The translations under genes and the position numbers were made by a program. The notes beneath the pieces were generated by a model. It saw only the letters and a list, made by a program, of their open reading frames with translations, searched no databases and was not told where the DNA came from. Positions 1 to 64,000 of a DNA stretch of 64,000 nucleotides are shown piece after piece (positions within the stretch are counted from its first letter, which is position 1; the number at the start of each line of letters is the position of its first letter). The stretch lies in assembly GCA_027475525.1 (NCBI GenBank), contig JAMWFC010000088.1, positions 74,757-138,756 of the forward strand, read 5' to 3'. This DNA is from Macrolepiota albuminosa. Taxonomy: Eukaryota; Basidiomycota; Agaricomycetes; Agaricales; Agaricaceae.

Positions 1-111
1 ATACTAATACCTTTGTATAGGTACAGTTTAATATAGTCGCTTATACGGCACTGAGGTATTGATACTAATACCTTTGTATAGGTGCTCTTGGTCTGGTTTC
101 GAACTCTAACA
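1..111 (+). repeat. 5' LTR of Copia-1 (3' part only)
   Basis: Ends CTCTAACA exactly like the 3' LTR, next to the primer-binding site. It differs from the 3' LTR: the module ATACTAATACCTTTGTATAG occurs twice (1-20 and 62-81), separated by GTACAG...CACTGAGG (21-56). The 3' LTR has one copy only. The module looks like a branch point (CTAAT) plus acceptor (TATAG), and the separating segment repeats the hairpin loop of the R region. Confidence 0.9.
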
Positions 112-123
112 GGTTATGGGCTG
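112..123 (+). other. Primer-binding site of Copia-1 (half-tRNA type)
   Basis: GGTTATGGGC directly follows the LTR. The longer forms in Copia-2 and Copia-A, GGTTATGGGCCC, are complementary to the anticodon stem-loop of initiator tRNA-Met (GGGCCCATAACC). Drosophila copia is known to prime from such an internal tRNA-iMet fragment; its use here is inferred. Confidence 0.75.
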
Positions 124-252
124 TTGATATTCGACACTTCTGAGACGTGTTGACTAGAACCGAGTCCGACTACCTAGACCTACCCTCATGCGTCGTGTCG
201 CGTACCTCACCTTCTCATCTTTCTCGCCCATCGGCGAATCCCCGTGTCTGTC

Positions 253-3200
253 ATGTCTTCCACTTCCCCTCCCCTACCCAGCGATTCCTCCAACCCCTCC
301 GTACCTGAGCGCGTCATTCGCCACAGGTGGGACGGACTGAAATACAGTCGAGCAGATGGTAACTTTACTCAGTGGACAGAGAAGCTGAAAGACGCCCTGA
401 TCCTCAATGGCATCTACTCATACGTTTTTGCCCCTATCCTCCCGCGTCCTGATGGCAACGCTGAGCCCCGCGCCGATGCCAATTGGGCCATGAACGACCG
501 TCTCGCGATCAGGTTCATGCGTTCAGCCTTGGACGACATAGAGCACCATGACCTAGCCACGGACAAGGGCGCGCACCATTGCTTCGAGGACCTGAAGGCC
601 CGCGCACAGCGGGAAGGCCCGATTAAGCAGATAGCTCTTCTTCAAGAAGCACTGTCCACCTATTGTTCCCAGTCTGAAGCCCTCCCAACCACTGCCAGTC
701 GAATTGCCGACATCGTAAAGCGAGCCTTCGACATTGGAGACATTGATGCCGATCTCTTCACGTGTATCGCCCTCCTAAACAGCCTCAATGACCCCACGTT
801 CGAGGCCCTCCAGAACTCTGTCTCTACGCTGCTTAGCAAGAGCACGAAGGATTTGCCCTGCAAACCAACGGACATCTGTTTGCTGATGGAAAACGCGCAG
901 AACATCCTAAACTCTAAGGCCAACTCTGCTCATGCCACGGCCCTCAACGCAAAAGGAGGAGTCAAGTCTCGTAGTACTGACCTGCCCGGCCACAACCACG
1001 GCCCTGGTGCGGTCTGCTGTGAAAACTGCACTTCGCGTGGACGACCGTGTCGGGGACATACAAAGCAGTTTTGTGTCCAGAAAGGAGGAGGAATGGCGGG
1101 AAGATCCATTGCTGATGCCCAGGCAGCCCAGAAAGCGTCAAAAGCCAAGAGTGGCAGTTCTCCGGAGGTCAGCTCCACTACAAAGTCCTTTGTCGCTGTT
1201 ACAGGGATCGACAGAAAACTATGGTACGTCGATCCGTCAAACCTCGGCCAACTGCCCCCTCCGCCCGACACTGCAGCCGTCGCCAGCATAAGTTCCCCAC
1301 AAATAGCGATGCTACCGGCCGAGCAAACAACTGAGCTCTGGGAACATACAGGCTTCATGGCAATTGATGAAGCCAGGGCATCTGTAGACTGGAATCAAAA
1401 GTCGTCACCGATCGAGGAACGAATTCTTGCTTCCGAAGTATCACCCATGCCGCAACCAAAACGAGCGCCACTCTCTTCTCCAGGAAACCCTTTTCTCATC
1501 GATTCGGGGGCCACTGTCCATATATCCCCCTATCGCGACGACTTCCTGACACTGCAGCCCATTCAACCTCGAATCGTGAAAGGACTCGGAGGTTCCTCTG
1601 TTGCCGCAATTGGGATAGGCAATATTCGCCTCCACATCGCGAAAGGAACCAACGTTGTCCTTGAAGACGCGCTGTATATTCCGAACGCAACTGTTAGACT
1701 CATATCCGTCAGTTCTCTCGCCAGCTCCGGGCTCGACTCCCTATTCGATGACAAATCCGTAAAGATCATTCAGAGATCTACACGTGCCATCATAGCCCAA
1801 GGACCCCTCACTCAAGGCCAACGTCTCTACTCCCTTACTCTCAACTCCGCCCTCACCGAACATCGCTCATATACTGCCCGACAAACCGCGGATCTGGAAA
1901 CATGGCATCGCTGTCTCGGGCATGCTAATTACCAGACCATCATCGACATGGCGAGATCTGGCCTCATACCAGGTATGCCCTCTGTCCCACCCTCTAAGAT
2001 CCCGAAATGCAACTCATGCATCCTTGGCAAGCAGACACGTAATGCTGTGCCTAAGGTCCGGGAGGAGGGGCGGAAAGCGACGCGGAAATTAGAGATTGTA
2101 TGGGTAGACTTAGCAGGGCCACAGGCTGTAACGTCTCGGAGTGGTAATAGATACATGATGAACGTGGTCGACGATTATACTGGGGAACATTGGTCAATAC
2201 CTCTTCGGCACAAGGGAGAAGCGCTGACCCACCTCAAAGCATGGCAGTTGGCCTGGGAGAATGAGGCGCAAGAAAAACTTGGTACCTATAGAACGGGACA
2301 TGACGGTGAGCTCCGGAGCCACAAAATGAATAAGTGGTTACTGTCACAAGGGTCAGAACAGCAACTCAGGGCCGCATACACCTCAGCCCACATCGGGCGA
2401 GTGGAACGAATGCACCGTACTATCATGGGGAAGGCGAGAGCGATGCGCATTGCCACGGGATGTCCGCCAAATCTATGGGACAAATTTTATCTAACTGCCT
2501 CACATCTTCATAAACGCACGCTTACCAAAGCCCTAAAAGGGATCACTCCCCACGAAGCATGGACTGGACGAAGCCCGGATTACTCTTACATGCGAGAGAT
2601 AGGCTGTAAGGCGTTCGTTCTAATATTGGCAGAACACAATCCCAAAATATACGCACGCTCAATAGAATGTATCCTAATTGGTTATGCGCGGAACTCGAAG
2701 GCCTACAGGTGCTACGAGAAGAAGACTGGGAGGATCTACGAAACCTATCATGTTAAGTTCTGTGAGAGCCATGAAGGACATCCCCATCCTTTGATACCCA
2801 TGACCACTGACTCTGTTCCCGACCATCACGATTCCCCTGCTTCTATCCCAGATCGCACTGAACCCAGTCCCATTGTCCTCGACGACGACTTCGTCATTGA
2901 CCCGAATGTTTGTTCACGACGAGATCCACAGCCACCGCCAGACGATCAGCAGTATCCCAACGGGCCAGAGAGGCCTGAAGTCGACCCAGTCCCACAGCTG
3001 CGACGATCTAGTCGCATCCCGATACCTACTGAAAGGGCATCCCCGGAAAATCCACCCATGACACGTGTCCAGAGAGCTGTACAAGAATCGATCGAGGCGG
3101 GCAAATGCGTGCAAGCACGACGGTTAGAGGTAAACAGCCAGGATTCGGTGATCACTGACCGGGGCCCAATCGATCATGACCAAGACCCGGGCCACGATCA

Positions 3201-4893
3201 GGGTCTGGACACACTGGACCTCGCTAACCTCGCTTCCATTGAAGATCTGGAACACCTTTTTACCTCGATCGAAAACCTACAATGCTATCCCGCGATGTCC
3301 GAGCTCAGCAACGAACCCCGGATGTGGGCAGAGGCGAAACAAACGGGCAACTCAAGCAAGTGGGAGGAAGCGTACCGGGACGAGTTAAAATCGCTGCGTG
3401 ACATGGGAGTATACAAGCTGGTTCCCCGCTCAGAGGTACCTATCGGACAGAAGGTGAGAACCGGACGCCCCGTCTTCAAAATCAAATGCGACGAACATGG
3501 GAACGCGGTAAGGTTCAAGGTCAGGCTCGTGTTTAGGGGTTACGAGCAGGTGCACGGGCGCGATTACACCAAGACAACCTCACCGACTGCACGCATGGAA
3601 TCGTGGAGAATACTCCTCCACCTCGCGGCTGCAAATGGATGGGATGCCTCGCAAATCGACGTCAAGACTGCGTTCCTATATGGGGTACTTCCCGATGACG
3701 AGACACAATTCATGAAACAGCCCGAAGGCTTTGAGGAGGCCGGAAAGGAGGAGTGGGTGTGGATGATCGTGCGTGGACTCTATGGGATGAAGCAAGCAGG
3801 GCGAATTTGGAACAAAACGGTAAACGACAACATGTTATCGTGGGGTTTCCAACGTTTGGCATGCGAATCCTGCATCTACTATAGAGCCACTGACCAAGGC
3901 ACAATCATCGCAGCTCTGCACGTCGATGACTTCCTATCGATCGCTAGCCGGAAGGAAGAAAACGAAAGGTTCAAGGCTCAGATGCGTCAAGCGTGGACGA
4001 TCTCGGACCTTGGACTGCCCCATTTTGTTGTCGGGATTGCGGCGGAATGGGACCGCCCAAACCGGTTGGTCAAACTGTTGCAGACTGCACTTATTGATAA
4101 AGTTGTCAGCCAATTCAGCCAGGCAAACGCTACTCCACTATCCCTACCGATGGACTCAAATACGAAGTTGAGGCGTATTGATCGTAAGTCCCTACCTCAG
4201 GAGGAGCAACGCGCTCTTGAGCGCATTCCCTATCGACAACTGGTTGGATGCCTTCTATACCTGGCGATATCGACTCGCCCAGACATAGCGTTCGGAGTCC
4301 AACAGCTGACCCAATATCTAGACTCCTACGGCACCGCGCACTGGAACGCGGCCATACGCCTGGTGCGATACTTGAAGGGAACTCGCGACTTACAGCTCTA
4401 CCTCGGCGGACAGCGGGACAAAGTCGAACTTGTAGGGTTCACAGACTCCGATTGGGCCAGCTGCCCAGACACGAGGCGAAGCGTCGGGGGATACGTATGG
4501 AGCCTTGGTGCGGGCGCGATATCCTGGGCAGTCAGGAAGCAACGTACAGTTGCAGCCTCCTCCTGCGAAGCAGAATACATGGCCGCTTTCGAATGCGCTC
4601 AAGAGTGCATCTGGCTACGTGCGCTTCTCAAAGACATTGGCCACGACACTACATCGCGACCTACCAAGATATACTGCGACAACGATTCCGCTATTGCCTT
4701 ATCCGAGGACCCCTTACTGCACGCACGAGTGAAACACGTCGACATAAAATATCATTTTTTACGCGAACGAGTACAATCCAACGAGCTGACACTTGGACGA
4801 GTCCTGTCAAAAGAAAACACGGCGGACATATTCACGAAAGCCCTCTCGACATCGCCCTTCATGCACCTCCGACCCCGTCTCGGCCTTCAGTAA
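253..4893 (+). CDS. Copia-1 Gag-Pol polyprotein
   Basis: Single frame of 1546 codons from the ATG at 253 (numbering below starts three codons earlier, at 244). Gag occupies about residues 1-330 with an atypical zinc knuckle, CX2CX9HX4C, longer between the second Cys and His than the usual X4. Protease active site DSGAT at about 420; GAG-pre-integrase motif WHRCLGH near 552; integrase D622, D687, E721; reverse transcriptase with VDDF at 1227 in place of the more common YVDD; RNase H D1401, E1442, D1479. Proline/Asp-rich linker at about 860-1000. The protein would assemble particles, cut itself, copy RNA to cDNA and integrate it. All catalytic residues are present and there is no stop, so it may be active. 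Confidence 0.95.
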   Translation: MSSTSPPLPSDSSNPSVPERVIRHRWDGLKYSRADGNFTQWTEKLKDALILNGIYSYVFAPILPRPDGNAEPRADANWAMNDRLAIRFMRSALDDIEHHDLATDKGAHHCFEDLKARAQREGPIKQIALLQEALSTYCSQSEALPTTASRIADIVKRAFDIGDIDADLFTCIALLNSLNDPTFEALQNSVSTLLSKSTKDLPCKPTDICLLMENAQNILNSKANSAHATALNAKGGVKSRSTDLPGHNHGPGAVCCENCTSRGRPCRGHTKQFCVQKGGGMAGRSIADAQAAQKASKAKSGSSPEVSSTTKSFVAVTGIDRKLWYVDPSNLGQLPPPPDTAAVASISSPQIAMLPAEQTTELWEHTGFMAIDEARASVDWNQKSSPIEERILASEVSPMPQPKRAPLSSPGNPFLIDSGATVHISPYRDDFLTLQPIQPRIVKGLGGSSVAAIGIGNIRLHIAKGTNVVLEDALYIPNATVRLISVSSLASSGLDSLFDDKSVKIIQRSTRAIIAQGPLTQGQRLYSLTLNSALTEHRSYTARQTADLETWHRCLGHANYQTIIDMARSGLIPGMPSVPPSKIPKCNSCILGKQTRNAVPKVREEGRKATRKLEIVWVDLAGPQAVTSRSGNRYMMNVVDDYTGEHWSIPLRHKGEALTHLKAWQLAWENEAQEKLGTYRTGHDGELRSHKMNKWLLSQGSEQQLRAAYTSAHIGRVERMHRTIMGKARAMRIATGCPPNLWDKFYLTASHLHKRTLTKALKGITPHEAWTGRSPDYSYMREIGCKAFVLILAEHNPKIYARSIECILIGYARNSKAYRCYEKKTGRIYETYHVKFCESHEGHPHPLIPMTTDSVPDHHDSPASIPDRTEPSPIVLDDDFVIDPNVCSRRDPQPPPDDQQYPNGPERPEVDPVPQLRRSSRIPIPTERASPENPPMTRVQRAVQESIEAGKCVQARRLEVNSQDSVITDRGPIDHDQDPGHDQGLDTLDLANLASIEDLEHLFTSIENLQCYPAMSELSNEPRMWAEAKQTGNSSKWEEAYRDELKSLRDMGVYKLVPRSEVPIGQKVRTGRPVFKIKCDEHGNAVRFKVRLVFRGYEQVHGRDYTKTTSPTARMESWRILLHLAAANGWDASQIDVKTAFLYGVLPDDETQFMKQPEGFEEAGKEEWVWMIVRGLYGMKQAGRIWNKTVNDNMLSWGFQRLACESCIYYRATDQGTIIAALHVDDFLSIASRKEENERFKAQMRQAWTISDLGLPHFVVGIAAEWDRPNRLVKLLQTALIDKVVSQFSQANATPLSLPMDSNTKLRRIDRKSLPQEEQRALERIPYRQLVGCLLYLAISTRPDIAFGVQQLTQYLDSYGTAHWNAAIRLVRYLKGTRDLQLYLGGQRDKVELVGFTDSDWASCPDTRRSVGGYVWSLGAGAISWAVRKQRTVAASSCEAEYMAAFECAQECIWLRALLKDIGHDTTSRPTKIYCDNDSAIALSEDPLLHARVKHVDIKYHFLRERVQSNELTLGRVLSKENTADIFTKALSTSPFMHLRPRLGLQ

Positions 4894-4944
4894 ACCACGA
4901 TTCCATGCGAGGAGGAGTGTGTTAAGCGTCGTGGTGAGGAGGAG

Positions 4945-5239
4945 TGTTGGAATGCAATGACGTCACCACGACAATCAATCAACATACCGGGCCAGGGGCC
5001 ACCCTTCACACTCTTCACAATGTGACGGTCAAGGCACCGGCCCCTTTCACACTTGGACAATGGAGGACAAAACGTATATATTCGGACTAGTAGATACAAC
5101 ACCCTCAGTCGCTTATACGGCACTGAGTGTGAGCTAACTATCAAACATTACGTTACGGACTTATTGCTGACTATATTACTACAGTATCGATACTAATACC
5201 TTTGTATAGGTGCTCTTGGTCTGGTTTCGAACTCTAACA
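4945..5239 (+). repeat. 3' LTR of Copia-1
   Basis: 295 bp, TGTTGGAATG...TCTAACA. TATA-like GTATATATTC at about 5074. Hairpin 5100-5131 (stem CACCCTCAGT / ACTGAGTGTG, one mismatch, loop 12 nt). An intron-like segment follows at 5129-5184: GTGAGC donor, TGCTGAC branch, CTACAG acceptor, 56 nt. Then one copy of the TACTAATACC...TATAG module. Confidence 0.93.
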
Positions 5240-5642
5240 GAAGGTGAGGAGGATAATTCCGGCAGCCAATCAGAAAGTTACAAGTCCTCCTAGTGTCGAA
5301 GATCAGCTGAGGTGGCTTAGAGCGGAGTTTGATGAAACAGACATTGATGTGGAGATTTCAGAGGTGGAGGTGGAGAGCAATGGAGAGTCTGAGGAGGGCA
5401 TCGAAGAGGAGAATAGGAGATGCACGGAGGTAATAAGGAGGAAGAAGAAGAAAAAGGCGGTTGTGTTCGATTTGAATCCATCGGTAAAAACAGTGCCGAC
5501 AGGTCAAGGAACTGAGGAGTGAATTGAGGAGTTGGTGAAGGGAATCAAGCAGTTAATAATTGTGATGACAGAGGTTTCGGGATTGAGAGGGACAATGAGA
5601 AGAGAAGATTCGACGGCGGGGGCGACTAGTCAGAGATGTGGC
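5240..5642 (+). pseudogene. Ty3/Gypsy gag remnant
   Basis: Translates (5244-5522 and on past one stop) to a highly charged protein with the segments SVEDQLRWLRAEFDE, FDLNPSVKTVPTGQG and EELVKGIKQL, which I recognise as the C-terminal half of gag from a mushroom Gypsy family. It breaks at the first Cys residues of the expected zinc knuckle (RCGC), where Copia-2 is inserted, and on the left at the Copia-1 insertion. The pol relic at 11360-14290 belongs to the same kind of family, but whether it is the same copy is unknown. Confidence 0.6.
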
Positions 5643-5910
5643 TGTTGAGGACAACAGTTGACTACTTCCCCTTTTAGTTTATCGTATGTTTTCTCCCGTT
5701 TGTTACATGTCACACCTCAGTGTTCCTAACCACTGAGGGTGTAAGTCAATCTTTTATGTCGCACTTAATACGTTACTCATTACCCGTAGTTCCCTCTGTT
5801 AACTACAGGTAGAAATATACATTAGTGTTCCTAACCACTGAGGTTTCCCTCTGTTAACTACAGTTAACTACAGTCACCCGAGATCTCCCGAGACCGGTCC
5901 TGCCTCAACA
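5643..5910 (+). repeat. 5' LTR of Copia-2
   Basis: 268 bp, TGTTGAGG...CCTCAACA, followed by primer-binding site GGTTATGGGCCC (5911-5922). Hairpin 5712-5742: ACACCTCAGTG pairs with CACTGAGGGTGT with one bulged G, loop 8 nt. Its 3' arm runs into GTAAGT (5741), the donor of a 49-nt intron-like segment ending CCGTAG (5789). The acceptor module TTCCCTCTGTTAACTACAG occurs at 5790-5808 and 5845-5863, separated by GTAGAA...CACTGAGGT. Confidence 0.9.
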
Positions 5911-8841
5911 GGTTATGGGCCCCGAAGTTACCTACAACATTTCGTCAACAAAGTTGACTGTCCCGACGCTTGCGGCTGACGGTTCAAACTGGCCTACATA
6001 CCAGGAAGGTGTCACTAACGCCGTAACATCAAAGAAGCTCCGGAGACACCTTACAGGTACCACGCATAAACTGGTCACACTTGTTGAGCACAAGGGATCC
6101 TTTTATCATGATGACAAATCCCTGGCTCCATTGTCTGACAATCAGATTGACGAAATTGAGGACGCCATGGAGGAGTGGTTGCAGAAAGAGGCTCAAGTTT
6201 GTGAGATTATCTACAGCACAGTTGATCAGTCTACTTTTCACCAAGTTAAAGGTGAACCCACCACTGCTGCCATGTGGAAAAAGCTTGTGTCAATTCATGG
6301 CAGTAAAGGGGCCATGTACAAAACTGACCTCCTCACTCAACTGCAGAACACCCGCTTTGTCAAGAATAGCAAAATCGCCATGTGTACGCACCTTGCTAGT
6401 ATGGTTGTAATTAAAGAACGTCTTGCTGAAATTGGTTGTCCACTGTCTGATGCATTGTTTACAAGCTACATCCACACATTGCTATCTCTTGCCCCCACGT
6501 ACAAACCTTTGTTCACCATGCTCACAACATCTGCATGCATCTCTGGGAAACCAGTCTCTGTCAGGAGACTCCTCATTTCTCCTCATTTCTTCCTTTTCTC
6601 ACTCCTTATCTCTTCACTCTCCTTTCATTCATTCTCTTATTTCTTCTAACATTATTTCATTTGACTGTTTCTATTCTTTCAACACTATCTGTTAGTACTA
6701 CTCTCAGCCCTTGAGATGCTCTGGTTCTTTAGCTACCATTCAGACAAGTGTGGGCCCTTCAGCACCGCTTCCAGACTGCTTATATAAGCCGGAGTTTGCC
6801 TTTCTGACTTCTAAAGTCCAGAGTTTTCCTGCCTTGTTTGCACAGTTGTTTGGTTAGTCAATTTTCGAGTTTTTAAAGTTTTGTTGTACTGTACAGTTGT
6901 TTCCCATGCTTCAGAAGCCCCAGAAGCATCCAACCTGGCATAGAGAATCCCTAGGTTTTGTTGTACTGTACAGTTGTTTCCCATGCTTCAGAAGCCCCAG
7001 AAGCATCCAACCTGGCATAGAGAATCCCTAGACTTGTTCTCTTTGGATCTCCCTCTGCCAGGTGAGTAGTTATTATGATATTGTCAGTACATACTCTAAT
7101 ACACTTTGGATCTCCCTCTGCCAGCTGTGTGACTGAGCCACAGCCTCTAGAAGTTGCCCTTACAGTCTCAAGCCAAGATCTCATCTGGCACCTCAATGAA
7201 AAAGCAAATAGTACTGCTATTGAAGCAAACATTAATTGCCAGCATGAGGCAATGATTGCTGCACATGCAAAGGCTCGCAGTGATCCCAAAGATACAAAGG
7301 CAAAAGGGAAACCTAAATCCAAAGACAAGAGTAAGCGACACTGCAAAAATTGCAACAAGGATGGACACACAAAGGACAAATGTTTTGAGGAAGGCGGCAG
7401 TATGGTGGGCAAAGCATCCGAATGGTGACTGAAAAAGCACAAAAGAAAGGGAAAAGATAAGGCAGATAAAAGTAAGTTAGCAAATGCTGCCAAAACTGAG
7501 GAGAAGGAAGAAAATTACACTTTTTTCACCTCCCTTGCCATTGATGCCCATGATAACGTTACAGGCAAAAACGTCGCACTTGCAACTACATCTGTTCACA
7601 GGCACAAAGCCCATGCTGCATCTCCATCCGTCGGTGTCATCATTGACTGTGGTGCTAGCAGCTATTTTTCACCATCTTGTGAAAGATTTATAAATTATCA
7701 GAAGATCAACCCTGAACCGGTCTGTGCAGCAGATGGACGTACTTTTAGTGCTCTTGGCAGAGGAGATCTGTGAATCTACCTACCCATGAGAAAAGGAGAG
7801 AAATTAATCCCCATTCTTCTTAAAAGGGTTTATTATGCACCTACTATGGCTTTCACGCTGGTGTCTGTATCATGTCTTGATAATGCTGGTTGCTCTCTTC
7901 TTATGAGGATGGAGTTTGCATCATCAAAAGTCCAAAGCCACAACATCAGGTCATCGGTCGTGTTCCTGCAATCTGTGGATTATATCATGCCGATAGATCA
8001 ACCATCATTTCCAAAAGTCACGTCGCAAGTATTGTGTTAAAATCTATCTTGCTTAGTGAGCTCCACTGCCAAATGGGGCATATAAATCACAGCAACTTAC
8101 AAGAGGCTGTCTGCCTCAGAATGATCACTGGCATTGAGCTTGACATGTCATCAAAGCCCAAAGTCTGCGAGTTGTGCATTAAAAGCAAAGCACAGCGTCA
8201 GTCTTTTCCAAAGAAGAGTGAAACTATGTTCACACACTATGGGGAGAAGATTGTTGGAGACCTGTGGGGTCCAGCTCAGGTACGCTCCATTGGAGGAAAC
8301 CTGTATTCCTATACAAATGTCGACCTATACACTCGCAAAGAACAGATCACGTTCTTACCTCAAAAGTCAGACATTGTCAAAGCATATTGCAATTACCAAG
8401 CATGGGTAAAAGTCCACAGAAACGCAGCTATAAAAGTATATGGCAGTGATTGTGGCGGTGAGTTTACGAGCGCACAAATTAAAACTCATCAAGATGCAGC
8501 TAGTACAACAAACGATTTCACAGTCCATGACTCTCCACAATCAAATGATGTTGCAGAACGCGCTAACCACACCATTGTTGAGGGTGCTCGCACAATGATG
8601 ATAGCCGCAGGACTTCCAAAATTTCTCTGGGCAGAGGCTAAATGCCACATGGTGTGGCTGCATAATTGCATGCCAACAAGCTCGCTTCCCAGTAATATGA
8701 TGCCATATCAAATGGCTACAGGATAAAAGCCTGATCTATCCAAAGTCTGCAAGTGGGGGAAAAGTGCTTACGTCAAGCTGAAGCTGCAAAAGGCTGGAAA
8801 ACTTGAATCTAAGGTTGAAGAGGCCAAAGTAGTTGGAATCA
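5911..8841 (+). pseudogene. Copia-2 relic: gag, protease and integrase, split and truncated
   Basis: Gag starts at an ATG (5915) lying inside the primer-binding site and is open to about 6558, where solo LTR-X copy 1 interrupts it. Gag resumes at 7165 with zinc knuckle CKNCNKDGHTKDKC (CX2CX4HX4C, near 7340). After a stop come protease IIDCGASSYFS (DCG for the usual DSG, near 7645), a stop at about 7770, a frame change near 7890, GAG-pre-integrase (LHCQMGHINHSNL) and integrase with DLWGP, SDCGGEF and NDVAERANH to about 8725. The copy ends abruptly at about 8841 before reverse transcriptase, against an inverted Copia-3. No 3' LTR was found. Confidence 0.85.
6559..7164 (+). repeat. Solo LTR-X, copy 1 (606 bp)
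   Basis: Begins TGTCAGGAGACTCC, ends GCCCTTACA, and is flanked by a perfect 5-bp TSD, GTCTC (6554-6558, 7165-7169). It lies inside Copia-2 gag, which continues in the same sense on the far side. TATA-like TTATATAAGC at about 6780. It has a 77-bp tandem duplication (6878-7031) and a 63-nt intron-like segment (7062-7124: GTGAGT, CTCTAAT, CTGCCAG). No internal coding region of this LTR family is present in the window. Confidence 0.88.
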
Positions 8842-11159
8842 ATGATTGATTAAATTCTGCATCAATAGCTTTCTTCCATTGGATAGCATTAGGAGAAATT
8901 GATGCAGCATTGACATCAGATTCAGATATAGCAACAAAAGCAGCATGGATGGCTTGTTCTTTGCTTTCACCATCATTGTCTTGCATATATTGCTTTGGGA
9001 TCCATTTTTCATGAGTAGAAGGAGCTCACATTGGTAGGTTTTCCTATTTTTTCATTTTTTAAGGAGCTGGAGGCACCTGTAGTATCTCAGAACATTGCAC
9101 AGGAGTCGATGATTATAATGGATAAGTTAATTCTTCAGTGGGCATACTACCTTCTGAAGTGCTAGCATAGGTGTCATTGCCTTTAGTTACCTGGCTCAGG
9201 TCAGATGGTTGAGCAGATACAAATATCTTTTGAGGAACATTGTTGTCAGGATACAATTTGGTATTGATTAAATTGTTGATTCTATTAGATAGTGACTGAC
9301 TGGCAACAGTGTTGACTTGGGCCAACTCGCTTAGAATGTTGTCTTCATGAAATTGTACATTGTGAGACGTAATTAGTTTTCTATTTTTGAAATTCTTGAG
9401 TCGATAACCTTTTGTTTCATCAGCCCACCATCCCAACATATGTACTCATACAGCTTGTGATTTGAGTTTACCATGTCTGACCTCTTTCAGGACATGAGCC
9501 TACCTATAAGATCCAAATACTTGAAGGTAGGATACATCAGGTTTTTCACCTGTCCTGCTTCATTTGGTGTAGGGGATTTTTCCATCAAAAGCTGAAGTTG
9601 GGGTAATGCTGCGTATATAGACAGCATATATAAATACTTCTCCCCAGTATTGTAAGTTCATCCTGGCAGCGTGCAGCATGCTTCAAGTCATCTCTATCAA
9701 GATTGCAATGGCTCATTTAATGATTCTGTTCTATTGAGAACGGTAGAAATTAGTTGTTTCATGTTTTATTCTATTTATTGTACAGAATTTGTTCATCACA
9801 GAGTTAATAAATTCTGTTCCATTGTTGGTTCAGATTATTTTGATAAGTCGACCAGTCTGATGCTCAAGTCAAGCAACTACAACACGCACCTCAGCACAAG
9901 TTTGTTTCTTGTGTTTCAATAATCTTCTTATAGGATAACAACAGCTCACTTCAACAATTACCAGTATGTACAGGTTGCTATCCCAAGTCGGAACATTCAT
10001 GGAACATATTAAATCAATCACTAGGAGTTCATTTAGTTCATACTTCTTAGTGCTGATTTCAGGTAGAGGAGGTCTGGTAGATTTTCCCTCCATATATCTG
10101 CTACAAAAACACTTGAACTCATTTGGTAGAGTGATTTTCAATTCTGAGACCAGTTGCTTATTGGCCATGGATTTGATCATCCTAGGGCTGATGTGTCCTA
10201 ATTGGCAGTGCCATAGACACATTGTAGACTTGCTTGCAATATATGTGACATGTCCATCGCATGTTTCAATGTGCATTCAGTTGATTCTATATATAGTTCT
10301 GTAAGAGCCTACCAAGTTTGCTCACATAAATTTACAATTGTCCCAGAATAGGCTGAGACTATATCAAAGTCCAATGATTGTGGCTTCTGCACGTTGAAGT
10401 AGTCCCATGCTTATAAAATTTGCTTCTAGATTGGAACCATGCAGAACATTGTTCAATTGAATATTGTTAGTACTGTCTGACACATTCGTGCATAAAATGA
10501 TGGATCCTATGCTGATAATGGGCAATTTGTTAAAACCACCTACAGATATGTATTGATTATTGACATCACAATATTTGAAAAATCACTGGTGGTTAGAGAG
10601 CATGTGACAAGATGCGGTGCTATCTAGTAGTAGCCTGGCAGGCATTCTGTTATTGGAGGCCATCAATACTTTGCCTACCTTGCAGAGTTCATCATATGTA
10701 TTTATTGCCAAATTGGCATTGCCAAGACTTTTTAGTTTCTTTGGCTTTGGGCACTATGTGCTCCAATGCCCTTTATTGCCACAGTTATGACATATATTGT
10801 TGGGTTTTGGTTCTCTTTTAACTTTTGCTTTTGTTTTCTTTGAGCTTTGAACATCATTATTTTTTGACGGTTTGTTCTCAGGTGACAGAGCCTTTAGATT
10901 GCATAACATTGTATAGTTTCTGGTGTTCCTTCTGTACAACCACAAAAGGACTATCAGCAGTAGGACACATAGTAGTAAAGCAACCAGGATAGTCATTAGG
11001 AGGTTTAAGAGGGCATTTGTCATTGCCAGATACAACTCCCCAAAGAGACTTGGCCAGTAAGGTGGATTGCATATTGTCTGACCATACATGATAATTTGCA
11101 CCATTAAACTTCAAAAATTGTAGAGTCTTAAAAGTAGATTTGTGATTCTCAGAGCCCAT
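8842..11159 (-). pseudogene. Copia-3 relic, reverse orientation
   Basis: Reads leftward from 11159. Gag start (FLKFNGANYHVWSDNMQST) is followed by zinc knuckle CHNCGNKGH near 10790, protease with DSTAS in place of DSGAS near 10615, GAG-pre-integrase WHCQLGHISPRM near 10200, the beginning of integrase (9870), the post-integrase segment GYRLKNFKNRKLI near 9390, and the N-terminal reverse-transcriptase linker near 8900. Multiple stops and frameshifts; the integrase catalytic core and most of RT/RNase H are missing. Very few CpG remain. LTRs were not recognised. Confidence 0.75.
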
Positions 11160-11359
11160 AATCTGTCACAGCAAAGCCATAATTGATGTATAAATTGTAT
11201 ATATTAATACAAAATGACTTTAGGTTACTGCAGGTTTTAAATAAGTTTTGATGGTAAAATATATGTTTTTACATATTAGTAAGCAGTATAACAAATGAGA
11301 TTATAAATTGTGTTTCAAATATACGCAACAAATAATGAGCATAAGACTGTGGCGTTTCA

Positions 11360-14290
11360 TAGTCAGACAGTGTTTTTGTCAATAAGGATGCATTGGCCTT
11401 CAATGATTTCAAACGTGGAACCTTTTCACCAAAATACTTTAATGACTATGAAATTCCAGTGATCGAACATACTCTTTGGATGCAGCAACTGATTTGGATT
11501 TCCAAGCAATAGAAGAGGAGGTGAGAGAAGCATTGATAGCACAGAAGTGGACAGGGAAGTTTGAATCTTTGACAGCATTGTACAGGTCCAGAATTTTTAC
11601 TGTTGCTGAAAAGAATGAGATAAGGATAGTATAAGATGTGCAAGAATTAAACAAGGTTACAGAAACAAAACACAGCATTACCTCCAAGAGTGGATGATTT
11701 TGTGGAAGAATTTGTAGGAAGGGGGGTTTATGGGTTGTGCAATTTTTTTTTCAGGATATGATGGGAGGAGACTGGCAAAGATTTTGAGGCTGTTGATGAT
11801 GTTTAAGTGCATCCTTGGAGCAAGAAGAGGAACAACATTACCTTGGAGAGCAACAAATTCCTTGTTAGAATTCCAGAAATGTATTGATCATACAATCAAA
11901 AAGGAGATGGAGGCTCAATCACTTAATGGTAAAGGGTTCATTGATGATGTAGGAATAATAGGACCTAAATCATGGTATAAAAGAATCAAGATTGTGCCAG
12001 GGATCAGAAAAGCAATTTACGAGTATGCAACAATTTTGGACTAGTTCTTTGTGTGATTTATTGAAGCAGAGATTACAGCTTCAGGAAAAAAGCTTGTTCT
12101 GGCAATGCCTATGTTAAACATTGTGGGCACAGCTGTTTCAATAGACGGTTGGCACTTGAAACAAGAGTTGGTCACTAGAGTTGAGAAATAGCCTGTTTTT
12201 GAGGACATGTCAGATGTTAGGTCATTTTTGGGAACTACAGGGATGGGGCAGAGATGAATTAGAAACTTTTCTCTGGTTGCAAAACCGTTGACAATGCTGA
12301 CCAGAGGATCAGAGAAAGACTTCTTTTTTTGGAGAGAACAAATCACAAGCAATGCAATGGACACAATCAAAGATCTCATGACAACAGCTTCAGTTCTTAT
12401 TGTAATCAAATACAAAGATGCAAGGAGACATTCAAAGTTGGACTCTTTGGCAGGAGGAGACTTAAATGGGTTAGTGGTTGTGAGAGTGGACTCATGCAAG
12501 AACAGGGCAGGTTGGATTCTTCAGCAATTCAGAGGGAAAGAGAAGAAGCCAGCATTGTTTGGGTTATGCACCTTTAATGACATGGAATCAAGATATTCAC
12601 AACCAAAGTATGAGCTGTATAGACTTTTTTGCATTGAAGGCATTGAGACACAGGATATGGGGAGTCTATTTTTGCATAGATGTTGATGCAAAATGATTCA
12701 GAATTCTGACTTACTGAAATGTGCTGATGACCAGATAGATCCTTTACATGTCACTTTTTGACTTCTTTCTGAATCACGTATCTGCACAGTTACATCAAGA
12801 GCCAGACAGACTTTCAAGGAGAAGGAAAGTGGGAGATGATTTGGAGGATTCAGATGTAGAAGAGTTTCTGGATAAGTTTATTGGGTGCAGCATTCAGAAA
12901 CAGAAACAACATTTTGAAATAACTTTGGATCAGTTGTTGGAACCTGAAGAAGGTATCAAGTAGAGGTCTATGGCCTTCACTGCTCTGGTGGAACATCTGA
13001 GGGTAATGCCAAACACTCTCTATGCAACCTATCAGATGAGCACCTCTGCACTTTATATGCCAATATTCAGAACTAACAATGGAGACTGCTTTGAGGAGAG
13101 TGATAGAACTGGCAGTAGGGGAAATGAAGAAGGGCATGGACTGGTTGCAACATGTTTATTATCAGAAACATGTCAGGAGACTCCTCATTTCTTCCTTCTT
13201 TCACTCCTTATCTCTTCACTCTCCTTTTAATCATTTCCTTATTTCTTCTATCATTCTCTTATTTTGCTCTTTCTATTCTCTCAACACTATTTGTTAGTAC
13301 TATTCTCAGCCTTTGAGGTGCTCTGGTTCTTTAGCTATCATTCAAACAAGTGTGGGCCCTTCAGCACCACTTCCAGACTGCTTATATAAGCTAGAGTTTG
13401 CCTTTCTGACTTCCAAAGTCTGGAGTTTCCCTGCCTTGTTTGCACAGTTGTTTGGTTAGTCAATTTTTGAGTTTTTAAGGTTTTGTTGTACTGTACAGTT
13501 GTTTCCCATGCTTCAGAAGCCCCAGAAGCATCCAACCTGGCATAGAAAATCCCTAGACTTGTTCTCTTTGGATCTCCCTCTGCTAGCTGTGTGACTGAGC
13601 CACAGCCTCTAGAGGTCACCCTTACAGAATTGCAGTCATGGTATCATCACCTTATCATCTGGAGAGGAATGGAATAGTGGAGAGAGCCTATAGAACCTTG
13701 TGCAATTCAATCCTGAAGGCATGTGGGCATGGTACTGGAAAATGGCCTTTATTTGTGGATGCAGGTCTTTTGGCTATGAGAACAACAACTTCACAAATGA
13801 CAGGATACACTCCTTATTTCCTGTTGTATGGCCATCAACTGTTTTTTGCCTTTGACATGATGGATGTGACTTGGGAGGCATTAGAATGGGATCAGGTTAG
13901 AACCACAGAAGATTTACTTGCTGTGTAAATGAAGCAACTGGTAGAAGAGATGAAAAGTTGGTAGTTGTCTTTGAGCAGCAGAAGAAAGCCAGGGAGAAGG
14001 TGGTCAAAGCATTTAATGAGAAGTATTGGAGAATACTGTTGAGTGGAGACTTTGCTGAGAGTACATAGATGCTTGTTTATAAAACCTGGTTGGAAGGTCA
14101 GAAAGGACATAAATTTGCTCTTCAATAGTCTGAGCCATATATTATTCATCAAAGACTCAGAGACATGACTTATCAGCTTCACGAGCTTAACAGGGCAATT
14201 AAATATGAATTGGTTGCTGCAAGCAGATTCAAAATTTTTTATTACAGAGAGGAATTTCAAATGATTAGGACAGTGGGATCATCATGAGAG
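11360..14290 (+). pseudogene. Ty3/Gypsy pol relic
   Basis: Frame-shifting fragments in order: LAFNDFKRGTFSPKYFNDYE (about 11385), RT with SGYDGRRLAK (11755) and GFIDDVGIIGP (11935; FIDD is the catalytic motif), connection with DVRSFLGTTGMGQR, RNase H with GAGWIL-like RAGWILQQF and FNDMESRYSQPKYELY (about 12500-12620), then HVSAQLHQEPDRLSRRRK, an integrase N-terminal piece (LQHVYYQK, about 13130), and after LTR-X copy 2 the integrase end ERNGIVERAYRTL and the C-terminal tether. I recognise this as a common mushroom Gypsy family. Stops, frameshifts and CpG loss show age. About 570 bp of integrase, including two catalytic Asp codons, is missing at the LTR-X site. Confidence 0.8.
13171..13626 (+). 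repeat. LTR-X, copy 2 (456 bp, no TSD)
   Basis: Same ends as copy 1 (TGTCAGGAGACTCC...CCCTTACA). It lacks the 77-bp tandem duplication, and it lacks exactly the 63-nt GTGAGT...CTGCCAG segment found in copies 1, 4 and 5. Flanks AAACA and GAATT do not match, and the host Gypsy integrase is missing sequence here, so a deletion or ectopic recombination accompanied this copy. Confidence 0.83.
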
Positions 14291-16139
14291 ACTTGGTTGG
14301 GCAAAGAGAATTGTGACCTTGAGAGAAGAGGCTCCTTCACATGGTATGGTGGAGACTAGGTGTTAAAAGTTAACAAGGAAGCCATAACAATTGATGAGAT
14401 GTGCAAAGATGGGTTGTCACTGTTGAAGTTTCTGAATGTGGGATGATTGGCTGCTAAGTATGCATTGAATAACAATGAGGTCATTATCAAAGGAATCCAT
14501 GATCTGTGGTAGGAGAATAGACTCTGCAGATATGCTGTGAAGGAGGTATGGCATGTGAAATAGATTCTACATGAACAAGAGGAAGTTTACATAAAACAAT
14601 AAGAAATGGGAAGTAGAGAGGGTGAATGAAAAGTTAGATGAACAGATTGGGAAATCAAGTGTATAAGTATGGCAAGAGGAAAATAAAGTTTGCAATTGTG
14701 AGACCAACCAGCAGTTGAAATGTAAATATGAGTGGAAATTGACAATGAAAGGTGCTCAGGACAGAGATCTGCAATCCAGAGAACCTGTAGAATAGATATA
14801 AAAAGGATGCCTTAACAAATAAAAAGATAGGTTTTTACACCCCACAGTTTCTGGTCTCAAACTAAGCTTGATTCATGCATTTTGTACTCTTGACTTGAGC
14901 TGAGCTTGATCCTTCAGCACTACTTGGAGTTTGATTAATGTTTGGCCCAACATCCAATACTGTGTGCTTGTTGTCTTCAGCAGCATACTCAGATTCCTTC
15001 AGCTTCTCAGAGTCTTTGCTTCTTAGTTGTGGCTCTGTTCTTGGCTTTTGGCAGGCTGATTTGCAGTCTGGCAATGTTTGCTTTGTTGTTCTCATCTAAA
15101 TAGCATGTTGTCTCTCTACCTGTCTAGTTTTAAGACAACACTATAACTACTCTTTTTCTGTGATCTGTCTGAGACTGAAAACTCTCTCTTTTACTAGATC
15201 TTGTCCATTACTAGGCTACAATATTCTGTCATGATGCCATGGACAATACTACACATCTGCACTACATACCCTCATTTATCTGTTCAAACCAACTTCTATC
15301 CTTACCCTCTTTATCTGATTTTTTCAACTTTGTTTTCAATTCATCAGATAGCCCCACCCACTTCCACACTATAAACCATGCCATACAATAAATTCCACAA
15401 TCCTTGATAGCACAGCATGGCAGATTTATGGCTGTAAACTATAATATATAGCTACAGTAATGCTAGATTTATTTAAAACATATATTTACTGTTAGAAATC
15501 AGACTGTATATTGCTAAGACAACATCAGATTAGGGTGTAACAGCAACACTCTCAAAGTCTAAACCCCTTGAGTAGCTTCATGCTGACAAATACTGCAGCA
15601 AGAGGTTATGGGTTTGAACTGCATCCCCCACCTAGGTACCTACCCCAATCACCATCACAGGGTACCTGGTTTCAGCCATTTCAGCTGCATAAGGGCAAGT
15701 TTAGTGGATATTATGAATAAAAAATTCATGAGTCCTACACTGTCTCTTGGACAAAAATCCAGAATTTATGCATAAATGCATTCCTGCTCTTTGTAATGTG
15801 GAGGTCTGATCCCTTTACAGGAGCAGGTTACACCACAATATTCTGGCCCATAGAAGTTGTCTATTGAGAACTGTCTATGGTGTCTACAATGATACTACCA
15901 AAAAAAAACAATATCAAATTAGTCCTCAGTCTAATATAAGTAACTGATGGTATTCTACAATACTTCCATGTTTATATAGGTATGGGTGGACAATGGGGCC
16001 ATTGTCCATAATATAAGTATATTGTACTAAGTGGATATAATAATGTAGTGAGTGGCTCTGACTGCAATCCTGTGTGATAAGTGACTGTGTGATGTTATTG
16101 AGGTCAATGTCCCACATTTACAACTTATTTGAGATAATT
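14291..16139. other. CpG-poor decayed DNA, no recognisable gene
   Basis: Scattered short open frames only, none resembling a family I know. A 77-codon minus-strand frame (14862-15095) is Ser/Lys/Glu-rich and is probably fortuitous. At about 15600-15630 GGGTTTGAACTGC resembles a pol III B box and could be a decayed tRNA-derived repeat. The first part may be the far 3' end of the Gypsy relic. Confidence 0.4.
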
Positions 16140-17729
16140 TAAGTCTTTGCTTGACAATCATAAATGTTCAAATGGTCTCAGAGTGCAAACTGGCATAACA
16201 AAGTGAAATTGTATCTTGTCTTTCTGAGAATATATGCTCAACAGCAACAGCAGATCCTAATAATAAGTTAAAACAGGTGAAGAGCTGTTTATCAGGAATT
16301 GCTAGAATATCTTGTGCAGGACAATACAAATTAGAGTATTGCACTCACCAGCTAAACCACCACTAGAGAGAGTCACAATGGTTGAATGATTCCAGACTAA
16401 GCTTAAAATAGTCATCAAGTTTATTGAGAACTTGTATACTCTTGTTCTTGTAGTATGCCATGAAGCTGAACTTTGTTGACATTTGGTATGAGACATTTCA
16501 GTTGTAGCTGACTGGAACATCTCAAACTAATCTGCTATTTGAGTGATAGCAGCCCATTCAGCCTCTAAGAGCTCAAGAGAACATAGGTTCTTATGTAGGC
16601 TAACAAAATTATCAACAATAGAGTGATAGTTAAATGCACAGCCTTGATAAATGATATACATCAGCAAAGTATATAAATTTGCAAAGACCTTACACATCAT
16701 CTGGTGTGTTGAATACCATTGTGTTTATACATCTAGAATCAGCATCAAAGCATGCTTCACCTTTCTAGTTCCATTTTTTTTGAAGTTCCTCAGAGACCTG
16801 GCAAAGCCAGCTTTGCTTCCATTGGGGACTAGAGCAAACAGCACAAACTATTTTTCAAAGCTAGCCAGAAATGTTAAGTGGCATCTGAACATATGAAAAA
16901 TAAAATAGCTTACCTTGTCAACACTGTAAAAATGTCATTGAATGATTCAATGGAAGGTTTGAAGGTTTGCATTTCATCATTGTCTTGACCATTTTGTGCA
17001 GCAGCCAGATCATCACCATTGTGATTACTAACTACTATTAAAGAGTGCTACAATATCATCTTGATAATTACCACTCTGTGATCTTTTCTTCTTGGCTTCA
17101 GTGCTTGAGAACACACCAATAGACTTAAGAAGCTACAAAATTGTCAATATAATTTATTTTAGAGCAGTCTTGATGAATCTTGATTGCTGCAAGATGCACT
17201 GTGTGGGGCATACATTGTAATTGTGCCCATGAGCTTTTTAAAGAAATTACTGCTGCTCTGGCATGACACTCAATGCTGTCAACCAGAGTGTCATTATTAG
17301 AAGCATTATCTAATATAAAGACAAAGATTTAGAGAAGGATAAGTCAAAGGAGGTGTCATGAAATGAGATTTATACCTGCTTTTTGACTCCATACATGACA
17401 AAGGTATCCCACACAGCCTCAGCCATATTTTCACCAGAATGTTCACTTATGAGCTCATGAAAATTAATGAAGAGTTCTTCTAATGTGTAATGCCAGTTGC
17501 CAAATGCTGTTACTGCACATAGAGACATCACAATGGTACATGTCATATATTGTACAGGAGCTTGCTTTGTGCCATACCATACATGTCTAGCAGCATCCAC
17601 TACACTGTAGTGAAGCAGTTCCCACAGTGCCATGAACATGTCATAATATGCTGTATGACATGGTCCAGTGGATTGATAAAAAGTGGGCACACACATGCAC
17701 ATGCAGGCACAGCAGATGCCAGCAAACAC
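16140..17729 (-). pseudogene. hAT-family transposase relic
   Basis: Minus-strand reading gives, in order, ELISEHSGENMAEAVWDTF (about 17400-17470), DNASNNDTLVDSIE (about 17280), CMPHTVHLAAIK (about 17205), SSPQWKQSWLCQV (near 16800) and the dimerisation region GSAVAVEHIFSERQDTISL (about 16200-16255). These match the RNase-H-like core and hAT dimerisation domain of mushroom hAT transposases. Many stops and shifts; no terminal inverted repeats were recognised. Non-functional. Confidence 0.8.
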
Positions 17730-18920
17730 TAGCAGACGTTGATGTGCATTAGCAGCTGCCAGCAGGCATTAGCCCATGAGTAAAAACCTCCTCTATTAGT
17801 GGACATCATGGCATGAGTAAACCCTCCTCAAGGTTCTCTACTTCTCTCCCCTCTTTCTTCCTCCTTGCAGCAACTAGAGGCTGCCAGCCTTCCCTTCCCT
17901 CCTTTTCTCACCTTCAATGCCAGCATATATCCACAAAAGAGCCCTGCAGACCTATGCAAGCCTATGCAAGCCACTAGCAGACATCTATGCAGATCTATGT
18001 TGACCTACTCAAATCTATGCAGACTCATGCAGGGCACTAGCAGACATCTGCAGAGGCTTATACAGGTCTACAGAGGCTGGTTGGACTAAAAAAAAGGTAA
18101 CTCTCATTTTTTTATGCTTGTAGGGAGGAATCAAACTCCTGGCTTTGGAGAAGCCTCCAGCAATAGAACACACTGATGATTTAACCGTTGCACCACAGGT
18201 CTGTTACTAACAGATAAAATCAAAGGTCAGATAACACAATGAATGGCCACCTACCTACGTCTCCACAGGTCCCTGTATGGATATTTAGAGGTGAAAAAGG
18301 TGCAGCATACCCCCCAAAAAGAGTTTTCATAGCTTGAAAGAAGCATTGGCATTAGCTGGTCATTAGCTAGCATTTGTTAGAATCTGTTGGCAGCTATCAG
18401 GTCCTATTAGCATCTGTTGGCATCCATTATCTATTTATTGGTATCTGTTGATATCTATAGGCATCTATTAGCAACCCTTAGCAACCCTCAGCATTGTCCA
18501 GCATCAGGATGGAAGAGGGATGAGGGTGGGGAAAACGAAGAAGAAAGGGGAAGAGGAGGAGTGTAGGTGTCCGCTAGCATGCCAGCAGATATAGCAGACA
18601 TTGGATATCAGGTCAGGGGAAAGGAGGGAAGCGGGGTGCATATGGTGGATAGAAGTAGATAGGAGTGGCATGTCAGGTAGTTTGGGAAGTGGAGAGGATG
18701 GCACTGGGGAGAAAGAGGAGGAAGGGCAAAAGGGGGGTGTATGAGTGTCAGCATGTGAGCCAGCTGACATTAGTGGATAGTAGCTGACATCCAAAGAAAT
18801 CTTCCTGTGTAAAAATAACAAATCATTTAGTAGGGACAGTGCTGGGTTGAAAGAAGAGAAATGTTCCATGGACCTGTGTCCTATCTATGAGCAGATGAAT
18901 AGATTAAATAAACTTACCAA
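17730..18920. repeat. Degenerate short-repeat tract
   Basis: Imperfect repetitions of words like AGCAGACATCTATGCAG (17960-18070) and AGCATCTGTTGGCA (18350-18480). GA-rich tract 18510-18740. No gene seen except the tRNA-like segment listed separately. Confidence 0.5.
18089..18200 (-). repeat. tRNA-like (SINE-type) segment
   Basis: On the minus strand TGGTGCAACGG (18195-18185) resembles a pol III A box, and AGTTTGATTCC (18137-18127) resembles a B box with two mismatches. An 8-T run follows (18096-18089), as in pol III termination. The predicted acceptor stem does not close, so a decayed tRNA-derived SINE is likelier than a working tRNA. Confidence 0.4.
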
Positions 18921-19336
18921 GATGGTGTCCTTTGACCAATATATGTATATTAACAAGTTGCAACAAGTTTTAGTGGTTCAGTGAAATATTTACCAATTGG
19001 TAATCTATCTTGTATCCAGTGGTGGGTTCAACTCCCATGCAGTGCATATAATATACTGGTGCAGGGATTTTTGTACTGCTGTGGGTTTGACTCCTCCGCC
19101 GTGCATCATAATAAGACTAATATCAAATAAATTTACTAAGATAGTGTTTTTTGATCAATTTATATGTATACCATAAGGTTGGAATATGTCTCGGTAGTTC
19201 AGTGGAATATCTATCAATTGATAATCTATATTGTGCCAAGCAGTGTGTTCCAATCCCACACAGTGCATAGATACTTTAATGCAGGTTTTTTTGTACCATG
19301 GTGGGTTCAACTCCCTAATATACCAGTGCCTCTTTT
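18921..19336 (+). repeat. Two tandem tRNA-derived SINE-like units
   Basis: Two diverged units of about 220 bp, each starting near AAATAAA(C/T)TTACTAAGAT. Unit 1 has A box TGGTTCAGTGA (18974) and perfect B box GGTTCAACTCC (19025). Unit 2 has perfect A box TAGTTCAGTGG (19195) and degenerate B box TGTTCCAATCC (19246). Additional B-box-like words follow in each (about 19080, and 19304 GGTTCAACTCC). Confidence 0.5.
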
Positions 19337-20790
19337 TCAGTTACTTGTACACCGTACATGCTTGTAGTAAGGCAGCTTCTCTTCAGCTTTCTTGACTACT
19401 TTTTCTTCTTTGCCATCACTAACAATGTCACTCAGAGCTGCAGCCATATAGGCTGCATAAATGTGTGTCTTAGGAGAGGAAAGACATTCTTTGGTGAAAT
19501 GCCTAACTCTCCTGCAGTTGTAACATCCAGGGAAGTCTCTCACTAATTTTCTCTAGGTTGCCCCCATGAATGCACCAGTCTGCCTCCATCCTGCTTTGAT
19601 TCTGACCTAAATAGATTTGACTATTTTTTGCTGATAAATATCCAGCAGGTCTCAGTCTAAGCCACTGGCCTACAAGAATTGTTTTTTGGATGATAAATTG
19701 CAAATTGCATTCTTTTTCATCTTTAACTATTTGGCCAGAAAGATTCTCACCTTCACTGCCTGACAGTTAACTGTTCCTTGATGTGAACTATACTGCTTAT
19801 AATGATTTGCAGTTCATGTCAACTGCTCATATCTAATGGCATACACCAAGAACTCAGTCACTGTGTTGACCTCAGAAGACAAATTATTGTTCTGTATCAA
19901 TGCCCTCCTTATATCTGCTAGTATTGTATTCAGGAATATCTCTCAAATTGTATACTTGTCTAGATAGATGGCCATATTCTGAGCATAACCAACCAAGTTA
20001 TTGTAGAAAGTTTGGACACTAGTCTGAGCATCATACACTGCCTTTTTAAAGATGTTGCAAGCTTCCTGCATTGTCACAGCATTGACAAATCTGTTATAGA
20101 GTTCTATAAGGACTTCTTTAAATGTTCAATGTAATTTATCACAATTGATGTGGAGAACATAATGGCAGAACCAGTTCTGCACATCTTCTTCTATGAATTT
20201 GTGTAGCACAAATATTCTTTCTTGGTCCATGTTGTCACTACCAATAGCAGCATGCTGCCAGATGGTAGCAGATTTCTATGGCCCAGTCCTCCAACTGAAA
20301 GAACCTGTATACTCTAGCATATGCCTATATATGCTTGCTATTGGATTTGCAGAGACTAACCCCTGCAGAAAACTTAAATCTGACTCCAAAAGAGTCATCC
20401 ACCAGTCAAATGAAGCAGTCATGCATATGATCTATATGGATCTGGACTGCCTCATTCATTTCAGATGTGCTTTTATGCAAGTCATGAGGAGTGGGCATGG
20501 AGAAGATCCAAAAACTACAAAACAGATGTTCATTTACTATTCTTTCCAGCTGCCTCACATCTTGGTTCACTGGTAGTATACCAGACTATATGCTACTATC
20601 ACAACAATTCTTATCATCTTGATTGTAATTTCTATGATCATGGCCTCCATTGTCATTATTGCAACAATTTTGCTCTCTGTTATTATAGTGTTTATTATTA
20701 TTGTCACTACTCTTCAGATTCCTATCTGGCTCAGCAATTCAAGCAGCAAACTGTCACTGCATGTCATTGATGGGCATCACCTCTTCACAC
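19337..20790 (-). pseudogene. Ty3/Gypsy gag relic
   Basis: Minus-strand reading: Asn-rich N-terminal low-complexity region (about 20720-20600), then a retrotransposon gag core with EEDVQNWFCHYVL, FKEVLIELYNRFVNA and NTVTEFLVYAIRYEQ (about 20210-19820), and zinc knuckle CYNCRRVRHFTKEC (CX2CX4HX4C, about 19520). Frameshifts and stops throughout, almost no CpG. Pol is absent; the relic ends next to the SINE-like repeats. Confidence 0.72.
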
Positions 20791-20899
20791 CCTTCAAATA
20801 TAGACTAATATGATCAACAATATGATAGCAAAAATATGGGGTATCTTTGATTAAACTGGCATTTTTTAGCCCTGTGTTAACATGGATTTTCTGTCATAG

Positions 20900-23375
20900 T
20901 TTCTGACATGGTTTGAAGTGGTGAACTCTATGTAAATTTCATCTAGATTCTTGATTTTAACAAGATAATCAACAGATCTAAATATCCTCTTGCAGTTGTG
21001 TCATGACTTCTTGATATCTTTGATGAAGATCTTGGTGGTGGTTATAATACTGGCTTCAATAAAAGCAGCCTTGGTGTCCAAGCCCATAAACTATAATTCC
21101 ATGCACTTGTTGGATTCTTTCATAGCCATGCCCACAATTGGATATGTCAGCTCTCAAATCTTGCTACCTATATCAAAGGCATGGATTTAGAGGATCTGGA
21201 GGGCTGTGAAGATTTCTTTTCCAAGTCAAATGCACTGGCCATATCAATCCATTACACCACTTCTTTCCATTGACAACAGAAAATTGTTGAATATATGGCT
21301 TATACAGATGCTTTTGAAACTCAATACAACCTTAGTAAGTAAGCATCTATCTATTAATCATTGTTATTTATCATTGATTCTAGGTGCTTTCTTAGTCAGC
21401 AACTATTAATAGGCCCTGGAACTTTATGCAGAAGAAGACACACTCTAAAAAACTATGGAAGACCAAGGAATTATTGGAACTGAGGTTTTCCATGAATGGC
21501 TCATGAAGGAGTGTGCTTACTTGTCTTTGTTATCAAAAAAACCAATGCAAGAAACACTTGAGATGGAACATTATCAAAAACTTGTGGATTTATGTGCAGC
21601 CAAGTATATGTTACTTACTTAATGTTGTAATGTGCAAAACACTGACTCTTGTCTAGTGAGAAACTTATGAAAAAACACATGGCACACTGATATGACACTG
21701 TACCAGCAGTCAGGGACACAACATGCACCAGAAGTCAAAATAAACATTTAATTAATAGGCTGAAAACTGTAGCCTCTTGGTGGCAGTCTCAATAATTTAT
21801 ACCTCCAAAAACACCCCAATAAATACACAGAAAAGTACAGAACAATGGGCAGGGACCAGCTCAAACTATCAACTCAATAATAGTCCAACTACTGTTATGA
21901 GAGGGGGAAGCATGGGAGCTGGCAGAGGGGACAAAATGGGATCAATTTGTAATGATATAGATCAAGATCAGATCTGACAATACTGTAAAAGAGGAAAGGG
22001 AAAGAAACATGGAGGGATGTCAAAAGAAGCATGGAATGCAGGAAAGCGCTAAAAGTGGAAAAAAGAATCTATAAATGGGATTGTGCTAAATGGAGCAGAA
22101 GCAAATGGGAAAGTGGCAATCAGAAACATCCAGATGAATGGTGGCACCAAAACAGGCATTCCAAAAGGGAAATTGGACTATCAAATATGTTATTGAGGCT
22201 GGGGAAATTACAACAAAGAGTCATGTGTAGCTAGTGGTCTGTGCACAAGAAAAACAGTACAAATAGCCCAAGTATAGTAGAGAATAGACAGGCAATTGAT
22301 AGGCAAAGGCTCAGTGATTCCCAGGGAGTGAATTGCTTAGGCTGGAGTTTGTTGAAAACCTCTGCTTTCTGGAATATTATTGAAAGCACTCAACATAATA
22401 ATATACCAATTTTGTCATCAAGTCAGTGTGAATTGGAAGTGACCTTCTACACTACTAAGCCCCAGAACTAATAGTACTACTTGCAACCAAGTACTACAAC
22501 ACTTTTGATCCTAATGCTTTGACTCCTTTATCTAAGACTGCCCATGGAAAATGTCAGTATAGACCAGATACACAAGTGCAACATGCACAGGAGGCAGTTG
22601 ACAATGCACTGAATGCTGTGCATGGAGTGAGATGCAGATGGAGGTTTCAGAGTGGTGGACACTTGATTGTGAGCAATGGAAGGCAGCAGCAGCAATGGTC
22701 AGGTGGCAACAATATCAACAATGCCTTGATGAGCTAGAAGGCCTTGTTGTTTCACACATATTTGAACTGACAAAGATGAACATGTCACAAACTGGTCAGT
22801 AGTAGTCTCATTTCTATTCTTTATATTGCTAACTTCAATTGTGTAGGATATAAACTTTGTAAACATAGGCAAGGCACTCAAGGCCCAATCACAAGCTGTC
22901 AGGAGTGCACTTGATTGTTACAACACTGCTGCTGCTCTAATGTCTCCTCCTTGCCCTTTGCTTTCATGGGACCAAGTCATTGAATATGCTTTTCTGGCTG
23001 ATTTTGACCTCCTTCAAGACTGCTGGCAAGATATACAAGAATGGGCATGGGCTAGGCCAGCTGCTAGATTGGCCATGGATCATTATTTTAAGATAGAACA
23101 TACACGCAAGGAAATTCAGAGATTGAGTGTGTGGTGACACACATGCAGGACAAGGAAGCTTTTCTGTTGGCAAAGGAGGAGGAGATGAGGGGTAAAGACA
23201 ATGTTATTGCCTTCCATATTCAACACTATTGGGAGGAACAAACACAATACTACAAAATCCATTGTTGATGCTTCAAAAAAACTCTCTCAAAATTGTGGCT
23301 TAACTGGTTCAATTGTCCCTGGAGCACTGTAACGCCAGGCTATCAAGCAGTGGCATGACACGAGTCAGAAGAATT
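20900..23375 (+). pseudogene. KDZ-type transposase relic (C-terminal part)
   Basis: The plus strand encodes pieces I recognise from mushroom KDZ transposases: EDQGIIGTEVFHEWLMKE with ETLEMEHYQKLVDLCA (21455-21605), a coiled region around VQHAQEAVDNALNAV (22575), FELTKMNMSQTG (22755-22790), a retained intron 22795-22846 (GTCAGT, GCTAAC, TGTAG), EYAFLADFDLL (22980), ARPAARLAMDHYFKIE (23055), AFLLAKEEE (23155) and TGSIVPGAL (23310). The segment 21620-22470 between the blocks has no recognised match and may be an insertion or the decayed linker. Multiple stops; the N-terminal catalytic region was not found. Confidence 0.7.
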
Positions 23376-23601
23376 TAGACTAGTCGCAGTTAACCAGAAA
23401 AAACTCTATCATTTTGGTAGCTAGATCTTTTGTATTTATAGTAAGTAATATTTGTAGGTAACAAACAAAGATCGAGTCGAGTGAAAATCGCAAGTAAGTA
23501 AAATTTTAGAGTCGGCATGGGCAAAGTTACGCGCCGGTGAAAATAGCTTTTGGTTGATCAGAGGTGAATCTGTTTTGGGATTGTGGCTGTGCTAAATCAG
23601 A
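23376..23601. other. Transition from CpG-poor relics to CpG-containing DNA
   Basis: CpG reappears abruptly (GATCGAGTCGAGTG, ACGCGCCGG). No gene recognised. Confidence 0.4.
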
Positions 23602-23793
23602 ATGTCGTCGCCACACACACCTTGCGACAAGTCCCTTGTTCAAGATTTAGGGATGTCCATGAACATGGACATTGATATGCCACCAACAACAAATCCAGTG
23701 GATGTTGATGACAGCGACACAGATGAGGATGCAGAAAATATAGAGAAGGAGATCGTTGATGCATTAGAAGCACTTTACATTAACTCACAGTAG
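23602..23793 (+). CDS. Small acidic hypothetical protein
   Basis: 63 codons starting ATGTCGTCG; acidic, with a DDSDTDEDAENIEKEI stretch ending in an amphipathic EIVDALEALYI. It resembles acidic tails of mushroom transposase or regulatory genes, and could be the last exon of the adjacent KDZ gene or a chance frame. No promoter or intron evidence. Confidence 0.25.
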   Translation: MSSPHTPCDKSLVQDLGMSMNMDIDMPPTTNPVDVDDSDTDEDAENIEKEIVDALEALYINSQ

Positions 23794-24204
23794 CAACACG
23801 AAAATTTGCTCAATTTTATGTTTCCGGATTTTTCTCCTAATATTTTCGCAGGGTTTGAGAATATTATTGTGCTCATCGTCGGCCACAGTGAGCAGAGGGT
23901 AATTGGCGATGTTTATTGACGGGGGGCGGCGTCGACAGCGCTGAACGACGTTGACAGAACATCCGTCAACATTGATAGCAATGGCCGGAGTAATCCGAGA
24001 ACTGGGTCAAAATTTCTCAACAGTCCCTGGTAATTATCCATACATTATTCGTATCATATTCAATCTAGTCTAGTTAGATGGGGAGGTGAACCCTCTCCTA
24101 CAACTCTAATTAGACGGGTGGGACCTGCAGGTGGAATGAAGAGCACATCGACACTAGGGGAAAAATTTAATACTTCGGTTACGTGCGCTGAGGGCGTTCC
24201 TCAT
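23794..24204. other. No gene seen
   Basis: CpG-containing intergenic DNA. An imperfect inverted pairing around GGTGAACCCTCTCC near 24085 is weak. Nothing else recognised. Confidence 0.4.
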
Positions 24205-24765
24205 CTATTGACTGGCGTTTAACACTGTGTTCTTTCCCTCCCACTTCTTGCACTTGGATGAAGAGGTAAAAATTCGATCCATTACTTCAACTCCTTCGTA
24301 CTCACGGTTTAATGAGGTAAAAATTCGATCCATTACTTCAACTCCTTCGTACTCACGGTTTCTACTAAAGGTTCGGTCCATATCTGTCGGGGGATAAGGC
24401 AAAGTACGATCGTTGTTTCCATTCTGACTGGACCCAGATCCTGATTATCAATACAATCCTTGTTAGCTTCTTGATTCTCCTTACAATATAAACAAACGCT
24501 TACTAGTCCGGCGCCCTTTGAGTCTGCTAGACCTACGGGTAACCTGTCGTACATCTCCTCCTACAGCGGTGAACTGGCCGCCTGATATCGTCAAATGGCT
24601 GGAGTCGTTAACCATGGCAATTGTTCCTTCAACGGGTCGTCCATTTGTGATGATGGACCCCTGGACGGCGGTCGCGTTCACGTTATCGAGTCTTCCGCCT
24701 TCCATGTTGCTGAAGAGGGAAATTGTTGGTGTTGATTTCGGCGGCTGAGGCTGGCCCAGGCTCAT
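24205..24765 (-). CDS. Two-exon host protein with a 'SGGQFTAVGGD' N-terminal motif
   Basis: Exon 1 runs 24765-24504, intron 24503-24441 (63 nt: GTAAGC donor, GCTAAC branch, ATCAG acceptor), exon 2 runs 24440-24205; joined length 498 nt gives 165 residues. The motif SSHLTISGGQFTAVGGDVRQV resembles the N-termini of many Agaricomycete NACHT/unknown-domain proteins, which carry 'N(V)TI.GG.F..VGGD' segments; the rest is unlike any family I know. The C-terminal part contains a perfect 17-residue in-frame tandem repeat (NREYEGVEVMDRIFTS). A further 3' exon is possible, so the true end is uncertain. Confidence 0.55.
24263..24361 (-). repeat. 51-bp tandem duplication in an exon
   Basis: Two near-identical units with period 51 (starting 24263 and 24314) keep the reading frame of the minus-strand gene, giving a 17-residue repeat. 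Confidence 0.9.
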
Positions 24766-26534
24766 ACTGATGTGCTGAAGGTTTCAATCAAGCTGTGAAA
24801 GGCTTTTTATATTTCTACGGGCTGTGCTTACTGAAAATGTCCCACACAACATCAGAATGTCAACATTCCTCAATAAAACACAGCATTGTCCGTCAATTCA
24901 GGCCTGCGTTGTCTTCTAGTCCATAATGAAAATATATGACGGGAGCTCTTAGCAAGAGTATTGGAAATCCATTACATCCTTTGTGTAAGTAGAAGGTTAC
25001 CTGAGGCATCCTAACGTCAGCAGACACCCGCCCGTAAACACTACTGTTTTTATAAAAATAGGTGAGAAACAGCATCCAAAAAAGTCAAAGTAAAGCTTTT
25101 TCCGTCAATGTCGTGGTGGAAATTTTCTAGATGGAAATATACCATCAGAGTACACAGCGCAAGGGCAGGGGGTAATTGGACCAATCCGATCGGCAGTCTA
25201 ATCGGCCCATGAGTTGTATGCAACATTGAGCGAGGGGCTTCAGATGGAACCTTGGAACCCTCGAACTAGGGTAGACGAAAGTGAATTGCGAAAGACTTAT
25301 AAAAGGTTTCCCACTCGCGTAGAAATTTTGAGTAAAATCATCACTGTGTATTCTCGACGACGTCGTACTCAATGCTAACAACCCTGCAAAAGATAAAATG
25401 ATTCCACTAATTTAATCGTTCAACAACGTAGGTACTTACTCTAAGATCTCGAACCGTGGAGCCCCTGATAGGTTCCTTCATTAGTTGTATATCCTCGCGT
25501 ATCACCTTGGATGACCTAGCGGCTTGTAAAAGTCATAGGAACAAGCAGCTGCGAGATGGGTGAGCAAAAGTACAACATCAGGAAAGAATTCAAACGACTT
25601 ATAGCTGTTGTGTGGTTGAGTGGACGGTGACATATTGATGAGTACAAACGAGTACGCATACCTTGGCGGTAGGACTAGTCGTACATGTTGCAGAGAAGAG
25701 CAGCAACGTCTTGTCAAGATATGCCTGGTCGATGAAGAAGTGGGAAACGGAATACAATAGATAGGTCATAGGCTTCCTAGATCGTCTCGAGATCGCCTCG
25801 CAAGCATACGGTGTATGCCATGGATTCAGAGAGAATGACATTGGATTTATGTGGCGATCCGTTACGCGACACCGTAAGTGTTCGACAGACAATCACCTTT
25901 ACGACATATCATACTCATCACATCATAAACAAAGTGGACCTTCGCACATATAAGCGCCATTATATGGGCATCACAGTCAGTTGTAGTATCACAGGCTGAG
26001 GGCGAGCTATAGACGTACGGATTCTATACACCAACTAACCGTACTTGAGCATAAGATACTTGCTGGTATCTGCGATTATTTAGGTCCAGATTGTATGGAC
26101 GACGTGCATGAACAGAAATGCCAGAAGGTAAAGATCTCTTGCTAAGGATGACTCTGAGGGAACCTTCTTTCAATGTGTCAATCTCTAATCATATAACCAC
26201 GTAGTGCCATCAGGGAGCTGTAGGGAAGCATTTCAATGTGTGCAACAGAAGTGCTGCCGAAACTGTTGAGATCAGTAGTCGGATATGGCATGCACAGCAG
26301 TTTCAGCTGCGCGTGGAATTGGAAGATTGAACGCTGTGAAATATAAACCAAAAATGATATGTTCAGCAAATGTTCAGTGGAAGAAGACATCAACCGTGCT
26401 TCCTGATAAGATGGCGATCACATTTCCAGAGTTCGAGCCGGCAAGCCGCATATGACTCCTGCTTCTACCTCAATTGTTGTTCTACCACTGTCACTACATA
26501 GACACCCTCCTTCTCCACTGTGTCTGCATCTCCC
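24766..26534. other. Host-like DNA without a confident gene
   Basis: CpG-containing. Several minus-strand open frames (25145-25381, 25599-25892, 26178-26393) have plausible intron signals nearby, for example TTTCACAG near 26336, and could be exons of one or two genes, but I recognise no domain. The left TSD of Copia-A (CTCCC) is at 26530-26534. Confidence 0.35.
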
Positions 26535-26704
26535 TGTTGCAGTTGGCACAACGCAGTTGGGACAGACTAGGACCGAGAGTATCTTAGACCAGAGTACTAG
26601 TGTCCTCGTGCTTCAGAATGAAGAAGCCAAGGACACTAGGGAAGAAAATGAACTACATATCACGTGACCGTGTTTAGGGGGCACCTCCTCAATCGTCTTC
26701 AACA
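26535..26704 (-). repeat. 3' LTR of Copia-A
   Basis: 170 bp; on the minus strand TGTTGAAGACG...CAACTGCAACA. It contains a 10-bp inverted repeat, CTAGTGTCCT/AGGACACTAG, with a loop of about 23 nt. This hairpin does not share the stem sequence of the other Copia LTRs here. Confidence 0.95.
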
Positions 26705-26731
26705 CTCCCACCTGACGGGGTGCCCACGACG

Positions 26732-29700
26732 TCACTGGAGTTCAGTTCGAGAGAATTCTCCAACTATCCCCATTTTTCGTCTAAGTTTGTCGACCACGTC
26801 ACGCGGTAGCGTCTTGGTGAGGAGATCGGCGGCCATGTCTTCAGTCGGTATGTAGATAGGTCTAATTTTACCGTCATATACAGCTTGTCGAAGCCAGAAC
26901 CAGTGCCTGTCCAAGTGCTTGAGGCGGCCCATGTGTTCCGGTTGCTTTGAGACCAGGATGGCAAACTGATTATCGAGATTGAGCGTCAAGGCTGTGGATT
27001 GCGGTGTACCTATGTCTGCGAGAAAATTCTGTAGCCAACATAGCTCGCGGCCTGTCTCACTTGCCGCCACAAACTCGGCCTCTGTGGTGGAGAGCGCGAC
27101 TAAGGTCTGGAGCTTGGACATCCAGCTCACAGCCCCGCCAGCTACCATGAGGACGGAACCAGTCGTCGACTTGCCGTTGTCTACATTACCACCATGGTCG
27201 GCGTCAGCATACGCGGTATAGGGCGAGGGAGAAGAGGCTGCGGCGTCCGCCGAGTACTCGATCTTGTAATCAAGGGTGCCGCGCACATATCTCATGAGGT
27301 GCTTGACGGCTTGCCAATGTCTGGGGCCGGGACAAGCGTTGAAACGACACAGGACACCTACGGCATAAGCTATGTCAGGCCGAGTGCACATGGCAAGGTA
27401 GAGGAGCGCGCCAGTGGCCTGTATATATGGGACTGTGCGCATCTCTTCGACTTCTTCGGGTGTCTTAGGCGAGTCGGCCTTAGAGAGAGACGGACCGGAG
27501 GCGAGCAGTGTAGCTACAGCCTTGGAGTCGAGCATGTTGAACCGCGAGAGTATTTCAATTGCATAAGCCTTCTGATCTATCCAGAGCTTGCGTTTGGCGC
27601 GGTCGCGCGTCACGACAACGCCCAAAAGACCTGTGGTAGGACCCAGGTGACGCAGCTTGAAGTACTGACGGAGCTCATCTATGACCTTGAGGATTGCCGA
27701 TCGAGACTTAGAGGCCAGCATCATATCATCAACGTGTATTGGAACGATGATACGGATACCATCCCTCAGGTAGACGTAAACACAGGGGTCAGAAGTAATC
27801 CGCGTGAACCCTAGTTTGACAAGCACTTGATGGAGACGCCTATTCCACAGATGGGCGCCTTGTCGCAGGCCATAGATTCCCTTTTCTAGCTTAGCGCATG
27901 CCTCTCCGTCACCTGGTTTACGCTTGACGTCAGGAGGTACCTGCTCTGGAAACCCATCTGGAAACCTCATGTAGAGCTCAGTGTCGATCACGCCGTGCAG
28001 GAAAGCCAAGGAAATATCCACGGACTCGAGGTGCATGTCCTCCATTGCCGCGTGTGCAAGGACTGTCCAAACTGCTGCCCAACGAGCTGTTGGCGCAAAA
28101 GTCTCATTGAAATCCACTCCCGGCCGTTGACTAAAGCCCTGCGTGACTACTCGTGCCTTGAAACGTTCAATCGCACCGTCAGGGAGATGCTTAACCTTGA
28201 AAACCCAACAAGATCCGATTGCTTTCCGTCCAGCTGGTAAATAGACTGCACGCCAAGTCCCGTTACTCTTGAGTGAGTTCATCTCGTCGACCATTGCCTG
28301 ATGCCACTGAGCAGCGTTCTCTCCTGCCATTGCTTCACGATAGGACCGCGGGTTCTTATCATGCGCACCGACTTTGTATATGTGGGCTACATTCGCGCAT
28401 ACAGCACCAAAACCTGGGGAGTCGACGCCCTGCTCTACATAGGCACGCCCAGCGAGAAGCAGAGCCTCATCAGACTCTACGTTCAGGACGAGGTCCACTT
28501 CCTGCTTGCCGTGGTTGTCAACGCTCCCGACGTTGACTTCCCACAGCGGCTGCTCCACGGGCCATTCTGGGTATGGAGAGGGTGGAGGGGGCGGCGGTGG
28601 TTCGCGCAGGAGGGGGGATTCATGATCTTCCTGGCGCTGGAGGGCATCATAATAGTCGGCATTGGGTCCGCGTGCTGGAATTTGTGTTTGCCGGCTGGGT
28701 TCACGGGGTGGTGGCAGAGGCCTGGGTTGGCGAGGTGCACGTGCCCGAGGCTCTGGCCGTGTTTCTGGCTCGGGTTCTGCTCCCACCGAACCTCCTGGCT
28801 GTGCTTGACTCTCAGGCTCGGGTTCTGCTCCCACCGAACCTCCTGGCTGTGCTTGACTCTCAGGCTCGGGTTCCGCTCCCACCAAACCTCCCGGCTGTGC
28901 CTGACTCTCAAGCTTCACTCCCACCGTTGATCCTGAGTCCTCATCATCATTGGGTAGAGGGGTAAGCGGCTCGTCGATGTCGAAGGGATCTTCCTTGATC
29001 TTTTCCTTCATCGTGCTTTCTACGACAGCGGCATCGAGATCGGAGTCAGGATTGAGATCGGGCAAGTTATCGAACGCTTCGAGTGGGGGCGGCGGAGGTG
29101 CGTTTGTGGCCGAAAGACCAGGTAAGCATGTCTCGTCAAACACAACGTCTCTAGAGATTAGGATCTCACCGGTCTTAGGGATATAGACCTTCCAACCGAC
29201 GTGGTTGTCAGGATAACCGATGAATATTCCTGACACACAGTGTCCCTGTAATCCCTTCCTTTTGTCACGGCTCATGAGTACATATGCGGCGCAGCCAAAT
29301 ACACGGAGGTGTCCAATGCGCGGCTTACGACCCTTGTACGCCTCGAAAGGAGTGAGATTACGTGGGAGTGCAGATGTTGGGCATCTGTTGTGGACGTGCC
29401 TGTATGTACTAAGCGCGTACGTCCAGAAGCTTTGTGGGAGGTTGGCTTCCGATAGCATTGACGTAATTGCTTCTTCTAGAGTCCTATTGAGTCGCTCCGC
29501 AACGCCGTTCTGTTGGGGAGTGGCCGTGTTAGTGAACTCGACACGGATTCCTTCCGATTTACAGAAGTTCATGAACTCGTTAGAAGTATATTCCCCCCCT
29601 TTGTCGAAATGAGCACATTTGATCTTCTTTCCCGTGTGAAGTTCTGCTTGCACTTTGAAAGACTTGAACGCTGCAAATGCATCGCTTTTACGAGCCATGT

Positions 29701-31375
29701 CGTAGGCCTCCATCCACCTTGTGCTATCATCGGTGAACGTCACCCACCATCTGCGATTTGACCGGTGACCGCCTACTTGCATTGGTCCATGTACGTCACT
29801 GAATACTCTTCCCAGCACTTCTGTTGCTCTGTCGGCGTCACACGGGAACGCTGCACGGTGCTGTTTCCCTTTTAAGCACGGTTCGCAGACATGGGGAAGT
29901 GCTGGGGACGGGGACAACTTGAGATCACTCGTCAATTCTTCTCATATCAGTTGCTCGAGCCTATCGGCACCGAGGTGGCACATCCGCCTGTGCAGCAGCT
30001 GTCTGTCGACCTTTGCGGATGACGTCGGCCCGAGGAACGATGCGTTGGCAGAACTCGACGGTGACGAGATGAGTGTTTCCCCATCCAAATAGGAGGTCAA
30101 GGTGCTATCAATAGACGCCAAGAAGATCAGTTCGTCTTTTGCTGAAAAGAATACTCTTCGTCCACGAAAAGTAACCACAATGCCGTGATGCACAGAGAGG
30201 GCGGTAATGGAAAGTAAATTGTTGGCTAAATCGGGTACGAATAGAACATTGGAAAATATCACGTCGTTAAGTGGCTGTTTATTTCGATTCTCTCCCTTCG
30301 GCCTAAACCTCACTGAGCCCTTTCCGGCTGAATACACTGTTGCATCATTTGCGAGTCGTATTGGTACCTTCCAAGGTTTGAAGGTGTCAGGGATGAACCA
30401 TTCACGATTCGGCGTCATAGAGCTCGTGGCGCCCGAGTCTGTGTTCCACAGCAAGTTAGATGGACTGTTCGCTGACAGAGAGGATCTACAAACAGCCGCT
30501 TCAGCCTTTACAGCAGGGCCATCACAGCCTTCTTCGACCTTCGGAGCTTTTGTTGCCTTTGCTGCTGCATTTCCACCACGGCGGCCTCCTCGCTTCTTGG
30601 GTTTAGAGTCTCCATCATCCTTCTTGACGTGAGAACGTGCAGACTGAAAGACAGGGCAATCAGTGATCTTATGTTTACCATCACATAGGTAACATTTGAG
30701 AACTCGGGCGGCAGCTGCGGCTTCCTCTTCAGCCATGGATCGCTGTACTTCTTCTGTTCGGAATGCTTCCTCGACTGCGTCATTGGTCAAGTTATTCAAC
30801 ATCAGGACGGAGGAAATAAACGGCGCGTAATCTTCATGTGGCAGTGCACAAAGCATTGCCATCGAACAGAGCTCGTCATCGAGCATTTCGAGGGTATAGA
30901 CAGGCTTGAAAACTCTGTCCGGTCCGAGGATGTGCGGAGGTCTAAGCGAGCGGATGCGTTGCATAGCTCCTTTAACACGAGTACACAGCTGCGTTAAGGT
31001 TTCGTTCTCGCGCAGGCGCACATTGAAAAGATCACTTAAAGAGTTGAAACGCGCGTTAGGCGCGGACTTCGAGTGTATCTCCTTAAGCTTTGCCCACATC
31101 AGGGCAGGTTTGTCTCGAATTTCATCTACATGAATCTTGTTTCCCTCGTCAAGCCACTGGTAAATTTCTCCTGCCGCTCGATCACTTCTGAGCAAGTAAG
31201 AATTCCAAGCATTAATGGAAGTGGGGTTATCGGGTTCGAGGAGGGGCGGCAATTCTTCGCCAGTTACGATCCGTGCTCCGCCGACTGACATTAGACGCCC
31301 GAACATGGCTTTCTCCCATTCCGTGTACTTAATGACCCCAAGTTTTGCCATTGGCAACCGTGAGATATCATCCAT
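26732..31375 (-). CDS. Copia-A Gag-Pol polyprotein with one in-frame stop
   Basis: Starts at ATG 31375. The first 477 codons hold Gag, a short zinc knuckle CX2CX3HX4C (residues 228-240; canonical spacing is X4) and protease DSGAT (313). A UGA at 29944-29942 falls inside the GAG-pre-integrase domain, after CHLGADRLEQLI; the same frame then stays open for over 1000 codons: integrase (FSDVHGP, HFDKGGE, NGVAERLNR), RT with VDDMM, RNase H (ADADHGG, TTEAEF, LDN). A CGA-to-TGA change would explain the stop. Readthrough is conceivable, but the position in mid-domain argues for a disabling mutation. The linker carries three 16-residue repeats. Confidence 0.93.
28767..28910 (-). repeat. Three 48-bp tandem repeats in the Copia-A linker
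   Basis: Units begin GGCTCGGG at 28767, 28815 and 28863, and encode the 16-residue unit ESQAQPGGSVGAEPEP between integrase and RT. They are in frame and hydrophilic, so probably a disordered spacer. Confidence 0.9.
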
Positions 31376-31505
31376 GATCGATGGGAATGTGGAGATTGGC
31401 AGGTGTGTGATAGTCTGGGTGGTGAGAGAGAAAACTTAGATGACGCTGCTACGTTTATGAACGGAGCGGTGTGTGATTCTACTTCGGTGTAAGTCTGTAG
31501 GGCCG

Positions 31506-31517
31506 GGGCCCATAACC
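31506..31517 (-). other. Primer-binding site of Copia-A
   Basis: Minus strand GGTTATGGGCCC, exactly complementary to the anticodon arm of initiator tRNA-Met, immediately after the 5' LTR. Confidence 0.8.
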
Positions 31518-31687
31518 TGTTGCAGTTGGCACAACGCAGTTGGGACAGACTAGGACCGAGAGTATCTTAGACCAGAGTACTAGTGTCCTCGTGCTTCAGA
31601 ATGAAGAAGCCAAGGACACTAGGGAAGAAAATGAACTACATATCACGTGACCGTGTTTAGGGGGCACCTCCTAAATCGTCTTCAACA
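31518..31687 (-). repeat. 5' LTR of Copia-A
   Basis: 170 bp, one base different from the left LTR (CTCCTAAATC here versus CTCCTCAATC there), so the insertion is recent. Confidence 0.95.
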
Positions 31688-31922
31688 CTCCCCTGATTCC
31701 AATTGATTCCAATTCAGATAAATAACTCGTTCCCCTTGCCTCTCCCCGTCCACCACTCAATGACCCCAAAATAGGTTCTTTCAAACTCCTCTTCGGTCTC
31801 GTGCGAGAGGTCAACCAGTCTACCCTGCACCCCCGTTCCTGAATACGCATGACGGTACGATGAGTTTGTGCCCCGGCGGTGTTTACAGCGACGCGAGCAG
31901 TCATGGCACCTATGCCCAGCAT
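31671..31922 (-). CDS. Possible host reading frame cut by Copia-A
   Basis: A CpG-rich frame from ATG 31922 reads into the right LTR of Copia-A at codons for SELESIGIRG. Skipping the element and one TSD copy, the frame goes on for about 20 more codons on the other side. No family recognised; composition Arg/Ser/Gly-rich. May be chance. Confidence 0.3.
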   Translation of the reverse strand: MLGIGAMTARVAVNTAGAQTHRTVMRIQERGCRVDWLTSRTRPKRSLKEPILGSLSGGRGEARGTSYLSELESIGIRGVLKTI

Positions 31923-34254
31923 CTACTGAGGCCTACGGGATGAAGGAGATTGGCCATAGTGTCGGCGTCGGAATGGCCCCGGGTTATGGCTAAGACCACG
32001 ACTGTACCCCTCCGCCCCTGCGTCCGCGCACACACACAACAGGCGCAGCTTGGCGCCGACTACGCTTAAGCACATTCATGTACCCAGGACACTGCGCACG
32101 GGATTGAATGCGAGTCCCAGTTGTTGCACGCCGCTGATGCTGGATATGTCTGCACTGATCCCGTCGCGCGTCTCCATTACGACAGGCGTATTATCATCGC
32201 CCCTCGAAGCTGCCGGTCTTGATCTAGCCCTACATCTGACACCGGCGCCAGTGCGCTGCAGCGCGGTATATCTGTGAACAAGATGCGTATGGGGGATATG
32301 TCAGGCATTCGCACGACTGGAAATGAACATGACCCCGTGGGTGATCATCGAGGAAGTTATCATGGTTTGATTGGTTTAAAGGTTCTTTCATTCTCGTCCC
32401 TTTTTTCTCGTACTTGCTTACTTTCCAAACTTGCATAGATTGCAAATGCCTGATGCTTCGCGCTGTCTGAGACTTGACACTAAGCGAACTAATGAACGAC
32501 TCTGCATCCTGATCTCTGCGTACCACCATATCACGCCCACACACCTCGTCCTTTCAATAGCCTTCCTTCTCCCTTGTCCCTCCTCCACAAACATTCATAG
32601 GCTCTCTAATCCCAAATTCAACTTATTTCGTACTCCCACTCCCCTCCTCTTCATCCCATCGTCCCTCTATTCTCCACTTTCCCTCTCCTTCCTCACACTG
32701 TAGATAAACCATCTGATTACATGCAAGATCGCGTTCTCTTACACAATCTTTCGCTGTATCGTTGCCTTTTTGTTTCCTTCCCTCTCCCCCCCACCTCCTT
32801 CCTTCCTTCAGCGAGTTTCTTTATACTTGAAACCGCACCCGGTATAATTCCATGCGTCTATTCCATTTCCTGGTCCAAATATATAGTCACTGATTCGTTT
32901 GCTCATTATTCATTGCTACTCGTTCGTGGAGCTCCAGAAGCCCGTCGATGCCTGTATGTCTTGTATTGGTGTACTGTGTGCAATACAAGGAAGTTGTACA
33001 AGTAAAAAATCAAAAGAAAAAGAAAGGATGAGAAATGGATTGTACCGCTGGATTGGGATGTGGATTGATCCTGCGTATGCAGCAAATTTTAATGAGATGG
33101 TACTATAGTACCTGTCTTGATTATGCATATACCTATAGTATATGTTTTTTTTCTTATTGGTGAGAGAGCATCTAAACTCTGTCAACATTCAAAAGTTCTC
33201 TCATTTCATATTTTTAAACTTCAGGCTAATGTAGACTCTCTAATTACCTTTCTGAGCTACTCACTATTGAGTCAATAATCTCTATTAGAAACAATTTTAA
33301 GTGTTTTTTATTGTTTTAAAAGTGAATTAATTTATTTTTCATACTACTTTCAATTTGAAAACATTGAGAAAATAGAGGTTTAATTTTCTTTTTTTTTTCA
33401 AAAATACTAATTACATGTTTTCAGAGAGAAAATCATTTGAAAACTGAGTAAAAGGTTTTCTTATCACTTTTTTCAAGAAAAACATGTTTGGTTTCATGCA
33501 TTGTATAAGCCTTTGATGCATGAAGCACAGTTATCCAAAAGAGACATTTTAAAAATAGTATAACAAGTTTTCTTTTCCGCTTTTTCTAATGAAAACACCT
33601 TTTAGTACCAGCACTGATGTACACAGGTAATGTTTCTCTCAGCCAATTACTTGTACTGTGTTTGAACCTGTAGTTGAACTTGTTTGATACCTTACTCGGA
33701 TTATTTTTTAACTCACTTCTTCCTGTGAACAAAAGAAAGTGCCTTTCTCTGTCTGAAATTTAAAAATATATGGATCGTACTTTGGTTGTCCGGGCATGTA
33801 AGTCCTAGTTCAACAATTACATTTAGAAACAATGCGCACACTAACATCATACGCCAGACGTAAATAGTAAATTACGAGTATGGGTAGGAATACAAAATAT
33901 TTCCTTCGGACTGAGGACATAGAAGATATTGACTTGAGACATAAATATTAACTTAAACATATAGGGTTCTAACTTCAAATCACATAGTCATGAATTGATA
34001 CATCTGGATGATGCATTAACACCGCAACATAAAACTATTCACACCAGAAGGGAGATAAATGCATCAGTACATCACATACTGGAGTGATGCATCAACACCA
34101 AATGTTCAACAATAGATGGGAGATGATGCATCAGGATGTTCCATGAGATAATGCATGATTTGTACCTGACGGTTGAGGAATATGGAGTGGTCAGAACGAA
34201 TCACGCATCACCTCTCTACACTAATTAGGTTATTGTGATGTTTCGTTATGACAG
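31923..34254. other. Intergenic host DNA, CT-rich then AT-rich
   Basis: 32550-32850 is strongly pyrimidine-rich on the plus strand, as in fungal promoters or 3' regions. 33140-33760 is AT-rich. Short frames (for example 32050-32277 plus, 32230-32544 minus) overlap on opposite strands and show no domain. No confident gene. Confidence 0.4.
34009..34160. repeat. Diverged tandem duplication, period about 76 bp
   Basis: TGATGCAT(T/C)AACACC begins at 34009 and again at 34085, followed in both by a GGGAGAT and an ATGCATCAG word. Old, with indels. Confidence 0.5.
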
Positions 34255-34260
34255 GGTCTC

Positions 34261-34461
34261 GTGAAGAAGCGGGCTATTTACGATCCTCTTATACGCGTGG
34301 TCGTCTCATCACCTGTGCACAAGCAGATCCGAAGATTAATGATCGCAGCTCCGAGGATGTTGATCTGGGGCAGTAAACCAGATTTGGGAGCTCAGCTTGC
34401 GAAATTTTGTCTCGCCTTCTGCGTGCTGCTCATCACGGTGCGTAGTTGGTTGCTAGAATAG
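34261..34461 (+). CDS. Short hypothetical frame
   Basis: 66 codons with a C-terminal hydrophobic stretch (AKFCLAFCVLLITV). No recognised family, and no ATG context or intron evidence. It could be an exon of a gene whose other exons I cannot place. Confidence 0.2.
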   Translation: MKKRAIYDPLIRVVVSSPVHKQIRRLMIAAPRMLIWGSKPDLGAQLAKFCLAFCVLLITVRSWLLE

Positions 34462-34779
34462 CTTTGCCTTTATCCTTACTGTAATTGGCCAGCGTACTAT
34501 GTGGCATTTATGCGGAAAAAGTACAAGTAAAAATGACTGGATAGGTTACGCTATGGTGCTAGTGGCCGTCGCCACAAGCACAAGGGACTTTGATTCTCCC
34601 ATTCCCGAAATATGTCCGACATCATCTTTGGACTCAGTTATCCCCATTTGAGAACAGAAAGGTGCAGATCCCATCTCGACGACGTTGGAACATGACCTCA
34701 AAGAGCAGGCTGAATTTCTCATCTTCTACCACTGGCGCAATAATTAGACTAGCATCGCTTCGTATCAATGGCGAGATCC

Positions 34780-34933
34780 CTATCGACACGTGGACCAAGT
34801 ACTCTGTGGTATAAGTAGCCTGGATCATAAGTCGTAATAAACCACGGAACCCCAGACTATCGACACGTGGACCAAGTACTCTGTGGTATAAGTAGCCTGG
34901 ATCATAAGTCGTAATAAACCACGGAACCCCAGA
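34780..34933 (+). repeat. 77-bp tandem duplication in a promoter
   Basis: Two perfect units (34780-34856, 34857-34933), each containing CACGTGG and GTATAAGTAG, end 22 bp before the ATG of the F-box-like gene. Confidence 0.95.
34887..34895 (+). promoter_or_regulatory. TATA-like element, duplicated
   Basis: TATAAGTAG occurs at 34810-34818 and 34887-34895, 146 and 69 bp before the start codon at 34956. Each follows a palindromic CACGTG (34786 and 34863) that could bind bHLH/bZIP-type factors. Function inferred. Confidence 0.5.
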
Positions 34934-34955
34934 ATCCACAACCAGCCTCTCTATT

Positions 34956-36232
34956 ATGGTAACCGACATAGAACTGCCTTTCGATATCTTTGGTCATGTT
35001 TTCTGCCATCTTGAAGATGACGTTCAAACTCTCCGAACTTGTTCTGTTGTTTCCACTGCTTTCCTATACTTTAGTCGAAAGCAATTGTTCTCCTCTATAA
35101 CGCTTTCCGACTGCGAAAATCCCAGGCTTGGGCATAATGACAGACCATTCAGACGCCTTTACGACCTCTTCCTCAACCATTCTTATCTCATTCCCTTTAT
35201 CAAGTTCTTATACATCCACCAGAATACGCATATGGTGCCTGGCTCGAGCCTTGCAGTGTTGCTACAGCTATTGGCCTCTCACGGTAACTTCCGTGGCATA
35301 TCTATAACATTAGGCTGCAACTTCGTCCACGGAGAAATACGTCAGTCATTTGAGGAACTCGTATCAGCACAAAGCCTCCGTATCCTCCACCTACGGCTTC
35401 GTGACTCCTTGTTCCCATTTACCATTTTGGACAAGGTCAATCCTGGTTTACATTCTCTCCTCATCAGCAACGAGTATCCATCAAAACTTGATTCTCATTA
35501 TCTTCCACCAGATCGGTATCACCGTATTCCTATTTCTACACTACAATATATCTGTTTAAGGGGGGAGGATATATCGGCATTGGCTACCCTCTTTGATAAT
35601 CCAACCTGCACCCTTAGCTTGCACGGTCTGCGAAACATCACTATTGAAGGCGGAGTTGATGCACACTCGGGCAGTATAATGAATAGACTCTTCATTGAGA
35701 CCAGCCATTTAGAAAGGATTGTGAGGCGATCATGCCGCAAAGACTGTGAGTTCTCTCCCCTGGCCGAAATATGACGACGGCTGATGACGTAATTTTGATG
35801 GCAGCTGTTTCTTTGGATCTTCGACATCTGCAACATCTCAATACTGCGGTCTTTGTAGGCTCGCTTGTCTACGGCGACGTGTGGGCAATCAGCAACGTCA
35901 TCATGCATACACTATTTCCGGATACGCTTGATCACCTCGTCATTATTTTAACGTCTGGCGCAGACGACTCTGCCGTAGTCAGCCTTTACCGTACTCTGAT
36001 TGACAACGCTCTCTACGACGCCTCGACTAAAGTGGCTCATCTGAAGACATTCGCTATTTACGTTTGTTTCCCTTCGATTGTTACAGAGCCTGACCCGCTA
36101 TCTTTGAACGATATTCCTCGCCTTGCTTCGACGGGAAAAATAACGTTTGCTGCACTGAACAGGTGGGAGACTAGCCATATCTTCAAAGAGTTGTGTTGGG
36201 AAGAGACGCCCACCGAGATTACAATATTATGA
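34956..36232 (+). CDS. F-box-like protein, two exons
   Basis: Exon 1 is 34956-35745, intron 35746-35804 (59 nt: GTGAGT donor, CTGAT branch, TGGCAG acceptor), exon 2 is 35805-36232; 405 residues. Without splicing the frame stops at 35774; splicing joins the two open frames in phase. The N-terminus, ELPFDIFGHVFCHLEDD followed by TLRTCSVVSTAFLYFSRK and LFSSITL, fits the Agaricomycete F-box-like pattern (LP.E...I...L.....L..CSLVSR.F...SR..LF). The remainder has leucine-rich segments typical of this large, poorly characterised mushroom family. F-box proteins link substrates to SCF ubiquitin ligases; the substrate here is unknown. The promoter has a recent tandem duplication. Confidence 0.75.
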
Positions 36233-36759
36233 CCTCTACAAACACCTTCCATTTAGAATTAGAAGAAAGTATGATTAATATCGTATACAAAATTTAGGAA
36301 CTGTGTATCAATGTATTAGTATACTAAATTGATTACATAAATTACCGGATTTCCTCCAAGGGGTCACTGGAAGCACCAAAAAAAAATAGGATCTACGCAT
36401 GCGGTCTGGCGGAACGGCCCATCCAGACCATGTGATGATGTCTACGCAACTCGAGCGTATTCGTCGCTATCTTCAACATGAACCCCCGTCTCGTTTTTAA
36501 CAATCTGGCCATATCATCCTCACACCCGGCTCAAGGACATAGTATAAGTCAGCTGTGTTCGTATAAAATCCTTTCTTACTCAATCGAGGCCATGCCCAAC
36601 ACGGAACGAAAAGTCCTCGTTTACTTTGTCACATGGAATCCTTGGCTCAGGACTGTATCCATACTATTCAGGCAAGATGAATTGATCTTTATCCCACAAT
36701 ACGTTCATCATGCCTACAAGGACTGTCGTCAACGCCTCTTGGGGATGTGCTAGACACCT
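36233..36759. other. Downstream region with a weak ORF
   Basis: AT-rich to 36400, then a CpG-containing stretch with a 91-codon plus-strand frame (36478-36753) that matches no family I know. Possibly an exon or chance. Confidence 0.25.
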
Positions 36760-37016
36760 ATCCCGTGCTTCAAGGTTGAAAGCGTGTCTGCTCTATAGCT
36801 ATTAGATGCACTCAGATAATCTAGTCTAAGGTAAGTAATATGTCGAGTCTGTGTTGTAATGAGTGCTCACCCTCAGTCCTGGGTATAATCGACTGAGGGT
36901 GGTACTGTATGAGTCCGTGCTATATAGTCCTTTTCCTTCTCGGTCAAATGCCTCATTGTCATGACCTTTGTCCTGGTTCTAGCACTCACGGTGCTCGTGT
37001 CCCTCATATTGTAACA
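36760..37016 (-). repeat. Old Copia LTR (minus orientation)
   Basis: On the minus strand it starts TGTTACAATATGAGGG (37016), has TATA-like CTATATAGC (near 36925), and the hairpin CACCCTCAGTC/GACTGAGGGTG (36868-36901, 11-bp perfect stem, 12-nt loop). The stem runs into a 45-nt intron-like segment (36870-36826: GTGAGC, TTACTTACC, CTTAG). No TSD or clear left end found, and no second loop copy. Confidence 0.6.
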
Positions 37017-37112
37017 TTATTATCTCTACAAGAGGTGGAGGTGCACTATCTATAATGACTTCAACTCTCAATCATCTCTGTCCCAACCTCAAACTCTCCT
37101 CTGAATCTATCG
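37017..37112. other. Short spacer
   Basis: Contains GAGGTGGAGGTG; nothing recognised. Confidence 0.3.
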
Positions 37113-38086
37113 TCATATCGAATACGAATCGAAGTTGTTCACGACCCCGACCACTGCGTACGCATAGACTGTAATCTGATAATCAAACTCAAATTTCCCT
37201 GTGTCTAACCCTTCCTTCGCGCACAGGATGCAGATATTCTTAATGGTTGAGCCAGCGCGGTCTAAATATACGTATACTAGCTGTCCTGGATTACAGTAAG
37301 TGTTTTGTTGGCATTCACTTGAAGCATACACTCACTCTCGATCTCAATTTCAGGTTGAGGGTTGAGGCTCAGTCTCCTCAAACGAACTCCAGGAGCTGGA
37401 GTCATGCGTACTACCAACCCCGTCCTTTTTGAGATCCAACCTTGCCCTATTCCCTTGAGCAACACTTATACAATTGCAACCGCAGACGTCAGGAGAAGCA
37501 CGGAGATGGGACGACAGACGTTGCGGGGATCATTGTGGCTGGCATTCTAGCCTTTGTACGAGTATGGGGTCGACCGCTGTTGACTTACCTTGCATCGGTA
37601 TCCTAGCGCGAATCGAAAATCGCGGGCGGAGAGAAGGAATAAAGATAACAGAGAATGGACTGGGATCCAACGGTCTGTGTGACGTTGCCGGAGAAAATGT
37701 CGTTTGGTTGGCACCAACAACTGAAATTTCTTCCTGTCGATGTTCCTTGATTAAGGACCTTGAGACTTGCCTGAAAGAGCTCGTGATTATTTATGTACCA
37801 GTAATACGGTCTTAACGCCTCCATGGTCAGCAAATCCTGATGAGAATGCACCTATCCACTTCTCGGTAAAAATAGGATTCCTTAGGGGTGTGATCTTGAA
37901 GGCGACTGGGAGTGGACAAGCCGGACCATCTGGCCGTGTCGCTAGTGCTTGATTAGCAATGGATTGTGCATGCGACAAACGAGTACAAGAAACATCAGAC
38001 CTGATCATATCAAATGAGGTCGAGATCGAAGAGCGATCAAGTCCCACATAGATCCTGATGCAGGACAGAAGAGAATGAGCAAGCAA
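37113..38086 (-). CDS. Probable multi-exon host gene, exon structure uncertain
   Basis: Best supported are two exons: one ending ...LRRLSLNPQPEIEIE (near 37330-37430) and the last, from about 37281 to 37113, joined by a 50-nt intron (GTGAGT donor, CTTAC branch, ATCCAG acceptor) in correct phase, giving ...LVYVYLDRAGSTIKNICILC...GKFEFDYQITVYAY. Frames farther upstream (37603-37851, 37787-38086) may hold earlier exons. No family recognised. The alternating beta-like pattern of the last exon suggests a globular domain. Confidence 0.35.
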
Positions 38087-38226
38087 AGCTACATATACAG
38101 GACCGATTTCTTATCAATGAGACTACGCGAAAAAGAATATAGAAGCAGCCTCCCACGTCCATGATTATTCTATGTAGCTATTTATAGCAGCCCTTATAAT
38201 ATCACCTTCTTTCTCTCACTGCCCTA

Positions 38227-38957
38227 ATGCTCTCCACGACTTTTTTCACGCTCACGGTCCTCGCCTCATCTGCCCTGGCCCAAAGTTCCGGCACAGCGAG
38301 CGGTTCTGTATCAGCCCCAGTGCCATCCACCTCTATCCCAGCGGGCTTCACGCCATGTATCATGAACTGCGTCGCGCCCGCTGCTCAAGCCGCCGGTTGT
38401 AGTTCTTTGTACGTTGAACGATTTAGTAATCTTGTTGAAGCTCACGGCAACACAGCGCCGACTTGCCCTGCGTGTGCACATCGTCCCAGTTCCAGCAACA
38501 AGCCACACAGTGCCTCCAACAGAACTGCACATCGCAGGAAATTCAAAGTGCCCTCGGTCTCCAGAGCCTAGAGTGTCAGAGTACGTCTGTCCGTTCATGA
38601 ACATCCACGTTGAGCTGATGACTAGCCGCAGACGTTATGTCAGGTTCAGGATCCGCTACGTCCACAGGATCTGCCATGGCCACGGGCTCTGTCACAGCGT
38701 TAAGTCAAGTTACTTCACCGTCCGCAGGTACCACTGGCAGCATCATGAGCACATCTGCTATTGTGCCACCCGCCACTAGTGCAGCACAGACTTCCAGCGG
38801 CCAATCAACTTTAACTGCACCAGTCGGCAATTCCTCCGGAGGATCAAGCAGCACCAGTAGTGCAGCCATGCAGACCTCGAACGTGGCGATGGGCAAGGGA
38901 GATGGTATTGGTGTTATTGGTTTGTTTGTGGCTGGTTTGTTTGGCCTTGCACTTTAA
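38227..38957 (+). CDS. CFEM-domain GPI-anchored cell-surface protein
   Basis: Three exons, 38227-38408, 38456-38580 and 38632-38957, with introns of 47 nt (GTACGT, CTCAC, CACAG) and 51 nt (GTACGT, CTGAT, CGCAG); 210 residues. Signal peptide MLSTTFFTLTVLASSALAQ. The CFEM domain has the eight expected Cys: CIMNC, GC, LPCVC, QC, NC, EC, and the Asp before PCVC that binds heme iron in studied CFEM proteins. A Ser/Thr-rich stalk (about residues 105-190) and a C-terminal hydrophobic tail (GIGVIGLFVAGLFGLAL) predict a GPI anchor at the outer membrane or wall. CFEM proteins act in heme/iron uptake or at the host interface; which applies here is unknown. Confidence 0.88.
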
Positions 38958-39249
38958 TCAAAGGACGTTGATTTGTGGACATCTCCCCCCAGTTCAAAAG
39001 TTCTATGTGAACCATTTATTTGCACCATTTAGTTGTACCAATACATGCTTAGTGATTACAAGCTTGATTCTCTTTTTGAAAACTTCGGCCAGAAGACGCT
39101 CGGGATTTCTTCAAAGCACGGAATCCACTTTCTCAGTATCTCTCACACATTCATGCGGTCATTTAAATACCGAGGTGCATATCTTAGATAAGGTGACAAG
39201 TGTAGTCTGAGATCGTACTTGTATTGCCAAGTAACGGAGGTTCTTGGAG
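38958..39249. other. 3' flank of the CFEM gene
   Basis: Contains the likely 3' UTR. No other gene seen. Confidence 0.4.
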
Positions 39250-39466
39250 TGTTGAATATCAAGGTCTAGCATCCAAGGCCTTGAAAGAAGCTATTTTATT
39301 CTATACATGGTCCGGGCAATCCAAGGACTTCTACGCCCAAGTTATCCCTTGATGCAACTTAAGACCTATAGCATGGGTAAGTACCTCAGTCTCATATACT
39401 TGACTGATATATCAATCCTACCTATAGCACAGCATACTATGGTAGGAGAGTGTAAGTAAATGTTGT

Positions 39467-39829
39467 TGTAGAGTAAAGCAAACAATATAAGTTCCTCAGA
39501 GCTTTACGGAGTGGGTAAAGACTGCTGTATTAACCTGTAGAGTAAAGCAAACAATATAAGTTCTACAGGTACTGTAAGTAAGCAGCCAGAAGTGTAACAA
39601 TAGAGATAGGCTCACCCTCAGAGCTTTACGGAGTGGGTAAAGACTGCTGAGGGTGTTCGGCCGACGTTCCGAGCCAGGAAAAATAAGATGGACAAAGACT
39701 TGTAAATACGGCGGGGCGCTGATGGCGCTGCCCGCAGTAGGGTCCCTATGAAGTAATCAAGAAGAAAAAAATAAATGAAGTAAAATAACATATCGTACTC
39801 CTGGTAGGTGCTGGACATCTCTGTCAACA
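39467..39829 (-). repeat. 3' LTR of Copia-B
   Basis: 363 bp; plus strand starts TGTAGAGTAAAGC. Hairpin 39613-39655 (stem CACCCTCAG/CTGAGGGTG with an inner stem CTTTAC/GTAAAG). The minus-strand intron-like segment is 39615-39563 (GTGAGC...CTGTAG, 53 nt). The loop and exon recur at 39494-39527, joined directly to the sequence that follows the acceptor. Confidence 0.95.
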
Positions 39830-39855
39830 CTCCCCCAGATGTCGAGACCTCCCTT

Positions 39856-42800
39856 CTACCTGGTGAGACCCAACTTTTGGAGGAGGTACTCGTGCACGAC
39901 GCGTGTCAGAGGTTTGGTAAATAAGTCGGCTATGTTCTCAGCGGACGGGATAGGTACGATTTGGATATCACCGCATTGGACTCGTTCGCGTATATAGTGA
40001 TGGCGTATATCGATATGCTTCGCTCTGGAATGCCCCTTTGTGGATTCTGCGAGCGCAATAGATGATTCGTTGTCTGCATTAAGGATGGCGGGCAGTGTTT
40101 GTGGGAGGTTGATCTCAACTAAGGAGTTATGCATCCATAACCCTTGTTGCGCTCCACGAGTAAGGGCCATATATTCAGCTTCCATTGTCGATAAGGCTAC
40201 TGTTGCTTGTCGTTTGGAGCTCCATGAGACCGGTCCTCCACTTATCATAAAGACGTAGCCTCCAGTTGACCGTCGAGTGTCGAAGTCTCCCGCAAAATCT
40301 GAGTCCACATAACCCACAGGTTTGATTGATCCTCCATCGACCTTCGAGTAAGTGATTTTAAGGTCGATAGTCCCTTTAACGTATCCTAAAACGTGTAGGA
40401 GAGCCTTCCAATGAGCAGGGCCAGGATTAGCTTGGAAGCGTGCTAGTAGGCCCACGGCATAAGAGAGATCGGGTCTGGTTGCTACCTGTGCCCACATGAG
40501 TGCACCCAGTAACTTCCTGTACGGTTTGTCGAGCATGTACTTCCTTTCGGTGTCAGATCTGGGTGCCATGTCTTCTGTGAGTCGTATACTAGCAGGGAGC
40601 GGTGTTGCATGAGGGTTGCATTCAGCCATCCCAAAGCGTTCAACTGTGCGCTTGAGGTAGGCTCGCTGGGACAATGAGATGGAACCAGTTACCGAATTTC
40701 GTTCAACGGACATGCCCAGTATGAAGGTAGGATCTCCAAGGTCTTTAATTTCATATGCAGATGCTAGCTCCCTTTTGGCGTCCTCTGCAGCTTTGGGTGA
40801 TGATGATACACCAAACACGTCATCAGTGAAGGTATTCGTGATTGTGTGCTCGCCGTCTACGATTCGGGATCTGACGCAACTGTCCGCTCGTGAGGTTGTA
40901 TAGCCCAGGCTTCTGTATGTATTGTCTAGAGTGTGCCACCAGTCGCGTCCACCCTGCATCAAGCCATACAAGGTCTTCAGGAGGAGACACACCTTTCCTT
41001 CCCCTCCCCTGAGGCCTTGGGGGACTTGCATGTATATAGTGTGCGACGGTACGCTGTTCAGGTAAGCAGACACAAAGTCGACCTGCCAAATGTTCAGTCC
41101 TAGTTGGACAGCAATCGCAATGGACATCCTAAGGGACTCGAGCCGAACAACCGCCGCGTAAGTTTCCTCAAAGTCCTCCCCCGCAACCTGTGAAAAACCC
41201 TTTGCCACCAGCCGTGCTTTCCGCTTGACTATGTTTCCCTCTGACTCGTATTTATTTGCATACACCCACCGGCATCCGATAATCTTCTTCCCCTCTGGTA
41301 CAGATGAGGTAGGTACAAGCTTAAAAACTTCGCGGTCACGCAACATACTCAGCTCCTGCTCCATAGCCGGACCCCAGAGATCAGGTCGTTGCATGGCTTC
41401 AGCGTATGTGTTTGGCACATAGTCGTAGTCCTCGGCGCTTTCTGACATAGAAGCTAGAAAGGCAAAAGCATCTTGAACTAGATAGGAGGCTGCAGGTACG
41501 TCTGTGGCATTTTTGGCTGCAAGGCGTTCTGATCGGCGGACAGTGGGCTGCTGTGGCGTAGGTATGGAGGTGTCTTGAAGTGGCTCAGGGGTGTCAGGTA
41601 TGCCAGGTACGTTGGCGGGATCAGCAGACGCCTCTGTTGAGTCATGGAGGGGACCATCAGTTTCACGTATGCGTGGGGCCACAGGTTGGCGAGTTTGGAG
41701 TATGCCGGGGGCGTTTGGATCAACTGTAGGGATCACGTCTGTAGTGAGCTCCTCAGCACTCTCAAAAACAGTAAGTGAGCGGTGCCCTATGCCCTCGTCA
41801 AAAATCACGTCACGAGATGTGATGATGGACTGTGTGCCTTTATCATACAGCCTGTACCCATTATCCGTGTAACCCACCAGTACGTACTTCACAGATCGAG
41901 GGTCGAGCTTTGACTTGACTAGTTCTTCTGGGATTTTGGCAAACGCAACACAGCCAAAGGGTCGTAGGTGCCCTACCTTCTGACGTCTTTTTGTCCAACC
42001 CTCTTCTGGAACTAGGTCAGGGTGGCGAGCTGATGGGATGAGATTGCGGGTCTGGATCTGGGTAGCAGCTGCTTCTGCCCATAGGTTTTTAGGAAGTTCG
42101 CTGTTGGCTAGCATACACCTGACACCTTCAATGACAGTTCGGATGCTTCGCTCGGCCAAGCCATTTTGGGCATGTGCGTATGGAGTGGTGATATTCATGT
42201 AAATTCCATGCGCTGTGCAGTAGGTGATCCAGCTATCATTTATCCATTCCTTTGCTGCGTCAATCCTGACCATTTGCAACTTGTTTCCAGTTTGTCGCTC
42301 TGACTCGACGTGATACGTAGTGAAAGCCTCAAGCGTGGTCTTGGCATCCTTTCGTGACAAGAAATACCCTTTAAACCTGGAGGTGGCTCCATCGACAGCA
42401 AGCATCATGTATGATGCTCCACCCAATGACGTAACTGATGCAGGACCCCACAGATCGATGTGAACACATTGGTTTGGCTTAGTCTCGACTTCAACTTTAG
42501 TATCGTACGGTCGGGCTGTGTGTTTGCCATACACACAGTCCTCGCATACACCCTCTGCCTCAATGTTGCCTTTGACTATCAGTCCATCGACTAGGTTCTT
42601 CTTTGCCATATTCTGGATGCTTTTGATTCCTGCATGACAAAACCGGCGGTGCCACACATCAATTCCTGCAGGGACATTCAACGAGGAAGCGATCATAATT
42701 GTGGTGTTTGGAGTTTTGACATCGTCGAGCAATCCTAGCGAGTACATTCCCTGAGTAGCACGTCCTACAAGCACCTCTCGACCATTCGCATCTCGAAAGA

Positions 42801-44127
42801 TTGCCTTCCCTTTTGAGAAAGTCACAGTGAAACCAGCTTCGTCGAACTTTCCGATTGATATCAGGTTTGCTGCAAGGTCAGGCGTGTGCAGTGCTTTTCT
42901 AAAGACCAGCTCCGATGACCCATTTTCTGTTTTCACAGTTTTCTTGACTGTCCCCTGTCCAACAATACGGAAAACTCCCCCAACTGGTGCTGACTGACCA
43001 TTTCGTGGAGTGGCCAGCTCTTTGTATTCACAGAAAGCTTCCCTGCTGACGAAGCAATGGTCTGTAGCACCCGAGTCTGCGTATGTGGGTATCCTTCCAA
43101 CAGATTGCAGTGCAAAGGTGTCAGCTAGTTTGGGGAACTGTGCTGCAAGGGCATACGTGACATGTGGTGCTGTGGCGTTCACTAGATGTGCAGCGGGAAC
43201 TGTTGCAGCACTCGTGCCTGATGTGGCAGTGGCGTTCTTTGTAGCATTCAGGGTTGTGACGGCACTCTCTCGGTTTCTGAAATTCTGCGGAAACTGTCCT
43301 TCCTTCCCTCCACCTAGCCAATAGCAATCTCCGATTAGGTGTCCAGACCGTTTACAGTTGGGGTTCGTACACACGAGCTTTGGCTTTGCTGTCTTTGTAT
43401 TTGCTTGGAGTGCCGTCGTTGTTGTCCCTGCGCTTTGTTTTTGCATCCGGAGTCGTTCCCAATGGATACTGAGTCCAGCTATCAGGGCTGCTGAGGTGGT
43501 TGTCGAGTAAAGGCTTGCCACGATAGTGTTCCAGGACTCAGGCAGGGAGCTCATTATTATAGAGCGGAACGTTTTGTCTGGAATAGTTGCTCCTTTTTCG
43601 ACCGCCTCTCTCCACTTGGTGCGGAGGTTTTGGATATGGGTGGGGAAGTCGTCGCCGTCAGTGAACATTGTGGTGCGTAAGCGGTTCTCTGCTCCGATTG
43701 CTGCGAGTTCAGACATCGTTCCATAGGCGTCGGTTAGTGTCTTCCATGCTTCCGTGGCGGTCCCATTCATTTTGATACCCAGGCCAATTGGGTTTTTCCA
43801 GTTACTTATGATGAGGTTCAGCGTCCAAGCGTCACGCACATCCCATTCGTCCAGGGATGGGTTTGGCGAGGACCACTTTGTCTCAGCAAGGGTAGTTGTA
43901 GGTGTGGTAGGTGTAGGTGTGGTTTTAGTGTCGTCGTCAGTGTCGGCTTTTATGTTAGCCTTTTCTTCTGCAGGAGAGACAATTGTCCCATCAAGGTATC
44001 CATGAGCGCCGCGTATGCGCGCTGCAATTAACACCCTGTCTCTGAAGATTGCAAAATTTGTCCCATCGAATTGTGAATCCTCCGGGAACGTGGGTGGAGA
44101 CGTAGTCGACATAGTGTTTGTTGCCAT
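39856..44127 (-). CDS. Copia-B Gag-Pol polyprotein
   Basis: 1423 codons from ATG 44127 (the frame is open further upstream but only through the primer-binding site and LTR). Order: Gag, zinc knuckle CX4CX4HX4C (CTNPNCKRSGHLIGDC), protease ADSGATDHC, GAG-pre-integrase WHRRFCHAG, integrase (HIDLWGP, RIDAAKEW, NGLAERSIR), RT with FTDDVFG where most Copia RTs have YVDD, and RNase H (DSDFAGD, STMEAEYMA, ADNESSI). No stops. TDD keeps the two catalytic Asp but changes the first position, which may affect fidelity; activity is inferred from integrity only. Confidence 0.95.
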   Translation of the reverse strand: MATNTMSTTSPPTFPEDSQFDGTNFAIFRDRVLIAARIRGAHGYLDGTIVSPAEEKANIKADTDDDTKTTPTPTTPTTTLAETKWSSPNPSLDEWDVRDAWTLNLIISNWKNPIGLGIKMNGTATEAWKTLTDAYGTMSELAAIGAENRLRTTMFTDGDDFPTHIQNLRTKWREAVEKGATIPDKTFRSIIMSSLPESWNTIVASLYSTTTSAALIAGLSIHWERLRMQKQSAGTTTTALQANTKTAKPKLVCTNPNCKRSGHLIGDCYWLGGGKEGQFPQNFRNRESAVTTLNATKNATATSGTSAATVPAAHLVNATAPHVTYALAAQFPKLADTFALQSVGRIPTYADSGATDHCFVSREAFCEYKELATPRNGQSAPVGGVFRIVGQGTVKKTVKTENGSSELVFRKALHTPDLAANLISIGKFDEAGFTVTFSKGKAIFRDANGREVLVGRATQGMYSLGLLDDVKTPNTTIMIASSLNVPAGIDVWHRRFCHAGIKSIQNMAKKNLVDGLIVKGNIEAEGVCEDCVYGKHTARPYDTKVEVETKPNQCVHIDLWGPASVTSLGGASYMMLAVDGATSRFKGYFLSRKDAKTTLEAFTTYHVESERQTGNKLQMVRIDAAKEWINDSWITYCTAHGIYMNITTPYAHAQNGLAERSIRTVIEGVRCMLANSELPKNLWAEAAATQIQTRNLIPSARHPDLVPEEGWTKRRQKVGHLRPFGCVAFAKIPEELVKSKLDPRSVKYVLVGYTDNGYRLYDKGTQSIITSRDVIFDEGIGHRSLTVFESAEELTTDVIPTVDPNAPGILQTRQPVAPRIRETDGPLHDSTEASADPANVPGIPDTPEPLQDTSIPTPQQPTVRRSERLAAKNATDVPAASYLVQDAFAFLASMSESAEDYDYVPNTYAEAMQRPDLWGPAMEQELSMLRDREVFKLVPTSSVPEGKKIIGCRWVYANKYESEGNIVKRKARLVAKGFSQVAGEDFEETYAAVVRLESLRMSIAIAVQLGLNIWQVDFVSAYLNSVPSHTIYMQVPQGLRGGEGKVCLLLKTLYGLMQGGRDWWHTLDNTYRSLGYTTSRADSCVRSRIVDGEHTITNTFTDDVFGVSSSPKAAEDAKRELASAYEIKDLGDPTFILGMSVERNSVTGSISLSQRAYLKRTVERFGMAECNPHATPLPASIRLTEDMAPRSDTERKYMLDKPYRKLLGALMWAQVATRPDLSYAVGLLARFQANPGPAHWKALLHVLGYVKGTIDLKITYSKVDGGSIKPVGYVDSDFAGDFDTRRSTGGYVFMISGGPVSWSSKRQATVALSTMEAEYMALTRGAQQGLWMHNSLVEINLPQTLPAILNADNESSIALAESTKGHSRAKHIDIRHHYIRERVQCGDIQIVPIPSAENIADLFTKPLTRVVHEYLLQKLGLTR

Positions 44128-44180
44128 TTTAAGTTTAGCTATTCCGGTAGTTGCGCAGCGAGAAAAAAAAACGCTAGCGG

Positions 44181-44193
44181 GGGCCCGATAACC
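44181..44193 (-). other. Variant primer-binding site of Copia-B
   Basis: Minus strand GGTTATCGGGCCC, which is the tRNA-iMet anticodon-arm match of the other elements with one extra C opposite the anticodon. It could be a mutation tolerated by the primer or a match to another tRNA half. Confidence 0.6.
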
Positions 44194-44556
44194 TGTAGAG
44201 TAAAGCAAACAATATAAGTTCCTCAGAGCTTTATGGAGTGGGTAAAGACTGCTGTATTAACCTGTAGAGTAAAGCAAACAATATAAGTTCTACAGGTACT
44301 GTAAGTAAGCAGCCAGAAGTGTAACAATAGAGATAGGCTCACCCTCAGAGCTTTACGGAGTGGGTAAAGACTGCTGAGGGTGTTCGGCCGACGTTCCGAG
44401 CCAGGAAAAATAAGATGGACAAAGACTTGTAAATATGGCGGGGCGCTGATGGCGCTGCCCGCAGTAGGGTCCCTATGAAGTAATCAAGAAGAAAAAAATA
44501 AATGAAGTAAAATAACATATCGTACTCCTGGTAGGTGCTGGACATCTCTGTCAACA
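44194..44556 (-). repeat. 5' LTR of Copia-B
   Basis: 363 bp, same structure as the left LTR including hairpin (44340-44382) and second loop copy; two CpG-to-TpG differences from it. Confidence 0.95.
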
Positions 44557-44640
44557 GTTGTCTATGTAGGTATATATTTTACTCACCCTCAGTCTCATAT
44601 ACTTGACTGAGGGTGACCCATGGTAGCTGTCTGTATATAT

Positions 44641-44780
44641 ATTGGCCATGGTGGCTCAGCTGGCACCATCGTGGTCTCCAGGGGATTATATAATCTTTAA
44701 GTGGGGGAGAGCTTAGGTTCAAACTGCACCTGTGTAGAAAACACTTTAGACACTACATGGGTTCTTCAACGCTGCTGGGC
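44641..44780 (+). repeat. SINE-like repeat with pol III boxes
   Basis: Perfect A box TGGCTCAGCTGG (44652-44663) and B-box-like GGTTCAAACTG (44716-44726). It directly abuts the truncated end of the old Copia LTR. Boundaries uncertain. Confidence 0.45.
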
Positions 44781-44927
44781 AGCCACTGCCTGCATGTGCT
44801 GACTAGGGAGGCTTTGTTGTGCAGGCCAAATGTGAGTGACCAATCAGCATGTGACATGATGAAGCAATGTGACCACTAGTCTTGTGTCCAACCAGGAAAA
44901 GAGAAGGGTTCCTCAGTGTGGCAGAAT

Positions 44928-45199
44928 TGTCAGAAGACTCCTCATTTCTTTCTTTTCTCACTCCTTATTCCTTCACTCTCCCTTCATTCATTCTCTTATT
45001 TCTTCTGACATTATTTCATTTTACTGTTTCTATTCTTTCAACACTATCTGTTAGTACTACTCTCAGCCCTTGAGGTGCTCTGGTTCTTTAGCTACCATTC
45101 AGACAAGTGTGGGCCCTTCAGCACTGCTTCCAGATTGCTTATATAAGCCAGAGTTTGCCTTTCTGACTTCTAAAGTCCGGAGTTTTCCTGCCTTGTTTG
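44928..45199 (+). repeat. LTR-X, copy 3 (5' half only)
   Basis: Starts TGTCAGAAGACTCC and follows the family to ...CCTGCCTTGTTTG, then breaks. The 3' half, with the intron-like segment, is missing. Confidence 0.8.
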
Positions 45200-46571
45200 A
45201 TGAATACAATGAGCATGTCTTGCTTTAACATTGCTTTGAGCATTCAGAAGTGCATCTCAACCACTTCATCAAGATTAAGCATTCCTCTGCAATGAATCAC
45301 AACATTTTTCATGGGCTCATGCTGCAATTTTGTGCTGGATAAACCAATCTGGAGTGGATATAGACATTTTATTTATCTTCAATGTTCAAAAACCCATTAG
45401 CTCAGACAACATGTCTGTTATTCCTTGCCAAGTTTACATAAACTCTTTCAAGTTCTCTATCAGAGTCAGAAATATCTGTTTGCTCTAGATATGGACCCTT
45501 CAAACTAGGAATTTTCAACTCTGCAAACAAACAGGTTTCTATTTCTTTCATAAGAATAGTTATGGCTCTGAAGTCTCCTGAACAAGATATTGATGTCTGT
45601 GATAAGGAGGAGTGTAGAGTAATACAGAAATTAGTCCTCAGTCACACTAAGAAAGTATGTGTACAACTGATTTATTTACCTGGGCACTTTGTTTATCATT
45701 TGTTAAAACAGAGAAAAAAAATCAAACACCAAAAACTAGCAAATATCAATTGTCAGCCCGGCTGGTACAAGGCACAGAGAGAAAAAAGATATTTGAAAGA
45801 GGTAAATCCAGGATTACATCTAAACCTTAAAGCTTAATAAGGTTTAAGGCTTAATAATATATTAAGCCTAAGCCTTAGAATCATTGAAAATATAACCTGA
45901 AGGCTTAATTAAGGCTTAACATTGGATGACTATTTTAGAAAAAATATGATTGATGTGTAGTTGCAAGTTGGCAGTAAGTTGAATACTAGTAATTTAATAA
46001 AAAAATTTACTTCTTCGACAGTCTCCAATGCCTCTACTCTATAAAGGTGTTAAAGGTTGAATCCAGCAAAAGGTGCATTGCATTGAAATTATATAATTAT
46101 AAGTTAGTATTGCTACATACATAACCAAATAAATAAGTCATGTTTTGTCATGTTCTTCTTTGATGGTCAGCTTTTATCCATCTTTGGTCATATTTCCTGC
46201 CTTTTACAGCCACCCTTGCATTCTCCATAGTTAGCTCTTATTGCCTTAATTCTCTGACATGTTCTTAGTCTATTAAACATCTAGTCTGGACTTCTAACAC
46301 AAGGTCTTGCTATACTGAGTCCACTGCAGCTCAACCTTCCTCAAAAGAGCAAGCCTGCTGACAGATACATTGTATATGACATCTGGTGTGCCTGAACTTG
46401 TTCTTCAACTTTCAAAGTAATTTCAACAAAACAAAACAAAACAATATTTACAAAAACTTACTACTTGGAAAAAACTTACTGGAGTATATATCTGAGGTTG
46501 AAACTGAGAAAATTTAGTTCAAAAGTGCAGAAAACAGAGAATCAAGGAGTTGGTGGTGACTGGGACCATCT
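45200..46571. other. CpG-poor relic DNA, no recognised gene
   Basis: A 91-codon plus-strand frame (45562-45837) shows no family. A perfect palindrome with 9-bp arms, GGCTTAATA/TATTAAGCC, lies at 45848-45868 within several AAGGCTTAA words, perhaps a decayed MITE end. Confidence 0.4.
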
Positions 46572-46911
46572 TGTTGATAAAACACATCATGGCCACCTCA
46601 TTTGTCTCCTGTATTTGACCCTCCTTTCTCTCTCCCTTTGTTCCATTGTTTAATCAACTACTGACCATACCACAGCCCTAACAACTAAACCACCATTGTT
46701 ACAAAATCTATATATATGTACACAGACCACCAAACACACTTAGTCAATTATACGTTGAACTGAGGTGAGTAGCTATTTATACATACAAGTAAACATACTA
46801 ATGTAGTTATCTACAGACTTACTTTGTCTTCTAGCTACTTTTTAGTCAATCATACGTTAAACTGAGGACTTACTTTGTCTTCTAGGTTAATACAGATATT
46901 GAGTTCTAACA
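46572..46911 (+). repeat. Solo Copia LTR with TSD
   Basis: 340 bp, TGTTGATAAAAC...GTTCTAACA, perfect 5-bp TSD CATCT (46567-46571, 46912-46916). TATA-like CTATATATATG (46708). A degenerate hairpin arm ends ACTGAGG. Intron-like 46765-46816 (GTGAGT, ATACTAAT, CTACAG; 52 nt). The acceptor module ACTTACTTTGTCTTCTAG occurs twice (46817-46834, 46868-46885), separated by a second loop copy ending ACTGAGG. Confidence 0.85.
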
Positions 46912-47195
46912 CATCTGTAATATTCAAACATAAGCCTTGAGCTTTATTGTTCTTATGGCCAAGGCTGAAACTTTATATTCTTAAGAAATTTTAGTTTCAT
47001 TCTGCTTGGGCCTCTCTGGCTTGTGAATATTTAGCAATTCTCTATTTCAAATAAGCATGCCTTTTCACAGAGTGGCTCAACTATTACCAAGCACAGAAAT
47101 TGACTAAAAAAAGACATAGGCATTACAGTATTTGAAATGCACTATACAACATGATTCCAAGGTCTACTTTAGTAGACCAAGGTTTTACTACCTGT

Positions 47196-47596
47196 TGTAG
47201 GACGTCACCGTAGTCCTCACTAATCGACACCGCCAATCAACAAGACCTCGCTATATTTCGGCAGCGAGTAACGACGAGTACGCGTACACAAGATTACTAA
47301 TCGACACCGCCAATCAACAAGACCTCGCTATATTTCGGCAGCGAGTAACGACGAGTACGCGTACACAAGATTCTAGAGAGTAAGAAGTCAAAAGGAAAGG
47401 AAAGACCCCCGCTCTGGGACGAAGGGGTCTGCCTTATAAGGGTGCGGAACTGGATGACGTAGGTAAGTAGGTTGGCGGATATAATGACGTAATCTTGGAG
47501 TCGTAATCGTAGGATTACACCCGGAACTGGATGACGTAGGTAAGTAGGTTGGCGGATATAATGACGTAATCTTGGAGTCGTAATCGTAGGATTACA
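47196..47596 (-). repeat. Extra LTR-a, 401 bp with two internal 77-bp duplications
   Basis: Equals the 247-bp LTR plus two separate tandem duplications, each with period 77 (units starting 47221/47298 and 47446/47523). Confidence 0.93.
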
Positions 47597-47606
47597 CCCC
47601 TCCCAG

Positions 47607-47853
47607 TGTAGGACGTCACCGTAGTCCTCACTAATTGACACCGCCAATCAACAAGACCTCGCTATATTTCGGCAGCGAGTAACGACGAGTACGCGTACAC
47701 AAGATTCTAGAGAGTAAGAAGTCGAAAGGAAAGGAAAGACCCCCGCTCTGGGATGAAGGGGTCTGCCTTATAAGGGTGCGGAACTGGATGACGTAGGTAA
47801 GTAGGTTGGCGGATATAATGACGTAATCTTGGAGTCGTAATCGTAGGATTACA
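47607..47853 (-). repeat. 3' LTR (LTR-b) of the Gypsy element
   Basis: 247 bp, plus-strand TGTAGGACG...AGGATTACA. TATA-like TTATAAGG; short hairpin GACCCC/GGGGTC. Confidence 0.95.
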
Positions 47854-47999
47854 CCCCTCCCCATCCAAAAAAATCGCCGTAATCGAAAGAAAAAAAAACG
47901 TAAGGAATGTGTTAGTAAGAACAAAACCGCTCACGCGGGTGCATTAAAAACCCGACGGGAAAAGCTACCGGTGGCGGGAACATGACGAAAGAGAACAAG

Positions 48000-50900
48000 C
48001 TACATTTCCCCTTGACCATTCCCTGCCAGCCATCTATCGAGGGCCTCGTTTTTCTCGAGTTCTTTGCCAGCCTTCCATTCGTCGTGTTCCGGGCCATATC
48101 CTCGAAAACGTACCAAATATTGCCGACCCTTCCCGCGTCGCCTAGAGTCCACGATTTTGTCCACAAAATGTTCTTTGAGGCCCATATCCGGGGTGAATAC
48201 AGGGCCTGGTTCTTCAAATGTTCGTGTCGGGAACAGTAAGGAGTCATTGTCATTGTAAAACAACAATTTAGATGTGTGATACTGCCCATATGCCTCCGGG
48301 TCATTCGGTCGGAAGACGGTGACATTAGATGACTCGGGATGTACTCCCGTCACCACGAAGGGGCCATCATATCTTGGCATCAACTTGGCCACCAGCTTTT
48401 GACCTTTCTTCTTGTACATACGTCTTCTATCCTTCGTGCAAATCAGCATGCGATCTCCAATCTGGAACTCGCAATCATCCGCCCGTGACTTATTCGCCTG
48501 TGCAGCTTGCTGCATTTTGGCTTGCAGCAAATTGTCCTGCGCTGTAAGTGTATCCATTGCCAGGCATTCGACCACATTCCGCGCCGTCTCTTCGTCTGAT
48601 GGCACTGGTCCTTCCCGTGGCACAAGCAGCGGAATCATCTGTGGGCTCCGACCCATTCTCAGCTGAAATGGCGAGTAGCCCGTCGATTTGTTAACCGTAT
48701 TCATAATGTCAAAGCGCACACGAGGCAGTGCCCTGGCCCACCCTTTCTGGTTCTGGTCGACGTGGAATCGTAATGCCTGCACGATTGTTTTATTTGAACG
48801 TTCGCTCACTCCATCTGTTTCCGGATGATATGCAGTAGACATTTTTACTTTTACCCCAATCAGTTTCGTTAAATTTTTCCAGAACTTTGAAATAAACAGT
48901 TTATCTCGGTCACACACAATATCTTGAGGCAATCCGTTCTCACAGTACCAGTTGTCGAAAAACAATTCTGCCAGTTGAGGTGCTGTGAAGTCGATGCGAG
49001 TCGGTATGATACGGATATCTGAGTGCAACCGATCCGTGATCGTCAATATACAATTGAAGCCATCGTCTTCGGGCAAGGGCCCCACGAAATCCATCGCAAT
49101 GGATTCACCCCGGCCATCTGGCACTGGAAGGGGATGCAACGGTCCCATCGGACGTGTAGACGGTGATTTATACCTTTGGCATTCCATGCACAATGGAATA
49201 TAACCCAGTTCCAGGTCACGTCGCATACCAGGCCAGTAATACGATTGCCGCAACACGCTATATGCCTTTTCAAAACCAAAATGGCCGAGAGAATTGTGGG
49301 CGAGTCTGAAGATTCTCTCCCTGATGTCCCCCACTCGTGGGACGAGTAACCGTGATCCCAAGAACCACAATCCCTCCTTCTCCACCAATGAGGTCATTCC
49401 TCGTGCAGCGCTTTGCAATTTCTGACACCAAGGATCTGTTTTATATCCTTGCCGCAGGTCGTCAATTAAGTCGTGGTCAATTGTTATTGACGTCATGTGC
49501 ACTGCCGCACATGCAGCTTCCTTGTGTACTGTGTGTGCCAATGACACCACAGACGCAAACGGTGAGTCGTTGCCGACCGGTAAGACCGCCGCTATGCATT
49601 CTGAAATGAGGTCATCGTCATGCATGGTTTCTAACAGTGTATGCGCTGAGCGTACAGACTGCTCGGAATCAGGAAATTCGTATGGCAGTCGGGATAACGC
49701 GTCAGCCACCGTGTTGTCCTCCCCCTTGACATAAACCATTTTGCAATCAAACTGAGCTAAAAACTCCATCCACCTGGCTTGTCTTCGCAACAGATCCTTT
49801 TGTCCCTCAAAATTCAGCAAGGTTTTGTGGTCGGTGAATACCACAAAGTGAGTACCGAAAAGATCCGCTCTCCACTTCTTCAATGCACGAACGATCACTA
49901 ACAACTCCTTTTCGTGCACTGGGTAATTTAACTCCACGCCCTTGAACGTCTGGCTTTTGAAGGCGACCGGACGTGCCGTCTCCCACGTTTTGCCAAAAGA
50001 CAGTACTCCGCCTGACCGGAAGTTGCTTGCATCTGTTGTGACAAAAATTGTCTTAGTAGTGTCCTTGTGGTTGATAGTCGTAAGACAATCCCGTCCAATC
50101 ACTAAAGCTTTTACATTGTCAAATGCTTTCTGATGTTTCCGTGTCCACGTTGGAAATTCGCTTTCGCATTCCTGTGTCGTTAATGTGTGTAACACCCGCG
50201 TGTGTTCTGCCAAATTAGGCAAAAACACGGCAATGTACCTCACCAGTCCAAGGAATGACCGGACTTCCTTTGCAGAACGAGGTGTAGGCCACGACAAAAT
50301 TCGGTCTACCTTTTTATTGTCTGCTTCTATGCCAGCCGCTGAAATGTGGTGCCCCAGAAAATCAATACTGGTACGATACAGCAAGGACTTTTTTACATTC
50401 ACAAACATGTGTGCATCACGCAGGGCTTGAAGCACACGACGAACATTCTCATGGTGTTCTTCCAGCGTGTCTGACCAAATAACGATGTCGTCCAAATAGA
50501 CATGACAAATTTTCCCTATGTATTGACACAATGCTGCTGTTACCCTCCGCTGCTGGATCGCGGGAGCATTCCGCAATCCCATCAGCATAACGAGCCACTT
50601 GTACAGCCCAAAAGGTGTCGACACTGCAGTCAAGTAGACATGGTCCGGATGCATCGGTGTCTGAAAAAAGGCATTTGTTAAATCAATTGCTGTGAAGAAC
50701 TTCCCCTTCGCACAATCGTGCAAAATGTCTTCCACACATGGTATCGGGTGACTATCTGGTACTGTGACCGCATTCAACGCCCGGTAATCGTTCACCCACC
50801 TCGGCAGAGCCGTGGGATCAGCCTTGGGGATAAGAAATGCTGGAGATGCAAATTGGGACGAAGACGGTTGGATACGGCCCGCATTCAAGTGCTCGTCAAT

Positions 50901-52814
50901 CAGTGTTTTCCACGCTTCACGATACTTCCGTGGACATTGGTACGATCGCATTTTTATCATATTATTCGCCTCTTTCAACCGAATTTCTGCCATGACGTCT
51001 CGCGGTAGTTCACGTATATTCGCTATCGGTTCAAATACATCTTTAAATTCTTCTTTCATGCGACCGTCAAATTTGAGGAGCATTTCCTCCGTTACCAGTT
51101 GTTCTATTTGTGCTACTATTGCTGCGACGATATTTGGTTCCATAACCTTCTCAAACAATCCAAGACGTTCCATACGATCACGTCTAATTTCGCAGACCAC
51201 TTTCAGTTCCTTCATAAGAGTCTCTCGTTGTTTCAACGTTCTTTTGAACTTTTCTCTCATCGGTATAAAGCGCTTTACAGTTGTGGCATTCAGTGGTGTG
51301 GGATTCATCAAATCGTACATGTTACGCTTATCTATCACAGTTCCACTATCATGATCTATTACAATTTTGTTGTGCTTCAAAAACGGCAATCCCAATATCA
51401 CGGGCGCACACAAATTCGGCGCAATAACAGCGCGTACAGTATTCGAAATCCAGCTACGATCCGTAGACGTTACACTAAGTTTACAATATTCTGGCAAGAC
51501 AGTCGCCGTATCTTTTCTCTCATTCGACATCACCACATTCACAGACAAGGGTTCTTTCAAGCGCAATCTACGAAGTCCAAGACGATTCACTAAGCCTGAA
51601 TCAATCAAAACAACGTGTGAGCCATCGTCCAACAACATCGGTACAGTAATCGGAAAGTCGGTATTTGGGCCCGCAATCGAGCCCGACCATACTAAGTGGG
51701 GGACGGTCAAAGGAACGGCACTCACTTCCATTTCTGAGTCAGAGTCAGAATCCATTGTTTCCACCGTAGCATGGACAGTCGATGACCGGGGCAGGACGGC
51801 GGCAACAGTAGCAGTAGATGTTTGTGTCACAACAGGGGTCACGGCAGCTGCGGGACGAGAAGCTCTCGCCCCAGATGCCTTGAGAGCATCAATACGTGCC
51901 TGTGTCCACGCCTGATATTTTGACGCATCGGGAAAAGGTTCGACACAATTACTGGTGCGGCATGACACAAACGGGCGACGGCAACGGAAACATCCACTAT
52001 TCTCTCGTAACAGACGCTTCTCTTCCTCTGTCAGAGAGGGCAACCTTGCGCCCTTTGATATCGTTGAAACCGACGAAGTAGTCGGGTTAGGCTTACTAGA
52101 CGTCGTCACCGGCTTCTTTGCCTGTCGAAAAACTTCATCTGCGATTTCCCTAGCATGCTTTTCGGACTGATGGCGTGTTTCGTCAATGAGACGAATACTA
52201 TTAAGCCACGCGTGAAAGTCGGTGGCCTCATCTAGATTACGTTCGAAGTAAATGACAGAGAGTGCTGAGTCGAGTTTCGCTTCAATCTGTGTGCGGAGTT
52301 TGTCGAGTTCGAAATGAGACGAGGTACCAAGCAAAAGGGAGTTTTGTTTCTGCAAGTAAGACGCAAAATCCCAGAAGGATTGTTTCTTGTGGTTAAAATT
52401 CGCGGACAGAATTCGAATACGGACTTTCGGCTCCCAATCAGGCGGCAAATACTTCGAGCGAATTTCCTGCATGAAGTCGTCAAAAGACAGTTTAACAATA
52501 ACGTCGCGTTGGCCAGAGATCCAATCACGCATTCGATGATCCTTTATCCCCACCAGCAAACGCCTGACCTGATCTCCCTCCTCAATTTCTTTAGTGTCAA
52601 AAAAGTCTCTACAAGCAGTTTGAGCCGGTACGGGAGATGAGGAAGAACTATCCGAAGAAGGAACCCGTTTCCGCAAAACACACGGAGCCGGAGTTACAGG
52701 AACCAAAGGGACAGATGTGACGTTCGAGCCTGGGGAATTTTCTGCTGTAGTCGGTAAAACGGTTAAGGGTGACGAAAGCTCAGTATGCCTTCGCGCGTGA
52801 CTGCGAGTGGTCAA
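48000..52814 (-). CDS. Gypsy Gag-Pol polyprotein with chromodomain
   Basis: 1604 open codons; the nominal first codon is TTG. The frame is open about 18 codons farther upstream, yet contains no ATG before residue 95 (52532), so initiation is unclear: spliced leader exon, non-AUG or internal start. Gag; modified zinc finger CFRCRRPFVSCRTSNC; protease LLDDGSHVVLID (DDG instead of DSG/DTG); RT with YLDD at 773; RNase H TTDAS, HEKEL, FTDHK; integrase zinc finger HNSLGHFG...CMEC and catalytic MDFVG, CDRDKLF, DGVSERSNK; chromodomain VRFRGYGPEHDEW near the C-terminus. Chromodomains of this kind steer integration to modified histones. No stop. Confidence 0.94.
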   Translation of the reverse strand: MTTRSHARRHTELSSPLTVLPTTAENSPGSNVTSVPLVPVTPAPCVLRKRVPSSDSSSSSPVPAQTACRDFFDTKEIEEGDQVRRLLVGIKDHRMRDWISGQRDVIVKLSFDDFMQEIRSKYLPPDWEPKVRIRILSANFNHKKQSFWDFASYLQKQNSLLLGTSSHFELDKLRTQIEAKLDSALSVIYFERNLDEATDFHAWLNSIRLIDETRHQSEKHAREIADEVFRQAKKPVTTSSKPNPTTSSVSTISKGARLPSLTEEEKRLLRENSGCFRCRRPFVSCRTSNCVEPFPDASKYQAWTQARIDALKASGARASRPAAAVTPVVTQTSTATVAAVLPRSSTVHATVETMDSDSDSEMEVSAVPLTVPHLVWSGSIAGPNTDFPITVPMLLDDGSHVVLIDSGLVNRLGLRRLRLKEPLSVNVVMSNERKDTATVLPEYCKLSVTSTDRSWISNTVRAVIAPNLCAPVILGLPFLKHNKIVIDHDSGTVIDKRNMYDLMNPTPLNATTVKRFIPMREKFKRTLKQRETLMKELKVVCEIRRDRMERLGLFEKVMEPNIVAAIVAQIEQLVTEEMLLKFDGRMKEEFKDVFEPIANIRELPRDVMAEIRLKEANNMIKMRSYQCPRKYREAWKTLIDEHLNAGRIQPSSSQFASPAFLIPKADPTALPRWVNDYRALNAVTVPDSHPIPCVEDILHDCAKGKFFTAIDLTNAFFQTPMHPDHVYLTAVSTPFGLYKWLVMLMGLRNAPAIQQRRVTAALCQYIGKICHVYLDDIVIWSDTLEEHHENVRRVLQALRDAHMFVNVKKSLLYRTSIDFLGHHISAAGIEADNKKVDRILSWPTPRSAKEVRSFLGLVRYIAVFLPNLAEHTRVLHTLTTQECESEFPTWTRKHQKAFDNVKALVIGRDCLTTINHKDTTKTIFVTTDASNFRSGGVLSFGKTWETARPVAFKSQTFKGVELNYPVHEKELLVIVRALKKWRADLFGTHFVVFTDHKTLLNFEGQKDLLRRQARWMEFLAQFDCKMVYVKGEDNTVADALSRLPYEFPDSEQSVRSAHTLLETMHDDDLISECIAAVLPVGNDSPFASVVSLAHTVHKEAACAAVHMTSITIDHDLIDDLRQGYKTDPWCQKLQSAARGMTSLVEKEGLWFLGSRLLVPRVGDIRERIFRLAHNSLGHFGFEKAYSVLRQSYYWPGMRRDLELGYIPLCMECQRYKSPSTRPMGPLHPLPVPDGRGESIAMDFVGPLPEDDGFNCILTITDRLHSDIRIIPTRIDFTAPQLAELFFDNWYCENGLPQDIVCDRDKLFISKFWKNLTKLIGVKVKMSTAYHPETDGVSERSNKTIVQALRFHVDQNQKGWARALPRVRFDIMNTVNKSTGYSPFQLRMGRSPQMIPLLVPREGPVPSDEETARNVVECLAMDTLTAQDNLLQAKMQQAAQANKSRADDCEFQIGDRMLICTKDRRRMYKKKGQKLVAKLMPRYDGPFVVTGVHPESSNVTVFRPNDPEAYGQYHTSKLLFYNDNDSLLFPTRTFEEPGPVFTPDMGLKEHFVDKIVDSRRRGKGRQYLVRFRGYGPEHDEWKAGKELEKNEALDRWLAGNGQGEM

Positions 52815-53029
52815 CGGAACAGGGGTTGAGGGCGTTCGAGGCAGTTTGGAAGGAGGCCAATAGTGACGTAGTCACTCAAGTGCAACAAGAGGTGTTATGC
52901 GTATAAACGAACTGTATGCGTATAAACGAACGAAATGAATGCTAATATCGAAAAGAAAGTCCTCAAGGGAATGTCCTTCAAAGCAAAAATCAAGCGAGAA
53001 ATATTCGAAGGTCGAGGTTGAAAAAAAAG

Positions 53030-53276
53030 TGTAGGACGTCACCATAGTCCTCACTAATCGACACCGCCAATCAACAAGACCTCGCTATATTTCGGCAGCG
53101 AGTAACGATGAGTACGCGTACACAAGATTCTAGAGAGTAAGAAGTCGAAAGGAAAGGAAAGACCCCCGCTCTGGGATGAAGGGGTCTGCCTTATAAGGGT
53201 GCGGAACTGGATGACGTAGGTAAGTAGGTTGGCGGATATAATGACGTAATCTTGGAGTCGTAATCGTAGGATTACA
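53030..53276 (-). repeat. 5' LTR of the Gypsy element
   Basis: 247 bp. Differs from LTR-b only at ACCGTAG/ACCATAG, AATTGAC/AATCGAC and CGACGAG/CGATGAG. The sequence just inside begins CTTTTTTTTCAACC on the minus strand, with no obvious tRNA 3'-end match. Confidence 0.95.
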
Positions 53277-53359
53277 CCTGTTTTGACATGCATTTTGTCC
53301 TCAAAATTTGTGCCCCTCACATGGTCTTAGCTATTGCCATGTCTCTTCCTCTACCAGCT

Positions 53360-53545
53360 ATGTTCTTGATGTTTGCTCCTTTTTGGCTATCTTTACCGGC
53401 TATTACTACTGGCTATTACTACCATGTCCTCAATATTTGCTCTCTTTTAGCTATCTTTACCAGCTATTTCTATTGGCTATTACCATCATGTCTTCAAAAT
53501 TTGCTCCCCTTCAGCTATCTTTACCGGCTATTATGTTGCTCCTCT
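53360..53545. repeat. Minisatellite, period 64 bp, about 2.9 units
   Basis: Units start ATGT(T/C)(C/T)T at 53360, 53424 and 53488, each with TTTGCTC and GCTATCTTTACC. No function seen. Confidence 0.8.
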
Positions 53546-53689
53546 TTTCTGCTATTTTTGCTGAGTAATTAATCAACTTTTTATGTTAAAGGATTATACT
53601 TTTATTTTTTATTTTCTATATATCATTATTTTTTTGTATTGAGTGCATTATTGTTTTTTTTCTTTTACCAAGTTGAGAAATTCTGTTTT

Positions 53690-53830
53690 TTTTTTTCATA
53701 TATATATGTATGTTTTTTGAATATATATATATGTTTTTTTGAATAAGTATATATGTTCTTTTTGAACAAGTGTATATGTTTTTCTTTTTTGAATAAATGT
53801 ATATGTTTTTTTTGAATATATAATTTGTTT
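53690..53830. repeat. TATATGTTTTTTTGAATA-type short tandem repeats
   Basis: Five diverged units of roughly 27-33 bp mixing TATATG, poly-T and GAATA. Region 53560-53950 holds no gene. Confidence 0.6.
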
Positions 53831-53950
53831 CATGTTGTTAAATGCCATGTTTATTATTGTAATTTATTACATCTAGTATCTAGAAAGAGGAGCATGCATG
53901 AAAATTGTACAATTATGTGAATTTTTTTTTGCTTTAGCAGTTATTATTCT

Positions 53951-54524
53951 TGTCAGGGGACTCCTCATTTCTTCCTTTTCTCACTCCCTATCTCTTCACT
54001 CTCCTTCCATTCATTCTCTTATTTCTTCTGACATTATTTCATTTCACTGTTTCTATTCTTTCAACACTATCTGTTAGTACTACTCTCAGCCCTTGAGATG
54101 CTCTGGTTCTTTAGCCACCATTCAGACAAGTGTGGGCCCACTCAGCACCGCTTCCAGACCGCTTATATAAGCCAGAGTTTGCCAGAGTTTGCCTCTTATT
54201 TGTACAAGTGTTTGTGTAGGCAATTTTTGAGTTTTTATTACATAAGCCAGAGTTTGCCAAAGTTTGCCTCTTATTTGTACAAGTGTTTGTGTAGGCAATT
54301 TTTGAGTTTTTAAGGTTTTGTTGTACTGTACAGTTGTTTTCCATGCTTCAGAGGCCCCAGAAGCGTCCAACCTGGCATAGGGAATCCCTAGACTTGTTCT
54401 CTTTGGATCTCCCTCTGCCAGGTGAGTAGCTACCTTGATATTGTCAGTATATATTCTAATACACTTTGGATCTCTCTCTGCCAGCTGTGTGACTGAGCCA
54501 CAGCCTCTAGAGGTCGCCCTTACA
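53951..54524 (+). repeat. Solo LTR-X, copy 4 (574 bp)
   Basis: TGTCAGGGGACTCC...CCCTTACA with perfect TSD ATTCT (53946-53950, 54525-54529). The intron-like 63-nt segment is at 54422-54484. It has its own 75-bp tandem duplication (units from 54167 and 54242). Confidence 0.9.
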
Positions 54525-54649
54525 ATTCTGCTCTCTTCATTTATTTTTATCTTTGAAAATTAGACCACATTGTCTTTGGTATTCATAGAACTTTTTGAAT
54601 TATATTTTCTATAAGCTTGTATGGATTCAGTTTTCTGTCTAATAGAATG

Positions 54650-54830
54650 TGCTTATATAAGCTGATAGTCCATCAATAGTTTATGTAAGCTGTTGCTCCA
54701 GCAATGGTTTATGTAAGCTGATACTCCATCAATAGTTTATATAAGCTGTTGCTCCAGCAATAGTTTATAAAAGCTGATATTCCATCAATAGTTTATATAA
54801 GCTATTGCTTCTGTAATGGTTTATTGTTTG
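54650..54830. repeat. Minisatellite with two alternating 28-bp units
   Basis: GTTTAT(A/G)TAAGCTG alternates with endings (A)TACTCCATCAATA and (T)TGCTCCAGCAATG for about six units, a 56-bp higher-order period. Flanks 54530-54650 and 54830-55252 are AT-rich with no gene. Confidence 0.75.
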
Positions 54831-55786
54831 ATCAATCTGTTCTGAAATTGCATTTTAACATATTGATTGAGTTTATAAATTTGCTTTCTTTTAGCATTTT
54901 ATACTTAGTTGTCAATCTGTTATGATGCTAAGTGTCATTGAATAAAAATTGTACATGAGAGTTGTCAATCTATAACTTCTTTTGTTTATGCATATTTAAA
55001 GAGTCAACTGTTATGATTTTAGTCTCTTATCTACATTAACTGATATACTTAATATATTGAAATAAAAAATTAAAGAGCTATTAGAAACTGAAAAACTTTA
55101 ATTAATCATCTTGGATATAAATTATATCTTGTGCTTATATAGCACTAAAAAATACCTACAAGAAGCAGATTCATTTCTTACTTTTAACATAGTTTGTTGT
55201 AGTACTCAAACTATTTCTGTTTTACAAGCTATAAATATGAAGCTACAATTGCAGAGAGATACATTTGTTGTGCACAATATATCGCTATTTCAATTCTATT
55301 AAAACACTGTTCATAACCATAACTAACTGGGGGCCACTTGCACCTGAACCACCATCACAGTCAGGAATAAAGGTGTATGTCTGCGGACACTCACACCGCC
55401 GAACGATGACCCCTGCATTAGCAAAGGGGAAGTCCTTGGTACCCAAAGAGGGAGGGAGCTACAAAAGCACCCAGCAAGTGAGGCGATAGTAGTACAAAAC
55501 TACCCCCCCCAATAAGACTTAAAAAACACCAAAATACAAAGAAAGTATAAGGAAAGCTAGTAAACGACTTCCGAATGCAAAGTGCTAATGAGATAAACTG
55601 GAGAATATAAGCAAGGTAACATGCTGGGCCCCAATACTTAGACAATCTGTGCAACACATGAGACAGAAGAAAATGAAAGCACACACAGGTAAAAACAGAA
55701 GACTTTCCCCAAAAAAGAGAAAAAAAGAGAGAACATCATATCAGTAAAGCCAAGTCAGAAACAACCTACACCCAAAGACATCAATA

Positions 55787-57698
55787 ATGGAAAACACAAT
55801 GTACAGCCCTACTAAATCAACCTGCTCATACGCAGAGATAGTCGCCCACTCCCCAGCAAGAACCAGACGCCCCCTGTCGACCTCCCCCCTATCCTCCCCC
55901 GAGTCCTTGCCCACCAAGGGGAATAAAACCCTACAAGGGACCCTTGCAAGCCTATCCCCAGCCATATCACAATCCCCATCACCCGAAATCTCGATGCAGG
56001 AACAGCTGGAGATCGAAAAGAGCAATGGTGTTGTGGCAAACGGGATGGCCAAATACTTAAAGGACAAATACAGCCTCGACCCCAACTCACAGACGGAGAA
56101 GGACTGGCAAATGGTCACCCCAAAAAAGAACAAGAAAAAGGCAAAACAGGAGCTCAAAAAGCTCCAGGAATTGAACAATAAAAGATCCCACTCTGACTCC
56201 CCGTTAAAGGAGAGGAACCCTAAAAGGCTGGCCATTGACGTCAGGAACAGGGTAAATGAGAACAAACACAGCACCTGAGTCGAAACACCATGCCCGAGCC
56301 TGACTCCCTCCCTTCTCCAGATGAGCAATGGAAACGAGCCCAAAAAGGAGAATACTGGAAGGAGCAGCACCAGGACAAGGTTGAGCATGACCCCCAAAGC
56401 CAAAGAAGACATGGCGGGGACTACTACCATAGCAGAAAACTGGCAAAGTGAGGTAGCAAGCGGCCGCAGAGGTAGAAACAAACCCCCCTACCTAGAGATG
56501 CACGATGAGGAGGAGAAGTGGCCAGGCCAAGAGTATGGGAACAGGGGAACACCAATGGACATTTTCTCCCCCCCACAATTGCCAGAAGTCGAAGATGATG
56601 AGCAGGGAGAGAGTGAGGTGGACAATCAGAAGCTGTGGTTTGAAACAACGGAGAACGACATTACCACAAACAGCAAAGGGTTTAAAAGAATGGCAACTCT
56701 ATTAGGAGGATGGCCAGTGGTCCACCTGGCAGCCTCACCGTCATACAACGTGGCCCAGGAAATGCTGCACATATGGAGGGACCTGGAAGAACCGACCATC
56801 TGGGCACGTCTGTATAGAGCCAGATACAAGCCCACAGTTGCCAGAAAAACAAAAACAGAGGACGCTATCAAGAGAGTCATTAAAAACCTGGTGGCTAGTC
56901 AAGACAATGAGACACTAGCAGTAATCTTCCCTGAACAAGACCTACCTCTCAAAAACGATAACCAATTTCCCCATCCATACCACCTGTGTGTGATAGGCCT
57001 CACCCAAGCAGACGCAAGATGACTAACAGACCTAAAGGTTGTCACATCGCCAGAAGCCACGGTCTTCTTCCTTCCAAATACCACTCAACGACAACTCTAC
57101 ATCCTCACCATAAAAGGGCTGAGATGCAATGACACAGAATGGGCAAGAGAATTAGTAGAAACCCTAGCACAAAGATCTTTCCAAGCATCACCTGAGATCT
57201 GCGCAATCATCAAGATGAAGGCCACCCTGCCACATGACAAAGCAGAACGCTGAACTTTCAACATCTGAGCCTCCTTCCTCCCAATCAAGCAGAGGGGAAA
57301 ACATGATTAGGTGCTGGAACATATACTTCATAGAGGACCCAGGGTACAATGACAAAAACTATAGACTCCTGCGGAAAAAGATGAGGACCTGTCAGTTTAG
57401 GACAGTAGGCTTTGGAAAAGGGTTCACAATGATTGAAGATCAACTGCTCTGCATGGGCTACAAATTAGCTGACCATGACTCGTACAACTGCCCCTTCTCT
57501 CAGTTACCAGGCTGGCTGGAGTACAAACCCTACGGACCAGGCACCATAGCAAGTGCAACAGACTTTGCTGATGAATGGGACCAACACGTGCACACAGGAG
57601 GCATGAGAGGAGGCATGAGAGAGATGTATAGAGGAGGTGCTGGCGCGTATAGAAGCAGGGGTCGTGGCAGAATGTCAAGAGGCAGCAGCTGGATGTAA
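55787..57698 (+). pseudogene. LINE ORF1 (nucleic-acid-binding protein), frameshifted
   Basis: Three frames cover it: 55787-56278, 56321-57022 with its continuation to about 57243, and 57234-57698. It begins with a Ser/Pro-rich segment and a Lys-rich basic stretch (TPKKNKKKAKQ), has an acidic middle and an alpha-rich conserved part (FKRMATLLGGWPVVHLA), and ends in an RGG-like region (GGMRGGMREMYRGGAGAYR) expected to bind RNA. Stops and frame changes disable it. Confidence 0.65.
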
Positions 57699-57843
57699 AA
57701 CACACTCTGAGCACCCCCGACCCCCCCACACACACTAGCAGAGAGTACGCCTACAAAGTAGAAATGAATCAAACAGATTTAACAGATTTGCACGACTGCT
57801 GAATAAAAAAGACTGAACCATTCCCCCCCCAACAACAAACAAC

Positions 57844-60800
57844 ATGATGATAAGTGAACAGATATATTTTACAACTAATATAGGTGATTTATGGGTCAAC
57901 GGCAACTACTCTGAACTGGGGGAAGGAAGTGCTGACCAGGCCGCAGATCACACCTCCGAGGATCCCCAGACCAGCGAAGGAAGCGGGAGCCCACAGCAGG
58001 CTGTGGCTACAACAGCCAGCAGAAAACCTGCAGTTGACACAAATAGAGTGATGACATCCCAAGATAGAGAAACAGTGGATACACTAATGGGGACCCACAC
58101 TGAGACCCAACCACACCCAAGTGGAAGACCAGAAAAATGAAGGAATACCAGACTGAAGAGAGGAGGCCTGAAAATAGCATCCCTGAACATGAGAGGAGGC
58201 AGTTTGGATGGCACCTACGATAAGTGGAGCGAGGTCAATCAGATGATGCTAAGAAACAAGATAGACATACTAACCCTACAAGAAACGCACCTGACTAAGA
58301 AAAACCAGGACAGACTAAACGAAGTCTATGGTAAGAGACTACATATCATCTCCACAATAGACAAAACTGCGACTAACAGAATGTGAGTGGCAATTGTGAT
58401 GAAGAAAGGAACAATGCGCTGGAAAGAAGCCAAATCGGAAGAGATAATAAAAGGACGAGCGATAGTAATAAACCTGCCATGGAGCGCAGAGGAGGAAATA
58501 AGGTGCCTGGCAATATATGCTCTGAACAAAGATGATGAGAACCGTAGATTCTGGGAAGACATAAAAAACATATGGGGCAGGAGACAACTAAAAAAACCAA
58601 CATGCATGATAGAGATTTCAACATAGTAGAAGACTCGGCAGACCGCCTCCTCCCCTGACACGACCCGGAAGGAACCATACACACCCTAGCAACCCTAAAG
58701 GATTTCTTCAAAATGGTCAATGGATGGAGGGAGGAAAACCCACAAAAGCTAGACTATACAAAGCAGAAGGCAGACCAATACAGTCGAGGATCAACTGAAT
58801 CTATATCCACCGCAAATTGACAAAATTTAGCCATGAATGGGAAATAAAGAGAACAGAAATGACAACCGACCACTCAATAGTCAGCACCAGGCTCATCAGC
58901 CCATGGATCCCACACCAAGGGCCCAGTAGATATGCTATGCCAATGTATCTCCTCGAACACCAGGCCTTAATGAGCAGACTAGAAGATATCGGAATAGAAC
59001 ACAAAACAAAGGCAGAGGCAACCCAAGTAGACAGAACAAAAGAACTAAACCCCCAGACCATCCATAGGGAACTAAAACGCTGAATCATAGAAGAGGTCCA
59101 GAACTACTCAAAAAAGATAATGTCTAGACTAGAAGCAGAAATAAAAAAACTGTCAGAAGAAAGAAATCATGTACTAAATAACCCACAGTAGGAGCCCGAG
59201 AAGAGAGGGGAAGAATCCACGATCCTAGGTGAGAGGATTAGGGAACTGGAGAAAATAAGATCCACCCAGGCCAGAGACAACACCACCACAAAATATTTTC
59301 TTGAAGGAGAGACGCTATGAAAGCACTGGATAAACGCCAACAAAGAGACAAAACCAAGGGACTGCATAGCGGCCCTAAAGGATAAAAACAGACCAGGCTG
59401 CCCGCTAGTAAGAAGATCCTGCAGAATGGCAGAGATAATGAGTGAATACCATAGAAACCTACAAATAGAAGACCAAATAACGGACCCTGAACGTAACAGG
59501 GGCATTGTAAAAAGGGTACTAAGATGACTGGATGCTAAAATAAGCGACAAACAGAATGCGAGAATAAATGAGAGCATAACAGAAGAAGAGGTGGAAGAGG
59601 CTATTAGGCAACTCCCAAACAGGAAAGCTGCAGGCCTTGACAGAATTGTACATGAAGTGTGGAAATCCTTCCTGGGAGAAAACAGTAAGAAAGAAACAGA
59701 AGAAGGAGACGGTGACAATCAAGCAAATAGAAAGAAAAACAGATTCAACATAATGGAGTATCTAACAACCCTGTACAATGACATAGCAAAGCATGGGATA
59801 GAGCAGGGAACAGACTTTGCTGAAGGCTGGATGTGTCCCATATACAAGAAGAACAACCGCACTGACATGGGGAACTACAGGCCAATCACAGTCCTCAACA
59901 TGGATTATAAGATTATGACCAAAGTGATAGTGAATAAGCTTACAGACATCGCCTCAAGCATCATAAACAAAGACCAGGCAGGATTCATAAGAGATCGCCG
60001 CATCGAAGACCAGATGGAACTAGCAAACCTAGTACTAAAATGGAGAGAAAAAAGAGAAGTAAATAGCGTAATCATCTGCCTTGACCAAGAGAAGGCATAT
60101 GACAAAATCAGGCACTGCTTCCTATGGAAGATGCTCCGCAAATTCAACTTCCCAAAATCCTTTGTAAAAACAATCAAGAACCTCTACAAGAGGGCAGAAA
60201 CTACTGTAATAGTAAATGGAGAGAAGGGCCCCCCTTTTTTGGTAATGAGAGGAGTTAGGCAAGGCGACCCCATGTTGTGCCTACTGTTCAATATGGCAAA
60301 TGAGTCGCTGGTAGAGATGCTAAGAAAATTGCACCTTAAGGGCCTAAACATAGATAGCGAAGCAGAAAGGCTAATAGCCAAGCTCTTTGCTGACGACACC
60401 ACAGTGTACCTATCTGAAGACAATGACATAAGTAGCCTCAAGGACATACTTGACGAATGGTGTGAGGCATCAGGAGCACGCTTCAATATACCAAAGACCA
60501 AGGCCATACCAATAGGCACCCAACAATACAGAGATAAATTTATAAAAACATGGAGAATGAACGATAACAACACAAGAATCCCAGACAAAATCCATATCAC
60601 CAAAGATGGAGAAGCCACAAGATTATTAGGAGCATTTATAGGGAATAAGGTTGAAAGCATCAGCATATGGACACCAGAAATCGAAAAAATTAAGACAGAC
60701 CTAGAGAGATGGCAAAAGGGCCACCCGACAATAGATGGAAAGTGCCTGATTGTATCAATGGTGGTCAGAGAAAGAACGCAATACAAGACCTGCATGCAGG

Positions 60801-63348
60801 GAATGCCACCAGAAATCGAACTGAAAATCGAAAGCTTAATAAGAGACTTTATCTGGGGGGAGTCAAACCACCTGACAAATAGGCCTTAGCACTCTGTACA
60901 GGCCAATAGAACAAGGAGGGAAAAAGCTGTTGGATATAAGATCAAGGAACAAAGCGATCAAATTAATGAAGGCCAAGAGATACCTAAGGCTGGGAAATGA
61001 GCGCCCAGCCTAGGCAAATGTGGCCAACAACCTAATAGGCATGAACCTCAAAACCAGGGGGAAAATAATAGATGAGGAAACATATACCAACATCCTCCTT
61101 CAGGACCTGAGAGTCGACACAAGGCACAAGGACGACGGAATACCAGACTCCCTGAAGAGAATGATTAAGGTGATGAAGAAACATAAAGTGAAATTTGCAC
61201 CAGTGGAACTCAAAGAGAAACTGAAACAGGAAATGCCTGTGTAGCACTATACTGGTCTAATTGGGACAAAATACGTTGGTTTCAACTCAAGAACAGCAAA
61301 ATGCCAGCGCCAACCACACAAAATACAGACAATAGGGGATCTAATCGAACTGATTAAAAATACCTTCCAAGAAACAAACCCAGCCCACAACCCCAGACAA
61401 AACTGCAAATGCCAGCAATGCAAAGAAACCAGAGCAAGGGGGTGTAAGAACCCCCACCACTGCGGAATATCAGCACGAAAGCTACTTAAAAAACTCAACC
61501 AGAAATGGCTCCCATCGGAAGTATCTGGAAGGGCCACCACCCAGGAAGTAGTCCCCCCAGAGAACACAGGAGATGAGCTGGTACCATTCAACAAAGATGT
61601 AAGAACGAAGCACTCACTGTGGGAAGGTTTCCGAGTTTTCATGCAGAGACAAGAGCCTGCTATGGAGGCCCCACAAGAGGAACCAGGGCCACCACAAAGA
61701 ATAGAGGTCTTCACAGATGGATCCTGCCTCAACAATGGATGTGAGGATGCGAAAGCAGGGGCAGGGGCATGGTTCAGAACGGATGATATAAGAAACAAAG
61801 CAATCGCCCTGCCCAAAGCCATGAACCAGTCAAACAACGCAGGTGAAATAATGGGAATCCTACTTGCCACTAGGAACACCCAATCGGAAGCTAACCTTTG
61901 TAAGGGCAACCTCTAGAGGCTGTGGCTCAGTCACACAGCTGGCTGGCAGAGAGAGATCCAAAGTGTATTAGAATATATACTGACAATATCAAGGTAGCTA
62001 CTCACCTGGCAGAGGGAGATCCAAAGAGAACAAGTCTAGGGATTCCCTATGCCAGGTTGGACGCTTCTGGGGCCTCTGAAGTGTGGGAAACAACTGTACA
62101 GTACAACAAAACCTTAAAAACTCGAAAATTGCCTACACAAACACTTGTACAAATAAGGGGCAAACTCTGGCAAACTCTGGCTTATATAAGCGGTCTGGAA
62201 GCGGTGCTGAGTGGGCCCACACTTGTCTGAATGATGGCTAAAGAACCAGAGCATCTCAAGGGCTGAGAGTAGTACTAACAGATAGTGTTGAAAGAATAGA
62301 AACAGTAAAATGAAATAATGTCAGAAGAAATAAGAGAATGAATGGAAGGAGAGTGAAGAGATAAGGAGTGAGAAAAGGAAGAAATGAGGAGTCCTCTGAC
62401 AACCTCATAATACACAGCGACTCACAAGTAACCATAGACAGCCTGACCAGAAAGCTGGAGAGACACAAAAAAATGGATAGATCGGAGTAGAAAATAAAGA
62501 CACACTACACCTTGTAGCATCCCACCTAAGGGCGAGGAGAGGACAAACTTTTTTTTTAAGAAAGTGAAAGGCCACAGTGGTCTAGAGGGAAATGACAAAG
62601 CTGATGAGCTGGCTAAAGCAGGTACACAGGAAGAACCTAACACCGTAATCGACATCACCCCAATACAAGGCCTATACAAGACCAAAGTCAAACTGAGCGC
62701 AGCAACTCAATCGCTCCTCTACAAGGGAATAATCGAGAACAAACTAACCCTATACAGAAGAGGGACAGTCATAAACCTAGATATAATCAGATGGGCCGTT
62801 AAAGAGAGAAATGGAAGACTGCCAACCAATGGGAGTATATGGAACTCAACCTGTAACAAAACCCTCAAAAAAGAAGTAAGAGCCTTCCTGTGGAAGGCAA
62901 CACATAATGCCTATAAAATCGGAAACTACTGGAATAAAATACCAGGGTACAAACCTAGAGGGAAATGCTACGACTGCAGCATGGAGGAACGTATGGACCA
63001 TATCCTAACCAAGTGCAAAAGCTCAGGACAGGAAACTGTGTGGAAACTAGCATGTACAATATGCCAGATGCATGGCATTGAGTGGAAGAAGCCAACAATT
63101 GGAGAGATCCTTGGCTGCCACATGATACAGGAATAAGGATGTATCAAATAATCATCTCAGAATCAGCCCATCTAATATGGAAGATGAGGTGCAAGTGGAA
63201 AATAAGTAGGGAGGCCAACCCAGAAAGGGCTTTCACAGAAAAGGAGACCGTAAACAAATGGAAAAACAGAATCTCACAGAGACTAAAACTGGACTGCTTA
63301 GCCTCCAATGAGCGATGGCAAGGAAGGAAAGCCATAGCAGGATTTTAG
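57844..63348 (+). pseudogene. LINE ORF2: endonuclease-RT-RNase H, interrupted
   Basis: AP-type endonuclease start IASLNMRGG and ILTLQETHL (58163-58300), H-rich catalytic end poorly kept. RT domain in the long open stretch 59591-60889: GLDRIVHEVW, YRPITVLNMDYKI, IINKDQAGFIRDR, LDQEKAYDKI, GVRQGDP and catalytic FADDTT (60386). RNase H EVFTDGSCLNNG and NNAGEIMGILLA (61705-61865), then LTR-X copy 5, then VKGHSGLEGNDKADELAKAG (62560) and knuckle CYDCSMEERMDHILTKC (62970). Stops such as those at about 58384, 59081, 59189, 59318 and 59525 are TGA or TAG, mostly explainable by C-to-T or G-to-A changes of CGA, CAG or TGG. Confidence 0.8.
61899..62401 (-). repeat. Solo LTR-X, copy 5 (503 bp, inverted)
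   Basis: Minus-strand TGTCAGAGGACTCC...GCCCTTACA. TSD ACCTT/ACCTC (61894-61898, 62402-62406, one mismatch). Inserted in the LINE RNase H domain, hence younger than the LINE. Carries the 63-nt intron-like segment; no tandem duplication. Confidence 0.87.
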
Positions 63349-63533
63349 TGTGTATGGGTACAGACTGGCCGCTGGGCCAGAACAGGTAGTAGTAACCGAC
63401 CTGAGTCCCACACAGTGTGCGTAAGGCATTTTCCTGAGGTGGGCCGCAAACACCAAGAGAGAATAACATACCCCCCCTTCTGGTCGCTAGGAGCTAACAC
63501 ATGTAGATACGCCTATTGACCAACAGAACCACC
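63349..63533 (+). other. LINE 3' UTR
   Basis: Unmatched GC-richer sequence between the last ORF2 codons and the poly(A) run at 63534-63558. Confidence 0.6.
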
Positions 63534-63783
63534 AAAAAAAAAAAAAAAAAAAAAAAAAAGAGAGATACATCTGTTTCTGTATAGAAGTCATATTGATGTC
63601 AATATCTTCTATGCCTACAGAAACAATTATGAAAATTGAAAGCTTTGAAGTTAAGTCTCTATGTTTTATTTGTCTACTTATCAATCAATACATATCATGC
63701 TATCCAATTTTTAAATTTATATTGATAAACACTAATATATATGATTAACTTCCTCAATCATTGAAAAACTCCTCTCTTCAAAC

Positions 63784-64000
63784 TGTTGGGAGACATTCCA
63801 CTACACAAACTCACTCAAAAGCTCAACTCATTTAAATTTAAGCTCAAGTTTCATATAAATAGTAGCTAAGATTTCTCTCTCTGCTTTAGTAATTGTGCTA
63901 TTGGTCTTTTTTTAACTATTCAATTTTATAAAAATCATTGACAAAACTCTATTTTCACTACTTTAGTAGTGGGTTTTTATGGTCTGTGGATGACATCCAC
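63784..64000 (+). repeat. Possible LTR start, cut by the window end
   Basis: TGTTGGGAGACATTCC resembles Copia LTR starts; a TATA-like CATATAAATAG lies 70 bp on. No second LTR visible, so only a candidate. The stretch 63576-63783 is AT-rich with a short palindrome (ATATTGA/TCAATAT near 63590) and no gene. Confidence 0.3.

Follow-up and report, generated by a model that had tools for sequence, protein, structure and literature searches.

Reverse transcription normally erases introns, a property on which both the detection of retrogenes and intron-marked transposition assays are based. How an LTR retrotransposon could use introns and nevertheless retain them is the question raised by Copia-B, an element on the minus strand of the window (the whole stretch of DNA that was analysed, 64,000 nucleotides). 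Each of its LTRs carries a leader with a putative intron and, next to it, a second copy of the same leader in spliced form. The element is composed as follows.

39467-44556, minus strand: Copia-B element, with the target duplication GTTGT at 39462-39466 and 44557-44561
39467-39829, minus strand: 3′ LTR
39649-39656, minus strand: left arm of the donor hairpin in the 3′ LTR (ACACCCTC), upstream of the putative cap site at 39648
39616-39648, minus strand: A1 (leader exon 1) of the 3′ LTR, from the putative cap site (AG) to the donor, CTGAGG followed by GTGAGC
39563-39615, minus strand: intron 1 of the 3′ LTR, 53 nt, GTGAGC...CTGTAG
39535-39562, minus strand: B1 (leader exon 2) of the 3′ LTR, ending in CAG followed by GT
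39527-39534, minus strand: spacer GTTAATAC of the 3′ LTR, donor side of the putative intron 2
39494-39526, minus strand: A2, second copy of exon 1 in the 3′ LTR
39467-39493, minus strand: B2, second copy of exon 2 in the 3′ LTR, reaching the LTR end
44194-44556, minus strand: 5′ LTR, laid out as the 3′ LTR
44343-44375, 44290-44342 and 44263-44289, minus strand: A1, intron 1 and B1 of the 5′ LTR
44221-44253 and 44194-44220, minus strand: A2 (1 mismatch) and B2 of the 5′ LTR

The original prediction that the second copy of Copia-B is the product of removing 39563-39615 holds exactly: A (39616-39648) is joined directly to B (39536-39562), and the joined 19-mer CTCTGAGGAACTTATATTG at 39483-39501 is the exact splice product. 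Both ends of intron 1 lie within inverted repeats, and the two LTRs are 99% alike (300 nt compared). The acceptor AG of the 5′ LTR borrows its G from the primer site, whose first base it is; at the 3′ LTR the flank provides no G to complete this AG. The spacer GTTAATAC together with the following A reads AATACA, which resembles a poly(A) signal. The primer site of Copia-B deviates slightly from the pattern used in the genome-wide search; the donor hairpin itself was tested on LTRs other than those of Copia-B, and the cap site at 39648 is placed by reference to other LTRs. Copia-B interrupts another such LTR within its intron 1 (flanks 39381-39430 and 44570-44620, by eye), and we agree, also by eye, with the earlier view that this split LTR fits the scheme loosely.

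Related structures are present elsewhere in the window.

1-111, plus strand: 3′ end of the Copia-1 5′ LTR, with B1 to 20, spacer 21-34, A2 35-56 and B2 57-81
82-111, plus strand: tail of the Copia-1 5′ LTR, followed by the primer site from 112
L009 9918-9939 and 9940-9995, in the flank: A1 and intron 1 of the Copia-1 5′ LTR
5107-5239, plus strand: leader part of the Copia-1 3′ LTR, with A1 5107-5128, the intron, B1 5185-5209, then the tail
5719-5863, plus strand: Copia-2 5′ LTR, with A1 5719-5740, intron 1 to 5789, B1 5790-5808, spacer 5809-5823, A2 5824-5844 and B2 5845-5863
46742-46885, plus strand: solo LTR, with A1 46742-46765 (donor without one G), B1 46817-46834, A2 46844-46867 and B2 46868-46885
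26533-31692, minus strand: copia element, both LTRs in the intronless type II form described below (single E, no intron)

As had been predicted, the second copy of Copia-2 (5824-5863) is a single base off the spliced product, at the donor edge, the solo LTR fits with one G lost at the donor, and the Copia-1 pair combines one LTR with and one without a second copy, the latter being the 3′ LTR. The second copy of the Copia-1 5′ LTR (35-81) likewise equals the spliced product apart from one mismatch, but this mismatch is found on the acceptor side (TATCG/TATTG) instead of at the donor edge, where it had been placed.

By their Pfam matches, the frames of Copia-1 and Copia-B are copia-type. The domains Retrotran_gag_2, Pol_BBD, gag_pre-integrs, SH3_retrovirus and RVT_2 follow one another in this order at 244-4890 and 39859-44208. 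A match to the integrase core (rve) was obtained in 39859-44208 only of the two, under its curated cut-off, and the gag match in 244-4890 is also under its cut-off. The order gag, integrase and reverse transcriptase with RVT_2, paired LTRs, a short target duplication and a primer site adjoining the 5′ LTR are those of a copia LTR retrotransposon (Pseudoviridae-like), and RVT_1, the mark of a retroviral-type pol as in Spumaretrovirus, gave no match in the copia frames, which match RVT_2. Ty1/copia elements, e.g. Drosophila copia, have half-tRNA-iMet primer sites, and the elements described here share with them the copia pol domains and a primer site, GGTTATGGGC, adjoining the LTR, which we take to be such a half-tRNA site. 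Among the 64 protein relatives of Copia-B the top ones are metagenome proteins, and the closest named ones come from Agaricus and Tricholomella, which points to an Agaricomycete as the probable host. Between two type I elements of the window, identity of the pol proteins is 30%. The window also contains a retrotransposon frame with RVT_1, integrase and a terminal chromodomain (48003-52814), presumably Gypsy-like, a 28-nt repeat array with two seemingly alternating variants (54653-54824), and a long inverted repeat pair (53950-54485 and 61942-62402, 97-98% complementary), to which direct copies at 6579, 13181 and 44938 are related.

The arrangement found in Copia-B is common in the genome (100 Mb, a single genome). 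The primer-site sequence that adjoins the LTR end, ACAGGTTATGGGC, has 516 matches versus one for the reversed control, and the hairpin ACCCTCAG-loop-CTGAGGGTGAG occurs 428 times versus none in the control. LTR ends were read at 100 of the 516 primer sites, the first in contig order and hence a non-random sample, and 76 of them have a second-copy layout. In type I (58 LTR ends, including L119, L127 and the three-copy LTR L135) the order is A1, GT-intron 1-AG, B1, GT-spacer-A2-B2-AG and tail, with A2-B2 being the splice product of A1 and B1. The one-exon type II (18 LTR ends: 16 with GT and AG, L073 with GC, L104 with a tandem duplication) is unrelated in sequence to type I and has the order E, GT-intron-E′-AG and tail. 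Two LTRs are cut short but contain copy 2 (L103, L133), two are without copy 2 (L026, L132), four are without an intron (L131 of type I; L024, L123 and L140 of type II), and 11 were not recognised, seven of these being judged from best-repeat lines alone. In another five (L025, L029, L030, L038, L099) the hairpin and GT are present and the second copy is absent, and thus the second copy is not universal; perhaps these five represent an older state, or their genomic RNA was left unspliced. The smaller groups were sorted by eye. The 54 type I LTRs compared below belong to 35 families, a fairer count than that of LTRs because some LTRs are near-identical duplicates. In the original prediction the putative second intron (from GT after B1 to AG after B2), the one-exon version and the position of the left hairpin arm outside the putative 5′ transcript had been missed. 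A pattern scan of IMG/VR gave eight stretches, with no such structure in the 120 bases before the match, by eye.

Some LTRs deviate from these layouts. L135 reads A1-intron-B1-spacer-A2B2-spacer-A3B3-tail; it had been taken to hold four leader copies, and its full sequence shows three. L104 was rejected as a three-copy LTR, its extra copy being a 77-nt tandem duplication. L133 carries, where intron 1 would be expected ahead of B1-spacer-A2-B2, the sequence TTCTAACA, which resembles the end of an LTR. Tandem duplications of 77 nt also occur in unrelated sequence, at 6873, 34776, 47214 and 47441 of the window, as well as at L014, L072, L079, L097, L102, L104, L111, L123 and other loci. This period accounts for 29 of 40 near-perfect tandem duplications (period 20-299) in 316,628 bases, some of the loci overlapping, and its being a single one suggests an assembly artefact (a 77 k-mer overlap kept twice), not biology.

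An unconstrained two-part split search of the 100 LTR ends was swamped in several cases by the 77-nt tandem duplications and by one-exon copies, and was replaced by a constrained search with a threshold score of 17 and a separate one-exon search. Seventy-one of the 100 primer sites reached a split-copy score of at least 17, whereas the maximum in 50 shuffles was 14, indicating that the second copy is not due to chance. The raw joint coincided with GT..AG in 56 of these 71. Shifting the joint by -12 to +12 bases left GT..AG in no more than 2 of 71, except at +1 (43) and +2 (11), where the shifted set still overlaps tied joints. Twelve of the 15 misses are type II LTRs, for which a two-part search is wrong as their copies comprise one exon; the others are a chance match (L030), a changed donor base (L119) and a 4-nt indel (L127). 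The 56 include L104, a type II LTR with a 77-nt duplication. After this sorting, which was done once the alignments had been seen, 55 of 57 two-copy type I LTRs have their joint on GT..AG, bearing out the proposal that the second copy represents the first after splicing, joined at the GT-AG borders. Donors of the form GTRNGT are found in 50 of the 56 (L104 again among them), acceptors are TAG in 45 and CAG in 11, and intron 1 measures 48-66 nt (54 LTRs). With these GT-AG ends and this donor, intron 1 has the appearance of a spliceosomal intron. The joint also follows the donor where the latter shifts: families in which CTGAGG precedes GTGAGT, CTGAG precedes GTATGT or CTGAGGCT precedes GTAAGT carry CTGAGG, CTGAG and CTGAGGCT, respectively, in copy 2.

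Within an LTR the two copies change together. Mean identity (54 LTRs) is 97% between A1 and A2 and 98% between B1 and B2, compared with 62% for A, 55% for B and 59% for intron 1 between LTRs (1431 pairs); the within-LTR values are partly built in because the LTRs were picked by a similarity score. At A sites where a pair of LTRs disagrees, each LTR has its own base in both copies in 410 cases, copy 2 is shared in 23 and 13 are of another kind; the corresponding numbers for B are 100, 5 and 3 (pairs with equal block length and an identity of 60% to <100%). In the near relatives L023, L101 and L107 the varying loop bases match in both copies, base by base. The remaining differences between copies are transitions in 63 of 66 cases, which would fit decay after insertion.

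The start of the copied block points to the cap site. In copy 1 of the type I LTRs the block begins exactly with the AG of CTCAG in 31 of 55, one to three nt before it in 19 and elsewhere in five, so that 50 of the 55 starts fall at or just before this AG. Of the 55 LTRs, 29 have a TATA-like motif beginning 30-34 nt upstream and 26 do not, compared with such a motif in 2.1% of 1100 shuffles, and of all TATA-like motifs 15-70 nt upstream, 54 of 68 fall at 30-34 nt. Type II LTRs have such a motif at 28-32 nt in 6 of 17, with 11 of 17 lacking it. From this we take the cap site to be the starting point of copy 2, as it would be for a cDNA run to the end of the RNA.

A hairpin embraces the first donor. 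Its left arm is located upstream of the putative cap site and its right arm extends into the donor, so the hairpin would be unable to form in the 5′ leader. Stem positions 5-8 covary, pairing in 92 of 120 cells, whereas 2000 reshufflings gave 58 on average and 76 at most (30 families; 5 of 35 were skipped for a missing anchor). The computed energy required to open the donor in type I LTRs (54) had a median of 14.8 kcal/mol with the upstream arm, 5.7 without it and 6.5 with a shuffled arm, and in type II LTRs (17) the values were 11.1, 5.1 and 5.2 kcal/mol. A gain in opening energy of >3 kcal/mol due to the arm was computed for 50 of the 54 type I LTRs and for 14 of the 17 of type II. Pairing probability was abandoned in favour of opening energy as it is a poor measure of masking, already 0.69 with a shuffled upstream arm. 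A donor pairing probability >0.7 was obtained for 42 of 54 type I LTRs with the arm versus 16 of 54 truncated ones (52% of 355 with a shuffled arm), and in type II this measure hardly separates the two states (9 of 17 versus 8 of 17 truncated). Folding thus predicts, given the putative cap site, that upstream sequence hides the donor of the 3′ LTR only, as in masking of the foamy virus type.

The segment from the spacer to the end of B2 may constitute a second intron. An AG is present in the B block of 53 of 55 type I LTRs, and in copy 1 the last AG is followed by GT in 53 of 53, which provides spacer-A2-B2 with intron ends. An earlier count of 54 of 54 for GT after B1 came from a rule that favoured AG followed by GT; the figures just given do not use this rule. 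GT directly follows B2 in just 30 of 54. This putative intron 2 is 50-74 nt long, and its length is apparently held constant, as the spacer is shorter where A and B are longer (rho -0.66, p 1.7e-5, one LTR per family, 35 families). Its donor is weak: GTA occurs in 53 of 54, but only 12 of 54 have G at position 5. Branch-like motifs are fewer as well, with 17 of 54 B2 blocks containing one as opposed to 26 of 54 when stretches of the same length are taken from the end of intron 1. Ten of the 54 LTRs, Copia-B among them, have no tail, and the primer site contributes the G of their AG as its first base; the acceptor of a tailless 3′ LTR is therefore complete only if the flank supplies a G. The motif AATANA is present in 35 of 54 spacers versus 41 of 715 control pieces, with 19 of 54 spacers lacking it, and 23 such motifs end at the first base of A2. 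It is a speculation that the RNA, if cleaved after AATANA, would end within A2-B2 and hence within the proposed landing site.

We consider it probable that the leader introns follow the cap site and are restored in each cycle by strong-stop transfer onto the spliced-leader copy, and we regard this as the best explanation of the LTR sequences. These copia LTRs would have one or two spliceosomal introns right after the cap site, the 3′ end of the last intron being the spliced-leader copy itself. Transcription would start at the A of CCTCAG, and removal of the introns of the 5′ LTR would leave A1-B1-tail as the type I leader and E-tail as that of type II, with the primer site coming next. Strong-stop cDNA made on this spliced RNA would then be transferred to A2-B2-tail or E′-tail of the unspliced 3′ LTR; the two would match because the LTR DNA holds this sequence uninterrupted. 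Copy 2 and the tail would serve as landing site, that is, as functional R. After transfer, reverse transcriptase would copy the spacer, B1, intron 1, A1 and U3, so that in each cycle the introns return and copy 2 is rewritten from copy 1. The flow of leader information would be unidirectional, from copy 1 to copy 2. With its donor shut in the hairpin, the 3′ LTR would keep its introns unspliced; the hairpin may in addition switch on the nearby poly(A) signal. The layout, the joint at GT-AG, the copy start downstream of a TATA-like box, the parallel change of the copies and the covarying stem are seen in the sequences themselves; the cap site, the splicing, the poly(A) site and the strand transfer of this scheme we infer from the DNA. 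Erroneous transfers should leave traces. Transfer to A1 instead of A2 would cause loss of the introns, and the form expected from it is seen in L131, L024, L123, L140 and both LTRs of the element at 26533-31692. A leader from which only intron 1 had been removed, landing on A2, would give three copies, the form found in L135. Recombination between direct repeats could be an alternative source of intronless, single-copy and three-copy LTRs.

The original prediction held that spliced cDNA had been re-incorporated into U5 repeatedly and independently. A cDNA of spliced RNA is indeed the likely source of the second copy, whose sequence is the splice product; a sporadic capture by recombination, now and then and independently in each family, with copies that are merely young, appears unlikely. 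The layout is found in 76 of 100 LTR ends, 35 type I families with diverged introns keep it, the copy in most of them starting and ending by one rule, and the unrelated type II has it as well. Since pol identity is down to 30% between two of the type I elements in the window, the layout is either old and kept up or constantly renewed. That it is wide-spread, that the copy starts near the putative cap site in 50 of 55 LTRs and that AG is followed by GT in 53 of 53 suggests a normal step of every cycle rather than accidents.

A single ancient origin, after which the copies were kept alike by gene conversion at the DNA level or by selection for identity, e.g. for pairing in strand transfer, would account for the likeness of the copies within LTRs, and an identical landing site would be of use; we think this unlikely, if slightly less so than sporadic capture. 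Gene conversion would need to even out two short blocks which are contiguous in copy 2 but 48-66 nt apart in copy 1, sparing the intron and the spacer, and the loop bases that vary among L023, L101 and L107 match in both copies. Selection for identity may have played a part. The inverted repeats at both ends of the Copia-B intron might instead point to template skipping over hairpins during DNA or cDNA synthesis, with GT-AG being incidental. This we find highly improbable, as the joint follows the donor when it is shifted 6, 5, 4 or 3 bases past the first stem pair and has GT..AG in all but two of the 57 type I LTRs.

Restoration by strong-stop transfer, the reading that we prefer, has partial counterparts elsewhere. 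Penelope-like elements are also retroelements that keep introns, but they do not belong to the copia-type LTR elements and are copied in another way. We know of no leader introns or second copy in Ty1/copia elements such as Drosophila copia, nor, to our knowledge, does HTLV-1 have a spliced-image copy. Judged by title and start of abstract, none of the matches listed in a literature search, which covered mostly journals other than subscription ones, described a spliced-leader copy in an LTR. The closest parallel is provided by foamy virus. As far as the available part of that account goes, the major splice donor of the foamy virus LTR lies in R, upstream of the poly(A) signal, and RNA of the 3′ LTR that includes bases -13 to -1 folds unlike RNA starting at +1, which is held to block U1 there (PMC3694450). 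A donor ahead of the LTR poly(A) signal that is hidden at the 3′ LTR by sequence preceding the cap site would thus be common to both systems, and in the folding predictions the hiding of the 3′ LTR donor looks like an independent case of the foamy virus trick. No spliced-leader copy in the LTR is described in the same part of the account (PMC3694450), whereas the copia LTRs have one. They also differ from foamy virus in that their leader introns end before the primer site is reached, and therefore spliced RNA could still be reverse transcribed. The R region of HTLV-1 with its Rex responsive element is likewise a long structured R that bears on polyadenylation at the 3′ end, according to the portion available (PMC3694450).

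Taken a step further, and with slightly more reserve, we believe it likely that these elements follow a new strategy, in which replication proceeds via spliced genomic RNA and the introns are restored in each cycle, the leader copy in the last intron serves as R, and a hairpin split by the cap site tells the 5′ from the 3′ LTR. Such a design could let introns upstream of the primer site survive the copying of RNA into DNA in the 76 of 100 LTR ends read that have it. Copy 2 would be a record of splicing at the level of sequence, a cDNA image of the leader of the parent element. The layout offers an answer to the question of how an element can both use introns and retain them.
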